Positions 1 to 64,000 of a stretch of DNA of 64,000 nucleotides are shown one piece after another; positions within the stretch are counted from its first letter, which is position 1, and the number at the start of each line of letters is the position of its first letter. Position numbers and translations under genes: made by a program. This DNA is from Acidobacteria bacterium Mor1 (GTDB taxonomy: Bacteria; Acidobacteriota; Polarisedimenticolia; Polarisedimenticolales; Polarisedimenticolaceae): NCBI GenBank assembly GCA_001664505.1, contig CP011806.1, forward strand, positions 310,271-374,270, written 5' to 3'. A model generated the notes under the pieces. That model did not search any database and was not told the origin of the DNA. It saw nothing but the letters and a program-made list of their open reading frames with translations.

Positions 1-1
1 T

Positions 2-391
2 ACGCTGGCCCACAACCGGGGCCGGGTACGGGAACGGTGCCGGGTGCGCGAGGCGCTGAGCGGCGCGATCGGATCCCTGGACGCCGCCGACGTCGAGGAG
101 CGCCTGCGCCGCCGGCGGGTGCCCTTCGGCTTCGTCAACACCCTGCAGGAGGTCTTCGCCCTGGAATCCTCCAGGGAGGTCCTGCTCGAGGCTGGCGGGC
201 TGCGGGGGGTGCGCGAGCTGGTCGCCCGGGGGATCGAGTCGGTCGAGGCCGCGGCTCCGCCGGAATACAACGCCGACGGCGAGGCGATCCTGCGGGACAC
301 GTTGCTCTACGACGCCGAACAGCGGGCGTCCCTGGTCGCCTCGGGAGCCTGGCCCGGGCCGGCATCCGGCGATTCCGCTTCGGGCGTGTAG
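2..391 (+). CDS. CaiB/BaiF family CoA-transferase, C-terminal fragment (5' end outside window)
   Basis: The frame is open from the left edge to a TAG at 389-391, so this is the last ~129 residues of a gene that begins upstream. The segment with RRRRVPFGFVNTLQEVFA matches the C-terminal region of class III (CaiB/BaiF, formyl-CoA transferase type) CoA-transferases, where a subunit-length variable loop is followed by an 'agVP.gpv..l.evf' element. These cytosolic enzymes move CoA between carboxylic acids; the substrate cannot be told from this piece. A family call is reasonable but rests on the C-terminal part only. The gene runs towards the minus-strand DUF4332 gene, and no clear terminator of its own is visible. 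Confidence 0.65.
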   Translation, partial: TLAHNRGRVRERCRVREALSGAIGSLDAADVEERLRRRRVPFGFVNTLQEVFALESSREVLLEAGGLRGVRELVARGIESVEAAAPPEYNADGEAILRDTLLYDAEQRASLVASGAWPGPASGDSASGV

Positions 392-403
392 CGGGCCCTG
401 GGC

Positions 404-437
404 TGAAAAAGAAAACGGCGCCGAGGCCGGCGCCGTC
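404..437 (-). terminator. Rho-independent terminator of the sigma/MscS/DUF4332 operon
   Basis: Read on the minus strand there is a perfect 8-bp stem (ACGGCGCC / GGCGCCGT, 415-422 with 429-436) with a 6-nt loop, followed directly by a T-rich tract (TTTTCTTTTT, 405-414). It lies 26 bases past the DUF4332 stop codon. Confidence 0.85.
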
Positions 438-463
438 TCATCGGTTTCGAAGCGGAACCGGAG

Positions 464-871
464 TCAGTGGCTGATCATCGGCTCCATGCCCTTGGCCGCC
501 TCGATCCAGCCCTCGACGGTCGAGGTCGCCGGCGTGGCGTTGGACAGGTTCTTTTCCTTGTTGACCTCTTCCATCTTGGTGGCGAGGTTCTCGGCGTTGC
601 GGTGGCGCAGCTCCTTGACCGTGTCGACACCCGAGGCCTCGAGCAGCTCGGAGTACTGCGGGCCGACGCCGGAGATGCGCATCAGGTCCGCCTTGTTGGC
701 CCAGTTGAGCAGCAACTTTTCGCTGACGTCGGTGCTCTCGCTGACCGTCTTGCGGCCCTTGGCGTCGCCGCAATGCTTCAGCAGGTCGTCGGTGGTCTGG
801 ATCTGGGCGGTCGCCAGTTTTTCGGCGTAGGCCGGTCCGATCCCTTCGATTTCATCGATCTTGTAAGACAT
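464..871 (-). CDS. DUF4332 helix-hairpin-helix domain protein
   Basis: A small (135 aa) soluble protein with two helix-hairpin-helix-like elements, IEGIGPAYAEKL near the N-terminus and ISGVGPQYSELL in the middle. This is the layout of DUF4332 proteins, which resemble nucleic-acid-binding HhH repeats but have no established function. The ATG at 871 is chosen because AAGGAG sits 8 bases upstream; the GTG at 880 overlaps that Shine-Dalgarno. It lies 38 bases after the MscS-like gene on the same strand and ahead of the terminator, so it is probably the last gene of the sigma-factor operon. Family assignment is good; function is unknown. Confidence 0.75.
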   Translation of the reverse strand: MSYKIDEIEGIGPAYAEKLATAQIQTTDDLLKHCGDAKGRKTVSESTDVSEKLLLNWANKADLMRISGVGPQYSELLEASGVDTVKELRHRNAENLATKMEEVNKEKNLSNATPATSTVEGWIEAAKGMEPMISH

Positions 872-909
872 CTCGGTCACTCCTTCCGGGGTTTGTTGTT
901 CAGCGGTCG

Positions 910-1716
910 TTACTGCCGCCCGATCTCGTCGAGGAAGCGGCCGTTGGCCATCCGGATCGTGCGGTCTTCGGTCTCGATCAGCGCGTGGGTCGGAGTCACC
1001 GAGCGCAGGGTTCCGCGCTCACCGGCGATCTCGACCTGTTCGCCGACCTTGAAAATCTTGCGGGCGTAGAAGCCGGCCAGGATGTTGCGAGTCACGTCCC
1101 GGCTGCCGAGGCCGAAGGACAGGCCGAAGGCCAGGGCGGCACCGGCGAGGAACAGCGCCGTGACCAGATGCACGATCTCCGTGTCGATCTGCAGCTGGCC
1201 GAAGGCCATGATCGCGACGATGAAGAACACCACCGATCCGACCAGGCGGCCCAGCGGCCGCGCGAACTCGATACCCGAGTTGTTGGCGGCCTCGGCCACG
1301 GCCCCCGCCGCGAACTGACTGGCGGCGCTTCCGATCAGCAGCAGCAGCAGCGCGGCGATCAGGTTCGGCAGGTAGGCGAAGAAGGAGCCCAGGGCATCGG
1401 AGATCGCGACCAGGCCGAGGGCGTCGGCGGTGGTCTTGGCGATCAGGAACAGCAGCAGGAAGTAGGCGAGGCGGGGCAGGAACTGATTGAGTTCCTGGCG
1501 GATGCCGATGCGCTGCAGCGCCTTGTCGATGCCGGCGCGCTTCATCAGGTCGTCGAAGCGCAGCCGGGTCAGGATCGCCCGCAGCACCCATTCGATGACC
1601 TTGGCCACGAGAATGCCGACGAACAGCAGCACCAGGCCGACCACCACCTTGGGGGCCAGGTCGACGGCGCCGTCGAACATGTCCTGAAAGGCCGTCTGGA
1701 GCTTCTCCATCATCAC
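910..1716 (-). CDS. Mechanosensitive ion channel family protein (small MscS-like, TM-helix type)
   Basis: A 268-aa inner-membrane protein with about five hydrophobic segments (near residues 22-46, 80-98, 112-130, 156-174 and 180-203). A glycine/alanine-rich pore-type helix (AGAALAFGLSFGLG) is followed by RDVTRNILAGFYARK and a short beta domain with KIFKVGEQVEIAGERG, as in MscS. The repeated conserved-TM-helix N-terminus is typical of small channels that open under membrane tension. The start is GTG 1716 or the following ATG, 6 bases after GGGAGGGG. It overlaps the upstream 79-aa gene's stop, so the two are translationally coupled and lie in the sigma-factor operon. The large C-terminal vestibule of E. 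coli MscS appears reduced. Confidence 0.88.
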   Translation of the reverse strand: MMMEKLQTAFQDMFDGAVDLAPKVVVGLVLLFVGILVAKVIEWVLRAILTRLRFDDLMKRAGIDKALQRIGIRQELNQFLPRLAYFLLLFLIAKTTADALGLVAISDALGSFFAYLPNLIAALLLLLIGSAASQFAAGAVAEAANNSGIEFARPLGRLVGSVVFFIVAIMAFGQLQIDTEIVHLVTALFLAGAALAFGLSFGLGSRDVTRNILAGFYARKIFKVGEQVEIAGERGTLRSVTPTHALIETEDRTIRMANGRFLDEIGRQ

Positions 1717-1952
1717 CGCTTACCCCTCCCTTTTCCGCCGGGATTGCCGATCAACCCGTAGACCAGGTCCATCATCTCGACCATGTAGTTCGCCGGCAGG
1801 AACCAGACGAAGTTGATGAACTGCAGCGCCGTCGTGCGTCGCTCGATGGTGTTCTCCAGCCGGTCGACGAAGCCTCCTGGAGGTTCTTCGGCGAGGTCGG
1901 CCAGTTCCTGGATGGGGGCGCCGGTGTCGATATCGTCGTCGTGTGCGTTCAT
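1713..1952 (-). CDS. Small hypothetical protein coupled to an ECF sigma factor
   Basis: A 79-aa protein not recognised as a known family. It has an acidic N-terminus (about residues 1-32), then a hydrophobic, aromatic-rich C-terminal half (ALQFINFVWFLPANYMVEMM) and a basic tail. Its ATG overlaps the sigma-factor stop (ATGA), and its own stop overlaps the channel start. Its position, where an anti-sigma factor is often found, invites that idea, but it is too short for the usual anti-sigma fold (zinc anti-sigma or transmembrane RseA type) and has no HxxxCxxC motif. It may be a small membrane-associated partner of the channel or the sigma factor. Coding status is supported by the overlaps on both sides. 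Confidence 0.6.
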   Translation of the reverse strand: MNAHDDDIDTGAPIQELADLAEEPPGGFVDRLENTIERRTTALQFINFVWFLPANYMVEMMDLVYGLIGNPGGKGRGKR

Positions 1953-2560
1953 GGTTGTTGCTGCTCTTGGGGGCTCGGGTCGGAAGGACCGTCAAATAGC
2001 CGTCGGAACTCCTCGCGACCCCGCTTGATACGCATCTTGACCGCCGACAGGCTCAACTCGAGCTGGTCCGCGATCTCTTGATAGGAAAGCTTGTCCAGAT
2101 CGCGCAGCACCAGGGGGATGCGCAGGGTGTCGTTCATCGACTCCAGCACCTGCTTGATCCGCTCGCGATCGTCGCCGGCCCCCAGGTTCCGTTCCGCCTC
2201 GGGCTGGGTGCTCAGCTCTTCGAAAGTCTCGTGGTTCTCCTCGTCGTCGATCTCGACGAACTGCCGCCGTCGCTGCTTCTTGACGTGGTTGAGGCAATGG
2301 TTGGTCTTGATCCGGGTGATCCACGTCTTGAAGCTGGCGCGCCCCTCGAACCGTTCCAGGGCGAAGAAGGCCTTGATGAAGACCTCCTGGGCCAGATCTT
2401 CGATATCCCGCGGAGAGCGTGTCAGGTAGCGGCAGTTGGCCAGCACCCGCGCTTGATGTCGTTGTACCAACCGCGTGAAAGCCGAACGGTCCCCCTCGCC
2501 GGCACTCCTGGCCAGCTCCACCAGCTGTTCGTCGGTGGTTTCGGGACTGGGGTTCGGCAA
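1949..2560 (-). CDS. RNA polymerase sigma factor, sigma-70 ECF subfamily (RpoE-like)
   Basis: A 203-aa protein with sigma region 2 (about residues 25-95; DIEDLAQEVFIKAF is the core-binding helix, followed by ASFKTWITRIKTNHCLNHVKK) and region 4 (about 138-190; LSYQEIADQLELSLSAVKMRIKRG is the -35-recognition helix-turn-helix). There is an acidic linker and a Gln-rich tail. The start is TTG 2560, with AGGAG about 7 bases upstream and no better ATG. It directs RNA polymerase to its own promoter class. Unusually, the next gene is a 79-aa protein and then a mechanosensitive channel, rather than an obvious anti-sigma factor. No ECF-type autoregulated promoter could be identified with confidence in the 70 bases upstream. 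Confidence 0.92.
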   Translation of the reverse strand: MPNPSPETTDEQLVELARSAGEGDRSAFTRLVQRHQARVLANCRYLTRSPRDIEDLAQEVFIKAFFALERFEGRASFKTWITRIKTNHCLNHVKKQRRRQFVEIDDEENHETFEELSTQPEAERNLGAGDDRERIKQVLESMNDTLRIPLVLRDLDKLSYQEIADQLELSLSAVKMRIKRGREEFRRLFDGPSDPSPQEQQQP

Positions 2561-2632
2561 ACCTGGCTCCTGGGTAGATCCGGACTGGCGATTGTTCCAT
2601 GACCGATCTCCCGCGGGAAGCCCGCACCTATG

Positions 2633-2668
2633 AAAAAGGGGCCGCGGCCGACCGTCGGCCGCGGCCCC
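2633..2668 (-). terminator. Rho-independent terminator after the OmpA/TSP3 gene
   Basis: On the minus strand, a perfect 15-bp GC-rich stem built on GGGGCCGCGGCC (2638-2652 paired with 2654-2668, almost no loop) is followed by TTTTT (2633-2637). It starts 14 bases past the stop codon and separates this gene from the sigma-factor operon. Confidence 0.88.
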
Positions 2669-2681
2669 AGGGCGGAGTCGT

Positions 2682-4166
2682 CTAGTTGAGCCGCTTCAGT
2701 TCGACGCGGCGGTTGATGGCCCGGCCTTCGGCCGAACCGTTGTCGGCGATCGGCTGGGATTCACCGTAGCCACGGGCGGTCATCCGCGAGGCGGCGACAC
2801 CCTTGCTGCCCAGGTACTTCATGACCGACTCGGCGCGGCGGCCCGACAGACCCAGGTTGTAGTTGTCGCTACCCTGGGAGTCGGTGTGACCGGCCACCTC
2901 GACCTTGACTTCCGGCCACTGGGCCAGGGTCTGGGCCACCTCGTCGAGGACGCGAGTCGCATCGGAGGTCAGCACGTCGCTGTTGGTCTCGAAGTTGACA
3001 CCCTTGAGCACGAAGGTGCGAGTTTCCTCGTCGAAGACCTTCTTGCAGCCGCGGGAGTCGACTTCGGTGCCGGCCGCGGTGCCGGGGCACTTGTCGAGGC
3101 CGTCGTACACGCCGTCGCCGTCACTGTCCTTGGGGCAGCCGGTGGCGTCGACCACCGCACCGCGCGGACTGTTGGGGCACTTGTCGATGCCGTCGTAGAC
3201 GCCGTCGTTGTCGCTGTCCTTGGGACAACCGCGGTTGTCGACGGTGGCACCCTTCGGGGTGTCCGGGCACTTGTCGAGGCCGTCGTACACGCCGTCGCCG
3301 TCACTGTCCTTGGGGCAGCCGGTCGCGTCGATCACCGCACCCTTGGGGGTGTCGGGGCACTTGTCGTCGCCGTCGTGGACGCCGTCGCCGTCGCTGTCCC
3401 TGTCGCAACCGTCGGAGGTCACCGGCACACCGGGGGCGGTGTCGGGGCACTTGTCGAGGCCGTTCCAGACGCCGTCACCGTCGCTGTCCAGCGGACAACC
3501 GGTGGCGTCGACCTGGGCACCCTGCGGAGTGTTGGGGCACTTGTCCTTGCGATCGATCACGCCGTCGCCGTCGGTGTCCGCCGGCGGGCTGCCGCCCATG
3601 GCCCAGGTCAGGCCGAAGGTGGTTTCGATGTGGCTGACGGTCTCGTTGAGACCGGCACCTTCGAGATCGGTGCTGACCAGGCGGGCGTCCCAGCGGGCGC
3701 CGAACTTGTCGCCCAGGAACCAGCGCAGGCCGCCACCGATGTTCAGGCTGAGATCGTCATCGTTGTAGAGGTTGCCGGCGTCGGTGTCGTCTTCGCCGAA
3801 ACCGAAGGTGACGAACGGCCGGAAGGTCTCGCCTTCGTTGAAGTTGTGCAGGAAGTTGAGACGCAGGCCCTGCAGCTTGAACTCGTCGGTGCCGAGCATC
3901 ATCGCTTCGTTGGTCGGCAGGTCGGCGGTGAACTCCTGGAAGCTGACTTCCGAGCTCCAGGTATCGGAGAACCAGATGCCGAAACGACCACCCCACAGGG
4001 TGTCGTCGTCGGGCGAGAAGCTGCCGTAGTTATCGGGGAAGGCCAGGCCGCCGAACAGTCCGACTTCCACGTCCCCCTTGGTTCCGCCGTCAGCCAGGGC
4101 AGGCGCCGCGGCCAGTCCCATGATCGCCAGCAGCGCGAACGCGATCTTTAGAGTCTCCCTCCTCAC
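2682..4166 (-). CDS. OmpA-family outer-membrane protein with N-terminal beta-barrel and six thrombospondin type 3 repeats
   Basis: A 494-aa surface protein. Residues 1-25 are a signal peptide (RRETLKIAFALLAIMG...APALA). Residues ~26-190 form a small outer-membrane beta-barrel, ~196-375 are six 30-residue thrombospondin type 3 calcium-binding repeats (DSDGDGVYDGLDKCPDTP type), and ~385-494 are an OmpA peptidoglycan-binding domain with GHTDSQGSDNYNLGLSGRRA. It likely ties the outer membrane to the cell wall through a calcium-stiffened stalk. GTG 4166 is preferred over ATG 4172: AAGGAG touches the ATG but is 6 bases from the GTG, and the GTG start gives a clean signal peptide. It is monocistronic, with its own terminator, and is divergent from the radical SAM gene. 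Confidence 0.92.
   Translation of the reverse strand: MRRETLKIAFALLAIMGLAAAPALADGGTKGDVEVGLFGGLAFPDNYGSFSPDDDTLWGGRFGIWFSDTWSSEVSFQEFTADLPTNEAMMLGTDEFKLQGLRLNFLHNFNEGETFRPFVTFGFGEDDTDAGNLYNDDDLSLNIGGGLRWFLGDKFGARWDARLVSTDLEGAGLNETVSHIETTFGLTWAMGGSPPADTDGDGVIDRKDKCPNTPQGAQVDATGCPLDSDGDGVWNGLDKCPDTAPGVPVTSDGCDRDSDGDGVHDGDDKCPDTPKGAVIDATGCPKDSDGDGVYDGLDKCPDTPKGATVDNRGCPKDSDNDGVYDGIDKCPNSPRGAVVDATGCPKDSDGDGVYDGLDKCPGTAAGTEVDSRGCKKVFDEETRTFVLKGVNFETNSDVLTSDATRVLDEVAQTLAQWPEVKVEVAGHTDSQGSDNYNLGLSGRRAESVMKYLGSKGVAASRMTARGYGESQPIADNGSAEGRAINRRVELKRLN
3040..3580 (-). repeat. Six tandem ~90-bp repeats encoding TSP3 modules
   Basis: Six in-frame 90-bp units, each encoding a D-x-D-G-D-G-V ... D-K-C-P-x-T ... 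G-C-P motif. Units share long near-identical stretches (the plus-strand word ggggcacttgtcgaggccgt recurs). Variation is mostly at the second Cys-flanking segment. This is coding repeat DNA, prone to slippage, and not a CRISPR array. Confidence 0.9.
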
Positions 4167-4297
4167 CGTCATCTCCTTCCGAGCCACGCGGTTCGCGTGA
4201 CATTTTCGCGAGTTCGCTCGGGCGAACCCGGCTGGGTGCAACGAAACGGCCCCGGAAGCAGTGTCGAACCCTCGACTGCTCCGATTCGGGCCGAAAT

Positions 4298-4364
4298 CGG
4301 GGGAACCCGGGATCGCTTGGCACGGCTCCGGCCCCGATCCTGCACGGGGCTCCGGGTTCCCCCG
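4298..4364. repeat. 13-bp perfect inverted repeat with structured 41-nt spacer
   Basis: The left arm CGGGGGAACCCGG (4298-4310) and right arm CCGGGTTCCCCCG (4352-4364) are exact reverse complements. The spacer can itself fold (GCCCC / GGGGC). It lies ~130 bases upstream of the OmpA start on the minus strand and upstream of the plus-strand -10 element. Possible roles are a leader RNA structure or an operator. Confidence 0.7.
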
Positions 4365-4422
4365 GAATGGTAGACCAACCCCCCACCCGGAAGTCACATG
4401 TCGGGGGAAGAAATCGTTCCTT

Positions 4423-4431
4423 TGCTAAAAT
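4423..4431 (+). promoter_or_regulatory. Extended -10 promoter element for the radical SAM/RNase operon
   Basis: TGCTAAAAT is an extended -10 (TGn + TAAAAT) with no matching -35 hexamer at 16-18 bp. It would give a leader of about 80 bases. It resembles the TGCTA elements seen before accB, pilA and the regulator gene at 54835. Confidence 0.45.
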
Positions 4432-4517
4432 CCGTGGTTGCCTCTCCGGGATGGCACCCCATGAAGTGCCCTCGGCAGAGGCCCCAGCTGCCCGGGAAGG
4501 GCGCCTTGGAGACCGCG

Positions 4518-7211
4518 ATGAAGCCACGAAACCCACGCCTGGAGACGCTGCTCGGGTCGATCCAGAAGCCCACCCGCTACATCGGGGGCGAATGGAACGA
4601 GGTGGTCAAGGACCACCGGGAGGTCGATGTGACCTTCGCCCTCGGATTCCCCGATGTCTACGAGATCGGGATGTCCCACCTGGGCTACCGGATTCTTTAT
4701 TCTCTTCTAAACTCCCTGGAGTGGGTCGCCGCCGAGCGCGCCTTCTGCCCCTGGCCGGACATGGGGGACGCCCTGCGCCGGGAGAATCTCCCGCTGTCGA
4801 CGCTGGAGACCGACACACCTTTGCGGCAGCTCGACGTGGTCGGCTTCTCGCTCCAGTACGAGATGACCTTCAGCAACGTGCTGGAGATGCTCGATCTGTC
4901 CGGGATCCCGTTGCGCTCCTCTCAGCGAGGCGAAGAGGATCCGCTGGTGGTGGTCGGCGGCCCGGTGGTGTTCAACACCGAGCCGCTTGCGGACTTCGTC
5001 GACTTCGTCTTCATCGGCGACGGCGAGGAGGCGATCCCCGAGTTCCTCGAGCGCCTGCGTCAGCTCAAGCGGGAGGGGGCGAGCCGCGAGCAGCGTATTC
5101 GCGAGCTGGCCCAGGTCGAGGGGGTCTACGCCCCGGCGCTCTACGAGGTCGAGGAAGACCCCGACAGCGGCATGTTGATCCCGGTGGCGGGCAAACACGA
5201 TGCGCCCTTCCCGGTCAAGCGCCGCATTCTGATGGATCTCGATGCCTACCCATTCCCCGACCGGATCATCGTGCCCTACGGCGAGATCGTTCACGACCGG
5301 GTTTCGGTGGAGGTCATGCGCGGCTGTCCCGTGGGCTGCCGGTTCTGCCAGGCGGGTTACGTCTACCGGCCGACCCGGGAGCGCAATCCCAACAGCGTGC
5401 GGGATACGGTGATCCGTTCGGTGCGCTCCACCGGCTACGACGAGTTCTCGCTGAGTTCCCTCAACACCGGGGAGTACGGCGCGATCCATCCGGTCATGTT
5501 CGATCTGATGGAGCGCTTCGAGCCCGAGCGGGTGTCGGTGTCGCTGTCGTCGATGCACGCCTCGACGATGACCGACGACCTGGCCCGCGAGGTGCGCAAG
5601 GTCCGCAAGTCCGGCTTCACCATCGCCCCCGAGGCCGGCACCCAGCGCCTGCGCAACGTGATCAACAAGAACCTCAACGAGGAGCAGATCTTGACCGCCT
5701 GCCGGCTGGCCTTCGAGGCGGGTTGGAGTCAGATCAAGCTCTACTACATGATCGGGCTGCCCACCGAGACCGACGCCGACGTCGATGGTGCGGTCGATCT
5801 GGCCCACGAGATCCTGGCCACCGGCCGCAAGGCGCGCTCCAAGGGCAGGGTCGAGGTGACCATGTCCGCCTCGTCGTTCATTCCCAAGGCGGAGACTCCG
5901 TTCCAGTGGTGCGGGATGGATCGTCTCGAGAACCTGCATCGCAAGCAGGAGCGCATCTCGGCGCGGGTGCGCCGCGGTGTGCGCTTCAAGCATCACGACG
6001 GCATCACCAGCTTCTTCGAGGGAGTGTTCTCCCGCGGCGACCGCCGGCTGGGAGACGTGCTCGAGCGGGCCTGGAAGCTCGGCGCCCGCTTCGACGGCTG
6101 GGCCGAGTACTTCAACATCGACGCCTGGAACAAGGCCTTCGAGCGGGAGGGGATCGATCCCGAGCGCTACGCCTACGGTGACTGGAACCCCGCCGGGCGG
6201 CTGCCCTGGGATGTGGTCGATTCCCGGGTCAACAAGAAGTGGTTGGCCCTGGAACTCAAGCGGGCGTTGGCCGAGGGGACGCTCTCGGTCTGCGGGCCCA
6301 GTGATTGTCACGGCTGTGCGCCCTTCGCCAGGGAGTGCGTCAAGGGAGTGGTCAAGGAGACCACCGGCCGTCCTCTCGACGGTTGCCTGCCGGTGCTGCA
6401 GACTCCGGTCGCGCCCGGGCCCGGCGTTCCCGCCCGGGTCGATCAGGCGCCGCCGCTTGCCGCGGAGCGTGCCGCCGAGAAGGGGGAGGTCGAGGACGCG
6501 CCGACCCAGGAGCCGCCGCGCTACCGCTATCGGATGAAGTACACCAAGACCGGACGGCTGCGCTTCCTCGGCCATCTGGACCTCAACCGCATGTTGATGC
6601 GGGCCATGCGCCGGGCGGGGATTCCGCTGAGCTACTCCAACGGCTTCAACCCCAAGCCCCGGGTCTCTTTCGGGCCGGCGCTCTCGATGGGCCTGCAGTC
6701 GGAAGGGGAGTACCTGGACTTCGACACCCTGGAGCCGGTGGATCCGGTCACTGCCCGCCGTCAGATCGGCGAGGCCTTGCCCGAGGGGATGAAGCTACTG
6801 GCGCTCAAGCCGATCCGGCGAGATCTGCCCGGCCTGTTCGAGACCGCACGGGCGGCTCGCTATCGCGTGCACACCGGCAACGGCTTCGACCTGGACGAGA
6901 CCCTCGAGACCTTCCAGGGCCGGGACGAGGTGATCGTGACCCGGGAGCACAAGGGCAAGGTCAAGACCTTCGACCTGCGCCGGGAACTGCTGGACCTGGA
7001 GAAGCTGGACCACGAGGCGGTACGGATGACCCTGGCCCTGGGCGCCGGCGGCCCGTCGATCCGCGCCGACGAGGCGGTCCGGGAGATCTTCGGGGAGCGG
7101 GCTCCGGGGATGCAGATCGTGCGCGAGGACCTGCTGGTCGAGTGGGGCGGCAAGCTGCTGAACCCGATCCTCGCCGCGGCGGCGCTGCATGCCGACCGAG
7201 CTGCTCGTTAG
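4518..7211 (+). CDS. Fused radical SAM protein (TIGR03960 family) with C-terminal DUF2344 (TIGR03936) domain
   Basis: 897 aa. Residues ~30-180 resemble a cobalamin-binding-type domain (GFPDVYEIGMSHLGYRILYS). A radical SAM domain follows with the 4Fe-4S cysteines in RGCPVGCRFC (C270, C274, C277) and a glycine-rich AdoMet region. From ~residue 670 to the end is a DUF2344 domain (RMKYTKTGRLRFLGHLDLNR). The two parts are separate or fused neighbours in many bacteria, commonly beside RNase G/E as here; the reaction is not established. The start is ATG 4518 with TTGGAG 7 bases upstream; longer upstream frames lack a good ribosome site. It overlaps the next gene by 23 bases. Confidence 0.88.
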   Translation: MKPRNPRLETLLGSIQKPTRYIGGEWNEVVKDHREVDVTFALGFPDVYEIGMSHLGYRILYSLLNSLEWVAAERAFCPWPDMGDALRRENLPLSTLETDTPLRQLDVVGFSLQYEMTFSNVLEMLDLSGIPLRSSQRGEEDPLVVVGGPVVFNTEPLADFVDFVFIGDGEEAIPEFLERLRQLKREGASREQRIRELAQVEGVYAPALYEVEEDPDSGMLIPVAGKHDAPFPVKRRILMDLDAYPFPDRIIVPYGEIVHDRVSVEVMRGCPVGCRFCQAGYVYRPTRERNPNSVRDTVIRSVRSTGYDEFSLSSLNTGEYGAIHPVMFDLMERFEPERVSVSLSSMHASTMTDDLAREVRKVRKSGFTIAPEAGTQRLRNVINKNLNEEQILTACRLAFEAGWSQIKLYYMIGLPTETDADVDGAVDLAHEILATGRKARSKGRVEVTMSASSFIPKAETPFQWCGMDRLENLHRKQERISARVRRGVRFKHHDGITSFFEGVFSRGDRRLGDVLERAWKLGARFDGWAEYFNIDAWNKAFEREGIDPERYAYGDWNPAGRLPWDVVDSRVNKKWLALELKRALAEGTLSVCGPSDCHGCAPFARECVKGVVKETTGRPLDGCLPVLQTPVAPGPGVPARVDQAPPLAAERAAEKGEVEDAPTQEPPRYRYRMKYTKTGRLRFLGHLDLNRMLMRAMRRAGIPLSYSNGFNPKPRVSFGPALSMGLQSEGEYLDFDTLEPVDPVTARRQIGEALPEGMKLLALKPIRRDLPGLFETARAARYRVHTGNGFDLDETLETFQGRDEVIVTREHKGKVKTFDLRRELLDLEKLDHEAVRMTLALGAGGPSIRADEAVREIFGERAPGMQIVREDLLVEWGGKLLNPILAAAALHADRAAR

Positions 7212-8388
7212 TCGCACGCCCCTTCACACCTGGGGCCTGTGGCGCCGGGAGGGTGAGGTGCGGGCGCTTTCGGTCGAAGCCCACGACGCCCCAGCGCGTC
7301 TGGGCGCGCTGGTCGTGGCGCGGCCGCTCTCGCGGGACGGTGCCGGCAACTGGTTTCTCGACGGTGGTGAGGTGGGAAGGTTATGGCTTTCCGCTGCCGA
7401 CGCCGGTGGCGTGGTCGAGGGCCGGAACCTGCCGGTCCGGATCGCGCTGCCCGCCCGGGGAGACAAGGAGCCCCGGGTCCGCCGTGGACTGGAGTTGCCG
7501 GGGCGTTTCCTGGTGGCCCGGCCCGGCGGCGGCGAACCCCGGGTATCCCGCAAGATTCAGGGTGAGGCGCGCGAACGACTGATCGCGCTGCTCGCCGGAC
7601 TTCCCGAGCGGAGGGGCTGGATCGCCCGGGCCGCTGCTGCCGGCGCCGCCGAGGCGGACCTGGTTCGGGAGGCGGCCCGCCTCGACGACACCCTGGCGCA
7701 GATTCTCCGGGGAGCCGAGTCGGCTCGCGAGCCGCGGGTTTTGTGGGAGCTCCCGCCGGCACAGCGTTGGGCGCTGGGAGCGCCGGCAGGATGCGCGGTC
7801 GTCGAGGGAGAGCGGGACGCCGGGGAGCTGGTGGTCGAGGCAGAGGCCGCGCTTGCCCGGCGTGTGCGGCTGCCGTCGGGAGGCGCTCTGGTGTTCGATG
7901 CCGCCGAGGCGTTGACCGCCGTCGACGTGGACGGTGGTGCGTCGACGCCGGATGCGGCCAATCGTGAGGCGGTGGTCGAGCTTTCCCGTCAGCTCCGGCT
8001 GCGCAATCTGCAGGGCACCGTCGTGATGGACCTCGCAGGTACGCCCTCGGCCGAGGACGCCCGGGAGTTGCTGGCCACGGTTCGCTCGGCGGCAGGGGAG
8101 GACCCGGTGCGCCGCACCGTCGTGGGAATCGTCGAACCGGGGTTGTTGTTGCTGACCCGCTCCGGAGGAGAGCCGGCTCTCGAGGCGGTGCTGGTCGAGG
8201 ATTGCCCGCGCTGCGGGCCCCGGCATCGGATCCGCCCCAGGCTGGTTGCCGAGAAACTCCTCGCCGGAGGAGCGGCCGCAGGGCGCGTGCATCCCTGCGA
8301 ACTCTCGCGGGTCGCCGGCCTCCTGGCTTCAGCCGGAGACAACCGGTCTCTGGTCGCCGATCCCGAAGTGGCTACCGGGGGGTGTTGA
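7189..8388 (+). CDS. Compact ribonuclease E/G family protein
   Basis: 399 aa against ~490-520 for RNase G. The N-terminal ~115 residues retain a diverged S1-like segment (GLELPGRFLVARP corresponds to the usual LPGRylVlmP). The DNase I-like catalytic region has ALTAVDVDGG and RLRNLQGTVVMDLAG, so both catalytic aspartates (D246 and D281, equivalent to RNase E D303 and D346) are present. CPRCG near residue 345 is the zinc-link remnant, and the small C-terminal domain is short. It likely acts in single-strand RNA cleavage for rRNA or mRNA processing. It overlaps the radical SAM gene by 23 bases, a conserved pairing. Its 3' end overlaps the convergent thioesterase gene by 17 bases. The usual rplU-rpmA partners do not follow. 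Confidence 0.8.
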   Translation: MPTELLVSRTPLHTWGLWRREGEVRALSVEAHDAPARLGALVVARPLSRDGAGNWFLDGGEVGRLWLSAADAGGVVEGRNLPVRIALPARGDKEPRVRRGLELPGRFLVARPGGGEPRVSRKIQGEARERLIALLAGLPERRGWIARAAAAGAAEADLVREAARLDDTLAQILRGAESAREPRVLWELPPAQRWALGAPAGCAVVEGERDAGELVVEAEAALARRVRLPSGGALVFDAAEALTAVDVDGGASTPDAANREAVVELSRQLRLRNLQGTVVMDLAGTPSAEDARELLATVRSAAGEDPVRRTVVGIVEPGLLLLTRSGGEPALEAVLVEDCPRCGPRHRIRPRLVAEKLLAGGAAAGRVHPCELSRVAGLLASAGDNRSLVADPEVATGGC

Positions 8389-8845
8389 GCCGCCGTTCCC
8401 GGCGCACCGCCGCCTCTTCGGCGCGCCGGCGTTCCTCGTCGGTCTGAAGCTCGAGGCCGGGGACCTTCTGGGGCCGGCCCTCGCGGCCGACGCCGACCAT
8501 GGTGACGTAGGCGTTGGTGGTCAGCCGTTTCTGTCCGGTGGTCGGTTCTTCGGAGTAGACCTCGACCTGGATCTCCATCGACGAGCCGAACGCCGCGTTG
8601 ACCCAGCCGCTGAGCAGCAAGATGTCGCCCAGATGGACCGGGTTGCGGAACTCGACCGAGTCCAGCCGCAGGGTCAGGACACCCGATCGCGCGTGGCGGA
8701 TCGCCACGGCGGCGGCGCATTTGTCGATCAACGCCAGCACCCGTCCACCGAACACCGATCCGTGGGTGTTGGTGTCCTCGGGGAGCACGATTTCGGTCAT
8801 CTGAACGCGGGAATAGTCGACGTCGCGGGTCTCGACCTTACTCAA
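8372..8845 (-). CDS. Acyl-CoA thioesterase, hotdog fold (YciA/BFIT-like)
   Basis: 157 aa with the single-hotdog thioesterase signature: LPEDTNTHGSVFGGRVLALID (Asn/His-Gly and the Asp of the catalytic helix), followed by the beta-sheet segment VEFRNPVHLGDILLLSGWV. It hydrolyses acyl-CoA to free acid and CoA in the cytosol; chain-length preference cannot be read. The start is TTG 8845 because GGCGGAGG lies 6 bases upstream; the ATG at 8872 lies upstream of that site. The C-terminal ~25 residues are highly charged (EERRRAEEAAVRRERR). It is divergent from the TPR gene and convergent with the RNase gene. Confidence 0.88.
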   Translation of the reverse strand: MSKVETRDVDYSRVQMTEIVLPEDTNTHGSVFGGRVLALIDKCAAAVAIRHARSGVLTLRLDSVEFRNPVHLGDILLLSGWVNAAFGSSMEIQVEVYSEEPTTGQKRLTTNAYVTMVGVGREGRPQKVPGLELQTDEERRRAEEAAVRRERRLNTPR

Positions 8846-8976
8846 GGGGAACCTCCGCCCTGAACCGGGCACCGGGATTATAGGAAACGGCGAAGCCCTT
8901 TGCTATGTGACCTTTCGGCCCTGTATGATGTCTATGTCCTTGCCGGAGCACCTCCGGCCAAACCCTCGGGGGACTT

Positions 8977-10269
8977 ATGAACCGAACGCTCAAGTTTTTC
9001 GCCTTCGTCTGCCTGATCGCCCTTTTCGCGACCGCCGCCGCGGCTCAGAACGCGCCGGCCGAGGCGCGGGGCAAGGTCGTCGACCACGAAGACAAACCGC
9101 TGCGCGGGGTGAAGCTGATCTTCACCAACCCCAAGGATCCGGACACCGAGTACGCCGCGACCACCAACAAGCGGGGCCAGTACTTCGTGGGCAACCTGTT
9201 CCACTACCCCAACAGCTACATCTGGAACCTGAAGGTCGAGTTCGAAGGCTATGTCCCGACCTACATGAAGGTCTACAGCACGACCCAGGCCGCGGTCGCG
9301 GACAAGTACGAGGCGGACCTGCCCTGGAACTCCAAGATGCCCGACATGCGCATCCGTCCGTTCGGCACCGCCCAGGTCGATCTGACCATGACCCCTCTCG
9401 AGATCGCCAAGGCCGCGACGCCCAAGAGCGGTTCCGGTGACGGCGAGGAGATGGAAGTCATGGACGCGGCGGGCGGCGGTGCCGTCGCTCAGAACGCCGG
9501 TCCGTGGGACCAGGCCCTGGGCCTGTTGGCCGCGGGGAATGCCGACGCCGCGCTGCCGCTGCTCGAAGAAGCGATCGAGGAAGCTCCCGAGGATGCCGAG
9601 CGGGTTACGACCATGGCCCAGGTGCAGTACCAGAACGAGAACTACGGCCAGGCCGCCCGTTGGGCGATGCAGGCCGCGGAACTCGATCCCCAGGCGATCC
9701 GTCCGCAGATGATCCTCTACAGCGTCAACATCGCGACCAACAACCTGGCCGGCGCCCGGGCCGCCCTGGAGAAGGCCCAGGAGATCGACCCCGAGAACGT
9801 CGAGGTCCTGGGGCAGATGGCCTTCGTCGCCGACCAGGAAGGGGACGTCGACACCAGCATCGCGACCTACGAGAGGATCGTCGAAATCGACGAGCAGAAC
9901 ACCGACGCCTGGACCGCACTGGGCGGCCTTTACGCCAAGAAGGGTGAGAACGACAAGTCGTCGGCGGCCTACGAGAAGGTCGTGGCGATGAATCCCGAAG
10001 GCGCCGAGCGGGTTTTCTACAACATCGGCGCGCTGATCATGAACAAGAACAACGTGAGCGATGCCGACATGCAGCGGGCCATCGGTGCCTTCAAGAAGGC
10101 GATCGAGATCAACGGCGAGTACGCCGAGGCCCACCAGCAGCTCGGCTTCGCCCTGCTCGGCACCGGCGACATGGCCGGCGCCCGCAACGCGCTGGCCGAG
10201 TACGTCAAGCTCGCGCCCAAGGCGCCCGACGCCGACGCGATGAAGGCGATGATCGAAGGGTTGAAGTAA
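8977..10269 (+). CDS. Exported protein with carboxypeptidase-regulatory-like domain and TPR repeats
   Basis: 430 aa. Residues 1-23 are a signal peptide ending AAAAQ. Residues ~28-110 form a beta-sandwich of the carboxypeptidase-regulatory type (GKVVDHEDKPLRGVKLIF, then NKRGQYFVGNL). After a Gly/Ala linker (~145-170), residues ~175-425 are about seven tetratricopeptide units (for example EKAQEIDPENVEVLGQMAFV). Such pairings are common in periplasmic or outer-membrane scaffold proteins of Acidobacteriota and Bacteroidota-like bacteria, with no single known function. Start ATG 8977 follows GGGGGA. A weak -10-like TATGAT lies at 8924-8929. The pgeF gene follows 6 bases later. Confidence 0.8.
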   Translation: MNRTLKFFAFVCLIALFATAAAAQNAPAEARGKVVDHEDKPLRGVKLIFTNPKDPDTEYAATTNKRGQYFVGNLFHYPNSYIWNLKVEFEGYVPTYMKVYSTTQAAVADKYEADLPWNSKMPDMRIRPFGTAQVDLTMTPLEIAKAATPKSGSGDGEEMEVMDAAGGGAVAQNAGPWDQALGLLAAGNADAALPLLEEAIEEAPEDAERVTTMAQVQYQNENYGQAARWAMQAAELDPQAIRPQMILYSVNIATNNLAGARAALEKAQEIDPENVEVLGQMAFVADQEGDVDTSIATYERIVEIDEQNTDAWTALGGLYAKKGENDKSSAAYEKVVAMNPEGAERVFYNIGALIMNKNNVSDADMQRAIGAFKKAIEINGEYAEAHQQLGFALLGTGDMAGARNALAEYVKLAPKAPDADAMKAMIEGLK

Positions 10270-10275
10270 CCCCCG

Positions 10276-11079
10276 TTGAGCACCGGGGACGCGTGGAGGC
10301 TGGACGCCTCGGGCGGGGTCACCGTCTTGCGCTGCAGGGCACTCGACGCCCTCGAGGTACCCCACGCCTTCTCGACCCGCCGGGACGGTGACCGGGACGA
10401 TTTCGATCTCGGTCCCGCGGAACCGGAGGAACCCCGGTTCGTGGAACGGCGGGGCCGCCTGGCCGCCGCCGCCGGCGTGCCGGGGAGCATGCCGGTGCTG
10501 CTGCGCCAGGTTCACGAGGCCCGGATGGTGCCCTCCCGCCTGATAGACCCTCCCGAGGAAGCCGACGCCTCTTACGCTCTGTCCCCGGAACTCGGTGGGA
10601 GCGCGACCGACTTGTTGCCTGCCGTGCGCACCGCCGACTGCGTGCCGATTCTGCTGGCGGACCGTGCCGGCCGGGCGGTGGCCGCAGTCCACGCCGGCTG
10701 GCGAGGGACGGCGGCGGGGATCGCGACCAAGGCGGTGATGGAACTGGCCCGGCTGGGGGTGCCGCCGATCGAGCTGGTGGCGGCCATCGGGCCCTGCATC
10801 GGGCCCTCCTCCTACGAGGTCAGCGCCGAGGTGGCCGAGCAGGTGGCCTGCACCAGCGGAGAGGACTTCTCGGCCCCTGCCGGGGAGCCGGGCAAGCGGA
10901 TGCTCGACCTGGCCCGGGCCAACCGGCGGCAGCTCTCCTGGTCCGGCCTGGAAGAGGGGAACATCCACGTCGCCCCCTTCTGCACCGCCCTCCGTTCGGA
11001 TCTGTTCTTTTCCTACCGCCGCGACGGCGCCGCAGCCGGCCGCATGATGGCTCTGGCCGGGCTTCCCGCCCGGGCCTGA
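10276..11079 (+). CDS. pgeF: Peptidoglycan editing factor / purine nucleoside phosphorylase (laccase-domain, YfiH family)
   Basis: 267 aa, usual length for the family. The three zinc-binding residues are visible: His in LLRQVHEAR, Cys in RTADCVPILLAD and His in AVHAGWRGTAAG. Members phosphorolyse purine nucleosides and, in E. coli (YfiH), keep L-Ser out of peptidoglycan precursors; they were formerly annotated as polyphenol oxidases. The start is TTG 10276, only 6 bases after the TPR gene stop. No strong Shine-Dalgarno is visible, so translation may depend on the upstream gene. It ends before the promoter of yajC-secDF. Confidence 0.9.
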   Translation: MSTGDAWRLDASGGVTVLRCRALDALEVPHAFSTRRDGDRDDFDLGPAEPEEPRFVERRGRLAAAAGVPGSMPVLLRQVHEARMVPSRLIDPPEEADASYALSPELGGSATDLLPAVRTADCVPILLADRAGRAVAAVHAGWRGTAAGIATKAVMELARLGVPPIELVAAIGPCIGPSSYEVSAEVAEQVACTSGEDFSAPAGEPGKRMLDLARANRRQLSWSGLEEGNIHVAPFCTALRSDLFFSYRRDGAAAGRMMALAGLPARA

Positions 11080-11154
11080 TTCCCCCGGAAATCCGCCGGT
11101 TTTCTGCTGGCGCCATCCGGGTTGGCCCTTGCTATCCCGCTCAATCACCGTAGC

Positions 11155-11183
11155 TTGACGCGACCAGCCCGGTGAGTCAGAAT
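11155..11183 (+). promoter_or_regulatory. Sigma-70-type promoter for yajC-secD-secF
   Basis: TTGACG (11155-11160), a 17-bp spacer, then CAGAAT (11178-11183), with a predicted start near 11190 and a ~38-base leader to the yajC GTG. Five of six -35 positions and four of six -10 positions match consensus. Confidence 0.6.
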
Positions 11184-11227
11184 CCAGTTTTTGCGTCGAG
11201 CAACATCTCCTTAATGAAGGTGAGAGT

Positions 11228-11566
11228 GTGTTTCTGATGATCCACGGGCTCGTGGGGTTTCTGGGTATGGCTCCGACCGAGGGCGGGGGCCAGGACAGTC
11301 TGTTCGGCATGTTCCTGCCGATGGCGATGATCTTCGGGATCTTCTACTTCCTGTTGATCCGGCCGGCGCGCAAGAAGCAGAACGAGCACCAGGAGATGTT
11401 GCGCCAGTTGAAGAACGGTGACCGGGTGGTCACGACCGGAGGGATGTTCGGCACCGTCGTCGGCATTACCGACGAGATCGTGCAGCTCCGGGTCGCCGAC
11501 CAAGTCAAGATTGAATTCGCCCGCAGCGCCATTGCCGGCATGCAGGGCGCTGTCGAAGAGAAATAG
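11228..11566 (+). CDS. yajC: Preprotein translocase subunit YajC
   Basis: 112 aa with the YajC pattern: one transmembrane helix (~residues 26-44, FLPMAMIFGIFYFLLIRPA), then the conserved basic RPARKKQNEHQEML and a small cytosolic beta domain (GDRVVTTGGMFGTVVGI). It is the accessory subunit of the SecDF complex at the inner membrane. GTG 11228 is chosen over ATG 11237 because AAGGTGAG lies just upstream. secD begins 8 bases after its stop, and secF follows, the standard order. Confidence 0.93.
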   Translation: MFLMIHGLVGFLGMAPTEGGGQDSLFGMFLPMAMIFGIFYFLLIRPARKKQNEHQEMLRQLKNGDRVVTTGGMFGTVVGITDEIVQLRVADQVKIEFARSAIAGMQGAVEEK

Positions 11567-11574
11567 AGAGCACC

Positions 11575-13155
11575 ATGGACCTCAAGTGGAAATGGCTCCT
11601 GATCCTGGTCGTCGTCGGCGTCGCCGGGTGGTTCACCTATCCTCCGGATGAGCGGATCAACCTCGGTCTCGACCTCAAGGGGGGCGCGCACATCGTGCTC
11701 CAGGTCGACATGCCGAGTTCGATCAAGTACGAACTCGAGACGATCCAGTCCCGGGTCGGCCAACGCCTGCAGGAAGACGGCATCGCCTACACCTCGGTGG
11801 ACGTCGATCTGCCGATGTCGATCTCGATCAACGGAACCCCCGCCGACAAGCGGGACGCCGTCAAGGAGATCGTCGATCTGTACCTGCCCGACTTCAACGT
11901 GACCGAGAGCGGCGGTTCATTCCGCGGCTCGATGTCCGAAGAGCGGCGCCAGTTCGTGCAGACCACGGCGATGGCCTCGACCCTTGAAGTCCTGCGCAAG
12001 CGGATCGACAGCTTCGGCGTGGCCGAGCCGCTGATCCAGCAGCAGTCGATCGACCGCATCCTGCTGCAACTCCCCGGCGTCGAGGACCCGGACCGGGTTA
12101 AGGACATCCTGCTGGAGCAGGCGGTGCTGGAGTGGAAGGAAGTCACTTTCCCGCCGAACGGGCTGGTTCCGCTGGGATCGCGGCAAGATGTGCTGAACGC
12201 CTTCGGCGGTCAGCTTCCGGCGGACACCGAGATCCTGACCGAGGATCGCAACGGGACGCTGGTGTACTGGCCGCTCAAGAAGGTCTCGGTGGTACGGGGT
12301 AGCGATCTGCGCAACGCAGTGCGCAGCGTCGGCGAATTCAACGATCCGGTGGTCGCCTTCGAGCTGACCCAGGAGGCGGGCCGCCGCTTCGAGGCCGCAA
12401 CCTCCCGCAATCTCAAGAAGCCCATGGCTATCGTGTTGGGCAACGAGCGCACCGGGAAGAACGTGCTCTCGGCGCCGACGATCGACTCGACGATTCGCGA
12501 CCAGGGGCGCATCACCGGTCGCTACACCATCCAGGAGGCCGACGACTTCGCGTTGAAGCTTCGTTCGGGCGCCATTCCGGTCCAGCTCGACATCATCGAG
12601 GAACGTCAGGTCGGTGCCTCGCTGGGTGCCGACTCGATCCGCCGCGGCCTGACCGCCGGTCTCGCCGGATTCCTCGGCGTGATGATCTTCATGCTGATCT
12701 ACTACCGGCTCAGCGGCGTCAACGCCGTGGTTGCACTGGCTCTCAACGTCGTGCTGGTGTTCGGTATCCTCGGGATGCTGCCCGTTCTGGCCGACGGGGT
12801 GCGGGCCACCCTTACCCTGCCGGGTATCGCGGGGATGATTCTCACCGTCGGTATGGCGGTGGACAGCAACGTGCTGATCTTCGAGCGCATCCGGGAAGAG
12901 CTGCGGTTGGGCAAGACCGTGCGCTCGGCCATCGATCAGGGCTTCGCCCGGGCGTTCACCACGATTCTCGACTGCAACATCACGACCCTGGTGGCGGCGT
13001 TCTTCCTGTTCGCCTACGGCACCGGCCCGGTTCAGGGTTTCGCGGTCACGCTCACCATCGGCCTGCTGGCCTCGATGTTCACCGCCGTGTTCGTTTCGCG
13101 GCAGATCTTCGCGCTGATCCTGGGTAACCGGCAGCCCGATTCCCTCAGTATCTGA
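11575..13155 (+). CDS. secD: Protein translocase subunit SecD
   Basis: 526 aa. There is an N-terminal TM helix, then LGLDLKGGAHIVLQV (D1 motif) opening the periplasmic P1 domain. The C-terminal six-TM RND-type domain contains LTLPGIAGMILTVGMAVDSNV (D4-type motif) and FERIREELR. With SecF it uses the proton gradient to complete export of proteins through SecYEG. It begins 8 bases after yajC and is followed by secF after 19 bases. Nothing odd in length or motifs. Confidence 0.95.
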   Translation: MDLKWKWLLILVVVGVAGWFTYPPDERINLGLDLKGGAHIVLQVDMPSSIKYELETIQSRVGQRLQEDGIAYTSVDVDLPMSISINGTPADKRDAVKEIVDLYLPDFNVTESGGSFRGSMSEERRQFVQTTAMASTLEVLRKRIDSFGVAEPLIQQQSIDRILLQLPGVEDPDRVKDILLEQAVLEWKEVTFPPNGLVPLGSRQDVLNAFGGQLPADTEILTEDRNGTLVYWPLKKVSVVRGSDLRNAVRSVGEFNDPVVAFELTQEAGRRFEAATSRNLKKPMAIVLGNERTGKNVLSAPTIDSTIRDQGRITGRYTIQEADDFALKLRSGAIPVQLDIIEERQVGASLGADSIRRGLTAGLAGFLGVMIFMLIYYRLSGVNAVVALALNVVLVFGILGMLPVLADGVRATLTLPGIAGMILTVGMAVDSNVLIFERIREELRLGKTVRSAIDQGFARAFTTILDCNITTLVAAFFLFAYGTGPVQGFAVTLTIGLLASMFTAVFVSRQIFALILGNRQPDSLSI

Positions 13156-13174
13156 CAGGCGCAGCGAGGCAACC

Positions 13175-14422
13175 GTGTTTCAGATCCTAAAGAATCCCAA
13201 CTTCGACCTGATGGGCAAGCGCCACATCTTCCTGGGCTTGTCCGTCGTGATGGTGTTGCTCTCGATCGGCATCATCAGCGTCAACGGCATCAAACGTCAC
13301 GTCGAACTGAGCGGCGGCACCGAGCTGCAGCTGATGTTCGCCGAGGCGCCGGATATCGGCAAGATCCGCACGAGCGTGGGCAAGGTCTCCGATGCGACGC
13401 CGGTGGTCACCACTCTCGGCGACGACGGCGACAACGAGGTGCTGATCAAGGTCGCGGCGACCGCCAAGGAGACCGCGGAGTACGAGGCGCGCAAGGAGGA
13501 GGCCCGGGCCAACGCCGAGTCCGGGTCCCGGATCGTGATCCCCGGCAAGATCGAAGCGATCGTCGGGGCGCTGAACCAGGACCTGTTCGCCGGAAGCATC
13601 CAGGCCAACAAGCTCGACCTCAACGTAAAGGACCGGGCTTCGATCGCCTCGCTGCTCACGCCGAGTCTCGGCGACGAGCCCGCCGGTGCCCTGGCCGAGC
13701 AGATCGTCGAGCTGCGCAAGCAGAACCGCATCTTCACCTCGATCGACGACCTGACCGGGATCCCCGGTTGGACTCCCGGCGCCCAGGAAGTGCTCCAGCG
13801 GGACGCCTACTTCGGCCCCTACGCCATCCGCAGCCAGAACTACATCGGGCCGGCCATCGGTAAGGAAACCCGCAACAAGGCGATGATGGCCATCGTCGGT
13901 TCGCTGATCGGCATGCTGCTCTACATCGCCTTCCGCTTCCAGATTCGCTGGGGCGCGGCGGCGGTGATCGCCCTGGCCCACGACACCATCATCGGGCTGG
14001 GCCTGTTCTCGATCGCCGGGTTCGAGGCCAGCCAGGCGGTGGTCGCGGCCTTTTTGACCCTGGTCGGTTACTCGATCAACGACACCGTGGTCGTCTTCGA
14101 CCGCATCCGCGAGAACATGCAGGCCAAGGGCACCTCGCTGAAATTCGTCGACGTGGTCAACAAGTCGCTGAACCAGACCCTCAGCCGCACGATCATCACC
14201 AGTGGTTCGACCTGGCTCGTGGTCCTCGGCCTGTTCCTCTTTGGGGGCCAGGCGCTCAAGGGCTTCGCCTTCGTGCTGACCGCCGGGGTCCTGGTCGGAA
14301 CCTACTCGTCGATCTTCGTCGCCAGCCCGATCGTGATCTGGTGGCACCAGCAGATGGTCAAGCGCGCGGCCGCCGGCGGCGGCGCCGCGGCCCGGCCGGC
14401 CAGCTCCAGCGCAGCCAGCTAG
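13175..14422 (+). CDS. secF: Protein translocase subunit SecF with an enlarged periplasmic domain
   Basis: 415 aa, about 90-110 residues longer than common SecF. TM1 is near residues 17-36, the domain opens with VELSGGTELQLMF, and the five C-terminal TM helices include LVGYSINDTVVVFDRIREN. The extra sequence lies in the first periplasmic loop. Residues ~146-213 (KLDLNVKDRASIASLL ... NRIFTSIDDLTGIPGW) look like a ComEA/GspK-type helix-hairpin-helix module, just before the conserved YIGPAIGKE. The start is GTG 13175. The C-terminus is Ala-rich. It forms SecDF with the preceding gene. Identification is firm; the inserted module is inferred by eye. Confidence 0.93.
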   Translation: MFQILKNPNFDLMGKRHIFLGLSVVMVLLSIGIISVNGIKRHVELSGGTELQLMFAEAPDIGKIRTSVGKVSDATPVVTTLGDDGDNEVLIKVAATAKETAEYEARKEEARANAESGSRIVIPGKIEAIVGALNQDLFAGSIQANKLDLNVKDRASIASLLTPSLGDEPAGALAEQIVELRKQNRIFTSIDDLTGIPGWTPGAQEVLQRDAYFGPYAIRSQNYIGPAIGKETRNKAMMAIVGSLIGMLLYIAFRFQIRWGAAAVIALAHDTIIGLGLFSIAGFEASQAVVAAFLTLVGYSINDTVVVFDRIRENMQAKGTSLKFVDVVNKSLNQTLSRTIITSGSTWLVVLGLFLFGGQALKGFAFVLTAGVLVGTYSSIFVASPIVIWWHQQMVKRAAAGGGAAARPASSSAAS

Positions 14423-14438
14423 CAGTCTTCGGACATCT

Positions 14439-14484
14439 CTCGGGGAGGCACCCCCGGACCTCCATGGGGTGCCTCCCGAGTTTC
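14439..14484 (+). terminator. Rho-independent terminator after secF
   Basis: CTCGGGGAGGCACCCC (14439-14454) pairs with GGGGTGCCTCCCGAG (14466-14480) with one bulged base and an 11-base loop, followed by TTT. It lies 17 bases past the secF stop. Confidence 0.75.
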
Positions 14485-14572
14485 CTGCCAGACGGCTCCG
14501 ACCAGGAGCCGGCCCAGAAATCGTCAACGCCAGGCGGTTTACGCCGTACCATCCCGGCTCGACCCCAGGTCC

Positions 14573-14578
14573 TATAAT
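14573..14578 (+). promoter_or_regulatory. Consensus -10 (TATAAT) upstream of rel
   Basis: A perfect TATAAT with no good -35 at 16-18 bp. It predicts a start near 14585 and a ~66-base leader to the rel ATG. Confidence 0.5.
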
Positions 14579-14650
14579 GGCTTCGGGGGAAAGTCGGCCC
14601 GGATTTCCGGGCCGCGTGGGACGCCGTTGACGGCTCCCTGGGGATGACCA

Positions 14651-16831
14651 ATGGTACGGCGCTTCGAAGACATTCTGGAACGCGTCGCCGAGCACGACCC
14701 GAACTCGGATCAGGATCTGCTGCGCCGGGCGTACGTCTTTTCCGCCCGCGAGCACCGCAATCAGAAGCGCCGCTCGGGGGAGCCCTACCTGGTCCACCCC
14801 CTCGAGGTTGCCTACATCCTCGCCGAACTCCGCCTCGACACGGCCAGCGTCGTCGCCGGGCTGCTCCACGATGTGGTGGAGGACACCCTGACCACCATCG
14901 ATAACGTGGCCGATTACTTCGGCCGGGATGTCGCCGCCATCGTCGAAGGGGTGACCAAGATCTCGAAGCTCAACTTCCAGAGCACCGAGCAGGCCCAGGC
15001 CGAGAACCTGCGCAAGATGATCCTGGCCATGACTCACGACGTGCGTGTGATCCTGGTCAAGTTGGCCGATCGGATCCACAACATGCGGACCCTGGAGCAC
15101 CTCAAGCCCGAGAAGCGGGAGCGGATCGCCCGGGAGACCCTGGATATCTTCGCCCCGATCGCCAACCGGCTGGGCATCGGCAAGGTCAAGACCGAGCTGG
15201 AGGACCTGTCCTTCCGCTACATCGACCCGCTGGCCTACCGTTCGCTCGAATCGGCGCTGGCCGCCCGCCGCAAGGTCAGCGAGGAGTTCATCGAGGAGAC
15301 GCGAAAGCGGCTGGAGCAGACCATCGCCGAGCAGGGGATCGAGGCCGAGATCTCCGGCCGGGTCAAGCACCTCTACTCGATCTACCGCAAGATGCGGGCG
15401 CAGAAGATCGGAGTCGACGAGGTCTACGACTACGTCGCCTTTCGGGTGCTGACCGGTTCGGTCAAGGACTGTTACGGCGTGTTGGGTATCGTGCACTCGA
15501 GCTGGCGTCCGGTTCCGGGGAGGATCAAGGACTACATCGCGATGCCCAAGCCCAACCTCTACCAGTCGCTTCACACCTCGGTGATGAGCGACCGGGGGCA
15601 GCCCTTCGAGGTTCAGATCCGGACCCACGAGATGCACGCCATCGCCGAGGAGGGGATCGCCGCCCACTGGCAGTACAAGGAGGGCGCCGGAGACAGTGAC
15701 CGGGAGCAGGACCGGGTCGCCTGGCTGCGCCAGATCCTGGACTGGCAGCAGGACCTGCAGGATCCCCGGGAGTTCCTCGAGCTGGTCAAGGTCGATCTCT
15801 ATCCCGAGGAGGTCTACGCCTTCACGCCGAAAGGGGAGGTGCTCTGCTTCCCCCGGGGCGCGACCCCGATCGATTTCGCCTACCGGATCCACACCGAGGT
15901 GGGGAATCACTGCACCGGAGCCAAGGTCAACGGCCGGATCGTGCCGCTCAAGTACGAGCTGGAAAACGGGGACATCGTCGAGATCATGACCCAACCGGCC
16001 CGGACGCCGAGCCGCGATTGGTTGGCGCTGGCCCGGACCTCCAAGGCCCGCAGCAAGATCCGGGCGTGGATCAACCAGAGCGAGCGGGAGAGCGCCCTGG
16101 CCCTGGGCCGGGAGATGATCGACAAGGAGTTCCGCAAGTACAAGCTGTCCCCCCGCAAGCTGCTGGAAGGGGAGAACCTGGCCCAGGCCATGGAAAAGCT
16201 CGGTTTCAAGAATCTCGAGGACTTCCAGAGCTCGGTGGGCTACGGCAAGAGCTCGGCCCATCAGCTGGTTTCGGCTCTGGTGCCCGACACCCAGAAGCTC
16301 GAGGAGCGTCCCGACGGCCGGGTCAAGCGCGCGGTCAAGCGCGCCCTCGGCATGCGCGAGAAGGGGGTCAAGGTCCAGGGGCTGGATGATGCGCTGATCA
16401 CCCTGGCCCGCTGCTGCAATCCGGTTCGTGGCGAGGACATCGTCGGCTACATCACCCGGGGCAAGGGGGTCTCGGTCCACGCGGTGCATTGCCCGAACGT
16501 CGCCCAACTGATGTTCGATACCGACCGCCGCATCGGCGTCGAATGGGGCAGCGACAGCGACGGCTCGACCACCTTCGACGTGAGCGTCGCCGTGGACGTC
16601 GAGGACCAGCCGGGACTTCTGGCCAAGATCGTCTCGGCGATCTCCGACGAGTCGACCAACATCAAGAACCTCGAGGCCAACGCCGAGACCACCGGGAGCG
16701 AGACCCGGGTGCTGTTCGTGTTTTCGGTCAACGACCGCAAACACATGGAGCGGGTGTTCAATCGAATCCGTCAGATCAACGGGGTGCGCGACGTGGTGCG
16801 CGTGCCCGCCGTAGGAGCCCACAATGCGTGA
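14651..16831 (+). CDS. rel: Bifunctional (p)ppGpp synthetase/hydrolase (RelA/SpoT family, Rel)
   Basis: 726 aa, full length. The HD hydrolase domain has H49 and LLHDVVEDT (H73, D74, E77, D78) plus KLADRIHNMRT. The synthetase domain (~residues 235-350) has GRIKDYIAMPKPNLYQSLHT; the RxKD form (RIKD, 291-294) is the class found in bifunctional enzymes rather than EXDD RelA. A TGS domain (~385-445, VYAFTPKGEVLCFP) and a C-terminal ACT domain (~650-725) follow. It makes and degrades the stringent-response alarmone at the ribosome. ATG 14651 lies downstream of GGGGA. It overlaps ridA by 8 bases. Confidence 0.95.
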   Translation: MVRRFEDILERVAEHDPNSDQDLLRRAYVFSAREHRNQKRRSGEPYLVHPLEVAYILAELRLDTASVVAGLLHDVVEDTLTTIDNVADYFGRDVAAIVEGVTKISKLNFQSTEQAQAENLRKMILAMTHDVRVILVKLADRIHNMRTLEHLKPEKRERIARETLDIFAPIANRLGIGKVKTELEDLSFRYIDPLAYRSLESALAARRKVSEEFIEETRKRLEQTIAEQGIEAEISGRVKHLYSIYRKMRAQKIGVDEVYDYVAFRVLTGSVKDCYGVLGIVHSSWRPVPGRIKDYIAMPKPNLYQSLHTSVMSDRGQPFEVQIRTHEMHAIAEEGIAAHWQYKEGAGDSDREQDRVAWLRQILDWQQDLQDPREFLELVKVDLYPEEVYAFTPKGEVLCFPRGATPIDFAYRIHTEVGNHCTGAKVNGRIVPLKYELENGDIVEIMTQPARTPSRDWLALARTSKARSKIRAWINQSERESALALGREMIDKEFRKYKLSPRKLLEGENLAQAMEKLGFKNLEDFQSSVGYGKSSAHQLVSALVPDTQKLEERPDGRVKRAVKRALGMREKGVKVQGLDDALITLARCCNPVRGEDIVGYITRGKGVSVHAVHCPNVAQLMFDTDRRIGVEWGSDSDGSTTFDVSVAVDVEDQPGLLAKIVSAISDESTNIKNLEANAETTGSETRVLFVFSVNDRKHMERVFNRIRQINGVRDVVRVPAVGAHNA

Positions 16832-17210
16832 ACCGGTCAGCACCGACAAAGCCCCGGGGGCGGTCGGCCCCTACTCCCAGGCCGTCAAGGCCGGCGACAC
16901 GGTCTGGGTTTCCGGCCAGGTCGCCCTGGACCCCCAAACCGGGGAGCTGGTCTCCGACGACGTGGCCGAGCAGGCCCGTCAGGTGCTCGCGAACCTGGGG
17001 GCGATCCTCACCGCCGCCGGTAGCGGGATGAATCAGGTGATCCGCACCACCGTATACCTGACCGACATGAACGACTTCGCCACGGTCAACGCGGTTTACG
17101 CCGAGGCGTTCCGTGAACCCTTCCCCGCCCGGGCCTGTGTCGAGGTCTCCCGGCTGCCCAAGGACGTCCGGGTCGAAATCGACGCGATCGCGTTGCTGGA
17201 CCGCGACTAA
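16824..17210 (+). CDS. ridA: RidA family reactive intermediate/imine deaminase
   Basis: 128 aa, the standard length. N-terminal KAPGAVGPYSQAVKAGDTVWVSGQ and C-terminal PARACVEVSRLPKDVRVEIDAIA are hallmark RidA segments, with the arginine that binds the substrate carboxylate (R in PARAC). These cytosolic trimers hydrolyse 2-aminoacrylate and related imines released by PLP enzymes. The gene overlaps the end of rel by 8 bases, so the pair is co-transcribed. A weak hairpin lies ~60 bases downstream. Confidence 0.93.
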   Translation: MREPVSTDKAPGAVGPYSQAVKAGDTVWVSGQVALDPQTGELVSDDVAEQARQVLANLGAILTAAGSGMNQVIRTTVYLTDMNDFATVNAVYAEAFREPFPARACVEVSRLPKDVRVEIDAIALLDRD

Positions 17211-17566
17211 CGTCGGGTAGCGGGTCCTCACCGGGCCCGCCGATTACCGCCAGGCATCCTGAGCGTAGGCGCGAAATGCGCCTGATTCTGCCCGTTTTTG
17301 CCTTTGCAGCCCTCAGGTTGCCCCAATTCCGCCGCTACCTATATTTGAGCCCCGCGAAGAACCCGAAGGTCCAGACAACCCCGACGCGTTGCCCGGTTTC
17401 TACCGGATTCAGGCGGGTCGCGGGCCCGGATCGAGGGATGGAACAAGGTCCGGTTACGAGGGTGTCGATGAGTGACGGTTGTCGTCCCTTGACGCTCCGA
17501 CAAACCGGAACCTACGTTCGACGCTGGACGGGCACGGAGCCCTCCACGCAACGCGAGGGATAGTAC
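17211..17566. other. Intergenic region between ridA and pilM
   Basis: 356 bases with no supported gene. It contains a hairpin AGGCGC-gaaat-GCGCCT (17267-17283) followed 11 bases later by TTTTT, a weak terminator candidate for rel-ridA. It also holds a TTGACG (17489-17494) that could be the -35 of a pilM promoter, although the -10 at 17-18 bp (TACGTT, 17513-17518) is poor. A short plus-strand frame through it (17276-17563) lacks any recognisable feature. Confidence 0.5.
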
Positions 17567-18631
17567 ATGTTCGGACGGAGTAAGAACCTCGTCGGCCTCG
17601 ATATCGGCGACAGCTCCATCAAGCTCGTCGAACTCAAAGAGTTGGGCAAGGGCCGTGGCTTTCAGGTCCAGAAGCTCGGTTGGGAGCCGCTCTCTTCAGA
17701 GGCCATCGTCGACGGCGCGATCATGGACTCGCAGCTCGTCGTCGAAACCATCAGCCGGCTGTTCCAGCGCCTGAAGGTCAAGAACCGCCAGGTCTGCACG
17801 GCCCTCTCGGGCCACCACGTCATCGTCAAGCGCATCAGCTTGCCGACGATGTCCGAGGCGGAGCTGCAGGAATCCATTCACTGGGAGGCCGAGCAGTACA
17901 TCCCGTTCGACATCGACGATGTGAAGCTCGACTACCAGATCCTCGAGGGCTCGAGCCTCTCGGGTGAAGGCAACATGGATGTCCTTCTGGCCGCGGCCAA
18001 GAAGGAGAAGATCGACGAGTACGTCGGCGTGCTGGGCCAGGCAGGCCTGCAGGCCGAAACCGTCGACATTGCCGCCTTCGCCCTGCAGAACGTGTTCGAG
18101 GCCAACTACGAGTTCGAGCCGCACCAGGTGATCGCGCTGGTCGACATCGGCGCCGCGGTCAGCTCGATCGCAGTGCTCCACGGCGGCACCTCGGTCTACT
18201 GGCGCGACATGAACATCGGTGGCAACCAGTACACCGACGCGATCCAGAAAGAGCTGGGGCTCTCCGCCGAGCAGGCCGAGACCCTCAAGCGCGGCGAGGA
18301 GATCGAAGGCGTCCTGTTCGAGCAGGTCATGCCGATCATGTCGGCGGTCAGCGACGACATCGGCGGCGAGATCCAGAAGACCCTCGACTTCTTCAAGCAG
18401 ATCTCGGCGGCCGATGAACCGCTCGACTGCATCTACCTCACCGGCGGCAGCGCCCAGACCGTCAACCTGATGGAGTCGCTCGGGCAGCGCCTCAACACCC
18501 AGGTCGAGGTGCTCAACCCGTTCCGCAAGATCGGCGGCTCCGGCCGGGATGCCGGTGAAGAGCTCGTCGGCGAGATGGCGCCGACCGCCTCGGTCGCCGT
18601 CGGCCTCGCGCTGCGCAAGCAGGGGGACTGA
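17567..18631 (+). CDS. pilM: Type IV pilus assembly protein PilM (actin-like ATPase)
   Basis: 354 aa. It opens with LVGLDIGDSSIKLVELKE, the phosphate-1 loop of the actin/FtsA fold, has IALVDIGAAVSSIAVLHGG (phosphate-2) in the middle and IYLTGGSAQTVNL (adenosine loop) near the end, all typical of PilM. It binds the cytosolic N-terminus of PilN and links the inner-membrane platform to the motors. It is first of five collinear genes pilM-N-O-P-Q, each 0-50 bases apart or overlapping. ATG 17567 follows GCGAGGGA. Confidence 0.96.
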   Translation: MFGRSKNLVGLDIGDSSIKLVELKELGKGRGFQVQKLGWEPLSSEAIVDGAIMDSQLVVETISRLFQRLKVKNRQVCTALSGHHVIVKRISLPTMSEAELQESIHWEAEQYIPFDIDDVKLDYQILEGSSLSGEGNMDVLLAAAKKEKIDEYVGVLGQAGLQAETVDIAAFALQNVFEANYEFEPHQVIALVDIGAAVSSIAVLHGGTSVYWRDMNIGGNQYTDAIQKELGLSAEQAETLKRGEEIEGVLFEQVMPIMSAVSDDIGGEIQKTLDFFKQISAADEPLDCIYLTGGSAQTVNLMESLGQRLNTQVEVLNPFRKIGGSGRDAGEELVGEMAPTASVAVGLALRKQGD

Positions 18632-18636
18632 ACACG

Positions 18637-19230
18637 ATGATCAAGATCAACCTGATCGCCGACCAGAAGCCGGCCAAGTCGAAGAAGTCCTCCGGTGCGG
18701 GCATCAAGATGCCCGGGCTCGGCGGCAATCAGAATCTGCTGCTCGGCGGGATCCTCGCCGTGACCCTCGCCGTGACCGGTGGGTGGTGGTACATGGTCAA
18801 CTCCGAGATGGCGCGCTGGGAAAAGAAGCACGCCGACGCCGACACCGAGCTCGCGCGTCTCAAGCCGATCCGCGACAAGGCGGACCGCTACGAGGACCGC
18901 AAGGAGCTGCTCGAGCGCAAGATCTCGCTGATCACCGACCTCAAGAAGCAGCAGGACGTCCCGGTTCACATCCTGGACCAGGTCTCGCGCAACCTGCCCG
19001 AGTTCCTCTGGCTCAGCTCGATGAACGCCGAGGCCAACAAGATCAGCATTCAGGGCAAGGCCACCACGTACAACGCGGTCTCGAACTTCTTCAAGAACCT
19101 GTCCGGATCGGGCTACTTCGCCGATGTGACCCTGGGTCGCACCTTCGAAGTTCCCGAGGGCGTTTCGTTCAGCCTGACCTGCCGCTTCGCACCCCGCAAC
19201 TCGGGGGACGAGTCGGCGGACCAGGGTTGA
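18637..19230 (+). CDS. pilN: Type IV pilus assembly protein PilN
   Basis: 197 aa, bitopic inner-membrane protein. It has the conserved cytosolic start MIKINLIADQK (PilM-binding 'INLLP' type peptide), a Lys/Gly-rich stretch, one TM helix (~residues 38-56, LLLGGILAVTLAVTGGWWYM), a coiled coil (~60-105) and a C-terminal alpha/beta periplasmic domain. It pairs with PilO and aligns the pilus machine. It starts 5 bases after the pilM stop. Confidence 0.94.
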   Translation: MIKINLIADQKPAKSKKSSGAGIKMPGLGGNQNLLLGGILAVTLAVTGGWWYMVNSEMARWEKKHADADTELARLKPIRDKADRYEDRKELLERKISLITDLKKQQDVPVHILDQVSRNLPEFLWLSSMNAEANKISIQGKATTYNAVSNFFKNLSGSGYFADVTLGRTFEVPEGVSFSLTCRFAPRNSGDESADQG

Positions 19231-19278
19231 GGCCGGAGTCACAGGTGTTTTGCCCCACAAGATCTGGAGTTGATCGCC

Positions 19279-19851
19279 ATGTCGTTTGACAAGCTCCCGT
19301 TCGCCGGACAGCTGGGAATCATGCTGGCCCTGGCCGCCGTCATCGTCGGCCTGGCCTACTGGGTGTTCCCCAACCTGTCCGAGCAACGCAAGGAAATCAC
19401 CAAGCTCGAAGACAGCTACGCCGAGAAGGACCGGGAGATCCGCAAGGGTCAGGCCATCGAAGCGCGGTTGCAGGAGTTCGAGCGCGAGGTCGCCAACCTG
19501 GAGCGCAAGCTCTCGGATGTCGCCCAGATCCTGCCGCGGAACACCGAAACCGGTGACCTGCTGAAATGGATCAAGAACCTGGGCGACCAGTCGAACCTCG
19601 ACCTCAAGTCGTTCAGCCCGGGCACCCTCAAACCGGTCGAGTTCTACACCGAGTTCCCGATCGAGATGCAGGTGATCGGCAAGTACCACGATCTGGGCAT
19701 CTTCCTCGATCGGGTCTCGAAGTACTCGCGAATCATCAACGTCGACAAGCTGAAGATGAACGACAACAAGGGTAACAACAAGTCGATTCGCGCCAGCTTC
19801 ACCGCGACGACCTTCGTCTACGACGAATCCACCGAGGGAGGTGTCGAATGA
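19279..19851 (+). CDS. pilO: Type IV pilus assembly protein PilO
   Basis: 190 aa, with one N-terminal TM helix (~residues 10-30), a coiled coil with many Glu/Arg (~35-85) and a ferredoxin-like periplasmic domain containing LPRNTETGDLLKWIKNLG, the usual PilO 'LP...e....L...i' element. It forms a heterodimer with PilN. ATG 19279 is preferred because TGGAG lies 9 bases upstream; the TTG at 19270 touches that site. pilP overlaps its stop by 4 bases. Confidence 0.93.
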   Translation: MSFDKLPFAGQLGIMLALAAVIVGLAYWVFPNLSEQRKEITKLEDSYAEKDREIRKGQAIEARLQEFEREVANLERKLSDVAQILPRNTETGDLLKWIKNLGDQSNLDLKSFSPGTLKPVEFYTEFPIEMQVIGKYHDLGIFLDRVSKYSRIINVDKLKMNDNKGNNKSIRASFTATTFVYDESTEGGVE

Positions 19852-20432
19852 ACCGCCGAGACTGGAGCTGGTTCGCCGTCGCTGCCGCGTTGATCGTGGT
19901 GGTGTTCGCGGCGGCTCCTGCCTTCCCTCAGGCCCCTGGTGTCGACGAAGGCACGCTGTCGGCCGAGGAACAACTGGCCGAAGCCGAGCTGGCCCAGCAG
20001 GGCGAGTCGGAAACAGATACACGCAACGTCGAGGAGATCCTCCAGCAGCAGGAAGCCCTGCTGCGCGGAGAGCGCTTCTCCTATGACCCGGGCGGCCGCC
20101 GCGACCCCTTCATCTCGCTGTTCGAGCGGACGAAGGGCGAAGGCCCCCGCACCGCTTGCAAGGGAATCGGCTGCATGACCGTCGACGAGATCGACCTGGT
20201 CGGCATCGTCGAGGACAGCAAGAGCGGCGACGTGGCGTTCTTCAACGGCTCCGACAACCGGGGCTACTTCCTACGTGTCGGAGACGGTGTCTACGACGCG
20301 AGCATGATTTCGATCGATGCACGGAAGGGAATCGTGACCTTCCGCCAGCAGGTGGACGATCCGCGGCTGATCAAACCGTACCGGGACGTCGTGAAACGGC
20401 TGGTTCCGCAGGAGGAGAGCGGCAATGAGTAA
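19848..20432 (+). CDS. pilP: Type IV pilus inner-membrane/periplasmic protein PilP
   Basis: 194 aa. A hydrophobic N-terminal segment (~residues 8-28) is probably an uncleaved or cleaved export signal; no lipobox Cys is seen, unlike many PilP lipoproteins. A low-complexity acidic linker (~30-75) leads to the PilP beta-sandwich with FSYDPGGRRDPFISLF and VDEIDLVGIV. It connects PilNO to the PilQ secretin. A Cys pair (TACKGIGCMT) lies in the domain. It overlaps pilO by 4 bases and pilQ by 8. Confidence 0.92.
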   Translation: MNRRDWSWFAVAAALIVVVFAAAPAFPQAPGVDEGTLSAEEQLAEAELAQQGESETDTRNVEEILQQQEALLRGERFSYDPGGRRDPFISLFERTKGEGPRTACKGIGCMTVDEIDLVGIVEDSKSGDVAFFNGSDNRGYFLRVGDGVYDASMISIDARKGIVTFRQQVDDPRLIKPYRDVVKRLVPQEESGNE

Positions 20433-22746
20433 GCAGGGAGTGTGGAGGCGGGCGGCCCTGACCGTAACGTCCCTGGCGTTGACGGCAGCGGTGTTTTCCG
20501 CGATTCCCGTCCCGGGCGGCACCGCGGCGGCAGGCCTGACCGACGTCCGTGTGGAATACGGCGTCGACGGGGCACCGGTGGTCTACCTGTCCGGTGACGG
20601 CGGCACCTTCGAGCATGAGAGCTTCATGCTCGACGGGCCATACCGTTTGGTGGTCGACCTCCCAGGGGTCAACCATCGCAGCGGGACGAACCGTCACGGC
20701 GTGGACCGTGGCGGCGTGGCCCAGGTTCGGACGGCCCAGTTCCGGGATGTTCCGACCCCGGTGACCCGCGTGGTGTTCGATCTCGATGAGCCGCTGGCCT
20801 ACGAGATTCGCCAGATCGGTGACGACCTGGGCGTCTTCTTCGGCGATCCGGCCAACCACCGTGTCGCCGGCGAGAGCGACCTGCCCGCGTGGGCCCGTGA
20901 CGGTCACAAGACCGCGCCGGCCACGTCGACCTGGACCGAGACGGCCCAGGACGAGGAGCAGGTCGAGATGCCGGCCCAGGCGGTGACCGTTGCCGATGAC
21001 GAGCCGGTCGACCCGTTCCCGACCGCCGTGGTCGAGAACAGCACCGAAGAGATCCAGGAAACCATGACCGAGACGGCGCAGGTCGTCGAGCGGACCACCA
21101 CCGAGACGGCCCAGGCCATCGAGGAGACGGTGGCCGAGGTCGTGGAGACCACCCCGTCGATGGAAACGACGACCCCGGTGGTCGAGGAGCCGGTCATCGT
21201 CGAGAACACGATGATGGAGCCGGTCGAGGTCGAGGAGCCGGTGGTTGCCGTCGCCTCTTCCGCCCCCTCGGCGATCGCGCTGCCGTCGAACACCCCGACT
21301 CCGCGAGCGACTACGACGCCGGTCACCGCCGCTACGGAAACCACGGGTGCGACCATGGCCTCGACGACCACGGCTACGCCGAAGCCGTCGACCATGCCGA
21401 GCACGCCGCCGAGCCAGCGCCCGTCGCGCTCGGTCTCCGGCGACACCATCGACCGCCTGCTGAGTACGCCGCCGGCCTACGCCACGCCGACTCCGCAGTC
21501 CAACACCGACTACACGACCCGCAAGATCACCGGCGAGACGGTGACCTACCGGGGCAAGCGGATCTCGCTGAACCTGACCGACGCCGACATCAAGCAGGTG
21601 TTCCGTCTGTTCCACGAGATTTCCGGCGTCAACTTCGTACTGGATCCCAGCGTCAACGGCCGCGTGACCATCGTCGTCGACGATGTGCCGTGGGACCAGG
21701 CGCTCGACCTGATTCTCAAGAACAACGGACTGGACAAGGTCCTCGAGAACAACGTCATCCGCATCGCGACGACCCAGAAGCTGGCCAGCGAAGCGGCCCA
21801 GCGCAAGCAGCTCAAGGAAGCCAAGGAGCTGGAGGTCGAGCCGATCACCATCACCCGCACCCTGTCCTACGCCAAGGCGCGGGACGTCGAGCGGGTCATC
21901 CGTGAGGGTGGCGTGCTCAGCCAGCGTGGCCGGGTCATCGTCGACGAGCGGACCAACACCCTGATCGTCAGCGACATCCCGAAGAAGGTCGAGCCCCTCG
22001 ACGTGCTGATCTCGACCCTCGACTCCGAGACCCCGCAGGTCATGATCGAGGCGCGGGTCGTCGAGACCTCCCGCGACTTCGTCCAGGATCTGGGCGTGGT
22101 CTGGGGCGTGGGCGCCGTCGCCGACGCCTCCCGGGGTACCCAGACCAGCCTGGGTAACGTCTCGGGCCGCTACGCGCTGAACCTGCCGGGAGCCGGTGGT
22201 GCCAGCAACCTGGCCTTCAAGTTCAGCAACATCATCGATTCCTTCACTCTCGACATCGCGCTCAACACCCTCGAGACCGAGGGTCGCGGCCGCGTGCTGT
22301 CCTCGCCGAAGATCGCCACCCAGAACAACGAGCGGGCGGAGATCGAGCAGGGCGTGCGGATCCCGGTGGTCAACACCACGGCAACCGAGATCAACGTCGA
22401 GTTCGTTGCCGCGTCGCTGCGGCTCGAGGTGACTCCGCAGATCACCGCGGAGCGCACCGTGATCCTCGACATCATCGTCGAGAACAACACCCCCGACTTC
22501 GTCAACCGGGTCGGCGACGTTCCGCCGATCAACACCCAGCGGGCCCAGACCAAGGTGCTGATCGAAGACGGCGGAACCACGGTCATCGGCGGCATCTTCA
22601 CCGTCAACGAAGGTGAATCCGAGTCCGGTGTGCCCTGGTTCCGCAAGATCCCGGTCTTCGGTTGGCTGTTCAAAACGACCAACGTGACCCGTCAGAACCG
22701 CGAACTGCTGATCTTCATCACCCCGAAGATCATGAAGCTCGGCTAG
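20425..22746 (+). CDS. pilQ: Type IV pilus secretin PilQ
   Basis: 773 aa outer-membrane secretin. There is a signal peptide (~residues 1-36), one AMIN peptidoglycan-binding domain (~38-140), and a long Thr/Pro/Val/Glu-rich linker (~160-365) with TETAQ-type repeats. The STN/N0 domain (~372-450) has RISLNLTDADIKQVFRLFHE, and the N1 domain (~471-535) has SYAKARDVERVI. The secretin channel (~537-773) includes VPPINTQRAQTKVLIEDGGT and VPWFRKIPVFGWLF. It is the gate through which the pilus exits. The linker is unusually long and could span the periplasm or carry glycans. Confidence 0.96.
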   Translation: MSKQGVWRRAALTVTSLALTAAVFSAIPVPGGTAAAGLTDVRVEYGVDGAPVVYLSGDGGTFEHESFMLDGPYRLVVDLPGVNHRSGTNRHGVDRGGVAQVRTAQFRDVPTPVTRVVFDLDEPLAYEIRQIGDDLGVFFGDPANHRVAGESDLPAWARDGHKTAPATSTWTETAQDEEQVEMPAQAVTVADDEPVDPFPTAVVENSTEEIQETMTETAQVVERTTTETAQAIEETVAEVVETTPSMETTTPVVEEPVIVENTMMEPVEVEEPVVAVASSAPSAIALPSNTPTPRATTTPVTAATETTGATMASTTTATPKPSTMPSTPPSQRPSRSVSGDTIDRLLSTPPAYATPTPQSNTDYTTRKITGETVTYRGKRISLNLTDADIKQVFRLFHEISGVNFVLDPSVNGRVTIVVDDVPWDQALDLILKNNGLDKVLENNVIRIATTQKLASEAAQRKQLKEAKELEVEPITITRTLSYAKARDVERVIREGGVLSQRGRVIVDERTNTLIVSDIPKKVEPLDVLISTLDSETPQVMIEARVVETSRDFVQDLGVVWGVGAVADASRGTQTSLGNVSGRYALNLPGAGGASNLAFKFSNIIDSFTLDIALNTLETEGRGRVLSSPKIATQNNERAEIEQGVRIPVVNTTATEINVEFVAASLRLEVTPQITAERTVILDIIVENNTPDFVNRVGDVPPINTQRAQTKVLIEDGGTTVIGGIFTVNEGESESGVPWFRKIPVFGWLFKTTNVTRQNRELLIFITPKIMKLG

Positions 22747-22763
22747 TGGAGGCCTTGAAGACC

Positions 22764-23282
22764 ATGACTGCCAGGAAAACCCTGCTTCTGTTGTGCGTGG
22801 CGGCGCTCTGCGTCGCGGTCGCCGGCTGCACGGACAGCAACGTCGACGACGCTGATTCTGCCCCGGTGGTATTCGAGGTCTCGGTACTGGGCAAGCCTCC
22901 GGTCGAGGCCACCCTGGACCAGGCGACGGGTGCGTGCACCTTCGAAGTCACCGACTGGACCGCCACGGCGCTGAACGTGCCGAAGAACGGTCTGGCCATC
23001 AGCTCGCCGTTCAACGACATCGAGCTGTTGGACATGACGATCTCCTACACCTGTCTGAGCGGCCAGGTCTGTCCGCCGGACCGGACGTTCGGGATCACCG
23101 GCACCGTGCCCGCCAACGGCTCGTTGGGCTTCGTCTTCCCGCCGATCCTGCTGGATGACGTCGACCTGTCCCAGGCCGGTACGACCCTGCTGATGGACAT
23201 GACCTTCCGCTCGACCACGGTCAGCGGCGAAAGCATCACGTACTTCAGCTCGGATACGCTGCCGATCGCAGCCTGCATCTAG
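22764..23282 (+). CDS. Predicted lipoprotein downstream of pilQ
   Basis: 172 aa. A signal peptide ends in the lipobox AVAGC (Cys22), so the mature protein is lipid-anchored. The rest is beta-rich and Thr/Ser/Asp-rich, with three further Cys (ACTF, YTCLSGQVC) that may form a disulfide. Not recognised as a known family. It starts 17 bases after the pilQ stop and lies before the terminator, so it is the last gene of the pilMNOPQ operon. A role as secretin pilotin or PilQ stabiliser is a position-based guess; known pilotins (Tgl, PilF) are TPR proteins, which this is not. ATG 22764 is 12 bases from GGAGG. Confidence 0.72.
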   Translation: MTARKTLLLLCVAALCVAVAGCTDSNVDDADSAPVVFEVSVLGKPPVEATLDQATGACTFEVTDWTATALNVPKNGLAISSPFNDIELLDMTISYTCLSGQVCPPDRTFGITGTVPANGSLGFVFPPILLDDVDLSQAGTTLLMDMTFRSTTVSGESITYFSSDTLPIAACI

Positions 23283-23329
23283 CCGCCGGCCCCGACCGGC
23301 GTCGCGGGCCGGGAAACCGGTCCGCCGTT

Positions 23330-23366
23330 AAACCCCACCGGCTGTTTTCACGGCGGTGGGGTTTTG
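23330..23366 (+). terminator. Rho-independent terminator of the pilMNOPQ operon
   Basis: AAACCCCACCG (23330-23340) pairs perfectly with CGGTGGGGTTT (23354-23364) around a 13-base loop and runs into TTTTG. It has A residues on the other side, so it could act in both directions. Confidence 0.85.
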
Positions 23367-23411
23367 CTTATCATGGGCCTTCGACTCAGGTTGCGGGAGA
23401 GAGGGCAGGTG

Positions 23412-24107
23412 ATGTCGCGGCGTTCCGAAGACGACGAGCTGTTGGCCACGGTAACCCACGCCAGGCTTCGGGCCGGGCAGGGGGACGTGGACGGCGCTCG
23501 CCGGATCCTGGAGCGCAGGCTGGCGGCCGACCCCGCCGACGCGGATGCCCGGCGGTTGCTGGAGACCCTGGGCGCGCCCCCCGCTCCGCCGCCGGCGCCG
23601 GAGACCGGGGTGGAGGTCGAGGCGGCCGCCTCGGAGCCGGTGGCCGGCCCCGAGGCCCCGCTGGACCGCACGGAGAGGCTCAAAGGATGGCTCCGAGGGA
23701 GCCGGGAGGATTCCACGATGGAACAGACGGCCACGCATGGTGCGGGCCTCGACGCCTGCCTGGAGCAGGTTCAGGACCTGGTCGAAGGAGTGCGGGCGGT
23801 ATTTCTCGTCGGCATGGACGGGATGATCGCCGCCGGATCGTCCAGATCCGAGGCGGGGACCTGGGAGTTCACCGTCGCCAGCTACATCGAGATCGTGCGC
23901 AAGACCGTCGCAGCCCACCGGGAAGGGGAGTTGGCGGGGCCCACGGAGCTGGTGGTGTCCACCTCCGATGCCCACTTCATCTTCCGGGCGCTGACCGATG
24001 AATATGCGCTGTTTACCATTCTGGATACCCGCAGCGGCAGCCTGGGACGGGCGCGCTTCGAGATGCGCAAGGCCGCCAACCAGATCCTGCCGGAGCTGAT
24101 GCTCTGA
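23412..24107 (+). CDS. TPR-like / Roadblock-LC7 domain fusion protein
   Basis: 231 aa, cytosolic. Residues ~9-52 resemble one to one-and-a-half TPR units (GDVDGARRILERRLAADPADADARRLLE). A Pro/Ala/Glu-rich linker (~55-88) follows, and ~112-230 is a Roadblock/LC7 domain (EGVRAVFLVGMDGMIAAG ... YALFTILDTRSGSLGRARFEMRKA). Roadblock proteins such as MglB regulate small GTPases, including MglA, which sets T4P polarity in myxobacteria. No GTPase gene is adjacent here. ATG 23412 has GAGG ~7 bases upstream. Function beyond the domain is inferred from its place between pil genes and accBC. Confidence 0.72.
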   Translation: MSRRSEDDELLATVTHARLRAGQGDVDGARRILERRLAADPADADARRLLETLGAPPAPPPAPETGVEVEAAASEPVAGPEAPLDRTERLKGWLRGSREDSTMEQTATHGAGLDACLEQVQDLVEGVRAVFLVGMDGMIAAGSSRSEAGTWEFTVASYIEIVRKTVAAHREGELAGPTELVVSTSDAHFIFRALTDEYALFTILDTRSGSLGRARFEMRKAANQILPELML

Positions 24108-24134
24108 GCCCCGTTCCCCGGTCCGATCTCCGGA

Positions 24135-24163
24135 TTGTCCGGGGGCGCCGGGGGTGCTAACCT
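24135..24163 (+). promoter_or_regulatory. Sigma-70-type promoter for accB-accC
   Basis: TTGTCC (24135-24140), a 17-bp spacer ending in TGC, then TAACCT (24158-24163): an extended -10 promoter, with a start near 24170 and a ~100-base leader to the accB TTG. Confidence 0.5.
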
Positions 24164-24268
24164 CAGCGGCTCGGGAGCGGCGAAATCGCCGCGGGACGCG
24201 CCTCGGGCGCGCCGTCGGGGGTGTGGCTCGCGCGCTGAGCCCGGGAACACACCCCAGGGGAGGGTCCG

Positions 24269-24760
<492 letters not shown>

Positions 24761-24779
24761 CGCCGGCGGCGAGGCCAAC

Positions 24780-26126
24780 GTGTTCCGCAAGATCCTGATC
24801 GCGAACCGCGGCGAGATCGCTCTCCGCATCATCTGGGCCTGCCGCGAGCTGGGCATCAAGACCGTGGCGATCTACTCCACGGCCGATGCCGACTCGCTTC
24901 ATGTGCGCTTCGCCGACGAGGAGGTCTGTATCGGACCTCCCCGTAACCAGGACTCGTATCTCAACGTCTCGGCGGTGATCTCCGCGGCCGAGATCACCGA
25001 TGCCGAGGCGGTGCACCCGGGCTACGGCTTCCTGGCCGAGTCGGCGCACTTCGCCGAGGTCTGCCGGGAGTGCGGCCTGACCTTCATCGGCCCCGAGCCC
25101 GACGTCATCCGCAAGATGGGGGACAAGGCGGTCGCCCGTTCGACGATGATGGAGGCGGGAGTCCCGACGATTCCCGGTAGCGAGGGGATTCTCGACGGTC
25201 CCGAACACGCTGCCGAGATCGCCGAGAAGATCGGCTACCCGGTGCTGATCAAAGCCTCCGCCGGAGGCGGCGGCCGCGGCATGCGTATCGCCAACGACGC
25301 CGACGAACTGGAGCGGATGTACAACGCCGCCACCGCCGAGGCGGGCGCGGCCTTCGGCAACGCCGAGGTCTACCTCGAGAAGTACCTCAAGAATCCGCGG
25401 CACATCGAATTCCAGGTGCTGGGCGATACCCACGGCAACATCGTGCACCTGTTCGAGCGGGAGTGCTCGATCCAGCGGCGCCACCAGAAGCTGGTCGAGG
25501 AGTCCCCCTCGGTGGCCCTGGACGACGACCTGCGCGCCCGCATGGCCGAGGCGGCGATCAAGGCCGCTCGCGCCGTGGACTACGTCAACGCCGGCACCAT
25601 CGAGTTTCTGCTCGATGAGGACAAGAACTTCTACTTCATCGAGATGAACACCCGGATCCAGGTGGAGCACCCGGTGACCGAGTTGGTCACCGGTATCGAC
25701 ATCATCAAGGAGATGGTGCGGGTTGCGGCGGGTGAGCCGATCTCGGTGACCCAGGACGAGATCGTCTCCCGGGGCCACGCCATCGAGTGCCGGGTCAACG
25801 CCGAGCATCCGGAGACCTTCGTACCGAGTCCGGGGAAGATCACGACCTTCCATTCGCCGGGCGGCCCGGGGATCCGCATCGATACCCACTGCCACGGCGA
25901 CGCCACGATCCCGCCGTTCTACGACTCGATGATCGCCAAGGTGATCGCCTACGGCGGTACCCGGGGCGAGGCGATCCTGCGCATGCGCCGGGCGATGGAG
26001 TCCTTCGTCATCGAGGGGATCCACACCAACGTGGCGCTCCAGCGGAAGATCGTCAGCGACGAGGACTTCGTCCGCGGCCGGATGTCCACGGCGTTCATGG
26101 AACGCTTCCTCGAGAAGAAGGGTTAG
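24780..26126 (+). CDS. accC: Biotin carboxylase subunit of acetyl-CoA carboxylase
   Basis: 448 aa, full length. It begins [16 protein letters not shown]. The ATP-grasp region has [13 protein letters not shown], the catalytic segment [18 protein letters not shown], and the C-terminal domain [11 protein letters not shown]. It carboxylates biotin on AccB using ATP and bicarbonate. The start is GTG 24780. It forms a two-gene operon with accB; a weak hairpin (26164-26182) followed by TTTT lies ~40 bases after the stop. Confidence 0.96.
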
Positions 26127-26468
26127 CTCCGAGCCGACCTCCGGTCGAGCCCCGGGTGGGGGATCCCGGCCTGTTGCCGGGAACTGCCGTTTTGTGGGCC
26201 TCGTGACAGGCCCCCTGCGCCTCCCCCTTGCCTCGACGTCACCAGCCCGCCTCCCGTAAGTAGCCTTTTTTCAGCTATTTCCCTGCCTGCAACCGGAACG
26301 GTGCCACTCCGCGGCACCGCTTGACACTAATTTTCACGGGACCCATATTCGCAGCGATTCGAACAGTCTGAACTGCATAGCCAGTCGTCTGTTTATGGAT
26401 ATGCCTGGGTGGCCCGACACGACGTCGACATCCGGGGATTCCGCGACGTCGGGAGGTAGGTGGCATCG
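26127..26468. other. Intergenic region between accC and pilB
   Basis: 342 bases with no supported gene. It holds a terminator-like hairpin TCCCGGC-ctgtt-GCCGGGA (26164-26182) with TTTT at 26190-26193, a strong promoter (26321-26349) and a ~110-base pilB leader. Near the end of the leader, two copies of the palindrome CGACGTCG (26420-26427, 26444-26451) can pair just before the ribosome site. No known riboswitch class was recognised. Confidence 0.6.
26321..26349 (+). promoter_or_regulatory. Sigma-70-type promoter for pilB-pilT-pilC
   Basis: Perfect TTGACA (26321-26326), a 17-bp spacer, then CATATT (26344-26349). It predicts transcription from about 26356. Confidence 0.65.
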
Positions 26469-28184
26469 ATGGCAGTCAAGCTCGGTGAGATGCTGCTGAA
26501 AGCCGGTCTGATTACGCCGGCCCAGCTACAAGAAGCGCTCGAAGCCCAGAAGGCGAATGGCGAGAAGGTCGGGTTCAACCTGGTCCAGCTCGGCTACGTC
26601 AAGGAGGACGACATCACCCAGCTGCTCTCCGAGCAGTACGGCGTCCCCTCGATCAATCTGAGGCACTTCGAAATCGATGAGTCGGTGATCAACCTGATGC
26701 CGTCGGAGGTGTCCCAGAAGTACCTCGTACTTCCGGTGAACCGCACCGGCGCCACCCTGACCATCGCCATGGCCGACCCGACCAACGTGTTCGCCATGGA
26801 CGACATCAAGTTCATGACCGGCTACAACGTCGAGCCGGTGGTCGCCAGCGAACTGGCGATCCGCGAGGCCATCGAGCGTTACTACGGCTCGGCCAACGCC
26901 CTCGAACTCAAGAAGGTGATGGACGAGATGGCCGAGGCGGAAGCCGAGGCCCTCGAGGTGATGGAAGAGGACGAAGAGCTGGACATGCACCAGCTCGAGG
27001 CCGCGACCGAGGAAGCCCCGGTCGTCAAACTGGTCAACATCATCCTCACCGACTCGATCAAGAAGAGCGCCTCGGATATCCACATCGAGCCCTACGAGAA
27101 GGACTTCCGGGTCCGGTTCCGTATCGACGGCGTGCTCTACGAGATCATGCACCCGCCGATGAAGCTGCGGGACGCGATCATCAGCCGCCTGAAGATCATG
27201 GCCAAGCTCGACATCTCCGAGAAGCGCCTGCCCCAGGACGGCCGCATCAAGATCAAGATGAAATTGTCGGGCAAGTACAAGGAGATGGACTACCGCGTCT
27301 CGGTGCTGCCCACCCTGTTCGGCGAGAAGATCGTGCTTCGCCTGCTGGACAAGGACAACCTGGTGCTCGACATGACGAAGCTCGGCTTCGAGGTCGAGTC
27401 GATGCAGCGCTTCGAGCGGTCGATCCTCAAGCCGTACGGCATGGTGCTGGTCACCGGCCCGACCGGTTCGGGAAAGACCAACACGCTGTACTCGTCGATC
27501 GCCCGGGTCAACACCCCCGAGACCAACATCATGACCGCCGAGGACCCGGTGGAGTTCAACCTCCACGGGATCAACCAGGTCCAGATGAAGGAGCAGATCG
27601 GCCTCAACTTCGCCGCCGCGCTCCGCGCCTTCCTGCGTCAGGACCCCAACATCGTGCTGGTCGGTGAGATTCGTGACTTCGAGACCGCCGAGATCGCCGT
27701 CAAGGCGGCGCTCACCGGCCACCTCGTGCTCTCGACCCTCCACACCAACGATGCGCCGTCGACGATCAACCGGCTGATGAACATGGGTATCGAGCCGTTC
27801 CTGGTCTCGACCTCGGTCAACCTGATCTGCGCCCAGCGCCTTGTGCGCCGCATCTGCAAGGAGTGCCGCCAGACGATCAACATGCCGCCCCAGGCGTTGA
27901 TCGACGTCGGCTTCAGCGAGGACGAGGCAGGGGACGTGACCCTCTACAAGGGCGCCGGTTGCAGCAACTGCAACAACACCGGCTACCGCGGCCGCGTCGG
28001 TCTGTTCGAGGTCATGGAGATCTCCGACGACCTGCGCGAGCTGATTCTCTCGGGTGCCTCGGCGATGGAGCTGCGGGCCCAGGCCATCGACGACGGAATG
28101 ATCACCCTGCGCGGTTCCGGACTGCAGAAGATCCGCGAAGGGCACACCACCATCGAGGAAGTGGTTCGCGAAACGGTCCTCTAG
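26469..28184 (+). CDS. pilB: Type IV pilus extension ATPase PilB
   Basis: 571 aa. The N-terminal MshEN/GspE-N domain (~1-140) includes LGEMLLKAGLITPAQLQEAL. A secretion-ATPase core follows: Walker A GPTGSGKT (330-337), Asp box around residues 356-362, Walker B NIVLVGEIRD (394-403) and His box GHLVLSTLHTND. The tetracysteine zinc site has CKEC and CSNC. An acidic insert lies at ~150-182. It powers pilin addition through PilC. ATG 26469 is favoured (GGTGG 5-6 bases upstream); GTG 26460 is an alternative that sits too near GGGAGG. It heads pilB-pilT-pilC. Confidence 0.96.
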   Translation: MAVKLGEMLLKAGLITPAQLQEALEAQKANGEKVGFNLVQLGYVKEDDITQLLSEQYGVPSINLRHFEIDESVINLMPSEVSQKYLVLPVNRTGATLTIAMADPTNVFAMDDIKFMTGYNVEPVVASELAIREAIERYYGSANALELKKVMDEMAEAEAEALEVMEEDEELDMHQLEAATEEAPVVKLVNIILTDSIKKSASDIHIEPYEKDFRVRFRIDGVLYEIMHPPMKLRDAIISRLKIMAKLDISEKRLPQDGRIKIKMKLSGKYKEMDYRVSVLPTLFGEKIVLRLLDKDNLVLDMTKLGFEVESMQRFERSILKPYGMVLVTGPTGSGKTNTLYSSIARVNTPETNIMTAEDPVEFNLHGINQVQMKEQIGLNFAAALRAFLRQDPNIVLVGEIRDFETAEIAVKAALTGHLVLSTLHTNDAPSTINRLMNMGIEPFLVSTSVNLICAQRLVRRICKECRQTINMPPQALIDVGFSEDEAGDVTLYKGAGCSNCNNTGYRGRVGLFEVMEISDDLRELILSGASAMELRAQAIDDGMITLRGSGLQKIREGHTTIEEVVRETVL

Positions 28185-28225
28185 GCCGTTTTGCAGCACG
28201 CCCCCGCGGGGGATAGCGAGGTTCC

Positions 28226-29359
<1,134 letters not shown>

Positions 29360-30562
29360 ATGCCCAACTATAGCTGGAAGGGACGGACCCGCGGGGGTCA
29401 GGTCCAGGAAGGGGTGATGCAGGCGGAGAGCAAGGACGCCGCCATCTCCGCTCTTCGCAAGCAGCAGATCATCGTCACTGCGGTAACCGAGAAGGGCAAG
29501 GAGTTCGCGCTACCGAAGCTCGGCGGCGGGATCACCAAGAAGGAGATCTCGATCTTCACCCGCCAGTTCTCGGTGATGATCGACGCGGGTTTGCCCCTGG
29601 TGCAGTGCCTGGAGATCCTGGCCAGCCAGCAGGAGAACCGCGCGTTCCAGAAGATCCTGATGGCGGTGCGCCAGGACGTCGAGTCCGGCGCGACCCTGGC
29701 CGACGCGCTGCGCAAGCATCCCAAGGCTTTCGACGGGCTGTACTGCAACATGGTCGCCGCCGGTGAGGCCGGCGGTATCCTCGACACGATCCTGCAGCGC
29801 CTGGCTCAGTACATCGAGAAGATCGTCAAGCTGCGCGGCGCCGTCCGCTCGGCGCTGGTCTACCCGGTCGCGGTCATCGGTATCGCCGTGGCGGTGGTCT
29901 GGATCATCCTCTGGAAGGTCATTCCGACCTTCGCCACCCTGTTCGAGGGTCTGGGCGCCAGCCTGCCGCTGCCGACCCGGATCACGATCATGGCGTCGAA
30001 CTTCATCGGCCGCTGGTGGTGGCTGATCCTGCTGGCCATCGTCGGCACGATCGTGACCCTGGTGCGCTACCACAAGACCCACAAGGGTAAACGGCACATC
30101 GACGGCATCATGCTCAAGGTCCCGGTGTTGGGCATGCTGCTCAAGAAGATCGCCGTGGCCCGCTTCTGCCGCACCCTCGGCACCCTGACCGCCTCGGGTG
30201 TCCCGATCCTCGAAGGCCTCGAGATCACGGCGAAGACCTCGGGTAACGCCATCGTCGAGGACGCGATCATGGCTACCCGGGCCAGCGTCGAGGAGGGTAA
30301 GACCATCGCCGAGCCCCTGCGGCAACACTCGCTGTTCCCGGGGATGGTGGTGCAGATGGTCGCGGTCGGTGAATCGACCGGTGCCCTCGAGACCATGCTG
30401 AACAAGATCGCCGACTTCTACGAAGACGAGGTCGACGAGGCGACGGCGAACCTGCTCGCGCTGTTGGAACCGATCATGATCGTGTTCCTCGGCGTGGTCA
30501 TCGGCGGCATCGTGATCTCGATGTACATGCCGATGTTCGACCTGATCAGCAAGATCGGCTAG
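29360..30562 (+). CDS. pilC: Type IV pilus inner-membrane platform protein PilC
   Basis: 400 aa with the duplicated T2SSF domain. The first repeat has FTRQFSVMIDAGLPLVQCLEIL and AGEAGGILDTILQRLAQYIEK; the second has FCRTLGTLTASGVPILEGLEI and VGESTGALETMLNKIADFYEDE. TM helices lie near residues 168-190, 213-235 and 370-392. It is the hub on which PilB and PilT act. The gene starts immediately after the pilT stop and is followed by a strong hairpin. Confidence 0.96.
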   Translation: MPNYSWKGRTRGGQVQEGVMQAESKDAAISALRKQQIIVTAVTEKGKEFALPKLGGGITKKEISIFTRQFSVMIDAGLPLVQCLEILASQQENRAFQKILMAVRQDVESGATLADALRKHPKAFDGLYCNMVAAGEAGGILDTILQRLAQYIEKIVKLRGAVRSALVYPVAVIGIAVAVVWIILWKVIPTFATLFEGLGASLPLPTRITIMASNFIGRWWWLILLAIVGTIVTLVRYHKTHKGKRHIDGIMLKVPVLGMLLKKIAVARFCRTLGTLTASGVPILEGLEITAKTSGNAIVEDAIMATRASVEEGKTIAEPLRQHSLFPGMVVQMVAVGESTGALETMLNKIADFYEDEVDEATANLLALLEPIMIVFLGVVIGGIVISMYMPMFDLISKIG

Positions 30563-30567
30563 TCCGG

Positions 30568-30600
30568 ACGGGGCGCCGCGCGGCGGCGCCCCGTTCCCTT
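30568..30600 (+). terminator. Stem-loop terminator between pilC and pilS
   Basis: A perfect 12-bp stem ACGGGGCGCCGC / GCGGCGCCCCGT (30568-30579 with 30583-30594, 3-base loop) is followed by a weak pyrimidine tract TCCCTT. It may cause partial termination before pilSR. Confidence 0.6.
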
Positions 30601-30622
30601 ACCAAAGACGCGGTACGAGGGC

Positions 30623-32296
30623 ATGAACCAGCGGGAGCTCGCGAGACAGCAGCGCAAGTTGATGATCGTTCGCCTGGCGACGATCACCACGTTGCTGATC
30701 TCCGTCTACGCCATCGAGCTTCACGACGCGCCCGAGCTGAACTACGGGCCGCTGTTCTCGCTGGCCGCCGCGGGTTACGGCCTGGTGGCGCTCTACGCGC
30801 TGCTCTACCGTTTCTGGGCCGGGCGTCCGGCACTGCTCTGGTTCCAGCTCATCGGCGATGCCGGAGTGATCAGCGGCTTCGTCGCGATCACCGGCGGTCC
30901 GGCGAGCCCGATGTCCTTCCTTTACCTGCTGCCCATCGGGGTCGGGGCGATGTCCCTCTACCGGCGGGGCGGGATCGGGTTGGCCCTCATCTGTTGGTCC
31001 CTCTACGCCGGAGTCGTACTGTTCCAGCCGATCGCCCCGCTGGCCGCCAGCGGCGGCTACCAGGACCCGGGGCGGCTGTGGTACGCCCTGGTGGTCCACC
31101 TGCTGGGCATGATCGCGGTGGCGCTGCTCTGCTCCTACCTGTCGGAGCGGATCCGCGCCCAGGGGACCGAGCTTGCCGAGCGGCGGGGCGCGGTGCACCG
31201 GCTCCAGGCACTCAACGAGAACATCATCGGATCGATCAACAGCGGGCTGATCACCACCGATCTGTCCGGCTCAATCAACTTCCTCAACCGGGGCGGGCGT
31301 GAGATCACCGGTTACCGGCTGCAGGACCTCAACGGCACCCGCGTGCACCAGATGCTCGATCTGGACCCGGAGTTCCTCGAGCGGGTCCAGCCCCAGCTGG
31401 CCCGGCGGCAGCGGCTCCGCTTCGAGCGGTTCTTCCGCACCGCCGACGGCCGCACGATCTTTCTCGGCGTGGCGGTGTCGTCCCTCTCGGACCGCAGCGG
31501 TGAGGCCATCGGCTACCTGTTCATCTTCCAGGATGTGACCGACGTCCGCTCGCTGGAGCAGGAGGTGCGGCTCAAGGAGCGCATGGCGGCCCTGGGGCAG
31601 ATGGCTGCGGGGATGGCTCATGAGCTGCGCAACCCGCTGGCGGCCATGAGCGGGGCGGTGCAGTACCTGAAGGGTTCGCTGCGTCCGGAAGGGGAGACCC
31701 TGGAGTTGATGGACATCATCCTCCGGGAGTCCCAGCGGCTCGACCAGGCCATTCGCGATTTCCTGACCTTCGCCCGTCCCGGCAAGTTCGCCGCCACCGA
31801 GGCGGACCTGGTGCGCCTGATCGACGACAGCGTGAAGCTGCTGCGCAAGAGCAGCCAGTTCGTCAAGGGCCACGACATCGTCACCGAACACGACGCCGAC
31901 GAGATCCACTGTGAAGTCGACGTCAACCGGATGAAGCAGGTGTTCTGGAACCTGGCGACCAACGCCCTCAAGGCGATGCCCCACGGCGGTGCCCTGCGGA
32001 TCGGTGTCGGCATCGACGGCGAGCGGATCAAGGTCCGTTTCGCCGATGAAGGGGTCGGGATGACCGACCAGCAGAAGATGCAGTACTTCCAGCCCTTCGC
32101 CAGCAGCTTCGAGGAGGGCACCGGGCTCGGTGCCGCCATCGTTTATCGGCTGGTCGAGGAGCACGGTGGAAAGATCGAGGTCGACACGTCGCTCGAGAGC
32201 GGCACCTCGGTGACCATCGACCTGCCGCGGCGTACGTCGACGGCGGGGAATCAGTCCAGCGAACCCCTGGTATCGGCGGGAGGCCTCAGAGCGTGA
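30623..32296 (+). CDS. pilS: Sensor histidine kinase PilS
   Basis: 557 aa. About six TM helices fill residues ~12-175. A PAS domain spans ~196-310 (INSGLITTDLSGSINFLNRG). The HisKA dimerisation domain carries the phospho-acceptor H333 in GMAHELRNPLAAMSG, and the HATPase domain (~430-540) has the N box (WNLATNALKA), G1 ADEGVGM and G2 EGTGLGAAI. The TM-PAS-HK layout and immediate overlap with pilR (4 bases) fit PilS, which in Pseudomonas senses pilin in the membrane and controls PilR phosphorylation. Confidence 0.92.
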   Translation: MNQRELARQQRKLMIVRLATITTLLISVYAIELHDAPELNYGPLFSLAAAGYGLVALYALLYRFWAGRPALLWFQLIGDAGVISGFVAITGGPASPMSFLYLLPIGVGAMSLYRRGGIGLALICWSLYAGVVLFQPIAPLAASGGYQDPGRLWYALVVHLLGMIAVALLCSYLSERIRAQGTELAERRGAVHRLQALNENIIGSINSGLITTDLSGSINFLNRGGREITGYRLQDLNGTRVHQMLDLDPEFLERVQPQLARRQRLRFERFFRTADGRTIFLGVAVSSLSDRSGEAIGYLFIFQDVTDVRSLEQEVRLKERMAALGQMAAGMAHELRNPLAAMSGAVQYLKGSLRPEGETLELMDIILRESQRLDQAIRDFLTFARPGKFAATEADLVRLIDDSVKLLRKSSQFVKGHDIVTEHDADEIHCEVDVNRMKQVFWNLATNALKAMPHGGALRIGVGIDGERIKVRFADEGVGMTDQQKMQYFQPFASSFEEGTGLGAAIVYRLVEEHGGKIEVDTSLESGTSVTIDLPRRTSTAGNQSSEPLVSAGGLRA

Positions 32297-33768
32297 ACAG
32301 GATTCTCATCGCGGAAGACGAGCAGAGCCTGCGGGATGTGCTCAGCCTGATGTTGCGGCGCGAGGGCTACGAGGTGGTCGCCACCGAGTCCGGTGAAGCG
32401 GCGCTCCAGGCCTTGCAGCAGACCTCGACCGGCTTCGACGTGCTGATCAGCGATATCTCGATGCCGAAGATGGACGGCCTGGAGCTGCTTCGCGAGTCCC
32501 GGGTCTGCGCGGCGGATACCGCCGTGGTGCTGATGACCGCCTTCGGCTCCAAGGACACCGCAATCGAGGCGCTCAACGCCGGCGCTTCGTACTACGTCGA
32601 GAAACCCTTCGATCTGGACGAGATGAAGGTGGTGGTGCGGCGCACCATCGAGCAGAAGCGCATCGAACACGAGAACGAGGACCTGCGGGTCGAGAATCGG
32701 GATCTGCGGGCCGAGCTGAAGGACCGCTATCACTTCGACGGCCTGGTCGGCCGCAGCACCAAGATGCGCGGCATCTTCCAGTTGATCGAGCGGGTCGCCA
32801 CCACCGGCAGCACCATCATGATCTCCGGCGAGTCCGGCACCGGTAAGGAGTTGATCGCCAGGGCGATTCACTACAACTCCGGCCGCGGGGACAAGCCCTT
32901 CGTTTCGATCAACTGCGGCGCCCTGCCCAACGAGCTGTTGGAGAGCGAGCTCTTCGGCCACATCAAGGGGGCGTTTACCGGCGCGACCAGCAACAAGAAG
33001 GGCCTGTTCGAGGTCGCGCAGGACGGCACGATCTTCCTCGACGAGATCGGGGAGACCTCGACGGCGATGCAGATCAAGCTGTTGCGGGTGCTTCAGGAGA
33101 AGCGCATCCGCCCGGTGGGTGGGACCGAGGAAACCGAGGTCAACGCCCGGGTCATCACCGCGACCAACCAGGACCTGGAGCAGATGGTCAACGAGAAGTT
33201 GTTCCGGGAAGACCTGTACTACCGGATCAACGTGATTCCGATCCGCATGCCCGCCCTGAGGGAAAAGCCCGAGGACATTCAACCGCTGGCCGAGAACTTC
33301 CTCGACAAGTATCGGGATCTGGTCGGCAAGCCGATCGACGGCATCTCCAAGGACGCCATGGAAATGCTCGAGGGCTACCACTGGCCGGGCAACGTCCGCC
33401 AACTGGAGAACGTGATCGAGCGCGCCGTGGCCCTCGAGGCAGGGGACACCATCGGTGTCGAGAGCCTGCCGGCGGAGATCCGCAGCGGGTCCGGACCCCG
33501 GCGGCTGGTCGAGGTGATCCTGCCCGAGGCGGGGATCGACCTGGACAGCCATCTGGAGGACCAGCGGCGCCTGTACATGGTCGAGGCGATGAACCGCAGC
33601 GGCGGGGTGCAAACCCACGCCGCGGAGCTCCTGGGGATGACGTTCCGCTCTTTCCGCTATTTCGCCAAGAAATACGGCCTGACTTCCCGGGAGGGAGGTT
33701 CTCGTGAGCGGGAACTAAACGCCGACGCCGTCGAGCCCGTACCAGAGGGGCAGGGTTCGGAAGCGTGA
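32293..33768 (+). CDS. pilR: Sigma-54-dependent response regulator PilR (NtrC family)
   Basis: 491 aa. The receiver has the acidic pocket AEDE and phospho-acceptor D54 (LISDISMPKMDG), with Thr at MTAF and Lys at VEKPF. The AAA+ domain has Walker A GESGTGKE (179-186), the sigma-54 contact loop GAFTGA (226-231) and Walker B GTIFLDE (245-251). A C-terminal Fis-type helix-turn-helix follows (HAAELLGMTFRSFRYFAKKYGL). All residues needed for sigma-54 activation are intact. GTG 32293 overlaps pilS. Its likely target is the -24/-12 promoter of pilA 155 bases after its stop. Confidence 0.94.
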   Translation: MNRILIAEDEQSLRDVLSLMLRREGYEVVATESGEAALQALQQTSTGFDVLISDISMPKMDGLELLRESRVCAADTAVVLMTAFGSKDTAIEALNAGASYYVEKPFDLDEMKVVVRRTIEQKRIEHENEDLRVENRDLRAELKDRYHFDGLVGRSTKMRGIFQLIERVATTGSTIMISGESGTGKELIARAIHYNSGRGDKPFVSINCGALPNELLESELFGHIKGAFTGATSNKKGLFEVAQDGTIFLDEIGETSTAMQIKLLRVLQEKRIRPVGGTEETEVNARVITATNQDLEQMVNEKLFREDLYYRINVIPIRMPALREKPEDIQPLAENFLDKYRDLVGKPIDGISKDAMEMLEGYHWPGNVRQLENVIERAVALEAGDTIGVESLPAEIRSGSGPRRLVEVILPEAGIDLDSHLEDQRRLYMVEAMNRSGGVQTHAAELLGMTFRSFRYFAKKYGLTSREGGSRERELNADAVEPVPEGQGSEA

Positions 33769-33858
33769 CGCGCAATGTCAGTTTCCGTGATCTCGAACGA
33801 CAGCGATGGGCAGCGAAGCGGCCATCGGACGTCCGCCGGACACGGGAATTGAATCGGG

Positions 33859-33867
33859 TGCTATAGT
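33859..33867 (+). promoter_or_regulatory. Possible extended -10 element upstream of pilA
   Basis: TGCTATAGT (TGn plus TATAGT) without a good -35, about 56 bases upstream of the sigma-54 promoter. It could give basal sigma-70 transcription of pilA or be fortuitous. Confidence 0.35.
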
Positions 33868-33922
33868 CAAGTCGTTGAAAATAAAGTGAGTTGCGCTCAG
33901 GGTAGGCCCGGCGGGTGGGAGT

Positions 33923-33938
33923 TGGCACCGGGGTTGCT
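33923..33938 (+). promoter_or_regulatory. Sigma-54 (-24/-12) promoter of pilA
   Basis: TGGCAC-N5-TTGCT is an exact match to the RpoN consensus with correct spacing. It predicts a start near 33949, 26 bases before the pilA ATG. The gene just upstream encodes PilR, a GAFTGA-bearing activator. The ~85 bases before the promoter would hold PilR sites, but none was clearly defined. Confidence 0.92.
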
Positions 33939-33974
33939 CTAGGAGGGGCCGGACCCTTATTGGAGGCTGGATTG

Positions 33975-34424
33975 ATGAAACGGAATGCGAAAGGTTTCAC
34001 TCTGATCGAACTGCTGATCGTGGTCGCGATTATCGGCATCATCGCCGCCATCGCGATCCCGAACCTTCTGAACGCGATCGACCGTGGTAAGCAGAAGCGC
34101 ACCATGGCCGACCTGCGTTCCATCGGTACCGCTGTCGAATCCTACGCGATCGACAACAACGTGTACCCGGTGGCGACTGCGATGAACACGCTGGAAGGCG
34201 TGATCGAGCCGGTGTACATCCGCACCGCTCCGACCGAAGACGGCTGGGGCAACGCCTTCGTCGTCAGCTCGGCCACCGGTGGCTACACCGTGTGTTCGGG
34301 TGGTAAGGATGGCGGCACGGCCTGCACGGTCGTGAGTGGCGGTGGCGCGACCACCAGCTTCAACGACGCCATCATCTTCATCAACGGTCAGTTCGTGCAG
34401 TGGCCGGAAGGCACCCAGCAGTAA
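33975..34424 (+). CDS. pilA: Type IV major pilin PilA (short, GspG-like)
   Basis: 149 aa. Class III signal MKRNAKG followed by the mature N-terminus FTLIELLIVVAIIGIIAA, with Glu at +5; cleavage is by PilD after Gly7. The body (TMADLRSIGTAVESYAIDNNVYP, then TEDGWGNAFVV) resembles major pseudopilin GspG and the short pilins of Acidobacteriota/Geobacter-type bacteria. Two Cys (TVCSGG ... GTACTV) may form a C-terminal disulfide in a Gly/Ser/Thr-rich region. It is the probable fibre subunit. TGGAGG lies 8 bases upstream of ATG 33975. It is transcribed from the sigma-54 promoter and followed by a GC hairpin. Confidence 0.94.
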   Translation: MKRNAKGFTLIELLIVVAIIGIIAAIAIPNLLNAIDRGKQKRTMADLRSIGTAVESYAIDNNVYPVATAMNTLEGVIEPVYIRTAPTEDGWGNAFVVSSATGGYTVCSGGKDGGTACTVVSGGGATTSFNDAIIFINGQFVQWPEGTQQ

Positions 34425-34457
34425 GCTGAGCCTTACGGTTAGAGTCTGAGTCGACGG

Positions 34458-34476
34458 GGGCCCCAAAGCGGGGCCC
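34458..34476 (+). terminator. Probable terminator after pilA
   Basis: GGGCCCC-aaagc-GGGGCCC is a 7-bp GC stem 33 bases past the stop, followed by TCGTTGCGTT, a poor U tract. It may set the pilA to downstream expression ratio. Confidence 0.5.
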
Positions 34477-34498
34477 TCGTTGCGTTCAGGGGCCCCGC

Positions 34499-34527
34499 TT
34501 CCCATTCGCCCCTCCCGGCGCTATGTT
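34499..34527 (+). promoter_or_regulatory. Candidate promoter for the glycan locus
   Basis: TTCCCA (34499-34504), a 17-bp spacer, then TATGTT (34522-34527). The predicted start (~34534) falls on a GTG in frame with the next gene, so the transcript may be almost leaderless. Confidence 0.4.
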
Positions 34528-34542
34528 GGCCCCGTGTCCGGG

Positions 34543-36258
34543 ATGAACAGTTCGCACGGATCCGTGACGGCGTCCTCGCGCCGTGCCCTGCTGCCTCTGC
34601 CGGCGGTATGCCTGCTCGGATTCCTCCCGCTATTCCCACCCGAGAGCCACGGTCTGGCTGCGCTGCCTGCCGCGATTCTGCTGCTCCTGTTGCTGCTGAT
34701 CCGTCTCGACGACTTGACGTCGGGGCCATGGTTCCCGGTGCTGCTCCTGGGGCTGCTCGGCGCCTGGCCCCTGTCCGCAGCGGCAGCCGCACCCGGGGAG
34801 ACGGTTCCGTTCATCGCCCTGTGGGGCCCCGCGCTGCTGCTGGGAGTCTGTTGCTCCCGCTGGGCCCGCTCGCTCGCGGTCTCGGAGTGGGTGCCCCGGG
34901 TCCTGGCCCTGGCCACCCTGGGAATCGGCGCCTACGCCCTGTGGCAGTCGCTGGGGGGCCTGGCGGCTCAGGCGGAGGCGGCGACCGGAGCCGGGCTGCC
35001 CGACGCGGTGCTGGAACGCTTGCGAGAGGGGAGGGCCTTTGCCCGCTTCTCGACCCCGGCGGCTCTCGGAGGCTTCCTGATTCTGGTGGCGCCCCTGCTG
35101 GCGGTCCATGGGTGGACCTCGAGGGGCGGCGCCCGTGGATTGTCCTTGGCGGCTCTGTCGGCGGCGATCGCGGGGCTGCTCGCCGCGGCATCGGCGACGG
35201 CGGTCGCCGCCCTCGCGGGGGCGGGCGCGCTTTGGGGGCTGCGGCGGGTGACCGACCGCCGGATCCTGGCAGCCGGTGCGGCCGCCGTGGTCCTGGCCCT
35301 GGCGCTGATCGTCGGTCTCCGCGGGGAAGGGCTGTGGAATCCGTCGGCGGAAGGCAGTCCCTGGAAGCTGCGGGCAGGCAACTTCCGCATCGCGACCGAG
35401 ATGATCGCGGACCGCCCCTTGATCGGCGCCGGCCCGGGAGGTTTCGGCGAGGTCTACCCGGGCTACCGCCGCCCCGGCGACAACGAGACCCAGCACGCCC
35501 ACAACCTGCCGCTGGAGCTGTGCGCCGATCTGGGGCTGCCTCTCGGGATCCTGATGAGCGCCGGGTTCTTCGCCTTCTTTCTCGGGCCGCTCTTGCGGCG
35601 AGGCGCGGTCCAGCCCGTGGGTTGGCAGCAGGGGGCCTCGATCGGCCTTGCCGCTTTTGCCCTGCACAATCTCGCGGACTTCACCGCGTTCCTGCCGTCG
35701 ATCCTCTGGTCCGCCGCGATTCTCGCCGGGCTCTGTCGCGTCCGGGGCCCCGCTGGTGACGACGTCGAGGCCCGGCCGGCTGCCGAGGCGGGCCTTTCTC
35801 GAGCGGGCCGATGGGCGTTGGTCGGCGCCGGGCTCCTGGTCGCTCTGGTGTCGGTGGGCGGGGGACTCGCCGCCGAGGCGCGTTGGAAGGCACGGCTGGC
35901 GGCCGGCAGCGGAGATCGCCCCGCGGCATTGATGCGACTGGAGCGTGCGGTTCGGCTGGCGCCCTGGGAGTTCGACGGCTGGATCGAACGGGCCTCGCTG
36001 CTGGCTGCACCGGACGCATCGCAGGACGCGTTGCGGGCGGCGTTGCGCGACATCGAACGGGGCCTACGGGTCAACCCTGCCCGTCCTTCGGGCTACGCGC
36101 TGCGCGCGACCCTGCGCTATCGCCTCGGCGATTTGCCCGGCGCCTACACCGACATGGGCCACGCCGCCGAACTCTATCCGCTCCAGCCGATGTATCGACG
36201 CGACCGGGAACGCCTCGCCGGAGAGGTGTCGCGCATGCTTCCCACAGGCGGGCGCTGA
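34543..36258 (+). CDS. O-antigen ligase/polymerase (Wzy_C) family membrane protein with C-terminal TPR-like domain (first of two)
   Basis: 571 aa. About 10-12 TM helices fill residues ~15-420, with the Wzy_C-type periplasmic loop FRIATEMIADRPLIGAGPGG and HAHNLPLELCADLGLPLG, the motif of O-antigen ligases, Wzy polymerases and PglL/TfpO pilin glycosyltransferases. After a last TM (~425-445), ~120 residues form helical TPR-like repeats. The family transfers lipid-linked glycans to lipid A, another glycan or pilin Ser/Thr. It lies directly after pilA and ends 1 base before its paralogue. ATG 34543 is used; GTG 34534 at the predicted transcription start is an alternative. There is no clear Shine-Dalgarno. 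Confidence 0.8.
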   Translation: MNSSHGSVTASSRRALLPLPAVCLLGFLPLFPPESHGLAALPAAILLLLLLLIRLDDLTSGPWFPVLLLGLLGAWPLSAAAAAPGETVPFIALWGPALLLGVCCSRWARSLAVSEWVPRVLALATLGIGAYALWQSLGGLAAQAEAATGAGLPDAVLERLREGRAFARFSTPAALGGFLILVAPLLAVHGWTSRGGARGLSLAALSAAIAGLLAAASATAVAALAGAGALWGLRRVTDRRILAAGAAAVVLALALIVGLRGEGLWNPSAEGSPWKLRAGNFRIATEMIADRPLIGAGPGGFGEVYPGYRRPGDNETQHAHNLPLELCADLGLPLGILMSAGFFAFFLGPLLRRGAVQPVGWQQGASIGLAAFALHNLADFTAFLPSILWSAAILAGLCRVRGPAGDDVEARPAAEAGLSRAGRWALVGAGLLVALVSVGGGLAAEARWKARLAAGSGDRPAALMRLERAVRLAPWEFDGWIERASLLAAPDASQDALRAALRDIERGLRVNPARPSGYALRATLRYRLGDLPGAYTDMGHAAELYPLQPMYRRDRERLAGEVSRMLPTGGR

Positions 36259-36259
36259 C

Positions 36260-38143
36260 ATGCTCGGGCTGGCATCCGGCGCGTTGCTTCTGGTCGCGCT
36301 ACTGGCAGCGACCCTGGGAGAGGGGGGCGCCGATCCGCACTCGGTACTCTTCTGGCACGGGATCCTGGTAGCCGCGGTCGCCCTGGCGATCCTCGATCGG
36401 CGCAGCGGCCACGGGCTGGACCGGTCGCAGCAGGTGGCGCTCGGTCTGTTCTTCGCCGGGGTCGTCGCCGGTGCCGCTCTGGCGCCCTTTGCCTACGGCG
36501 CCTGGATCATGGCTCTCGAGGTCGCGGCGGCTCTCGCGGTGGTGTGGCTCGCCGCGCGCAGCGGCCCCGGGCTCTTGCCCCGGGCGGTCCCCGTGTTGTT
36601 CGGCGCCGGAGTGCTCCAGGCCTGCTGGGTGCTGACCCAGTTGCTGGCCTTCGGCGAGAAGCGTCCCGCCGGTACCTTCCTCAATACCAATCATCTGGGC
36701 GCCTGGATCGGGGCGACCCTGTTGCTCGGTTGCGGTTTGCTCAGCGGCCGGCGCCGCAAGGATCCGTGGGTGATCGCGCTGTGCGTACCCCTGGCGGCGG
36801 CGCTCCTGGCCACCGGCTCCCGAGGGGCGGTACTCGGGTTCGGCGTCGGACTGTTGCTGTTGATCGCCCGCAGTCTTCCGCGGCTCTCGACGCGTGCCCG
36901 TGTCGCCGTCGCCGCGGTGCTGGTTCTCGGTGCCGGCCTCGCCGGTTGGCGCCAGTATCAGCGCTTCCAGTCGGCGGATCCGTTCAGTTCCCACCGGCTT
37001 CTGATCTGGAAGGCCTCGGTGGCGCCGGCGCTGGAGCATCCGTGGACCGGCGCCGGTCCGCGGCAGTTCCGCACCGAGGCGAGCAACCTGCGGTTCGCCG
37101 ACGGTGACGGACCGCTCCGTTTCGATCGTAGTTTCATCGCGACCCACTCCGATCTGCTACGCCCCTTCGCCGAGCTGGGCTGGCCCACGGCGTTGGCCCT
37201 GGTGGCGGCCGGGCTCCTGGGGCTGCGGCGGTTGCTGCGGGAACGGCGGCGGCTGAGCCGGTTCGAGGGCGCCGCAGTTGCGGCGCTGGCCGCTCTCGGC
37301 ACCCAGGCGCTGGTGGACAATCTCAGCGAACGTCCCGGGGTCTACCTGCTGGCGGCGTTTCTCTGGGGTGTCCTGGGTTCCAGCCGGCGCGACGGGCAGC
37401 CCGCCGGGTCCACGTCGCCCTCGATGTTCCGCGCTGTCGCGCTGGTTCCGCTGCTGTTGGTCTTCGTGGTCGGGGATCTGGCTCCCTGGCAATCCTGGAG
37501 GCTGCAGCAGGAGCAGGCGGCCCTCCCGGCGGCCCAGCGGGATCCGGCGAAGCTCGCCGGTAGCATCGCCCTCAACCCGATCCATCCGGAACCACGGCGC
37601 CTGATGGCCGAACGGCACGCCGCGACGATGCAGGGTGACCCGGCGGCATATGCGGCCGCCCGGCTCCAGGCTGAGCGTGCCGTCGCTCTGCATCCCGCCG
37701 AGTCCCGCTACCGCCTGGCGGCTGCGCGGATCGAGGCTGCCGCCTGCCGCGAGTTGTTCCGCGACGTCGCCACCCGCCGCCGGGCCGCTCAACGCTTCCG
37801 CGAGGCCGCCGAACGCAGCCGCTACGATCCGTTCCCGCTGCTCGAGATGGGGGCGTTCCTGTTGGAGACCGGTGATCCGGCCGGGGCCCGTGCGGCCACC
37901 GAGGATGCTCTCGGACTGGAGCCGGGTGCGGTCAGCCCGCGCCTACTGCTGGCCGACGTGCTGCTGGCCGAGGGGGGCGAGGGTTCCCGGGATCGCGCCC
38001 GCAGGTTGCTCCACGAGGCGCGGGAGCGTGCGGCGGAGACCGAACGCTTCGCCGCGGAGAATCTGTACTCGGAGCGCCTGCTGACCCTGGACCCCCGGGC
38101 GGTGGATCGGATCGAGTCCCGCCTTGCCGAGATCGAACCGTGA
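36260..38143 (+). CDS. O-antigen ligase/polymerase (Wzy_C) family membrane protein with C-terminal TPR-like domain (second of two)
   Basis: 627 aa. About 11 TM helices span residues ~5-440. The periplasmic region includes NTNHLGAWIGATLLLG and HRLLIWKASVAPALEHPWTGAGPRQF-type Wzy_C sequence. The conserved His-Asn of the ligase motif appears here as FIATHSDLLRPFAELGWP, a diverged form. The C-terminal ~180 residues are Ala/Arg-rich TPR-like helices (ERAVALHPAESRYRLAAARI). It is a paralogue of the preceding gene, possibly a ligase/polymerase division of labour. ATG 36260 follows the upstream TGA by one base; its 3' end overlaps the next glycosyltransferase by 4 bases. Confidence 0.78.
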   Translation: MLGLASGALLLVALLAATLGEGGADPHSVLFWHGILVAAVALAILDRRSGHGLDRSQQVALGLFFAGVVAGAALAPFAYGAWIMALEVAAALAVVWLAARSGPGLLPRAVPVLFGAGVLQACWVLTQLLAFGEKRPAGTFLNTNHLGAWIGATLLLGCGLLSGRRRKDPWVIALCVPLAAALLATGSRGAVLGFGVGLLLLIARSLPRLSTRARVAVAAVLVLGAGLAGWRQYQRFQSADPFSSHRLLIWKASVAPALEHPWTGAGPRQFRTEASNLRFADGDGPLRFDRSFIATHSDLLRPFAELGWPTALALVAAGLLGLRRLLRERRRLSRFEGAAVAALAALGTQALVDNLSERPGVYLLAAFLWGVLGSSRRDGQPAGSTSPSMFRAVALVPLLLVFVVGDLAPWQSWRLQQEQAALPAAQRDPAKLAGSIALNPIHPEPRRLMAERHAATMQGDPAAYAAARLQAERAVALHPAESRYRLAAARIEAAACRELFRDVATRRRAAQRFREAAERSRYDPFPLLEMGAFLLETGDPAGARAATEDALGLEPGAVSPRLLLADVLLAEGGEGSRDRARRLLHEARERAAETERFAAENLYSERLLTLDPRAVDRIESRLAEIEP

Positions 38144-39171
38144 GCTCGCCGGTGCTGGCCCTGCCCGTCGGAGACGAACGGGGAGCGAGCACCCGCTACC
38201 GGGTGTTGGCCCATCGCCGCATGCTCGCCGCCGAAGGGCTGGCCACCGAGGTGCTGTTTCCGCTCAAGGCGGCCGCCTCCCGCTCCAGGTTCAAACGGGT
38301 ACGCGACCTGATGCGCGACGTACGTGCCGCCCGCCGGGCCCGTCTTCTGTTCGTGCAGCGCAAGACCTATCCGGCTCCTTTCGATCGGCTGCTCGCCGCA
38401 TCCGCCGCGCCGTTGGTCTACGACGTCGATGACGCGATCTACCTGCCGCCTCCCGGGCGGGACCTTCCCGCGGGGGCCGCACGTCGCTACCGGGAGCAGT
38501 TCCAGGCGATCGCCGGTCGCGCGGATCTGGTGATCTGCGGCAACGAGGTGCTCGCCGCCGAGGTGCCCCACGAACGGGTCGCGGTCTTGCCCACCGCCGT
38601 CGACACCGACCGCTTCCGGCCCTCACCCCGTGAGGCCGGCCCTCCGCGGCTCGGCTGGGTCGGCCACTCGGACAATCTTCCTTTCCTCGAGCGGCTGGCG
38701 GAGCCCCTCCGGGAATTGACCCGGCGGCATCCGGGATTGGAGTTGATCGTGGTCGCCGATCGGGAGCCGCAGCTTCCCGGGGTGAACATCCGTTTCCGCC
38801 CCTGGTCCCTGGCCGGCGAGGTCAAGGTTTTCCAGGGCATCGACGCCGGGCTGATGCCCCTGGACGACACCCCGTGGACCCGGGCCAAGTGCGCCTTCAA
38901 GGCGATCCAGTACATGGCCCTGGGTATTCCCGCGGTGGCCTCTCCCGTGGGCATGAACCACGAGGTGATCCGCAGCGGGGAGAACGGCTACCTTCCGGAG
39001 ACCGACACCGAGTGGGTCGAATGCGTCGACGGCCTGCTCGGCGACAGGCAAAAGGCCGGGGCCCTGGGAGCCGCTGCCCGCGAGACCGTCGAGGCCCGCT
39101 ACTCGCTGCGGGCCGTTACCCCCCGGCTGGCGAAACTCCTGCGGGAGCTCCTGGAGCGATCGAGTCGATGA
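38140..39171 (+). CDS. Glycosyltransferase (GT4-type, GT-B fold)
   Basis: 343 aa. The N-terminal domain has GASTRYRVLAHRRMLAAEG and LVYDVDDAIYLPP. The C-terminal nucleotide-sugar domain has RLGWVGHSDNLPFLERL and the acceptor/donor loop WTRAKCAFKAIQYMALGIPAVASPVG, which replaces the classic EX7E, as in a well-known subgroup of polysaccharide glycosyltransferases. It is cytosolic and adds sugars to the lipid-linked precursor; donor unknown. GTG 38140 overlaps the upstream stop by 4 bases, and the next gene overlaps its own stop. Confidence 0.82.
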   Translation: MSSPVLALPVGDERGASTRYRVLAHRRMLAAEGLATEVLFPLKAAASRSRFKRVRDLMRDVRAARRARLLFVQRKTYPAPFDRLLAASAAPLVYDVDDAIYLPPPGRDLPAGAARRYREQFQAIAGRADLVICGNEVLAAEVPHERVAVLPTAVDTDRFRPSPREAGPPRLGWVGHSDNLPFLERLAEPLRELTRRHPGLELIVVADREPQLPGVNIRFRPWSLAGEVKVFQGIDAGLMPLDDTPWTRAKCAFKAIQYMALGIPAVASPVGMNHEVIRSGENGYLPETDTEWVECVDGLLGDRQKAGALGAAARETVEARYSLRAVTPRLAKLLRELLERSSR

Positions 39172-40694
39172 GTCCGGTGGATCCCCAGCAGCATCTCGAT
39201 CCGGTCTCCGACCGTTTGCGGGAGCGTTCGGTCAGCGGCGCCGCGATGTCGCTTGTCGGGCAGGGGATTCGCTTCGTTCTGCGCATGGCCTCGATCTACG
39301 TGTTGGCGCGGCTGCTGACCCCCGAGGACTACGGGCTGGTCGGCATGGTCGTGGCGGTTACCGGGTTGATCCTGCTGTTCAAGGACCTCGGCCTGTCGAT
39401 GGCCACGGTGCAGCGGGCGGAGGTGACCCACGAACAGATCAGTACGCTGTTCTGGACCAACGTCGCGCTCTCGACGGGGATCATGCTGGTCACGGCGGCG
39501 ATCGCTCCGCTGGTCGGTTGGTTCTATCGCGAGCCGCGGGTGGTGGGCATCACCCTTGCGGTCTCGGTGGGCGTGCTGCTCAGCGGGCTGGCGGTTCAGC
39601 ACCAGGCGGTGCTGCGCCGGCGCATGCGCTTCACCACCCTGGCCGCCATCGACGTGGCCTCCGACGCGCTGGGGATGATCGTCGCCATCGCCGCGGCGCA
39701 CTACTACGACGCCGGCTACTGGGCGCTGGTGCTCCAGCCTCTTACTGCGGCGGCGTTGAACCTGGTGTCGGTCTGGATCGCTTGCCCATGGCGTCCCGGC
39801 CGGCCCGCCCGCGGGACCGGGGTGCGCCCGATGCTGCGCTACGGCGGCAACCTGACCTTCTTCCGTTTCGCCAACTATCTGGCGCGCAGTTTCGACAACG
39901 TGCTGGTCGGCCGGGTCTGGGGGCCGGAATCCCTCGGCCTCTACGCCCGGGCCTACTCGCTGCTGTTGCTGCCGATATCTCAGATCAATGCGCCGATCGC
40001 CGGGGTCGCCGTGCCGACCCTGAGCCGGCTGCAGAACGAACCCGAGCGTTACCGCCGCTACTATCTGAAGTCGGTCTCGCTGATCGCCCTTCTGACCATG
40101 CCGCTGACGGCGCTGCTGGCCAGCCTGTCCGAGGAGACGATTCTGCTGGTGCTGGGGCCCCAGTGGACCCCTGCCGCCCAGATCTTCCTGGTGTTCTCCA
40201 TCGCCGCTTTCGCCGAGCCGGTGGTCTCGACGACCGGGTGGGTCTACCTCTCCCTCGGCCAGACCGGGCGCCTGGCCAGGTGGGGGCTCCTGTTCGCGAC
40301 CCTGCGGGTCCTGTTCTTTGCGGCCGGGCTGCCCTGGGGGGCGTTCGGCGTGGCGGCCGGGTTCACGCTAGGCTTCTGGGTACTGACCCCCTTCGTCCTG
40401 TGGGCCGCCTACCGGGTGTCCCCGATCCGGGTCCGTGATGTGCTCGGCGCCGCCGTTCGACCGGCGGTCGTCGGGTTGGTGGTCGCCGCTGCGGCCCATC
40501 TGGCCCGGGGGTGGCTTGCCGGATCCGGAGCGGGGACCATCATTGCTGGGGGGACCCTGGCCGCGGCGGCCGGGGTGGCCCTCCTGACCCTGGTCTGGCC
40601 CGCTCTGCGGCGGGACATCCTGGGAGTTGCCGCGCTGAGGCGCGATCTGCGCGTCGGGGATGGAGCCTCGACGACGGAGGATGCCGGGACTTGA
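39168..40694 (+). CDS. Lipopolysaccharide/polysaccharide flippase (Wzx/WzxC, MOP superfamily)
   Basis: 508 aa with ~12-14 TM helices starting near residue 28. Family segments: GQGIRFVLRMASIYVLARLLTPEDYGLVGM, GVLLSGLAVQHQAVLRRRMRF and YARSFDNVLVGRVWGPESLGLYARAY-type sequence typical of WzxC. It moves the undecaprenyl-linked oligosaccharide across the inner membrane, as needed for either Wzy polymerisation or en bloc pilin glycosylation. ATG 39168 overlaps the glycosyltransferase stop by 4 bases; the sulfotransferase TTG overlaps its stop by 4. Confidence 0.87.
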   Translation: MSPVDPQQHLDPVSDRLRERSVSGAAMSLVGQGIRFVLRMASIYVLARLLTPEDYGLVGMVVAVTGLILLFKDLGLSMATVQRAEVTHEQISTLFWTNVALSTGIMLVTAAIAPLVGWFYREPRVVGITLAVSVGVLLSGLAVQHQAVLRRRMRFTTLAAIDVASDALGMIVAIAAAHYYDAGYWALVLQPLTAAALNLVSVWIACPWRPGRPARGTGVRPMLRYGGNLTFFRFANYLARSFDNVLVGRVWGPESLGLYARAYSLLLLPISQINAPIAGVAVPTLSRLQNEPERYRRYYLKSVSLIALLTMPLTALLASLSEETILLVLGPQWTPAAQIFLVFSIAAFAEPVVSTTGWVYLSLGQTGRLARWGLLFATLRVLFFAAGLPWGAFGVAAGFTLGFWVLTPFVLWAAYRVSPIRVRDVLGAAVRPAVVGLVVAAAAHLARGWLAGSGAGTIIAGGTLAAAAGVALLTLVWPALRRDILGVAALRRDLRVGDGASTTEDAGT

Positions 40695-41464
40695 GTGTGC
40701 TGATCATCGGAGGCATGCATCGCTCGGGCACGTCGATGACTGCCGGATGGCTCAAGCGTTGCGGTCTGTCCCTGGGACAGGACCTGATCCCCGGAGACTG
40801 GACCAACCCGCGGGGGCACTTCGAGGACCGGGAGGTCTCCCACTTCCAGCGGGCCATCCTCTCTGCCGCCGGCGTCGACCACTATCTGACCGGTTCCGAT
40901 CCGATTCCGGTGGCACCGGAGTTCCATCAGCAGGGGCGCGAGTTGATCACCCGCCGCAGCGGCCACGCCCAGTGGGGCTTCAAGGATCCCCGCAGCGCGT
41001 TGCTCCTCGACTTCTGGCGTGAGCTGTTGCCCGAGGCGCGTTACCTGTTCGTCTTCCGCCACTACGGCCTGGTCGTGCAGTCGTTGCTCCGGCGCCAGCG
41101 CACGCCGAAGGCCCACGTGCTCCAGGTCTCCCGCTTTGCCAAGGTCTGGAAGCGCTACAACGAAGATCTGCTGCGGTTCCACGCGGCTCACCCCGAAGAC
41201 TGCCTGATGGTCGAGGTGTTCGATCTGCTCGGTTGTTCCCTGAACGTGATCGAGCATGCCAATGAGCGCTGGGGTTTCCAGTTGCGGCCGCTGGACATCA
41301 AGGACGTCGCCGAGGACCGGCTGTTGACCCGTGACGGCCCGCTCTGGTTCGACGGGCTCTGCCGCATGACCACCCGGGGACTGGACCCGGTTTACGAACG
41401 ACTGCAGGAAGCCAGCCGAGAGTCGCTTCAACGAATCGGGCACGCCGCCCGGCTCGCCGGCTGA
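40691..41464 (+). CDS. Sulfotransferase family protein
   Basis: 257 aa. The N-terminal 5'-phosphosulfate loop (LIIGGMHRSGTSMTAGWL, HRSGTS at residues 10-15) and the later WGFKDPRSALLLDFW with RYLFVFRHYG (3'-phosphate-binding type) identify a PAPS-dependent sulfotransferase. It would add sulfate to a sugar or, less likely, to a protein or lipid. The start is TTG 40691 (GGAGG 10 bases upstream); GTG 40697 is the alternative. It is co-transcribed with the flippase. Its place in the cluster suggests the glycan is sulfated. Confidence 0.82.
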   Translation: MSVLIIGGMHRSGTSMTAGWLKRCGLSLGQDLIPGDWTNPRGHFEDREVSHFQRAILSAAGVDHYLTGSDPIPVAPEFHQQGRELITRRSGHAQWGFKDPRSALLLDFWRELLPEARYLFVFRHYGLVVQSLLRRQRTPKAHVLQVSRFAKVWKRYNEDLLRFHAAHPEDCLMVEVFDLLGCSLNVIEHANERWGFQLRPLDIKDVAEDRLLTRDGPLWFDGLCRMTTRGLDPVYERLQEASRESLQRIGHAARLAG

Positions 41465-41468
41465 CCCG

Positions 41469-41482
41469 GCTCGGTACCGAGC
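41469..41482. repeat. 14-bp perfect palindrome before the 2OG-oxygenase gene
   Basis: GCTCGGTACCGAGC lies between the sulfotransferase stop and the GAGGAG ribosome site. As RNA it can form a 5-bp hairpin with a GTAC loop. Confidence 0.6.
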
Positions 41483-41493
41483 GAGGAGACGAC

Positions 41494-42357
41494 ATGAGTC
41501 TCGCGGATAGCGAAAGGGTCCCCGTGGCCGACGACCGGTTCACCTTTGCCGAGGACCTGCCCGAGCAGGCCCGGCCGCTGGCTTCCCGTTACGCGGCTGC
41601 CGATCCCTTTCCCCACATCGCCGTCGATGACTTCCTGCCCGAAGGGGTCGCCCGGATGCTCCACGACGCCTTCCCGGATCCGGAGTCGATCGCCTGGCAG
41701 GCGGATGCGACCGGACCCCAGGCGGGCAAGCTCGGGACCCGGGACGCCCGCAACATGGCCGGCGCGTCGCCTTTCGTTCAGCACATGCTGATGGTCTTCA
41801 ACTCCTCGCCCTTCGTCCGCTACCTCGAAACCCTGACCGGCATCGATGGACTGATTCCGGACCCGCACTTTCACGGTGGGGGACTGCATCAGATTCCTCG
41901 GGGCGGACGGCTCTCGATTCACGCCGACTTCAGCCGTCACAAGAGCCTCGGGTTGGAGCGGCGGGTCAACGCCTTGCTCTATCTCAATCCCGGTTGGGAT
42001 GCGGCCTGGGGCGGCCAGCTCGAACTGTGGGACCGTGAGATGACCCGCTGCGTCGAGCGTATCGATCCCTGGTTCAACCGGTTGGCGGTGTTCAGCACCA
42101 CGGCGACGTCGTACCACGGACATCCCGACCCGTTGGCCTGTCCCGAAGGGATCACCCGCAAATCGATGGCGTTCTACTACTACACCCAGAGCCGGCCGGG
42201 AGAGGATGCGCCCCACGGCACCCTCTGGCAGCGCCGGCCGGGCACCGAGGACCCGGTCGCGGCGGCGCCTGCCGCACCCCGTGGCAGCGGCCTCAGGCGC
42301 CTGGCCTCCCGCTGGGTGCCGCCGGCCATCGCCGACCGGCTGCGAGGGCGTCGCTGA
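41494..42357 (+). CDS. 2-oxoglutarate/Fe(II)-dependent oxygenase (prolyl-4-hydroxylase-like)
   Basis: 287 aa. The iron-binding facial triad is visible: H143 and D145 in LSIHADFS, and H208 or H210 in SYHGHP. R222 in EGITRKSMAFYYYT is the 2-oxoglutarate carboxylate binder. The fold is a cupin-type jelly roll (NALLYLNPGWDAAWGGQLEL). It hydroxylates a substrate with O2 and 2OG; relatives in glycan clusters are thought to modify sugars or lipids. The last ~60 residues are basic and Pro/Ala-rich. It sits between the sulfotransferase and a glycosyltransferase, with GAGGAG upstream of ATG 41494. Confidence 0.85.
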   Translation: MSLADSERVPVADDRFTFAEDLPEQARPLASRYAAADPFPHIAVDDFLPEGVARMLHDAFPDPESIAWQADATGPQAGKLGTRDARNMAGASPFVQHMLMVFNSSPFVRYLETLTGIDGLIPDPHFHGGGLHQIPRGGRLSIHADFSRHKSLGLERRVNALLYLNPGWDAAWGGQLELWDREMTRCVERIDPWFNRLAVFSTTATSYHGHPDPLACPEGITRKSMAFYYYTQSRPGEDAPHGTLWQRRPGTEDPVAAAPAAPRGSGLRRLASRWVPPAIADRLRGRR

Positions 42358-42383
42358 GCCGTGGAACGGGCCTTTTCCCAAGG

Positions 42384-42389
42384 TAGAAT
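42384..42389 (+). promoter_or_regulatory. Possible -10 (TAGAAT) inside the glycan locus
   Basis: TAGAAT lies in the 89-base gap after the oxygenase gene, with only a weak -35 (GTGGAA, 42361-42366, 17-bp spacer). It may start a second transcript for the downstream glycosyltransferases. Confidence 0.35.
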
Positions 42390-42446
42390 TCCCCGTCTGG
42401 ACACTCGATGAGTCGGGTCCGTACCAATCTGGGGGTAGCGCCGGAC

Positions 42447-43616
42447 ATGAGCGAGCCGATGACGATCGTGATGCTTTCGCATCTGGCGTCGCCCGTGGGT
42501 CCGACCGGGGCCGAGCACAGTCTCGCCCTGCTTGCCGATGGCCTGCATCGCCGCGGTCACCGGGTCGGCGTGGTGCACCCCGGACCGTGGGGACTCGAAG
42601 AGTGGCTCTATCAACGGGGCGTCGAGACCGCCGAGATTCGAACCCGTACCCACTGGACCGTCCAGGCCGATCGGCAGGGTGCGGTGGCGACCGCCGCGCG
42701 GCGGCTGCGCTACAGCTTGCCCGACCCCGAGCGGAGCCGGCTGGCGACCGCCATCGCCGAGTACCGGCCCGACGTGGTGCACGTCAACTGCCTGCCGCAC
42801 CTGGCCGGCGCCGCCGCCGCCGCGGAACAGGGGGTGCCGGTGGTCTGGCACCTGCGGGAAATCCTGCCGCCGGGGCCCCGTCGCCGCTGGTGGGCGCGGA
42901 AGCTCCAGCGCTACGCCAGCCGGATCGTGGCGGTCAGCGAGGCGGTGGCCTCCTGGGTTCGGGAGGAAGGGCTGGGCGATCGCGTTCAGGTCGTGCACAA
43001 CGGGGTCGATACCGGCCAGGCCCGCTCGGTCGAGGCGTCGCGCAAGGCGCTGGGATTGCCACCCGCAGACTGCATTGTCGGCCTGTTGGGCCAGCTGCTC
43101 CCCCACAAGGGGCCGCGGGAATTCGTCCGGGCCGGCCGCCTGGCGCTGGAAAAGGAAGTCGACGCGCGCTTCATCATGGCGGGCAAGGGGCCCTCGCACT
43201 TCATCGAGCGTGTACGCAAGGACATCGAGTCCCATCCGAGTTCGGCGCGGTTCCACCTGTTGCCGCCGCAGCCCACCGGGGCGGCCCTGACCGCCGCCTG
43301 CGACGTGGTCTGCCTGGCCAGCACGAGCCACGACCCACTGCCCCGCACGGTGCTCGAGGCCATGGCCGCGGGCAAACCGGTGGCGGCCTTCCGCTCCGGC
43401 GGCACGCCGGAAATGGTGGTCCAGGGCGAGACCGGGCTGCTGGTGGAGATCGGCGACGTCAAGGCGCTGGCTCGGGCCCTGGTGACCCTTGCGGGCAACC
43501 CGAAGTTGCGGGAACGCATGGGCGCGGCGGCCATGATCCGGGCGCGGGAGCAGTTCTCGCTGACGGCCCACGTTCACCGGATGGAGACAGTGCTCCGCTC
43601 CACGGCAGGGTCATGA
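42447..43616 (+). CDS. Glycosyltransferase family 4
   Basis: 389 aa, GT-B fold. N-terminal LSHLASPVGPTGAEHSLALL (acceptor domain); the C-terminal GT4 domain has VGLLGQLLPHKGPREFVRA, IMAGKGPSHFIERV and the donor loop HDPLPRTVLEAMAAGKPVAAF, where the first acidic residue of EX7E is Asp and the second Glu is kept. It builds the lipid-linked glycan on the cytosolic side. ATG 42447 is used (GGGGG ~11 bases upstream); ATG 42408 is possible but close to the predicted -10. It overlaps the next gene by 4 bases. Confidence 0.85.
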   Translation: MSEPMTIVMLSHLASPVGPTGAEHSLALLADGLHRRGHRVGVVHPGPWGLEEWLYQRGVETAEIRTRTHWTVQADRQGAVATAARRLRYSLPDPERSRLATAIAEYRPDVVHVNCLPHLAGAAAAAEQGVPVVWHLREILPPGPRRRWWARKLQRYASRIVAVSEAVASWVREEGLGDRVQVVHNGVDTGQARSVEASRKALGLPPADCIVGLLGQLLPHKGPREFVRAGRLALEKEVDARFIMAGKGPSHFIERVRKDIESHPSSARFHLLPPQPTGAALTAACDVVCLASTSHDPLPRTVLEAMAAGKPVAAFRSGGTPEMVVQGETGLLVEIGDVKALARALVTLAGNPKLRERMGAAAMIRAREQFSLTAHVHRMETVLRSTAGS

Positions 43617-44566
43617 GCACGGCCCCGGTCGCCGTCGTCATCGTCAGCTGGAACTCCGAGCGCTTTCTCGCCGACTGCCTGGACAGCCTGGCCGATCTGG
43701 CCCGCCCGGTGCAGGAAATCCTCGTGGTCGACAACGCCTCGACCGACGGTTCGGTGGCGATGGCCACGGGCCGCCCGGGTGTGCGGGTGCTGAAGCTGGA
43801 AGACAACCTGGGTTTCTGCGAGGCGAACAACCGGGGCATCGCCGAGACCTCGGCTCCCTTCGTACTGTTGCTCAATCCGGACACCCGGGTCGACCGCGAA
43901 TTCGTCGAGGGGTTGTTGCCGGCCTTCGAGGACCCGGAGACCGGCATCGCCTGCGGCAAGCTGCTGCGCTTCGACGGGCAGACCCTGGACTCGGCGGGAC
44001 AGCAGTTGGCCCGCTCCCGGAAACCCCTGGACCGGGGCTACGGCAAACCGGACCGGGGTCAATACGACCGCGATGAAGAGGTCTTCGGAGCCTGCGGCGC
44101 CGCCGCTCTTTACCGCCGCCGCATGCTCGACGATGTTTCGGCCGATTGCGGCGGGGTGTTCGACCCCCGCTTCTTCGCCTTCTACGAGGATCTGGACCTG
44201 GCCTGGCGGGCCCGTAGACGGGGCTGGAAGGCTCGCTACCGGCATGGCGCCGTGGCCTACCACCACCGGGGTGGGAGCGCCGAACGGGGCAACCTGGTGC
44301 GCAGGGTGGCGCTCCTGGGGCGCAGCGCCGAGGTGCGCTTCCACGTGGCCAAGAATCGCTACCTTACGATCTTGCGCAACGATTCTGTTGCGGGGTATCT
44401 GGCGAACCTTCCGTTCATCCTGGCCCGGGACCTGGCGATGCTCGGCCTGATCGCCGTCACCTCTCCAGGTGTCCTGCTGCGCTTGTGGCGGGAGCGCGGC
44501 CTTTTCGGCGACACCCTGGCGCTCCGCAGACTGGACGGCGGCGCATCGCGGCATCACGTTTCCTGA
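43613..44566 (+). CDS. Glycosyltransferase family 2 (rhamnosyltransferase-like)
   Basis: 317 aa, GT-A fold. VAVVIVSWNSERFLADCLDSL, VVDNASTDGSV and the metal-binding region LLLNPDTRVD are classic GT2 motifs. FYEDLDLAWRARRRGW supplies the catalytic ED. This pattern matches dTDP-rhamnosyltransferase-type enzymes (RfbF/WbbL group), although the donor is not certain. A hydrophobic helix near the C-terminus (~260-285) suggests membrane association. ATG 43613 overlaps the upstream stop by 4 bases. Confidence 0.87.
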   Translation: MSTAPVAVVIVSWNSERFLADCLDSLADLARPVQEILVVDNASTDGSVAMATGRPGVRVLKLEDNLGFCEANNRGIAETSAPFVLLLNPDTRVDREFVEGLLPAFEDPETGIACGKLLRFDGQTLDSAGQQLARSRKPLDRGYGKPDRGQYDRDEEVFGACGAAALYRRRMLDDVSADCGGVFDPRFFAFYEDLDLAWRARRRGWKARYRHGAVAYHHRGGSAERGNLVRRVALLGRSAEVRFHVAKNRYLTILRNDSVAGYLANLPFILARDLAMLGLIAVTSPGVLLRLWRERGLFGDTLALRRLDGGASRHHVS

Positions 44567-44582
44567 GGGAACGTGTAACGAG

Positions 44583-45605
44583 ATGGTGATCGATGAGAAC
44601 TGGCGATGGTTGATCCACGGACTCAGCTTCCTGCTGGCTCTGGGCTTCGCGCTGTGGCTGACGCCACGGCTGCGCGAGGCCGCGCTGCGCTTCGGCATCA
44701 CCGACAAACCCGACGGCAAGCTCAAGACCCATCGCGAACCGATTCCCTACCTCGGAGGGCTTGCGATCTATCTGGCCTTCCTGCTCTCCCTGGCGTTGAC
44801 CTTCGACTTCAGTCGCGAGGTGCTCGGGTTGTTGCTGGCCGGGTCGATCGTCGTGATCCTCGGCCTGCTCGACGACCTGGGGCAGCTCGGTCCCTGGACC
44901 AAACTGATCGGTCAATCGGTGGCGGTGCTGGTGCTGATCAAGTCCGGCATCTACATCAAGCTGGTCTTCCTGCCGGAGTGGTTGGCTCTGGGGTTGTCGG
45001 TGCTGTGGCTCCTCGGGGTGACCAACGCCTTCAACCTGATCGACATCATGGACGGTCTCTCGGCGGGCACCGCCGCGGTCGCCGCCCTGGTGTTGTTCGT
45101 GGTTGCGGAGCTCGCGGGCAACGGAGCCAGTGCGACCATCGCCCTGGCCCTCGCCGGCAGCTGTCTCGGTTTCCTGCGCTACAACTTTCAGCCGGCCCGC
45201 ATCTACATGGGGGATACCGGCAGTCTGTTCATCGGCCTGATGCTCGGAGCGTTGGCGATGGACAACCCCTACACCCGGCACAACGATCTCGGCGCGCTCT
45301 GTCCGGCGCTGATCCTCGGCGTGCCGCTGTTCGACATGCTGTTCGTGATGTACATCCGCTGGCGGCGTGGGCTTCCGGTCATGCTCGGGAGTCCGGATCA
45401 TGTCGCCCTGCGGCTGCGCAAGTGGCGGCTGAGCACCCGGGGAACGGTGGTGACCTCCTACGTGGTCACGGCCCTGCTCGGGATCGCGGCCATCGGCATG
45501 AGCCTGCTTCCCGACATCGTATGGGCCGCCTGGATGCTGGCCGGACTGGCGCTCTCCGCCGTGGCCTGTGGCGCGCTGCTCAAGCGTATCGATATGTCCT
45601 TGTGA
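44583..45605 (+). CDS. Undecaprenyl-phosphate glycosyl-1-phosphate transferase (WecA/MraY family)
   Basis: 340 aa, ~10-11 TM helices. Cytosolic-loop motifs are intact: LGLLDDLGQLG (Mg-binding DD), NAFNLIDIMDGLSAG, YMGDTGSLFIG, and a modified HIHH-type loop (GSPDHVALRLRK). It starts glycan assembly by moving a sugar-1-phosphate, usually GlcNAc-1-P or a relative, onto undecaprenyl phosphate. The locus can therefore make its own lipid-linked precursor. ATG 44583 follows the GT2 gene by 16 bases; the next gene starts 10 bases after it. Confidence 0.9.
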   Translation: MVIDENWRWLIHGLSFLLALGFALWLTPRLREAALRFGITDKPDGKLKTHREPIPYLGGLAIYLAFLLSLALTFDFSREVLGLLLAGSIVVILGLLDDLGQLGPWTKLIGQSVAVLVLIKSGIYIKLVFLPEWLALGLSVLWLLGVTNAFNLIDIMDGLSAGTAAVAALVLFVVAELAGNGASATIALALAGSCLGFLRYNFQPARIYMGDTGSLFIGLMLGALAMDNPYTRHNDLGALCPALILGVPLFDMLFVMYIRWRRGLPVMLGSPDHVALRLRKWRLSTRGTVVTSYVVTALLGIAAIGMSLLPDIVWAAWMLAGLALSAVACGALLKRIDMSL

Positions 45606-45615
45606 GGAACGATTC

Positions 45616-46944
45616 ATGGTCGTGATCATCGGAGGCGGTCTGGCCGGCATGTCCACCGCCTACCATCTGGGAAACACTCCGTGCACCGTGCTCGAGGCGG
45701 GTCCGGTCGCCGGGGGATTGTGCGGCTCCCGCACGATCGACGGGTTCGTCTTCGACTACACCGGGCACCTGCTGCATCTGCGCGACCCGCGTATCGTGGC
45801 GCTGGTCGACGAGTGGCTGCCCGGCGTGTTCTCCACCATCGAGCGCAAGGCCTACATCCACTCTCACGACGTACGGCTGCCGTTCCCGTTCCAGGCCAAC
45901 CTGCACGGCCTGCCTCCTGAGGTGGTTTCCGACTGCCTGATGGGTTTCATCCGCAGCCTCGACGTCCCTGTTCCGGATTCTCCGGAGGTGGATTTCGAAA
46001 CCTGGTCCCTGGCGGTGTTCGGCCGGGGGATCAGCGACGCGTTCATGCTGCCCTACAACGAGAAACTGTTCCGCCGAGCGCCGGCGGAGATGACCGCCGA
46101 CTGGGTCGCGTGGGCCGTGCCCAAGCCGAATCTCGAGCAGGTCGTCCAGGGGGCGCTGGGTGTGGTCAATCGCGGGCTGGGCTACAACTCGACCTTCCGC
46201 TACCCGACCCGGGGCGGGATCGAGGTCCTGCCCAACGTGCTGGCCGACCGGGTGCGGGACCGCATCCGGCTCAACGCCGAGGTTCAGCGGGTCGACATGG
46301 ATCGCCAGGTGGTGACCCTGGCCGACGGCGAGCAGATCGCCTACGACGAACTGGTCGTGACCACACCGCTGCCCCGGTTCCTCAACATGCTGGAAGGGCC
46401 CTCGTCGGAGCTCTCTTCCCGGGCCGACAAACTGGATTGGTCGGTGGTCGGTTGCCTGAACCTGGGTATCGACCGGCCTGACGTGGGCGGCGACGCCCAC
46501 TGGATCTACTTCCCCGACGATGATTCCCGCTACTACCGTGCCGGTTTCCCGACCAACTTCTCCGAGGGCGTGGCCCCCGAGGGAACCTCCTCGCTATATG
46601 TCGAGTTCGGCCTGCGGCGGGACGAGGTCATCGACGAAGAGGCGGTCTGCCGCGAGGCCATCGCCGATCTGACCCGGCAGGGCATTCTGCGGCCCGACGA
46701 CCGGATCCTGGTGCAGGACTTCATTCGCATCGATCCGGGTTACGTGATCTTCGACCGGGACCGCCAGGCGGTGATGAACGAGGTGGTGCCCGCGCTGGCG
46801 AACCGGGGTGTTCATCTGATCGGCCGCTACGGCGCCTGGACCTACTCCTACATGGAGCGGGCGCTCCTTGACGGCCTCGAGTTGGCCGAGCGACTGAGCG
46901 GCTGCAAGGCGGCGCAGGGAAGACAGGGGGCGCTGGGCGTCTGA
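45616..46944 (+). CDS. FAD-dependent amine-oxidase-type oxidoreductase (protoporphyrinogen oxidase/UGM-like)
   Basis: 442 aa. The N-terminal Rossmann motif IIGGGLAGMSTAYHL (GGGLAG at 6-11) is followed by LEAGPVAGGLCGS; a C-terminal FAD element lies at GVHLIGRYGAWTYSYMERALLDG. The sequence is of the NAD(P)-binding/amine oxidoreductase group often found in polysaccharide clusters and annotated as protoporphyrinogen oxidase or UDP-galactopyranose-mutase-like. No haem genes are nearby, so a sugar-nucleotide or lipid-glycan substrate is more likely. GAGGAA lies 7 bases before ATG 45616. Confidence 0.78.
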   Translation: MVVIIGGGLAGMSTAYHLGNTPCTVLEAGPVAGGLCGSRTIDGFVFDYTGHLLHLRDPRIVALVDEWLPGVFSTIERKAYIHSHDVRLPFPFQANLHGLPPEVVSDCLMGFIRSLDVPVPDSPEVDFETWSLAVFGRGISDAFMLPYNEKLFRRAPAEMTADWVAWAVPKPNLEQVVQGALGVVNRGLGYNSTFRYPTRGGIEVLPNVLADRVRDRIRLNAEVQRVDMDRQVVTLADGEQIAYDELVVTTPLPRFLNMLEGPSSELSSRADKLDWSVVGCLNLGIDRPDVGGDAHWIYFPDDDSRYYRAGFPTNFSEGVAPEGTSSLYVEFGLRRDEVIDEEAVCREAIADLTRQGILRPDDRILVQDFIRIDPGYVIFDRDRQAVMNEVVPALANRGVHLIGRYGAWTYSYMERALLDGLELAERLSGCKAAQGRQGALGV

Positions 46945-46963
46945 GCCCGGAAAGCGACGAGCC

Positions 46964-48187
46964 ATGAAGGTTCTTCAGTTCATCACGCGGCTCGACCTGG
47001 GTGGAGCCCAGGAGATCTGCCTGGATCTTTGCGAGCGGTTGATCCGCCGGGGGGACGAAGTACACCTCCTGACCGGTACCGGCGGCGAGTTGATCGACGA
47101 CGCCCGCCGGATGCCCGGCCTGACCCTTCACGCCTGGGACGACTGGCACCACGCCATCAAGCCGCTGAACGATCTGCGTTGTGCCGCTCGGCTGGCGGGC
47201 ATGCTGCGCAAGGAGTCCTTCGACCTCTTGCACACCCATTGTTCCAAGGCGGGGCTCGTCGGCCGCCTGGCCGCGTTCGCCTCCGGCGCTCCCGACCGGG
47301 TCGTGCATCACGTCCACGGTTGGTCGTTCAACCGCACCCAGACCCCGCTGCGCCACGGCCTCTATGCGGGGCTGGAACGGTTGGCCGCCCGGCGCGACTT
47401 CGTCCTGCTTTCCTGCTGTCACGCGACCAGCGAGCAGGGAGCGAAGCTGGGTATCGGCAGGGATGAGGATCGCCGGGTCGTGGTCAACGCCATCGATCGG
47501 CGGGAGAACCTGCGGCGCCGAGATCGCCGGGCGATTCGCCGACGGCTCGGCATCGGCCGCCGGGAGTGCCTGTTCCTGCAGCTGGGCAACCTCAAGCCCC
47601 AGAAGGACCCGCTGACCTTTGCCCGGGCTGCCTGCATCGCCGGCAAGGAAGCCCATCGCGCGGTGTTCCGTATCGCGGGAGACGGTCCGTTGCGCCGGCA
47701 GACCCTGGACATCGCCCGGTCCGGCGGCCTGGGAGATCGTTTTGCGGTGATGGGTTGGCGGACCGACGTGGCCGACCTGCTCGCCGCCGCCGACGTGATG
47801 GTGTTGGCCAGCCGCTTCGAGGGCCTGCCGATGGCCCTGCTGCGGGGCATGGCTGCGGAGCTTCCGGTGATCGCCACCGCGGTGGACGGCACCCCCGAGG
47901 CGGTGGCCGACGGACACAACGGCATCTTGGTCCCCGCGGAAGATCCCGAGGCGACCGCGGCCGCCATGGTGCGGTTGGCCCTCGATCCGCGGGAGCGCCG
48001 GCGCATGGGGCAGGCGGGGCGCCGCCGTTCGGAACTCTTCACCGCCGACCGGGCGGCTGCCGAGACCCTCGCGGTCTACGACAGCGCTCCGTTGCGGGGG
48101 CGGGGCGCCGACGCCCGGCGCATCGTGGCCGCCCGGGACCGGGCACGCCGACCGACGGTGACCGCCGGGGGAGGCATTCACTCATGA
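46964..48187 (+). CDS. Glycosyltransferase family 4 with altered EX7E motif
   Basis: 407 aa, GT-B fold. QFITRLDLGGAQEICLDLC and THCSKAGLVGRLAAF in the acceptor domain; LQLGNLKPQKDPLTF and FRIAGDGPLRRQT in the donor domain. The donor loop reads RFEGLPMALLRGMAAELPVIAT: the second Glu of EX7E is Arg, which is unusual and may lower activity or alter donor geometry. The C-terminal ~40 residues are Arg-rich. It is the last glycan gene; its stop overlaps the ABC ATPase start by 4 bases, so glycan and pilus genes share a transcript. Confidence 0.82.
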   Translation: MKVLQFITRLDLGGAQEICLDLCERLIRRGDEVHLLTGTGGELIDDARRMPGLTLHAWDDWHHAIKPLNDLRCAARLAGMLRKESFDLLHTHCSKAGLVGRLAAFASGAPDRVVHHVHGWSFNRTQTPLRHGLYAGLERLAARRDFVLLSCCHATSEQGAKLGIGRDEDRRVVVNAIDRRENLRRRDRRAIRRRLGIGRRECLFLQLGNLKPQKDPLTFARAACIAGKEAHRAVFRIAGDGPLRRQTLDIARSGGLGDRFAVMGWRTDVADLLAAADVMVLASRFEGLPMALLRGMAAELPVIATAVDGTPEAVADGHNGILVPAEDPEATAAAMVRLALDPRERRRMGQAGRRRSELFTADRAAAETLAVYDSAPLRGRGADARRIVAARDRARRPTVTAGGGIHS

Positions 48188-49164
48188 GCGTGATGTCCCC
48201 GCGACCCGAGAGCTCCGGGAGCCGGGCCGCAGACCCCGGCTCGGCCGCGATCCGCATTCGCGGGCTGGCCAAGGCGTTCCCGGGACATCTGGGAATCGGA
48301 CGCAAGGTGGCGCTCCCCGGGCTCGATCTCGACGTGCCCTCAGGGGAGATCTTCGGCTTGCTGGGCCCCAACGGCGCGGGCAAGACCACGACCCTCAAAC
48401 TGCTGCTGGGGCTCTTGCGCCCCGATGCCGGCGAGATCGAGGTGTTCGGCCTGCCGCATACCGCGGCCGAGGCCCGGGCACGGCTCGGGTTCCTCCCGGA
48501 GAACCCGTACTTCTACGACTATCTGACCGCCGAGGAGTTCCTCGACTTCTACGGGCGGCTCCACGGCCTCGACGCCTCCGAGCGAGGTGACCGGGTGCAG
48601 CGAGCGTTGCGGCGGGTCGGAATGGAAGGCCGGGGCAAGACACCGCTGCGCCAGTGTTCCAAGGGCATGGTGCAGCGAGTCGGTCTGGCTCAGGCGATTC
48701 AACACGACCCGCAGCTGGTGATCCTCGACGAGCCGATGTCCGGCCTCGACCCGATCGGACGGCGGCAGGTGCGCGACCTGATCCAGGAGTTGAAGGCCGA
48801 GGGCAAGACGGTCTTCTTCTCGAGCCACATCCTGCAGGACGCCGAACTGCTCTGCGATCGCATCGCGATCCTGGAGAAGGGGAGCCTGCGCTTCAGCGGC
48901 GCCCTGCGCGAGTTGCTTCCGAGTCAGATCCGTGGCTTCGAGGTGACGCTGCGGGGCGCCAACCTGGAGAACCTGCCCGCCGAACATCTGTGGGCCGGCG
49001 AGGAGGAGACCACCCTGCTGGTCGCCGACGCGGTGGAGCTGGAACGCCTGCTCGCCGAGTGCCGCAGCCGGGAGTTGCTGGTGGTCTCGATCTGGCAGCG
49101 GCGGGAAAGTCTCGAAGACCTGTTCCTGCGGGAACTCGGCCAGGAGCCGGGAGGGGAGTCTTGA
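48184..49164 (+). CDS. ABC transporter ATP-binding protein (PilH-like by context)
   Basis: 326 aa, a DrrA/CcmA-type single ATPase. Walker A GPNGAGKT (61-68), Q-loop near LPENPYF, signature CSKGMVQR (158-165), Walker B LVILDEP (178-184), H-loop SSHIL, and a C-terminal regulatory extension (~240-326). With the next gene it forms an ABC-2 exporter. In Myxococcus an ABC ATPase, a permease and a third protein (pilH, pilI, pilG) lie between pilA and pilD and are needed for pilus assembly; the same composition is seen here. A polysaccharide-export role is less likely, as Wzx/Wzy genes are present. Confidence 0.88.
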   Translation: MSVMSPRPESSGSRAADPGSAAIRIRGLAKAFPGHLGIGRKVALPGLDLDVPSGEIFGLLGPNGAGKTTTLKLLLGLLRPDAGEIEVFGLPHTAAEARARLGFLPENPYFYDYLTAEEFLDFYGRLHGLDASERGDRVQRALRRVGMEGRGKTPLRQCSKGMVQRVGLAQAIQHDPQLVILDEPMSGLDPIGRRQVRDLIQELKAEGKTVFFSSHILQDAELLCDRIAILEKGSLRFSGALRELLPSQIRGFEVTLRGANLENLPAEHLWAGEEETTLLVADAVELERLLAECRSRELLVVSIWQRRESLEDLFLRELGQEPGGES

Positions 49165-49952
49165 GCGCCCCCGCCGCCACCGCGGCCTGGTCCGCGATCC
49201 GCGCCATCGCCCTCAACACCTTTCGCGAGGCGATTCGCGACCGCATCCTCTATCTGCTGCTGGTCTTCGCGTTGCTGTTGATCGGGGCGTCCCGTCTGCT
49301 CTCGATGCTGACCGTGGGCAGCGAGGACAAGATCATCAAGGATCTCGGACTCTCCGCGATCTCGGTGTTCGGGGTGCTGACCGCGGTCTTCGTCGGTGTC
49401 TCGATCGTGTTCAAGGAGATCGAGAAGCGGACGGTCTTCACGCTGCTCTCATGCCCGGTGCGGCGCTGGCACTTCATCGCCGGCAAGTACGCCGGGCTGC
49501 TGAGCGTGCTCGGCCTGATCGTCGTGGTGATGTCCGGTGCGCTCTGCGCGTTGCTGGCGCTCCGGGGTGAAGCCTTCCTGCCGCTATTGCCCGCGATCCT
49601 GCTGATCTTCTTCGAGCTGGCGATGGTCACCGCATTCGCGATCCTGTTCTCGACCCTGACCAACCCGATGTTGGCGGCGCTGTGGACCTTCGTGGCCTAC
49701 GTCGTCGGGCATCTGACCTGGAGCCTGGAACTGCTGCAGGCGCGGATGCCCGAGGGGCCCGGGCGGGTCCTCTGCGACGTGCTGTACACCGTGTTGCCCA
49801 ACCTCGAATGGCTCAACGTTCGCGGTGAGGCGGTGCGCGGCGCACTGCCCGCAACCGAGCATCTGATCGGCGCCTCGGCCTACGGCGTGTGCTACGCCCT
49901 GGCGGTGCTGGTCGTCGCCTGCATGGTCTTCGAGCGCAAGGAGTTCATCTGA
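49161..49952 (+). CDS. ABC-2 type transporter permease (PilI-like by context)
   Basis: 263 aa with six TM helices (near residues 28-48, 65-85, 111-133, 142-165, 172-190 and 236-256). LGLSAISVFGVLTAVFVGVS and FKEIEKRTVFTLLSCPVRRW match the ABC-2/NosY-type permease, with the coupling-helix element typical of this class. The start is TTG 49161, 3 bases after GGGAGGGGAG, overlapping the ATPase stop. It is the partner of the preceding ATPase. The substrate is unknown. Confidence 0.85.
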   Translation: MSAPAATAAWSAIRAIALNTFREAIRDRILYLLLVFALLLIGASRLLSMLTVGSEDKIIKDLGLSAISVFGVLTAVFVGVSIVFKEIEKRTVFTLLSCPVRRWHFIAGKYAGLLSVLGLIVVVMSGALCALLALRGEAFLPLLPAILLIFFELAMVTAFAILFSTLTNPMLAALWTFVAYVVGHLTWSLELLQARMPEGPGRVLCDVLYTVLPNLEWLNVRGEAVRGALPATEHLIGASAYGVCYALAVLVVACMVFERKEFI

Positions 49953-50800
49953 TGCGCCGGGGGCTGGCGATCCTGCTGCTGCTGTCGGCCTCGGCCGGGG
50001 CCTTCGGCTCCCGGGCCTGGCTGGAGCAGCGGGTCGAACCGCCCGAGGCCGCCGAGGAACTGCTCTACCTGCCCAACGGCAAGCATCTACGGATGATGAG
50101 CCTGGGGCATGGGTCGCTGCTGGCCGACTGGATCTACATCTGGTCGCTGCAGTACTACTCGAACTATGAGCGACAGGATCGCTATCGCTACGTCGAACAC
50201 ATCTTCGGCGATGTGATCGCCGAGCTGGACCCGCACTACATCGACGCCTACTGGATGGGCGCGCTGATCATGATCGTCGAGGGACGCGACCTCGAGGGAG
50301 GGCTGCGTCTGCTGGAAAAGGGGGCGGCGGCCAATCCCGAATCCTGGATCCTGCCCTATCTCGCCGGTTGGGAGTGCTACCGGGCCGAGCAGGTCGAACG
50401 CTCGGTGGGCTACTTCAACCAGGCTGCCGAGACGCCGGGGGCTCCGGTACACGTGCGGCGCATGCAGGCCGGCGTCACTGCCCGCTCGGGTGAACCCCGT
50501 CAGGCCCTGGCGATCTGGCAGGAGGTGCTGGCCGACCCGCAGAGCGATTCGGCGACACGGGCTCTGGCCCGGCGCAAGGTCGCTGCACTGCAGGTCACCG
50601 TGGACCTGGAGAATCTCGACCGGGCGATCCAGGCGTTTCGCACCCGCACCGGCCGGCCGCCGCGGGAACTGGGCGAATTGCGCCGGAGCGGGGTGCTCAC
50701 CGAGCTGCCCGCCGACCCGGAAGGCAAGCCGTACCGCTATGATCCGCTGACCGGCGAAGTCAGCACCGGCGCCGGCCGGGTACTCGGGAGCGGCACATGA
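49952..50800 (+). CDS. TPR-containing anchored protein (PilG-like by context)
   Basis: 282 aa. One N-terminal hydrophobic segment (~residues 5-20) anchors or exports the protein. Residues ~55-190 are helical, aromatic-rich TPR-like repeats (SLLADWIYIWSLQYYSNYE; GGLRLLEKGAAANPESW). The C-terminal part (FRTRTGRPPRELGELRRSGVL, then DPEGKPYRYDPLTGEV) resembles the end of GspG/PilE-like substrates. Not a confident family match. Start ATG 49952 overlaps the permease stop by 1 base, and pilD overlaps its own end by 4. Position matches myxobacterial pilG next to pilH/pilI and pilD. Confidence 0.7.
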   Translation: MRRGLAILLLLSASAGAFGSRAWLEQRVEPPEAAEELLYLPNGKHLRMMSLGHGSLLADWIYIWSLQYYSNYERQDRYRYVEHIFGDVIAELDPHYIDAYWMGALIMIVEGRDLEGGLRLLEKGAAANPESWILPYLAGWECYRAEQVERSVGYFNQAAETPGAPVHVRRMQAGVTARSGEPRQALAIWQEVLADPQSDSATRALARRKVAALQVTVDLENLDRAIQAFRTRTGRPPRELGELRRSGVLTELPADPEGKPYRYDPLTGEVSTGAGRVLGSGT

Positions 50801-51609
50801 GTCCATTCATCGAACCCTTTGCCTCGATCTGGTGGTTCGTGCTGGGCACGGTGATCGGCAGTTTCCTCAACGTTTGCATCTACCGGCTGCCTCGCGATCT
50901 GAGCATCGTCAGCCCGGGGTCGGCCTGCCCTGCGTGCGGCACGCCGGTCAAGTGGTACCAGAACATCCCGGTCCTCTCCTGGATCATGCTGCGGGGCAAG
51001 TGCGCCCACTGCGGTACCGGCATCTCGCTGCGCTACCCCTTCGTCGAGCTGTTCAGCGGGGTGATCGTCCTCGTCACCTGGCTCTACTTCGGTCCGAGCC
51101 TGGGTTTCGCCATCGCCGCGCCCTTCGCCCTGGCGATGCTGGTGCTGTTCTTCACCGACTACGACCTCAAGCTGCTTCCCGACGCGATCACCCTGACCGG
51201 TTTCGTGACCGGCATGGCGGTGGCGTGGTGGAACCCGTTCCTCGAGGGGCAGGGGTTGGAGCGTATCTGGTGGGCGCTGGTCGGGGCCTGTCTCGGGTCG
51301 GGCTTCCTCTGGGCAACCGGCGCGATCTACGGACGGCTGCGCGGTGTCGAGGCGATGGGCATGGGCGACGTCAAGATGATGGCGCTGGTCGGCGCCTTCA
51401 CCGGTTGGCAAGGGGTGTTGTTCACGATCTTCGGTGCGTCGGTGGTGGGTGCGGTCGTGGGGGTCGCGTTGGTGCCGCTACGCGGCCGTTCGATGCAGGA
51501 CACGTTGCCCTTCGGCTGCTTCCTGGCGCCGGCCGCGGTGGTGGCGATGCTCTACGCCCGGGATCTGATCGCCTGGTACCTGCGCATGGTATTGCCGCCC
51601 ACGATCTGA
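50797..51609 (+). CDS. pilD: Prepilin peptidase / N-methyltransferase PilD
   Basis: 270 aa, full length. The cytosolic N-terminal domain has the zinc tetracysteine (C44, C47, C69, C72; CPACGTPVKWYQNIPVLSW) of the bifunctional form. The catalytic aspartates of the A24 protease are in FTDYDLKLLPD (D121/D123) and GMGDVKM (D191). About eight TM helices. It cleaves and N-methylates PilA and the minor pilins encoded just downstream. ATG 50797 overlaps the upstream stop. 98 bases separate it from the minor-pilin genes. Confidence 0.95.
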   Translation: MSPFIEPFASIWWFVLGTVIGSFLNVCIYRLPRDLSIVSPGSACPACGTPVKWYQNIPVLSWIMLRGKCAHCGTGISLRYPFVELFSGVIVLVTWLYFGPSLGFAIAAPFALAMLVLFFTDYDLKLLPDAITLTGFVTGMAVAWWNPFLEGQGLERIWWALVGACLGSGFLWATGAIYGRLRGVEAMGMGDVKMMALVGAFTGWQGVLFTIFGASVVGAVVGVALVPLRGRSMQDTLPFGCFLAPAAVVAMLYARDLIAWYLRMVLPPTI

Positions 51610-51707
51610 CCGGATCGTTCGCCGGCGGACGGCGCCGTCGCGGTTGTCACGCATCCAGCGGTTCCCCTGATCGAAAGTGCTCCGGTTCGTCGCCGTGTCT
51701 TGCCGGC

Positions 51708-52163
51708 ATGTCCCTCGCAGTATGCCGGGGCATGCGAGGTTTCACCCTGGTCGAGTCCCTGGTCGCCCTGTCGCTCATGGCTGGCGTGCTGCTGTCCACC
51801 GCCGCACTGCTGGCGTGGGGTGAGCGGCGCCTTGCGGCCGGGCGCCGCTCGTCGATCGCCATGGCCGCGGCGAACTCGGTAACCGAGTCCCTGCAGAGCG
51901 AGCCCTACCATCATCTCTACACCGCCCTCGGTGGGGCATCTCACGGCCGCCTGCTGCAGGTGGACAGCCGGCGGGATGCGGCGGCCGCGCGCTGGTCACC
52001 GCTGGTCGGGGAACTCCCCGACGGTTTCGTCACGGTCCGGGTCGAAGCCTTGCCCGGCGGTGACTCCTTCCTTGCCAGCCGCGGCCTGCGGGTCACGGTG
52101 CAGGTCGGATGGCGCGGCGGCAGGCGCCAGCGGGAGGTGCGATTGTGCACGGTGCGTCAATGA
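51708..52163 (+). CDS. Minor pilin, PilV/GspI-like (class III signal peptide)
   Basis: 151 aa. Prepilin leader ending RG, then FTLVESLVALSLMAGVLLSTAALLAW with Glu at +5: a clear type IV pilin N-terminus. The remaining ~110 residues are a small globular domain rich in Arg and Ala. Probably part of the priming complex at the pilus tip. ATG 51708 gives an 11-residue leader; ATG 51732 would give only 3. Ribosome sites are weak for both. It overlaps the next gene by 19 bases if that one starts at GTG 52145. Confidence 0.78.
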   Translation: MSLAVCRGMRGFTLVESLVALSLMAGVLLSTAALLAWGERRLAAGRRSSIAMAAANSVTESLQSEPYHHLYTALGGASHGRLLQVDSRRDAAAARWSPLVGELPDGFVTVRVEALPGGDSFLASRGLRVTVQVGWRGGRRQREVRLCTVRQ

Positions 52164-52969
52164 GCCGGGGGGTGGCCTACGCGGAGCTCCTGGTGGCGTT
52201 GGCCCTGAGCACGCTCCTCTGGTTGACGGTGCTGACCCTGTTCGATCGCATGCAGCGGCTCCATCGGGCGGCCGGCCGCACCGCGGAGGTCCAGTGGGCT
52301 GCGCGTGCGGCCATGGATCACTTGCGGGCGGAACTGCGGCTCGCCGGTCTCGGGGTGCGGGCGGCGCGCGGCGGGGACGAGGTGCTGGAATTCGCCGGTC
52401 CGACGGCGGTGGTCTTTCGCGGAGACCTGGACGGAGACCGGCCGGAGTCCCGCGTCCCCGAGGATCTCCTCTCGGCAGGCGGCGCCGTGCCGGTCCCGGT
52501 CGGCAACGACGAGATCGTCGGCTACGTGTTGAGCGCCGACGGCCCGCGGGGGCCGGACCTCTTGAGTTTCTCGGCAGACGTGGTTCCCGGGCAGCGGGAC
52601 GGCCGCGACGACCCGGTCGAGGTGGATCGGGTCGATCTGGGCCAGAGCGCGCCGCCGTACACCCTCTACCGGGTACACGTCGACAACGATCCGGCGAGGT
52701 ACGGCTCACGGGGTTTTATTCGACGAACGCCGGTGATCGACCACGTGGTGCGCTTCCGCCTGCGTTATCGGGATGCCCTCGGCCGAGAGTTGGACATGAC
52801 CGCGGTAGGCGGCGAGGAGTCGGCGGCTGCCCGGGCCCGGCGGGACGCGGTTCGCAGCGTCGAACTGGAGCTGGTGGTCTCCCACGCTCGAGGTGGGGGC
52901 CGTCGGGTGCGCATCCGTTCCTCGGTAAGCCCCCGGGGGTTGGCCTTTCCGGGTGGGGTAGCGCGATGA
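52145..52969 (+). CDS. Minor pilin, PilW/GspJ-like
   Basis: 274 aa. The leader ends SRG and is followed by VAYAELLVALALSTLLWLTVL: Glu is kept at +5, but the +1 residue is Val instead of Phe. The rest is a PilW-type beta-rich domain containing DEVLEFAGPTAVVFRGDLDG and SSVSPRGLAFPG near the end. GTG 52145 is chosen because GGGAGG lies 7 bases upstream; ATG 52160 is 22 bases away. It overlaps the preceding gene by 19 bases and the next by 4. Likely a pilus-tip component. Confidence 0.75.
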   Translation: MHGASMSRGVAYAELLVALALSTLLWLTVLTLFDRMQRLHRAAGRTAEVQWAARAAMDHLRAELRLAGLGVRAARGGDEVLEFAGPTAVVFRGDLDGDRPESRVPEDLLSAGGAVPVPVGNDEIVGYVLSADGPRGPDLLSFSADVVPGQRDGRDDPVEVDRVDLGQSAPPYTLYRVHVDNDPARYGSRGFIRRTPVIDHVVRFRLRYRDALGRELDMTAVGGEESAAARARRDAVRSVELELVVSHARGGGRRVRIRSSVSPRGLAFPGGVAR

Positions 52970-54816
52970 ACCAGCGCGGTGCTGCCCTCGTCATCGTGCT
53001 GGCCATCTCCGCGTTGTTGCTGGCGTTGGCCCTCGCCCTGGTTTCCGCAGCCGAGATCGACGAGCGTATCGCGTCCAACGAACAGCTCGAGGCTCGGGCC
53101 TCGGCCCTCGGCCGATCGGTGCTCGACGAGGTTCGCCGCTGGTTCGAGCAGCAGGGTGCCGGTCCGCTGTTGCGGCCGGCGGAGTCCGTGTTCGACCTCA
53201 GTCAGAGACGGATCGAGCATGACGGGGATCCCGCCACCCCCGCCGTTCTCCAGGATGGCGGCAGCTGGCCCCGCTACAAACAGGGAGTGGACCGCAATGC
53301 CGACGGTCTCCCGGATCTGTTCCGCCCCTGGGCTTCCGACTCGCTCACCGACCGGCTTGCGGGGACGCCCGGCGGTCCCGACCTGGTGATCGACAGGAGG
53401 CACTCGGCAGGTGCCGCGGCCTACCTCGATCACCTCGTCGACGTGTTGCTGGGTGACGAGACGGAGATCGCCGGGGTGCACCTGAGCATCCTGCGCGTCG
53501 ATATCTGGGGGCCTGCCTGGGCAGCCGCGGCGGGCGGGCCGGCGGCGGAAGGGCAGGGCACCATCCGGGTGGTCAGTCGCGTGGTCATCGGCGGCCGGGT
53601 TCGAGCCGAAGTGCAGAGGATCGCCGGATTGCGTCGACTGCCTTCTGCGATCTCTGCGCCGGGTCCGCGTGCGATGCTCGCATCCTGCGGGGATCTGACC
53701 TGGCCCTCGGGGAGCCGCTTGCGTTTCGGCACCGTTGCGGCGGCGGGTTCGGTGAACCTGCCTGCCGGCCATGAGTCGTGGCCTGCCGGTTGGCCCCGGG
53801 TTCTGCCTGCGACGGCCGAGGTCGATCGCCTGTGGGGCCATGACGATCCGGCCCGCTTCGCCGCGCTGCGGGATCGGCTGTTCTCGACGGCAGCGCCCCT
53901 GGAGGACCCTTGGCTTCGCGTGCTGGCCGGAGGGAGTCTCTCGAGCGCTCCTGCCGGGGCCCAACCCTGGCCCTTCAGCTGGTCGCCGGGGGATCCCCCG
54001 GGGCCGGGGAGCCATACCCATCACGGAATCGCCGGGGAGGACGCCCATCACGCCAACATCTTCCAGGGTGTCGCCGCCCTCGGCTGCGAAGCCGACTCCT
54101 ACCGCCTGTGGAAGGGGATCGCGGGGGCCGGGCATCGGGATGCCCGCTACTTCGCCTGGGTCGACGGAGATCGGTTCATCGAACACTCCGGCGGTGCGGT
54201 GCGTTCCTTTCGTGAGATCACCGACCAGGCCGAGGGGGTGCTGTTCTTCGATACCGCCGACGGTCGAGTCCCTCGCGACGACGATGGTGACGGCGTTGCG
54301 GACAACCTGACCCCGCCGATTCGGATCGCGGGAGGGCTGTACGGATTCCGCGGGGTGTTGATCGTCCACACCCGGGATTTCCAGCTCGACGCCGTGAGCG
54401 GCCGGAGGGTCGTGGAGCTACGCGCCCCGGGCGAGCCGTTTCAGGACAGCGACGGGAACGGCCGCCACGACCCGGGCGAACCCTGGCTCAATCTCGACTA
54501 CGGCCTCGATCCGGACGGCAGTCCCAGGGCCGATCCGCTGGATAGCTACGCCGACCCGGGAGCGGGGAGCGGTCCGATGCGCAACCGCGCCGGTCCGGCC
54601 TGGACCGTCCACGCCGCCGTTCACGGGGAGCTGCGGGTTCACGGGCGGTTTCGGATGGGCCAGGCGGTCATCGTCGGCAGGATCCTGGCAGGGCAGGTCG
54701 ACGGGGATCCCCATACGGCGACCGGGCTCCGGCTTTTCGCCGATACGGCGCCTGACGGTCCGGCCGGGATAGGTGACCCCGGGGGGCCCCGCTGGGCCCT
54801 ACAGGGCCTGCGTTGA
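52966..54816 (+). CDS. Large PilX/GspK-like minor pilin with calcium-loop motifs
   Basis: 616 aa, several times the usual PilX (~150-200). MNQRG then AALVIVLAISALLLALALALV is the PilX_N-type prepilin start, without Glu at +5, as usual for PilX/GspK. Three EF-hand/dockerin-like loops are visible: DRNADGLPD (109-117), DDDGDGVADN (438-447) and DSDGNGRHDPGE (494-505). The rest is not a recognised domain; His/Trp/Gly-rich stretches occur (HTHHGIAGEDAHHANI). It may be a tip protein taking the place of PilY1, which is absent nearby. It overlaps the PilW-like gene by 4 bases. Confidence 0.68.
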   Translation: MNQRGAALVIVLAISALLLALALALVSAAEIDERIASNEQLEARASALGRSVLDEVRRWFEQQGAGPLLRPAESVFDLSQRRIEHDGDPATPAVLQDGGSWPRYKQGVDRNADGLPDLFRPWASDSLTDRLAGTPGGPDLVIDRRHSAGAAAYLDHLVDVLLGDETEIAGVHLSILRVDIWGPAWAAAAGGPAAEGQGTIRVVSRVVIGGRVRAEVQRIAGLRRLPSAISAPGPRAMLASCGDLTWPSGSRLRFGTVAAAGSVNLPAGHESWPAGWPRVLPATAEVDRLWGHDDPARFAALRDRLFSTAAPLEDPWLRVLAGGSLSSAPAGAQPWPFSWSPGDPPGPGSHTHHGIAGEDAHHANIFQGVAALGCEADSYRLWKGIAGAGHRDARYFAWVDGDRFIEHSGGAVRSFREITDQAEGVLFFDTADGRVPRDDDGDGVADNLTPPIRIAGGLYGFRGVLIVHTRDFQLDAVSGRRVVELRAPGEPFQDSDGNGRHDPGEPWLNLDYGLDPDGSPRADPLDSYADPGAGSGPMRNRAGPAWTVHAAVHGELRVHGRFRMGQAVIVGRILAGQVDGDPHTATGLRLFADTAPDGPAGIGDPGGPRWALQGLR

Positions 54817-54818
54817 GG

Positions 54819-54827
54819 TGCTAAACT
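54819..54827 (+). promoter_or_regulatory. Extended -10 element giving a near-leaderless regulator mRNA
   Basis: TGCTAAACT with no -35. The predicted start (~54834) lies one base before the ATG at 54835, which has no properly spaced Shine-Dalgarno. Confidence 0.4.
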
Positions 54828-54834
54828 CGCCCCG

Positions 54835-56127
54835 ATGCCGACGATCCTGCTGGCCGACCCGATTGCTGCCCGGCGAACGCTGCTGCGGCGCGCGCTGGAG
54901 GCGGACGCATTCGCGGTGGGCGAGCTCGGCCGGGCATCTGCCTTCGCCGCTATCTGCGAGCGAGGCCCCGCTCCCGAGTTGATTCTTCTCGACGTAGAGT
55001 TTCCTGCCGCTCGCTCGGTGCTCGAGCAACTCTCCGAGCTGGCCGATCCACCCGGCGTGCTGGTGCTGACCCCGTCGGGAGAGGTCGAGGATGCGATGGA
55101 GTTGGTCCGGGCCGGGGCCCTCGACCTGATTCGACGCCCGGTGGACCGGGATGTCTTACGCCACAGGCTGCGCCGGGAACTCGAGGCGCGGGCTGCGGGA
55201 AGGGCGGCCGCAGCAGCCCGGGCCGGCTCCGAACCCGAGGACACGGCGTTTCCTCGCGTGGTCGGCCGCTCTCCCGCGATGCAGGATCTCGCCGGGGAGA
55301 TCTGGCTGGCCACCGGCCATGAACGTCCGGTCCTGCTGCACGGAGAAACCGGCACCGGAAAGACCCTGTTGGCCCGGGCGATTCATCGGGGCGGACGGCG
55401 CGAGCGCGAGCCGTTGCTCGAACTCGACGGTTCGACGGACCCGTCGGCCTGGCCCGCGGTAGGCGGCCGGGGCGGCCTGTTGGTCCGCCGTGCCGATCGG
55501 TTGCGTGGTGCCGCCGCCGAGTCGCTGATCGCTTTACTTTTGGCGCTGCCCCCGGGTACCCGACGCCTGATGGCCACGGTCGGTGCCGGGGACGGCCCCG
55601 CCGATCGGCGCCTGGATCCGCGGCTCGGCCTGCTGGGAAGCGGTCCCTGGATCGCCGTCCCCGCCCTGCGCGAGCGCCACGAAGACATCCCGCGGCTGGC
55701 CCGCTTCTTCCTGGCTCGCTTCGCCGAGCGGTGCGGCCAGCGTGAGGTGCCGCTGTCCGCCGAGGCTGCCGAAGTGCTGCGCCGTCATCCCTGGCCGGGG
55801 AACGTGCGCGAACTGCGGCGGGCGGTGGAGCATGGCGCCATGCTCGCCGGAGAGGACGCGCTCCAGCCGCGCCACCTGCTGTTGACTGCGCGGCATCCCT
55901 TCGACGCCGCGAATTCGATGGTGGTGCCGGGGCAGGCCGTGCTGCGTACCATCGGCAACCGCGCAAGGGATCGGGCGGAGCGTGTCGCGATCGAGAGCGC
56001 GCTCCTGCGCAGCGGAGGAAATCTAAACCACGCGGCGAGTTTGCTCGGCATCGACGCCGACGAGCTGGCCGCGCGCATGAAAGAACTGGCGATGGCCCCC
56101 GATGGGGGGCAGGAGAAACGATCGTGA
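54835..56127 (+). CDS. NtrC-like response regulator with degenerate AAA+ domain
   Basis: 430 aa. The receiver-like domain has D53 (LILLDVEF), but the acidic pair at the start is reduced (LLADP) and the conserved Lys is Arg (LIRRPVD). The AAA+ domain keeps Walker A GETGTGKT (170-177) and the WPGNVREL sensor II region. It lacks ~25 residues, including the GAFTGA sigma-54 contact loop, and the Walker B Asp-Glu is replaced (GGLLVRRADRL). A Fis-type HTH ends the protein (NLNHAASLLGIDADELAARM). It probably binds DNA without activating sigma-54, perhaps as a repressor or PilR modulator. argF overlaps its stop by 4 bases. Confidence 0.78.
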   Translation: MPTILLADPIAARRTLLRRALEADAFAVGELGRASAFAAICERGPAPELILLDVEFPAARSVLEQLSELADPPGVLVLTPSGEVEDAMELVRAGALDLIRRPVDRDVLRHRLRRELEARAAGRAAAAARAGSEPEDTAFPRVVGRSPAMQDLAGEIWLATGHERPVLLHGETGTGKTLLARAIHRGGRREREPLLELDGSTDPSAWPAVGGRGGLLVRRADRLRGAAAESLIALLLALPPGTRRLMATVGAGDGPADRRLDPRLGLLGSGPWIAVPALRERHEDIPRLARFFLARFAERCGQREVPLSAEAAEVLRRHPWPGNVRELRRAVEHGAMLAGEDALQPRHLLLTARHPFDAANSMVVPGQAVLRTIGNRARDRAERVAIESALLRSGGNLNHAASLLGIDADELAARMKELAMAPDGGQEKRS

Positions 56128-57065
56128 GTCAACTGGATCTCGCCCAGCGCGACCTGCTCAGCCTGCTGGACTTCACCCCCGCCGAGGTGCGGGAAATCAT
56201 CGAAACGGCCGTACAGCTGCGGGCCAACCCGCATCGCTACCAATCCGCTCTGGCCGGCAAGACGCTGTTCATGTACTTCGAGAAGCCCTCGCTCCGTACC
56301 CGGGTGACCTTCGAGACCGGCATGACCCAGCTCGGCGGCCACGCGATTTACTACACCGCCAGCGACGGGAAGATCGGCGAGCGCGAGAGCGTGGCCGACG
56401 TGGCCCGCAACCTCGAGCGCTGGGTCGACGGCGCCATGTGCCGGACCTTCAGCCACGAGATGCTTCAGGAGCTGGCCGATGTGGCCTCGATCCCGGTTAT
56501 CAACGGCCTCACCGACTTCCTGCACCCCTGCCAGGCCTTGGCGGACTATCAGACCCTGGCCCAGGTCAAGGGTGGGGTGGCCGGCCTGCCCGGCCGCCGT
56601 CTGGTCTACATCGGCGACGGCAACAACGTGGCCCATTCCCTGATGGCCGGAGGGGCCAAGCTGGGGGTTCACGTCACCGTGATATGCCCCCCGGGGAACG
56701 AGCCCGACGCCGATCAGCTCGCGGCCTGCCAGAAGGCCGGAGAGGAGACCGGAGCCAAGATCGACGTCCAGAACGACATGGAGGCGGTCGCCGGAGCCGA
56801 TGCGGTCTACACCGACGTGTGGGCCTCGATGGGCCAGGAAGACGAGGCCGCGGCCCGGGACCGGGTCTTCCGGCCCTACCAGGTCAACCAGGCGGTGATG
56901 GACAAGGCGGGTGAGGAGTCGATCTTCATGCACTGCCTGCCCGCCCACCGCGGTGACGAGGTGACCGACGAGGTCGCCGATTCGCCCCGCTCGGTCATCT
57001 TCCAGGAGGCGGAGAACCGTCTCCACGCCCAGAAGGCGGTGATGCTCCTGACCATGGCCGGCTAG
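56124..57065 (+). CDS. argF: Ornithine carbamoyltransferase
   Basis: 313 aa. The carbamoyl-phosphate site is EKPSLRTRVTFE (Leu for the usual Thr in STRTR). FLHPCQALADYQT and the ornithine-side motifs DVWASMGQE and HCLPAHRG are intact. It makes citrulline in arginine synthesis. GTG 56124 overlaps the stop of the regulator gene, an odd pairing with no other arg gene nearby. The SMGQE and HCLPAHRG motifs favour OTCase over N-acetyl- or N-succinylornithine variants, though these are close relatives. Confidence 0.9.
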   Translation: MSQLDLAQRDLLSLLDFTPAEVREIIETAVQLRANPHRYQSALAGKTLFMYFEKPSLRTRVTFETGMTQLGGHAIYYTASDGKIGERESVADVARNLERWVDGAMCRTFSHEMLQELADVASIPVINGLTDFLHPCQALADYQTLAQVKGGVAGLPGRRLVYIGDGNNVAHSLMAGGAKLGVHVTVICPPGNEPDADQLAACQKAGEETGAKIDVQNDMEAVAGADAVYTDVWASMGQEDEAAARDRVFRPYQVNQAVMDKAGEESIFMHCLPAHRGDEVTDEVADSPRSVIFQEAENRLHAQKAVMLLTMAG

Positions 57066-57108
57066 CGGATATCCGGGAAGCGGGGGCGGGGAGTTCGCTC
57101 CGTCCCCG

Positions 57109-57819
57109 TTACTTCCAGGCGGTATGGACCGCGACGATGCCTCCGGTCAACAGCCGCCAGTCGCAGCGGTCGAAGCCGCAGTCGCGGATCGCCTCGGCGA
57201 GGTCCGGGGCCGCCGGAAAGTCGGAGATCGTCCGGGCGAGGTAGCCGTAGGGCCCGCTGGCGCCGGAAACGCCGTCTCCGAGGAGCGGCAGCAGCCTCTT
57301 GAGATAGAAGCGGTAGAGCCGGGAGAACACCGGGCCGGTCGGCTTCGAGAACTCCAGCACCACCAGCCGGCCTCCGGGGCGCAGAACCCGCCGGATTTCA
57401 CCGATTCCCCGCTCCATGTCGGCGAAGTTACGGACGCCGAAGCCCACGGTGGCCGCTTCGAAGGTTCCGTCGGGGAAGGGGAGCCGCAGCCCGTCCCCCT
57501 CGACCACGGCGCAGCGCTCGGTGAGGCTGCGGCGCCGGACCTTTTCGCCGGCGATGGCGAGCATCGGCCGGGAGAAATCGCAGGCTACGACGTAGGCTCC
57601 CGGGCGCCTTTTCACGATCTCGAGGGCCAGGTCGCCGGTGCCGCAGCAGAGGTCCAGGACGGGGGCACTCGGGGCGGCGGGCAGGGCGCCGACGGCCAGA
57701 CGGCGCCAGCGGCGGTCCATGTTGCCGCTCAGCAGGTGGTTGAGCAGGTCGTAGCGGCGGGCGATGGAGCCGAACATCCCCTGGACGCGGGCGGGTTCTT
57801 TCAGCGGATCGACGGCCAA
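57109..57819 (-). CDS. ubiE: Demethylmenaquinone/2-polyprenyl-benzoquinol C-methyltransferase
   Basis: 236 aa, the usual length. N-terminal VQGMFGSIARRYDLLNHLLSGNMDRRWRR and AdoMet motif I VLDLCCGTGDLALEI, then FGVRNFADMERGIGEIRRVL and LVVLEFSKP, are UbiE/MenG signatures. It catalyses the C-methylation step of menaquinone and/or ubiquinone synthesis. TTG 57819 is chosen because GAGGAG lies 7 bases upstream; the longer GTG start (57870) has no ribosome site. It is convergent with argF (43-base gap) and divergent from rplM. Confidence 0.93.
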   Translation of the reverse strand: MAVDPLKEPARVQGMFGSIARRYDLLNHLLSGNMDRRWRRLAVGALPAAPSAPVLDLCCGTGDLALEIVKRRPGAYVVACDFSRPMLAIAGEKVRRRSLTERCAVVEGDGLRLPFPDGTFEAATVGFGVRNFADMERGIGEIRRVLRPGGRLVVLEFSKPTGPVFSRLYRFYLKRLLPLLGDGVSGASGPYGYLARTISDFPAAPDLAEAIRDCGFDRCDWRLLTGGIVAVHTAWK

Positions 57820-57917
57820 GAACGGACTCCTCGGGCGTGTCCCGGGAAGCGCGCGCCCCGGGGCGGACACTAGTAGTACCAGCCGCCCGCAACTCGCGCC
57901 GCTTCAGGCCGATCGGG

Positions 57918-57946
57918 TTGACAACCCCCGGGGGCGTTGATATAAG
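57918..57946 (+). promoter_or_regulatory. Strong sigma-70-type promoter for rplM-rpsI
   Basis: TTGACA (57918-57923), exactly 17 bp, then TATAAG (57941-57946). It predicts a start near 57953 and a ~50-base leader, where autogenous control of L13 could act. Confidence 0.85.
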
Positions 57947-58002
57947 GCACGTTTTGTGGCCAGGGATATTCCTGCATACCGCACGGGCGAGGACTGAACG
58001 CC

Positions 58003-58458
58003 TTGAAAACCTACGTGCCGAAACAGGGCGAAATCGACCGCGCCTGGTGGGTGGTCGACGCTTCCGGAATGACGCTGGGCCGTCTCTCGACGGTGGTCGC
58101 GTCCCATCTTCGCGGAAAGCACAAGCCTTCTTATACCCCCTTCCTCGACACCGGCGACCACGTGATCGTGCTCAACGCCGACAAGGTCGTGCTGACCGGA
58201 CGCAAGTGGGAGGGTAAGCACTACTACGCCCACACCGGTTGGCCCGGAGGCATCAAGGAGATCCGCGCCGACAAGTTGCGCGATCGCCGCCCCGAGCGCC
58301 TGGTCGAGTTCGCGGTCTGGGGCATGCTCCCCAAGGGACCGCTGGGGCGCAAGATGTTCCGCAAGCTGAAGGTGTATGCCGGCGACCAGCATCCGCACGT
58401 CGCCCAGCAGCCCAAAGAGCTCGCCATCGCCGGCGCCATCCGGCAAGAAAAGAATTAG
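58003..58458 (+). CDS. rplM: 50S ribosomal protein L13
   Basis: 151 aa. [57 protein letters not shown] and [19 protein letters not shown] are canonical L13. It is an early-assembly 23S rRNA binder. The start is TTG 58003 with GAGG upstream. rpsI follows after 9 bases, the standard pair. Confidence 0.97.
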
Positions 58459-58467
58459 GAGTAACGC

Positions 58468-58863
58468 TTGAGCGGCAAGACGCAGTACTACGGAACCGGT
58501 CGCCGGAAGAGCTCCGTGGCTCGGGTCTACTTGCGCCCGGGGACCGGCAAGATCGTGGTCAACAAGCGGGACTTCGAGGAGTACTTCGGCAGCGCGATGA
58601 CCAAGCAGATCATCAAGCAGCCGCTGGCCCTCACCGAGACCGAAGGTCAGTTCGACATCCTGGTCGGCACGCGGGGCGGTGGCCCCAGTGGTCAGGCCGG
58701 CGCCATGCGCCTGGGCATCGCCCGTGCGCTGTGCGAATACAACCCGGAGTTGCGCGGCACGCTGAAGCGTGCCGGGTTCCTCACCCGCGATGCGCGCCGG
58801 GTCGAGCGTAAGAAATACGGGCAGCCTGGTGCCCGCAAACGGTTCCAGTTCTCGAAACGCTAG
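58468..58863 (+). CDS. rpsI: 30S ribosomal protein S9
   Basis: 131 aa. [19 protein letters not shown] and the C-terminal tail [17 protein letters not shown], which reaches the P-site tRNA, are diagnostic. The start is TTG 58468, with AGGAG 6 bases upstream. It is co-transcribed with rplM. Confidence 0.97.
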
Positions 58864-58904
58864 GTTCCGGGGTTTAGCGACGGCGTCGCAGGGAGGCTTG
58901 TTTC

Positions 58905-59744
58905 TTGGTTTCGGTCACGATGAAAGAATTGCTGGAGGCCGGCGTTCACTTCGGTCACCAGACTCGGCGCTGGAACCCGAAGATGAAGGAGTACATCTTC
59001 GGCGGGCGCAATGGCATCTACATCATCGACCTGCACAAGACCGTCAAGAACTTCCGCGATGCGCTGGGATTCGTGACGGGGCTGGCTGCAAAGGGTGGGA
59101 CGGTTCTGTTCGTCGGCACCAAGCGGCAGGCCCAGCAGCCGATCGTCGAAGAGGCGAACCGCTGCGGCATGTACTACGTCGATCAACGCTGGCTCGGCGG
59201 CACGCTGACCAACTTCACGACGATCCGTCGGAGCATCAACCGGTTGAAGGAGCTTGAGGAGACTCTCGCTACCGAAGACAACCAGTTGACGAAGAAGGAA
59301 AACGCGAAGATGGACAAGGAGCGGGCCAAGCTCGAGAAGAGCCTGGCCGGGGTCAAGAACATGGAGCGGCTTCCCAGCTGCATGTTCGTGGTCGACCCCC
59401 AGCGCGAGAAGATCGCCGTCGCGGAAGCCAACAAACTGAATATTCCGGTCGTCGCGGTGGTGGACACCAACTGCGATCCGGACCCGATCACCTACCCGAT
59501 TCCGGGTAACGACGACGCGATCCGGGCGATCAAGCTGTTCGCCGGACGCATGGCCGACGCCATCATGGAAGGCCGCGAATCCTGGAAAGAGGTTCGTGAG
59601 TCCGAAGAGGGTTCGGCGGAGCGCGGCGGTTCCGGCGCGCAGAAGTCGGTGGGTGACCGGGTGCGTGCGCGTGCCTCCCGTCGCGAGCGGGTGCGGGCCC
59701 AGGCCCGGGTTGGCGCGTCCGACGATTCGGGCTCCAGCGAGTAA
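58905..59744 (+). CDS. rpsB: 30S ribosomal protein S2
   Basis: 279 aa. [38 protein letters not shown] and GTKRQAQ are S2 hallmarks. It has a coiled-coil insert (~120-150) and a charged Ser/Arg-rich C-terminal extension (~235-279). The start is TTG 58905, 8 bases after GGGAGG; ATG 58920 is 23 bases away. tsf lies 179 bases downstream; the spacer holds a CCACCC-gcgt-GGGTGG hairpin (59770-59785). Confidence 0.96.
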
Positions 59745-59923
59745 ACGGACATCCGGCTCGCCACCCGCGTGGGTGGTCGGGCGTTCTCGGACGGCGAGGT
59801 GGGCCCCGCAGGGGACACTGCCGTCGGCGGCACTACTACGGGTCGACCCCAGGGAAAGCCCCGTCAGCGATCACGGCTCGGTAGGGAATGCCGGGCCGGG
59901 ATGACAGCGGAGAAGTCAAAGTC

Positions 59924-60517
59924 ATGAGTATCACTGCGGCCACAGTCAAGGAACTCCGGGAGAAGACCGGGGTCGGCATGATGGAATGCAAGAAGGCGCT
60001 CGTCGAGACCAACGGCGACATGGGCGCTGCCGAGAAGCTGCTCCGCAAGAAGGGCATGGCCGTCGCGGCCAAGAAGTCCGGCCGGGCCACCGGTGAGGGC
60101 GCGGTCGCCTCGTACATCCACACCGGCGGCAAGATCGGCGTGCTGGTCGAGGTGAACTGCGAGACCGACTTCGCCGCGCGGAACGACGACTTCCAGGGGC
60201 TGGTGCGGGATGTCGCGATGCACGTGGCCGCCGCAGGTCCGCGCTACGTCTCCCGTGAAGAGGTCACCGACGACATGCTGGCCGAAGAGCGGGAGATCGC
60301 CCGGGACGCCGCGATCAAGGCCGGCAAGCCGGAGAAGGTCGTCGACAAGATCGTCGAGGGCAAGATGGAAAAGTACTACAGCGAGCACTGCCTGCTGGAG
60401 CAGCCCTACGTCAAGGATCCCGACGTCACCGTCGGTCAGCTGGTGACCGACGCCATCGCCCGTATCGGCGAGAACATCCAGGTGCGCCGCTTCTCGCGGT
60501 TCGTCCTGGGAGAGTAG
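59924..60517 (+). CDS. tsf: Translation elongation factor Ts
   Basis: 197 aa, the short form of EF-Ts (E. coli is ~283), as in Thermus-type proteins. [20 protein letters not shown] is the UBA-like N-terminal domain, and [12 protein letters not shown] contains the TDFV-type contact to EF-Tu. It promotes GDP release from EF-Tu. ATG 59924 follows GGAGAAG; the longer frame to 59888 is upstream of that site. pyrH follows after 40 bases. Confidence 0.95.
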
Positions 60518-60557
60518 CCCTCCGATCGGGAGCTCCGCGCTCCCCGAGGTCCGACCC

Positions 60558-61307
60558 GTGCAGGCCGACGACGCCGCCAGAGCCTCCGACAAGCCGTTGC
60601 GCTATCGGCGCGTGATGTTGAAGCTCTCCGGCGAGGCCCTGATGGGTAACCGGGAGTTCGGTTACGACCCCGACGTGGTCTCGGCGATCTCCGACGAGAT
60701 CGCCGCCGTCAGCCAGATGGGCGTCGAACTCGGCGTGGTCATCGGCGGGGGCAACATCTTTCGTGGCGCTGCCGGCATCCGTACCGGCATGGACCGGGTC
60801 ACCGCCGACCACATGGGCATGCTGGCCACGGTGATGAACGCTCTGGCCATTCAGGATGCGCTGGAGCGGCGAGACCTGACGACCCGCGTGCTTTCGGCCC
60901 TGGAGATTCGCGAGGTTGCCGAACCGCTGATCCGCCGCCGCGCCCTGCGGCACATGGAGAAGGGGCGGGTGGTTCTCTTCGCCGCGGGTACGGGCAATCC
61001 GTACTTCACCACCGACAGCGCCGCCGCGCTTCGCGCCATGGAGATCAAGGCGGAGGTGCTGCTCAAGGCGACCAAGGTCGACGGGGTCTACACCAAAGAC
61101 CCGATGAAGCACGACGATGCCGAGTTCCTCCCGAAAATCAGCTACCTGAAGGCTCTCGAGTTGGGTCTGCAGGTGATGGACGCCACGGCGATCTCGCTCT
61201 GCATGGACAACAAGCTTCCGATCGTGGTGTTCGACGTGAAGCAGTCGGGCAACATTCGCCGGATCGTGCTCGGAGAGAGCGTCGGTTCGGTCGTTTCCGC
61301 GGAGTAA
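60558..61307 (+). CDS. pyrH: UMP kinase
   Basis: 249 aa, amino-acid-kinase fold. [12 protein letters not shown] (phosphate loop), [31 protein letters not shown] and [27 protein letters not shown] are PyrH signatures. It converts UMP to UDP as a hexamer. The start is GTG 60558; the first ~15 residues are a variable extension. frr follows after 5 bases, the conserved rpsB-tsf-pyrH-frr order. Confidence 0.96.
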
Positions 61308-61312
61308 CACTC

Positions 61313-61870
61313 ATGGTGGACGAGATCCTGGCAGAGACCGATTCCCGCATGGACGCGTCGTTGGCCGACGCGCGTCACAAGCTGGCGGCGGTGCGTACCG
61401 GCCGTGCCTCGGCGTCGATCTTCGACGGCGTGATGGTCGACTACTACGGCACCCCCACGCCGATGAATCAGGTGGCCAAGCTGTCGGTTCCGGAGCCGGC
61501 GCTGATCGTGGCCCAACCCTTCGACGTGTCCGCTCTCGGTGCCATCGAGAAGGCGATCATGTCCGCGGACCTGGGGCTGAACCCGCAAAACGACGGGAAG
61601 CTGATCCGCATCCAGATCCCGCCGCTGACCGAGGAGCGCCGCAAGCAGCTGGTAAAGAAGGTCAACGCCATGGGCGAGGACGCCAAGACCGCGATCCGGC
61701 AGATCCGCCGGGACTCCAACGAGCAGCTGAAGAAGGCGGAGAAGGGCGGGGAGATCCCCGAGGACGACTCCCGCCGCGCCCAGGATGAGGTCCAGAAGCG
61801 CACCGACAAGCACACCAACGCGGTCGATGAGCTCTGCAAGGCCAAGGAAAAGGAGTTGATGGAGGTCTGA
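61313..61870 (+). CDS. frr: Ribosome recycling factor
   Basis: 185 aa. LAAVRTGRASASIFDGVMVDYYGTP, ISAMEKAI-type IEKAIMSADLGLNPQNDG, IRIQIPPLTEERRKQLVKK and IRQIRRDSNEQLKKAEK define RRF. With EF-G it splits post-termination ribosomes. A 16-base palindrome TCGACCCCGGGGTCGA (61883-61898) followed by TTT lies just after it and may attenuate read-through into rlmB. Confidence 0.96.
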   Translation: MVDEILAETDSRMDASLADARHKLAAVRTGRASASIFDGVMVDYYGTPTPMNQVAKLSVPEPALIVAQPFDVSALGAIEKAIMSADLGLNPQNDGKLIRIQIPPLTEERRKQLVKKVNAMGEDAKTAIRQIRRDSNEQLKKAEKGGEIPEDDSRRAQDEVQKRTDKHTNAVDELCKAKEKELMEV

Positions 61871-61919
61871 CGCCGGCGGGCTTCGACCCCGGGGTCGATT
61901 TCGCGGCGCAGGAGGAGGC

Positions 61920-62705
61920 GTGAGACGTCAGACCGAACCGGACCGGCGGGAGGAGACGCTCTACGGGGTTCACCCTGTGATGCAGGCCCTCGAAGCGCGC
62001 CGCCGTTCGGTCGAGCGGGTGCTGGTCGCTCGCGAATCGGCTCACGGCAACATCGCCCGGGCGCTGAAGCTGGCGCGCCAGGCGGGGATTCCGGTCAGTT
62101 ATGTGCCCAAGGCGGTGCTCCAGCGCCGGGTGGGGCGCAACGCCGGGGCTCAGGGGATCGCGGCGATCGTCTCGCCGGTGGCCTACGCCGACGTCGACGA
62201 GGTGGTCCGGGCGGCTCAGGCCAGGCCGGACGGGTTGATTCTGCTGCTGGACAGGGTCACCGACGGGGGCAACCTCGGAGCGGTGCTCCGCTCGGCGGCG
62301 GCAGCCGGAGTCGACGGGGTCATCCTGGCGGCGGACGGCACCGCGGGCTTGTCCGCTGCGGCGGCCAAGACTGCGGCAGGGGCCATGGAGAAGGTGCGGG
62401 TGGCCAGGGAGGCGAAGCTTCCCCGGTTGATCCGCCGGTTGAACGAGAGCGGTTTCGAGACGGTGGTGCTCGATCCGCGGGCCGAGGTCGGCTGGGACCG
62501 GGGCGCCTATCGCGGCCCGGTGGCTCTGGTCGGCGGGGGAGAGGAGCGGGGCGTGAGGCCCGGCGTGCTCGAGGAATGCAGCGGAAAAGTGGCGATTCCG
62601 CTGGCGGCGGGGGTCGAATCCCTCAATGTCGCGGTCGCCGTCGGAGTGATGCTGTTCGAGGTGATTCGGCAACGTCGCGAATCGGCCGATGCCCTTGAAA
62701 GGTAA
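61920..62705 (+). CDS. rlmB: 23S rRNA (guanosine-2'-O)-methyltransferase RlmB (TrmH/SpoU family)
   Basis: 261 aa. The N-terminal substrate-binding domain (ETLYGVHPVMQALEARRRSVERVLV) and SPOUT knot motifs LDRVTDGGNLGAVLRSAAAAG, ALVGGGEERGVRPGVLE and IPLAAGVESLNVAVAVGVML match RlmB, which methylates G2251 in the 23S P-loop. The motif-2 glycine-rich stretch (GGGEERG) is slightly different from the usual GxEgxG. GTG 61920 follows GGAGGAGG. Its 3' end carries the -35 of the tRNA promoter. Confidence 0.92.
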   Translation: MRRQTEPDRREETLYGVHPVMQALEARRRSVERVLVARESAHGNIARALKLARQAGIPVSYVPKAVLQRRVGRNAGAQGIAAIVSPVAYADVDEVVRAAQARPDGLILLLDRVTDGGNLGAVLRSAAAAGVDGVILAADGTAGLSAAAAKTAAGAMEKVRVAREAKLPRLIRRLNESGFETVVLDPRAEVGWDRGAYRGPVALVGGGEERGVRPGVLEECSGKVAIPLAAGVESLNVAVAVGVMLFEVIRQRRESADALER

Positions 62706-62723
62706 GGGGCTCGCTGTTAACAT
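62695..62723 (+). promoter_or_regulatory. Promoter for the tRNA-tuf operon
   Basis: TTGAAA (62695-62700, inside the end of rlmB), a 17-bp spacer, then TAACAT (62718-62723). It predicts a start near 62730, 11 bases before tRNA-Thr. Confidence 0.65.
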
Positions 62724-62740
62724 CTGCCGTTTGTCGAGCC

Positions 62741-62816
62741 GCTGGCGTAGCTCAGTTGGTAGAGCAGCGGTTTTGTAAACCGCCGGTCGGGGGTTCGAGT
62801 CCCTTCGCCAGCTCCA
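62741..62816 (+). tRNA. tRNA-Thr (anticodon TGT)
   Basis: 76 nt. Acceptor GCTGGCG / CGCCAGC, D-loop AGCTCAGTTGGTAGAGC, anticodon stem GCGGT/ACCGC with loop TTTGTAA (TGT), T-arm GGGGTTCGAGTCCC, and CCA encoded. Reads ACA. Confidence 0.97.
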
Positions 62817-62926
62817 AGGCCGGCGGGGTGGCTGCGACGGTAAGTGACTGTTCGAGAGTGATTTATCGGCGCCTGGGGGAGGCCGCACGGGTCTCCCCGA
62901 GACGCTGCAGGAGGCGTACGGAAGAC

Positions 62927-63013
62927 GGAGGGGTGCCCGAGTGGCTAAAGGGAGCAGACTGTAAATCTGCCGGTCTATGACCTACGAAGGTTCGAATCCT
63001 TCTCCCTCCACCA
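62927..63013 (+). tRNA. tRNA-Tyr (anticodon GTA)
   Basis: 87 nt, class II with a long variable arm. Acceptor GGAGGGG / TCCCTCC, anticodon stem GCAGA/TCTGC with loop CTGTAAA, T-arm AGGTTCGAATCCT, CCA encoded. Confidence 0.97.
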
Positions 63014-63051
63014 TCCGTCGAGACGAGACGCAAGCGAATCGAAAACTGTGA

Positions 63052-63127
63052 GCGGGAATAGCTCAGTTGGTAGAGCATCAGCCTTCCAAGCTGAGGGTCG
63101 CGAGTTCGAGCCTCGTTTCCCGCTCCA
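63052..63127 (+). tRNA. tRNA-Gly (anticodon TCC)
   Basis: 76 nt. Acceptor GCGGGAA / TTCCCGC, anticodon stem TCAGC/GCTGA with loop CTTCCAA, T-arm around GAGTTCGAGCCTC, CCA encoded. Confidence 0.97.
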
Positions 63128-63213
63128 AAAGCGCCCCTGGGGGGGCAACGAGGCCGGAGCCACGGTGGGTTCGGCCGGGTTGAAAAGGTAGTTACCGAGT
63201 TTCAGTGACTTAG

Positions 63214-63289
<76 letters not shown>

Positions 63290-63335
63290 GTCGTTCGGCT
63301 CTCCGCAGAGACGGGGAAGCCAAGGAGAGCAGGGA

Positions 63336-64000
<665 letters not shown>

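Follow-up and report, generated by a model that had tools for sequence, protein, structure and literature searches.

The window analysed here is a 64,000-nt stretch of DNA (GCA_001664505.1, contig CP011806.1, positions 310,271-374,270 of the forward strand) from a genome placed in the class Ca. Polarisedimenticolia (Acidobacteriota); all coordinates refer to this window. Between pilA and a group of ABC transporter and pilD genes, it carries 11 glycan genes. A Pfam domain search of the window proteins, reported at E<=1e-3, gave matches for every named gene from wzyA through pilD. The features of the locus are as follows:

33923..33937, + strand: exact pattern match to a sigma-54 (-24/-12) promoter, TGGCACCGGGGTTGC, upstream of pilA
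33975..34424, + strand: pilA, major type IV pilin, GspG-like (N_methyl, E=3.9e-10; T2SSG; Pfam)
34450..34484, + strand: GC-rich hairpin 3' of pilA, terminator- or attenuator-like (-27.9 kcal/mol, z=-5.0)
34543..36258, + strand: wzyA, WaaL-fold Wzy_C enzyme with C-terminal TPR (Wzy_C, E=7.7e-13)
36260..38143, + strand: wzyB, second WaaL-fold Wzy_C enzyme with C-terminal TPR (Wzy_C, E=4.5e-18)
38140..39171, + strand: GT4-type glycosyltransferase, cassette (Glyco_trans_1_4, E=1.9e-9)
39168..40694, + strand: Wzx-type flippase, cassette (Polysacc_synt_3, E=6.2e-89)
40691..41464, + strand: sulfotransferase, cassette (Sulfotransfer_3, E=2.1e-7)
41494..42357, + strand: 2OG-Fe(II) oxygenase, cassette (2OG-FeII_Oxy_3, E=6.7e-17)
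42408..43616, + strand: GT4 glycosyltransferase, cassette (Glycos_transf_1, E=1.2e-26)
43613..44566, + strand: gt2, GT2 glycosyltransferase (Glycos_transf_2, E=3.3e-26)
44583..45605, + strand: wecA-like polyprenyl-phosphate sugar-1-P transferase, conserved core (Glycos_transf_4, WecA/MraY-like, E=1.4e-34)
45616..46944, + strand: UDP-galactopyranose mutase (UGM) homologue, conserved core (4dsg, E=1.5e-79; Amino_oxidase/NAD_binding_8)
46964..48187, + strand: gt4c, GT4 glycosyltransferase, conserved in most loci (Glyco_trans_1_4, E=4.6e-32)
48184..49164, + strand: ABC transporter ATPase, PilH-like by position (ABC_tran, E=2.3e-28)
49161..49952, + strand: ABC-2 permease, PilI-like by position (ABC2_membrane_2, E=1.4e-10)
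49952..50800, + strand: conserved ABC/pilus-operon protein, PilG-like by position (no Pfam match; homologue in 52/60 relatives)
50797..51609, + strand: pilD, prepilin peptidase (A24_N_bact, E=2.8e-35; Peptidase_A24)

The gene identities named in a preliminary description of this DNA agree with these matches, and the surrounding pilus genes were confirmed as well, with pilB, pilS and pilR upstream and pilD downstream. Its count of ten glycan genes has to be corrected to eleven. The product of 45616..46944 had been called an FAD oxidoreductase, which is too generic: the protein is a full-length homologue of eukaryote-type UGM, matching 4dsg, the Trypanosoma cruzi enzyme, over 424 profile positions.

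From wzyA to pilD the genes are as tightly packed as had been reported, with neighbouring genes at most about 50 nt apart or overlapping by a few nucleotides; the last glycan gene, gt4c, overlaps the ABC ATPase gene by 4 nt. It is plausible from this layout that the glycan genes and the ABC/pilD genes share one transcript. The tight spacing does not extend to pilA, which is separated from wzyA by a 118-nt spacer containing the hairpin. Since this hairpin is terminator-like, the single transcript including pilA that had been proposed is doubtful; a hairpin follows pilA in all 14 genomes checked, mostly with a T tract. This separation of pilA from wzyA counts against the interpretation favoured below. 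The hairpin was found by reading and folding the sequence and was missed by an automated terminator scan. Folding of the whole spacer gave no significant result, whereas the short hairpin alone was significant. In 13 of the 14 genomes, a sigma-54 match precedes the pilA match by 51-68 nt, and no sigma-70 site was found by plain promoter scans.

The comparison with relatives covered 41 Ca. Polarisedimenticolia genomes. The first Wzy_C gene, wzyA, was detected in 39 of them, and in 32 of these 39 it is closely preceded by pilA on the same contig; in four more, the contig ends and adjacency to pilA is untestable. One genome is a clear exception (G007), with wzyA and wzyB located away from pilA, which counts against the interpretation favoured below. 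Conversely, pilA, the p3 gene, a strong wzyA match and UGM are all absent together from a near-complete genome rated 100% complete (G018). The insertion is therefore not special to one genome, as the order pilA, glycan genes, pilD is a class-wide layout. The synteny check in relatives that the preliminary description had called for thus supports it throughout the class and partly beyond.

In about 20 genomes, the locus consists of a fixed core, wzyA-wzyB ... wecA-UGM-GT4, around a variable cassette of 0-14 kb whose content differs between genomes. The wecA-like gene is present in 20 other class loci, UGM matches above 250 bits occur in 35 of the 41 genomes, and six other class loci hold high-scoring homologues of gt2; for the sulfotransferase (40691..41464) and the 2OG oxygenase (41494..42357), the comparison with other class loci gave no match. 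The complete pathway described earlier is not the conserved unit. Two minimal loci (G001, G005) hold wzyA, wzyB, wecA and UGM only, with neither flippase nor glycosyltransferase at the site, which also counts against the favoured interpretation. In family f5, a single ORF of 1244-1770 aa encodes WzyA and WzyB as a fusion. Mirror-tree correlations were high between wzyA and wzyB (r 0.93) and between wzyA and UGM (r 0.94) and near zero with pilA; the pilA set was short and mixed with paralogues, and for this reason these correlations were not used as evidence. PilA itself is 58-73% identical to 12 aligned class pilins.

O and K loci typically combine fixed flanks with variable cassettes. This resemblance, together with a gene set of WecA, Wzx, two Wzy_C proteins and glycosyltransferases as in O-antigen loci, would fit a main LPS O-antigen or capsule locus that sits in the pilus operon for historical reasons without a functional link. 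We regard this as quite unlikely, as the class-wide adjacency to pilA and the joint absence with pilus genes in G018 are hard to explain by chance, and the genome has other polysaccharide loci. Moreover, the wecA-UGM-gt4c trio is kept beside pilD in other classes and phyla: it lies upstream of pilD in other Acidobacteriota classes and in some 'Deltaproteobacteria', with gt4c again between UGM and pilD in the other classes. In one 'Deltaproteobacterium', pilR-pilA-Wzy_C/TPR is found together with wecA-UGM-gt4c-pilD. Geoalkalibacter and Geopsychrobacter have a 14-kb insert between pilD and pilH.

The AlphaFold models of WzyA (pLDDT 89.4) and WzyB (pLDDT 91.1) both resemble WaaL (7tpg), with Z=20.9 over 354 residues and Z=25.1 over 358 residues, respectively. 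In Foldseek searches, WaaL ranked first for WzyB in the first and second alignment alike; for WzyA, the list was filled by TPR proteins and WaaL was prominent only in the second alignment. Both proteins contain the invariant His and Arg expected of WaaL, the His being H320 in WzyA and H296 in WzyB. Helix counts, hydrophobicity and charges of the models indicate 13 TM helices each, so that the TPR C-terminal domain following the 13th helix is predicted to be periplasmic. Neither PglL_A nor Wzy_C_2 was found in either protein by Pfam (E<=1e-3), and NCBIfam gave no matches for them. Since the PDB entry calls the WaaL molecule 'polymerase/ligase', the match to WaaL cannot separate these two activities. 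The sequences likewise show no feature by which a protein ligase could be told apart from either WaaL or a Wzy polymerase, which counts against a pilus glycan.

An alternative is that the locus makes a polysaccharide polymer of the cell surface, resembling an exopolysaccharide or an O-antigen, that has no attachment to pilin and is co-encoded since pili bind or sense it, as in Myxococcus social motility. One Wzy_C protein would then be the polymerase and the other a WaaL-type ligase to lipid or another acceptor. Apart from TPR proteins, WaaL is indeed the only solved structure significantly related to WzyA and WzyB. Cassettes of relatives also encode Asn_synthase, heparinase II/III-like and GFO_IDH_MocA/ADH (bi-domain oxidoreductase) proteins, which fit a long acidic polysaccharide and speak against a pilus glycan; only Pfam tallies were used here because rough ORF prediction within these variable regions yields some spurious ORFs. 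Also in favour of this explanation, the EPS exporter gene xapD (GSU1501) of Geobacter sulfurreducens is located a few loci from pilA (GSU1496) (PMC4974642), and pil mutants of M. xanthus lose EPS (PMC3724824). Nevertheless, no Poly_export (OPX/Wza) match was found at the pilus locus across the 41 genomes and no Wzz-type chain-length protein within the 64-kb window, whereas several loci with OPX, Wzz and Wzy_C are present elsewhere in the genome. OPX exporters encoded elsewhere could serve the locus, but two f11 genomes keep the locus with no OPX gene detected. The placement of Wzy_C specifically at pilA is a further argument against such a polymer. Overall, this explanation is a serious rival, although less likely than the one favoured below.

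The reading that we favour, at roughly even odds (a probability of about 0.5), is that these genes form a glycan pathway specifically serving the type IV pilus, with the WaaL-fold enzymes acting on a pilus component. It draws on the class-wide position of Wzy_C beside pilA, the shared absence in G018, the fixed core with its variable cassette, the WzyA-WzyB fusion, the WaaL-fold models, the 13 TM helices and periplasmic domain as in PglS, the lack of OPX at the locus and of Wzz in the window, and the synteny in the 'Deltaproteobacterium'. The core beside pilA with an exchangeable middle suggests strain-specific sugars on pili or on a pilus-linked surface. The earlier proposal, in which PilA or a different part of the pilus carries the glycan or the locus makes a pilus-dependent polysaccharide, is reasonable, with the coupling to the pilus supported by synteny.

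In the mechanism that we infer, for the acceptor above all, the WecA-like enzyme (44583) would start the glycan on polyprenyl phosphate, with a furanose donor, for example UDP-Galf, probably coming from the UGM homologue (45616). The inner part may be assembled by gt4c and gt2, while the cassette, with two GT4s, the sulfotransferase and the 2OG oxygenase, would add or modify strain-specific sugars. The cassette Wzx flippase would turn the lipid-linked glycan across the membrane. In the periplasm, WzyA and WzyB may work as a pair or sequentially, one possibly being the polymerase and the other the ligase. They would attach the glycan to a component of the type IV pilus, with PilA or a minor pilin as the likeliest acceptor, which their TPR domains might dock.

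No relevant open-access literature on pili and glycosylation in Acidobacteriota or Polarisedimenticola was found. Only tentatively, the locus might represent a previously undescribed form of pilus-dedicated glycosylation, in which a WecA-UGM-GT4 core, a serotype-like exchangeable cassette and a TPR-bearing WaaL-fold ligase pair, fused in certain lineages, have been passed on together with the pilus operon in Acidobacteriota and in some 'Deltaproteobacteria'. If the favoured reading is right, pilus glycosylation or a pilus-anchored polysaccharide would be an ancient and regular component of this operon across a large group of uncultured bacteria from soils and sediments, rather than an occasional extra of pathogens. 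Cassette exchange could then diversify pilus surfaces between lineages while the pilin stays conserved. The TPR-bearing WaaL-fold pair, the UGM and the WecA-like starter form a defined enzyme set for study. Should pili and exopolysaccharide instead be tied together at the operon level, this would be of use too, as the genetic basis of that tie is poorly understood outside Myxococcus.

Among known systems, pilin-specific O-OTases often adjoin their own target gene (PMC12645811). TfpO/PilO, TfpM and PglS resemble WzyA and WzyB in being WaaL-like membrane enzymes encoded beside a pilin gene, and the 13 TM helices and periplasmic C-terminal domain of PglS (PMC12800693) match the prediction for both models. 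In contrast to these systems, the present locus combines paired TPR-bearing Wzy_C enzymes with a full, variable glycan gene set at the pilin gene. Membership in the PglL/TfpO group is not supported, since PglL_A and Wzy_C_2, the domains that define PglL and PglS (PMC12645811), are absent, and the window PilA ends in GTQQ (Gln-Gln) rather than in Ser or Thr as in TfpO/TfpM systems; a C-terminal Thr occurs on the pilin of eight relatives, which is part of the class only. The missing domains and this pilin end also weigh against the pilus reading. WaaL (7tpg/7tpj) shares the fold over about 355 residues and the catalytic-type His in the large loop; WzyA and WzyB differ from it by an identity of 15-17%, an extra TM helix, the TPR domain and the location of their genes at pilA. 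The 45616..46944 product matches eukaryote-type UGM over the full length of the profile and differs from it in being bacterial and part of a pilus-linked glycan locus.

In Myxococcus xanthus, the gene order is pilA-pilGHI-pilD; as in the window, genes for an ABC ATPase, a permease and a third protein stand between the pilin and peptidase genes, but unlike here, glycan genes have not been described in that cluster. The PilGHI proteins are ABC proteins (PMC6060248). The pilA-xap region of Geobacter sulfurreducens likewise has a polysaccharide gene near pilA; xap is a described ATP-dependent EPS exporter system (PMC4974642), and the likeness is one of gene position.

Each named gene between pilA and pilD is backed by a Pfam match, in agreement with the identities given in the preliminary description, and pilB, pilS and pilR were identified upstream in the same way. 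The glycan genes number eleven rather than the ten originally counted: wzyA, wzyB, a GT4, Wzx, a sulfotransferase, a 2OG oxygenase, a GT4, a GT2, a WecA-like protein, an FAD protein and a final GT4. The main features of the window are as follows:

33923-33937, exact match to a sigma-54 promoter, belonging to pilA
33975-34424, pilA
34543-36258, wzyA, Wzy_C/TPR gene
36260-38143, wzyB, Wzy_C/TPR gene
44583-45605, wecA
45616-46944, FAD protein gene (UGM homologue)
46964-48187, gt4c, last GT4 gene
51702-54816, after pilD, ORFs resembling a series of minor pilin genes, one with an N-terminal GFTLVESLVALSLMAG motif
62741-63289, four clustered tRNA genes (Thr, Tyr, Gly, Thr), located downstream of the genes for ribosomal proteins L13 and S2

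Neighbouring genes from wzyA through pilD overlap by a few nucleotides or lie no more than about 50 nt apart, and the reported overlap of the last GT4 gene with the ABC ATPase/pilD operon is present and measures 4 nt. The source genome is a single contig of 5.985 Mb, and its remaining Wzy_C proteins are encoded far from the pilus locus. The FAD protein, initially described as an oxidoreductase, does belong to the FAD proteins, but this generic label does not hold, since a profile built from 19 genomes matched the eukaryote-type UDP-galactopyranose mutase (UGM) over its full length (4dsg, E=1.5e-79) and amine oxidases far more weakly. A single transcript joining the pilus assembly and glycan genes had also been proposed. 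For pilA this is made doubtful by its sigma-54 match and the hairpin directly 3' of the gene (-27.9 kcal/mol), because of which a joint transcript would require read-through. The sigma-54 match was found in 13 of the 14 genomes checked and the hairpin in all 14, in most cases followed by a T tract.

Regions from 20 genomes of Ca. Polarisedimenticolia, the probable class of the source genome, were compared by labelling genes with profiles of the window's proteins. The usual order is pilB-T-C-S-R, pilA, often a second pilin, wzyA, wzyB, a variable cassette, wecA, UGM, usually gt4c, the ABC ATPase, the permease, a third conserved protein and pilD. Two genomes lack the cassette (G001, from the same family as the source genome, and G005); in others it is up to about 14 kb long. 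With this labelling, no counterpart of the window's Wzx, sulfotransferase or 2OG gene was seen in the other class loci compared; the relatives' cassettes encode glycosyltransferases, flippases, methyltransferases, asparagine-synthase-like, heparinase II/III-like and GFO_IDH_MocA/ADH proteins. The asparagine-synthase-like and heparinase II/III-like proteins recur (L098, L104-L105, L106, L108 and other loci); they are unusual next to pilA and are suggestive of acidic polymers.

A strong wzyA (>170 bits; counts tallied by hand from two tables) was found in 39 of the 41 class genomes. The synteny in relatives that the preliminary description had proposed to check is conserved on the pilA side, with a pilA homologue at most about 2.5 kb upstream of wzyA on the same contig in 32/39. 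In four others a contig end lies no more than about 450 bases from the start of wzyA, and in two fragmented assemblies its contig carries no pilA. In G007 (L090, L091), wzyA and wzyB are genuinely away from the pilus locus, where pilA is directly followed by wecA-UGM, which makes this genome a natural experiment on which enzyme is required by the pilus.

Attachment of the glycan to the pilus is given a probability of about 0.5. It is favoured by the constant position at pilA and by the joint absence of pilA, the third ABC-operon gene, strong wzyA and UGM in G018, a genome rated 100% complete. There is also precedent, as pilin-specific O-oligosaccharyltransferases often adjoin their target (PMC12645811). 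A pilus-coupled polysaccharide is a somewhat less probable alternative, for which the pilA (GSU1496) and xapD (GSU1501) genes of Geobacter (PMC4974642) and the loss of EPS in Myxococcus pil mutants (PMC3724824) provide precedents. The polysaccharide-type genes in the relatives' cassettes support this alternative and count against attachment to the pilus. Conversely, neither a Wza-type exporter (OPX) nor Wzz is encoded at the locus, and OPX was detected nowhere in G017 and G020, both non-closed genomes, which speaks for a pilus-attached glycan. Arguing against such a glycan are the absence of PglL_A and Wzy_C_2 domains and the fact that no C-terminal Ser/Thr is conserved on PilA. Eight class genomes, from families f6, f7, f8 and f12, have Thr at the PilA C-terminus and the window's order has Gln-Gln, a difference that may track a changed modification site.

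A scan with the UGM profile across named genomes yielded 80 loci, the class loci being included in the resulting counts. Of the 52 loci whose downstream sequence extends for 6 kb or more, 31 have pilD after UGM, and 27 of these also have wecA directly upstream of UGM. According to the submitters' labels, the set covers Thermoanaerobaculia, Holophagae and one Terriglobia bin of the same phylum as well as bins labelled Deltaproteobacteria; Candidatus Polarisedimenticola svalbardensis (class Ca. Polarisedimenticolia, Acidobacteriota) was also found. One locus labelled 'Deltaproteobacterium' (L166) combines a sigma-54 regulator, pilin, Wzy_C/TPR protein, ABC genes, wecA, UGM, gt4c and pilD. Another (L187:835-2784) encodes a PMT_2 (mannosyltransferase-like) protein with C-terminal TPR several kb upstream of UGM-gt4c-pilD, perhaps an alternative transferase substituting for Wzy_C. 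In a phylum sample searched at the same stringency, 32 of 149 genomes had UGM homologues, 15 of them in the class, and the core is therefore not shared by all Acidobacteriota.

No account of this arrangement was found in the open-access literature searched. For two Desulfuromonadales, PMC6060248 mentions a 14-kb insert of 12 genes that separates pilD from pilH. The types of parts are known, namely WaaL-fold ligases, Wzx/WecA pathways and ligase genes adjoining pilins. WaaL is the top structural match, by a second aligner, of the confident AlphaFold models of WzyA (mean pLDDT 89.4; Z 20.9, 354 residues, rmsd 4.3) and WzyB (91.1; Z 25.1, 358 residues, rmsd 4.5), and the sole PDB match of their N-terminal profiles. 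The invariant residues are R164, R260, R277, E315 and H320 in WzyA and R188, R235, R246, H296 and E305 in WzyB; in the alignments, each invariant His falls in WaaL's conserved His region, and PglS is reported to use an equivalent His and Arg set (PMC12800693). In f5-type loci (L115, L121, L122, L140, L173), WzyA and WzyB form one ORF of about 1,250-1,770 aa, compared to two genes in other families, which suggests that the two function together. For both, 13 TM helices were predicted from helix hydrophobicity and flanking positive charges, which would place their TPR domains in the periplasm. In this predicted topology they resemble PglS, for which 13 TM helices and a periplasmic C-terminal domain have been reported (PMC12800693).
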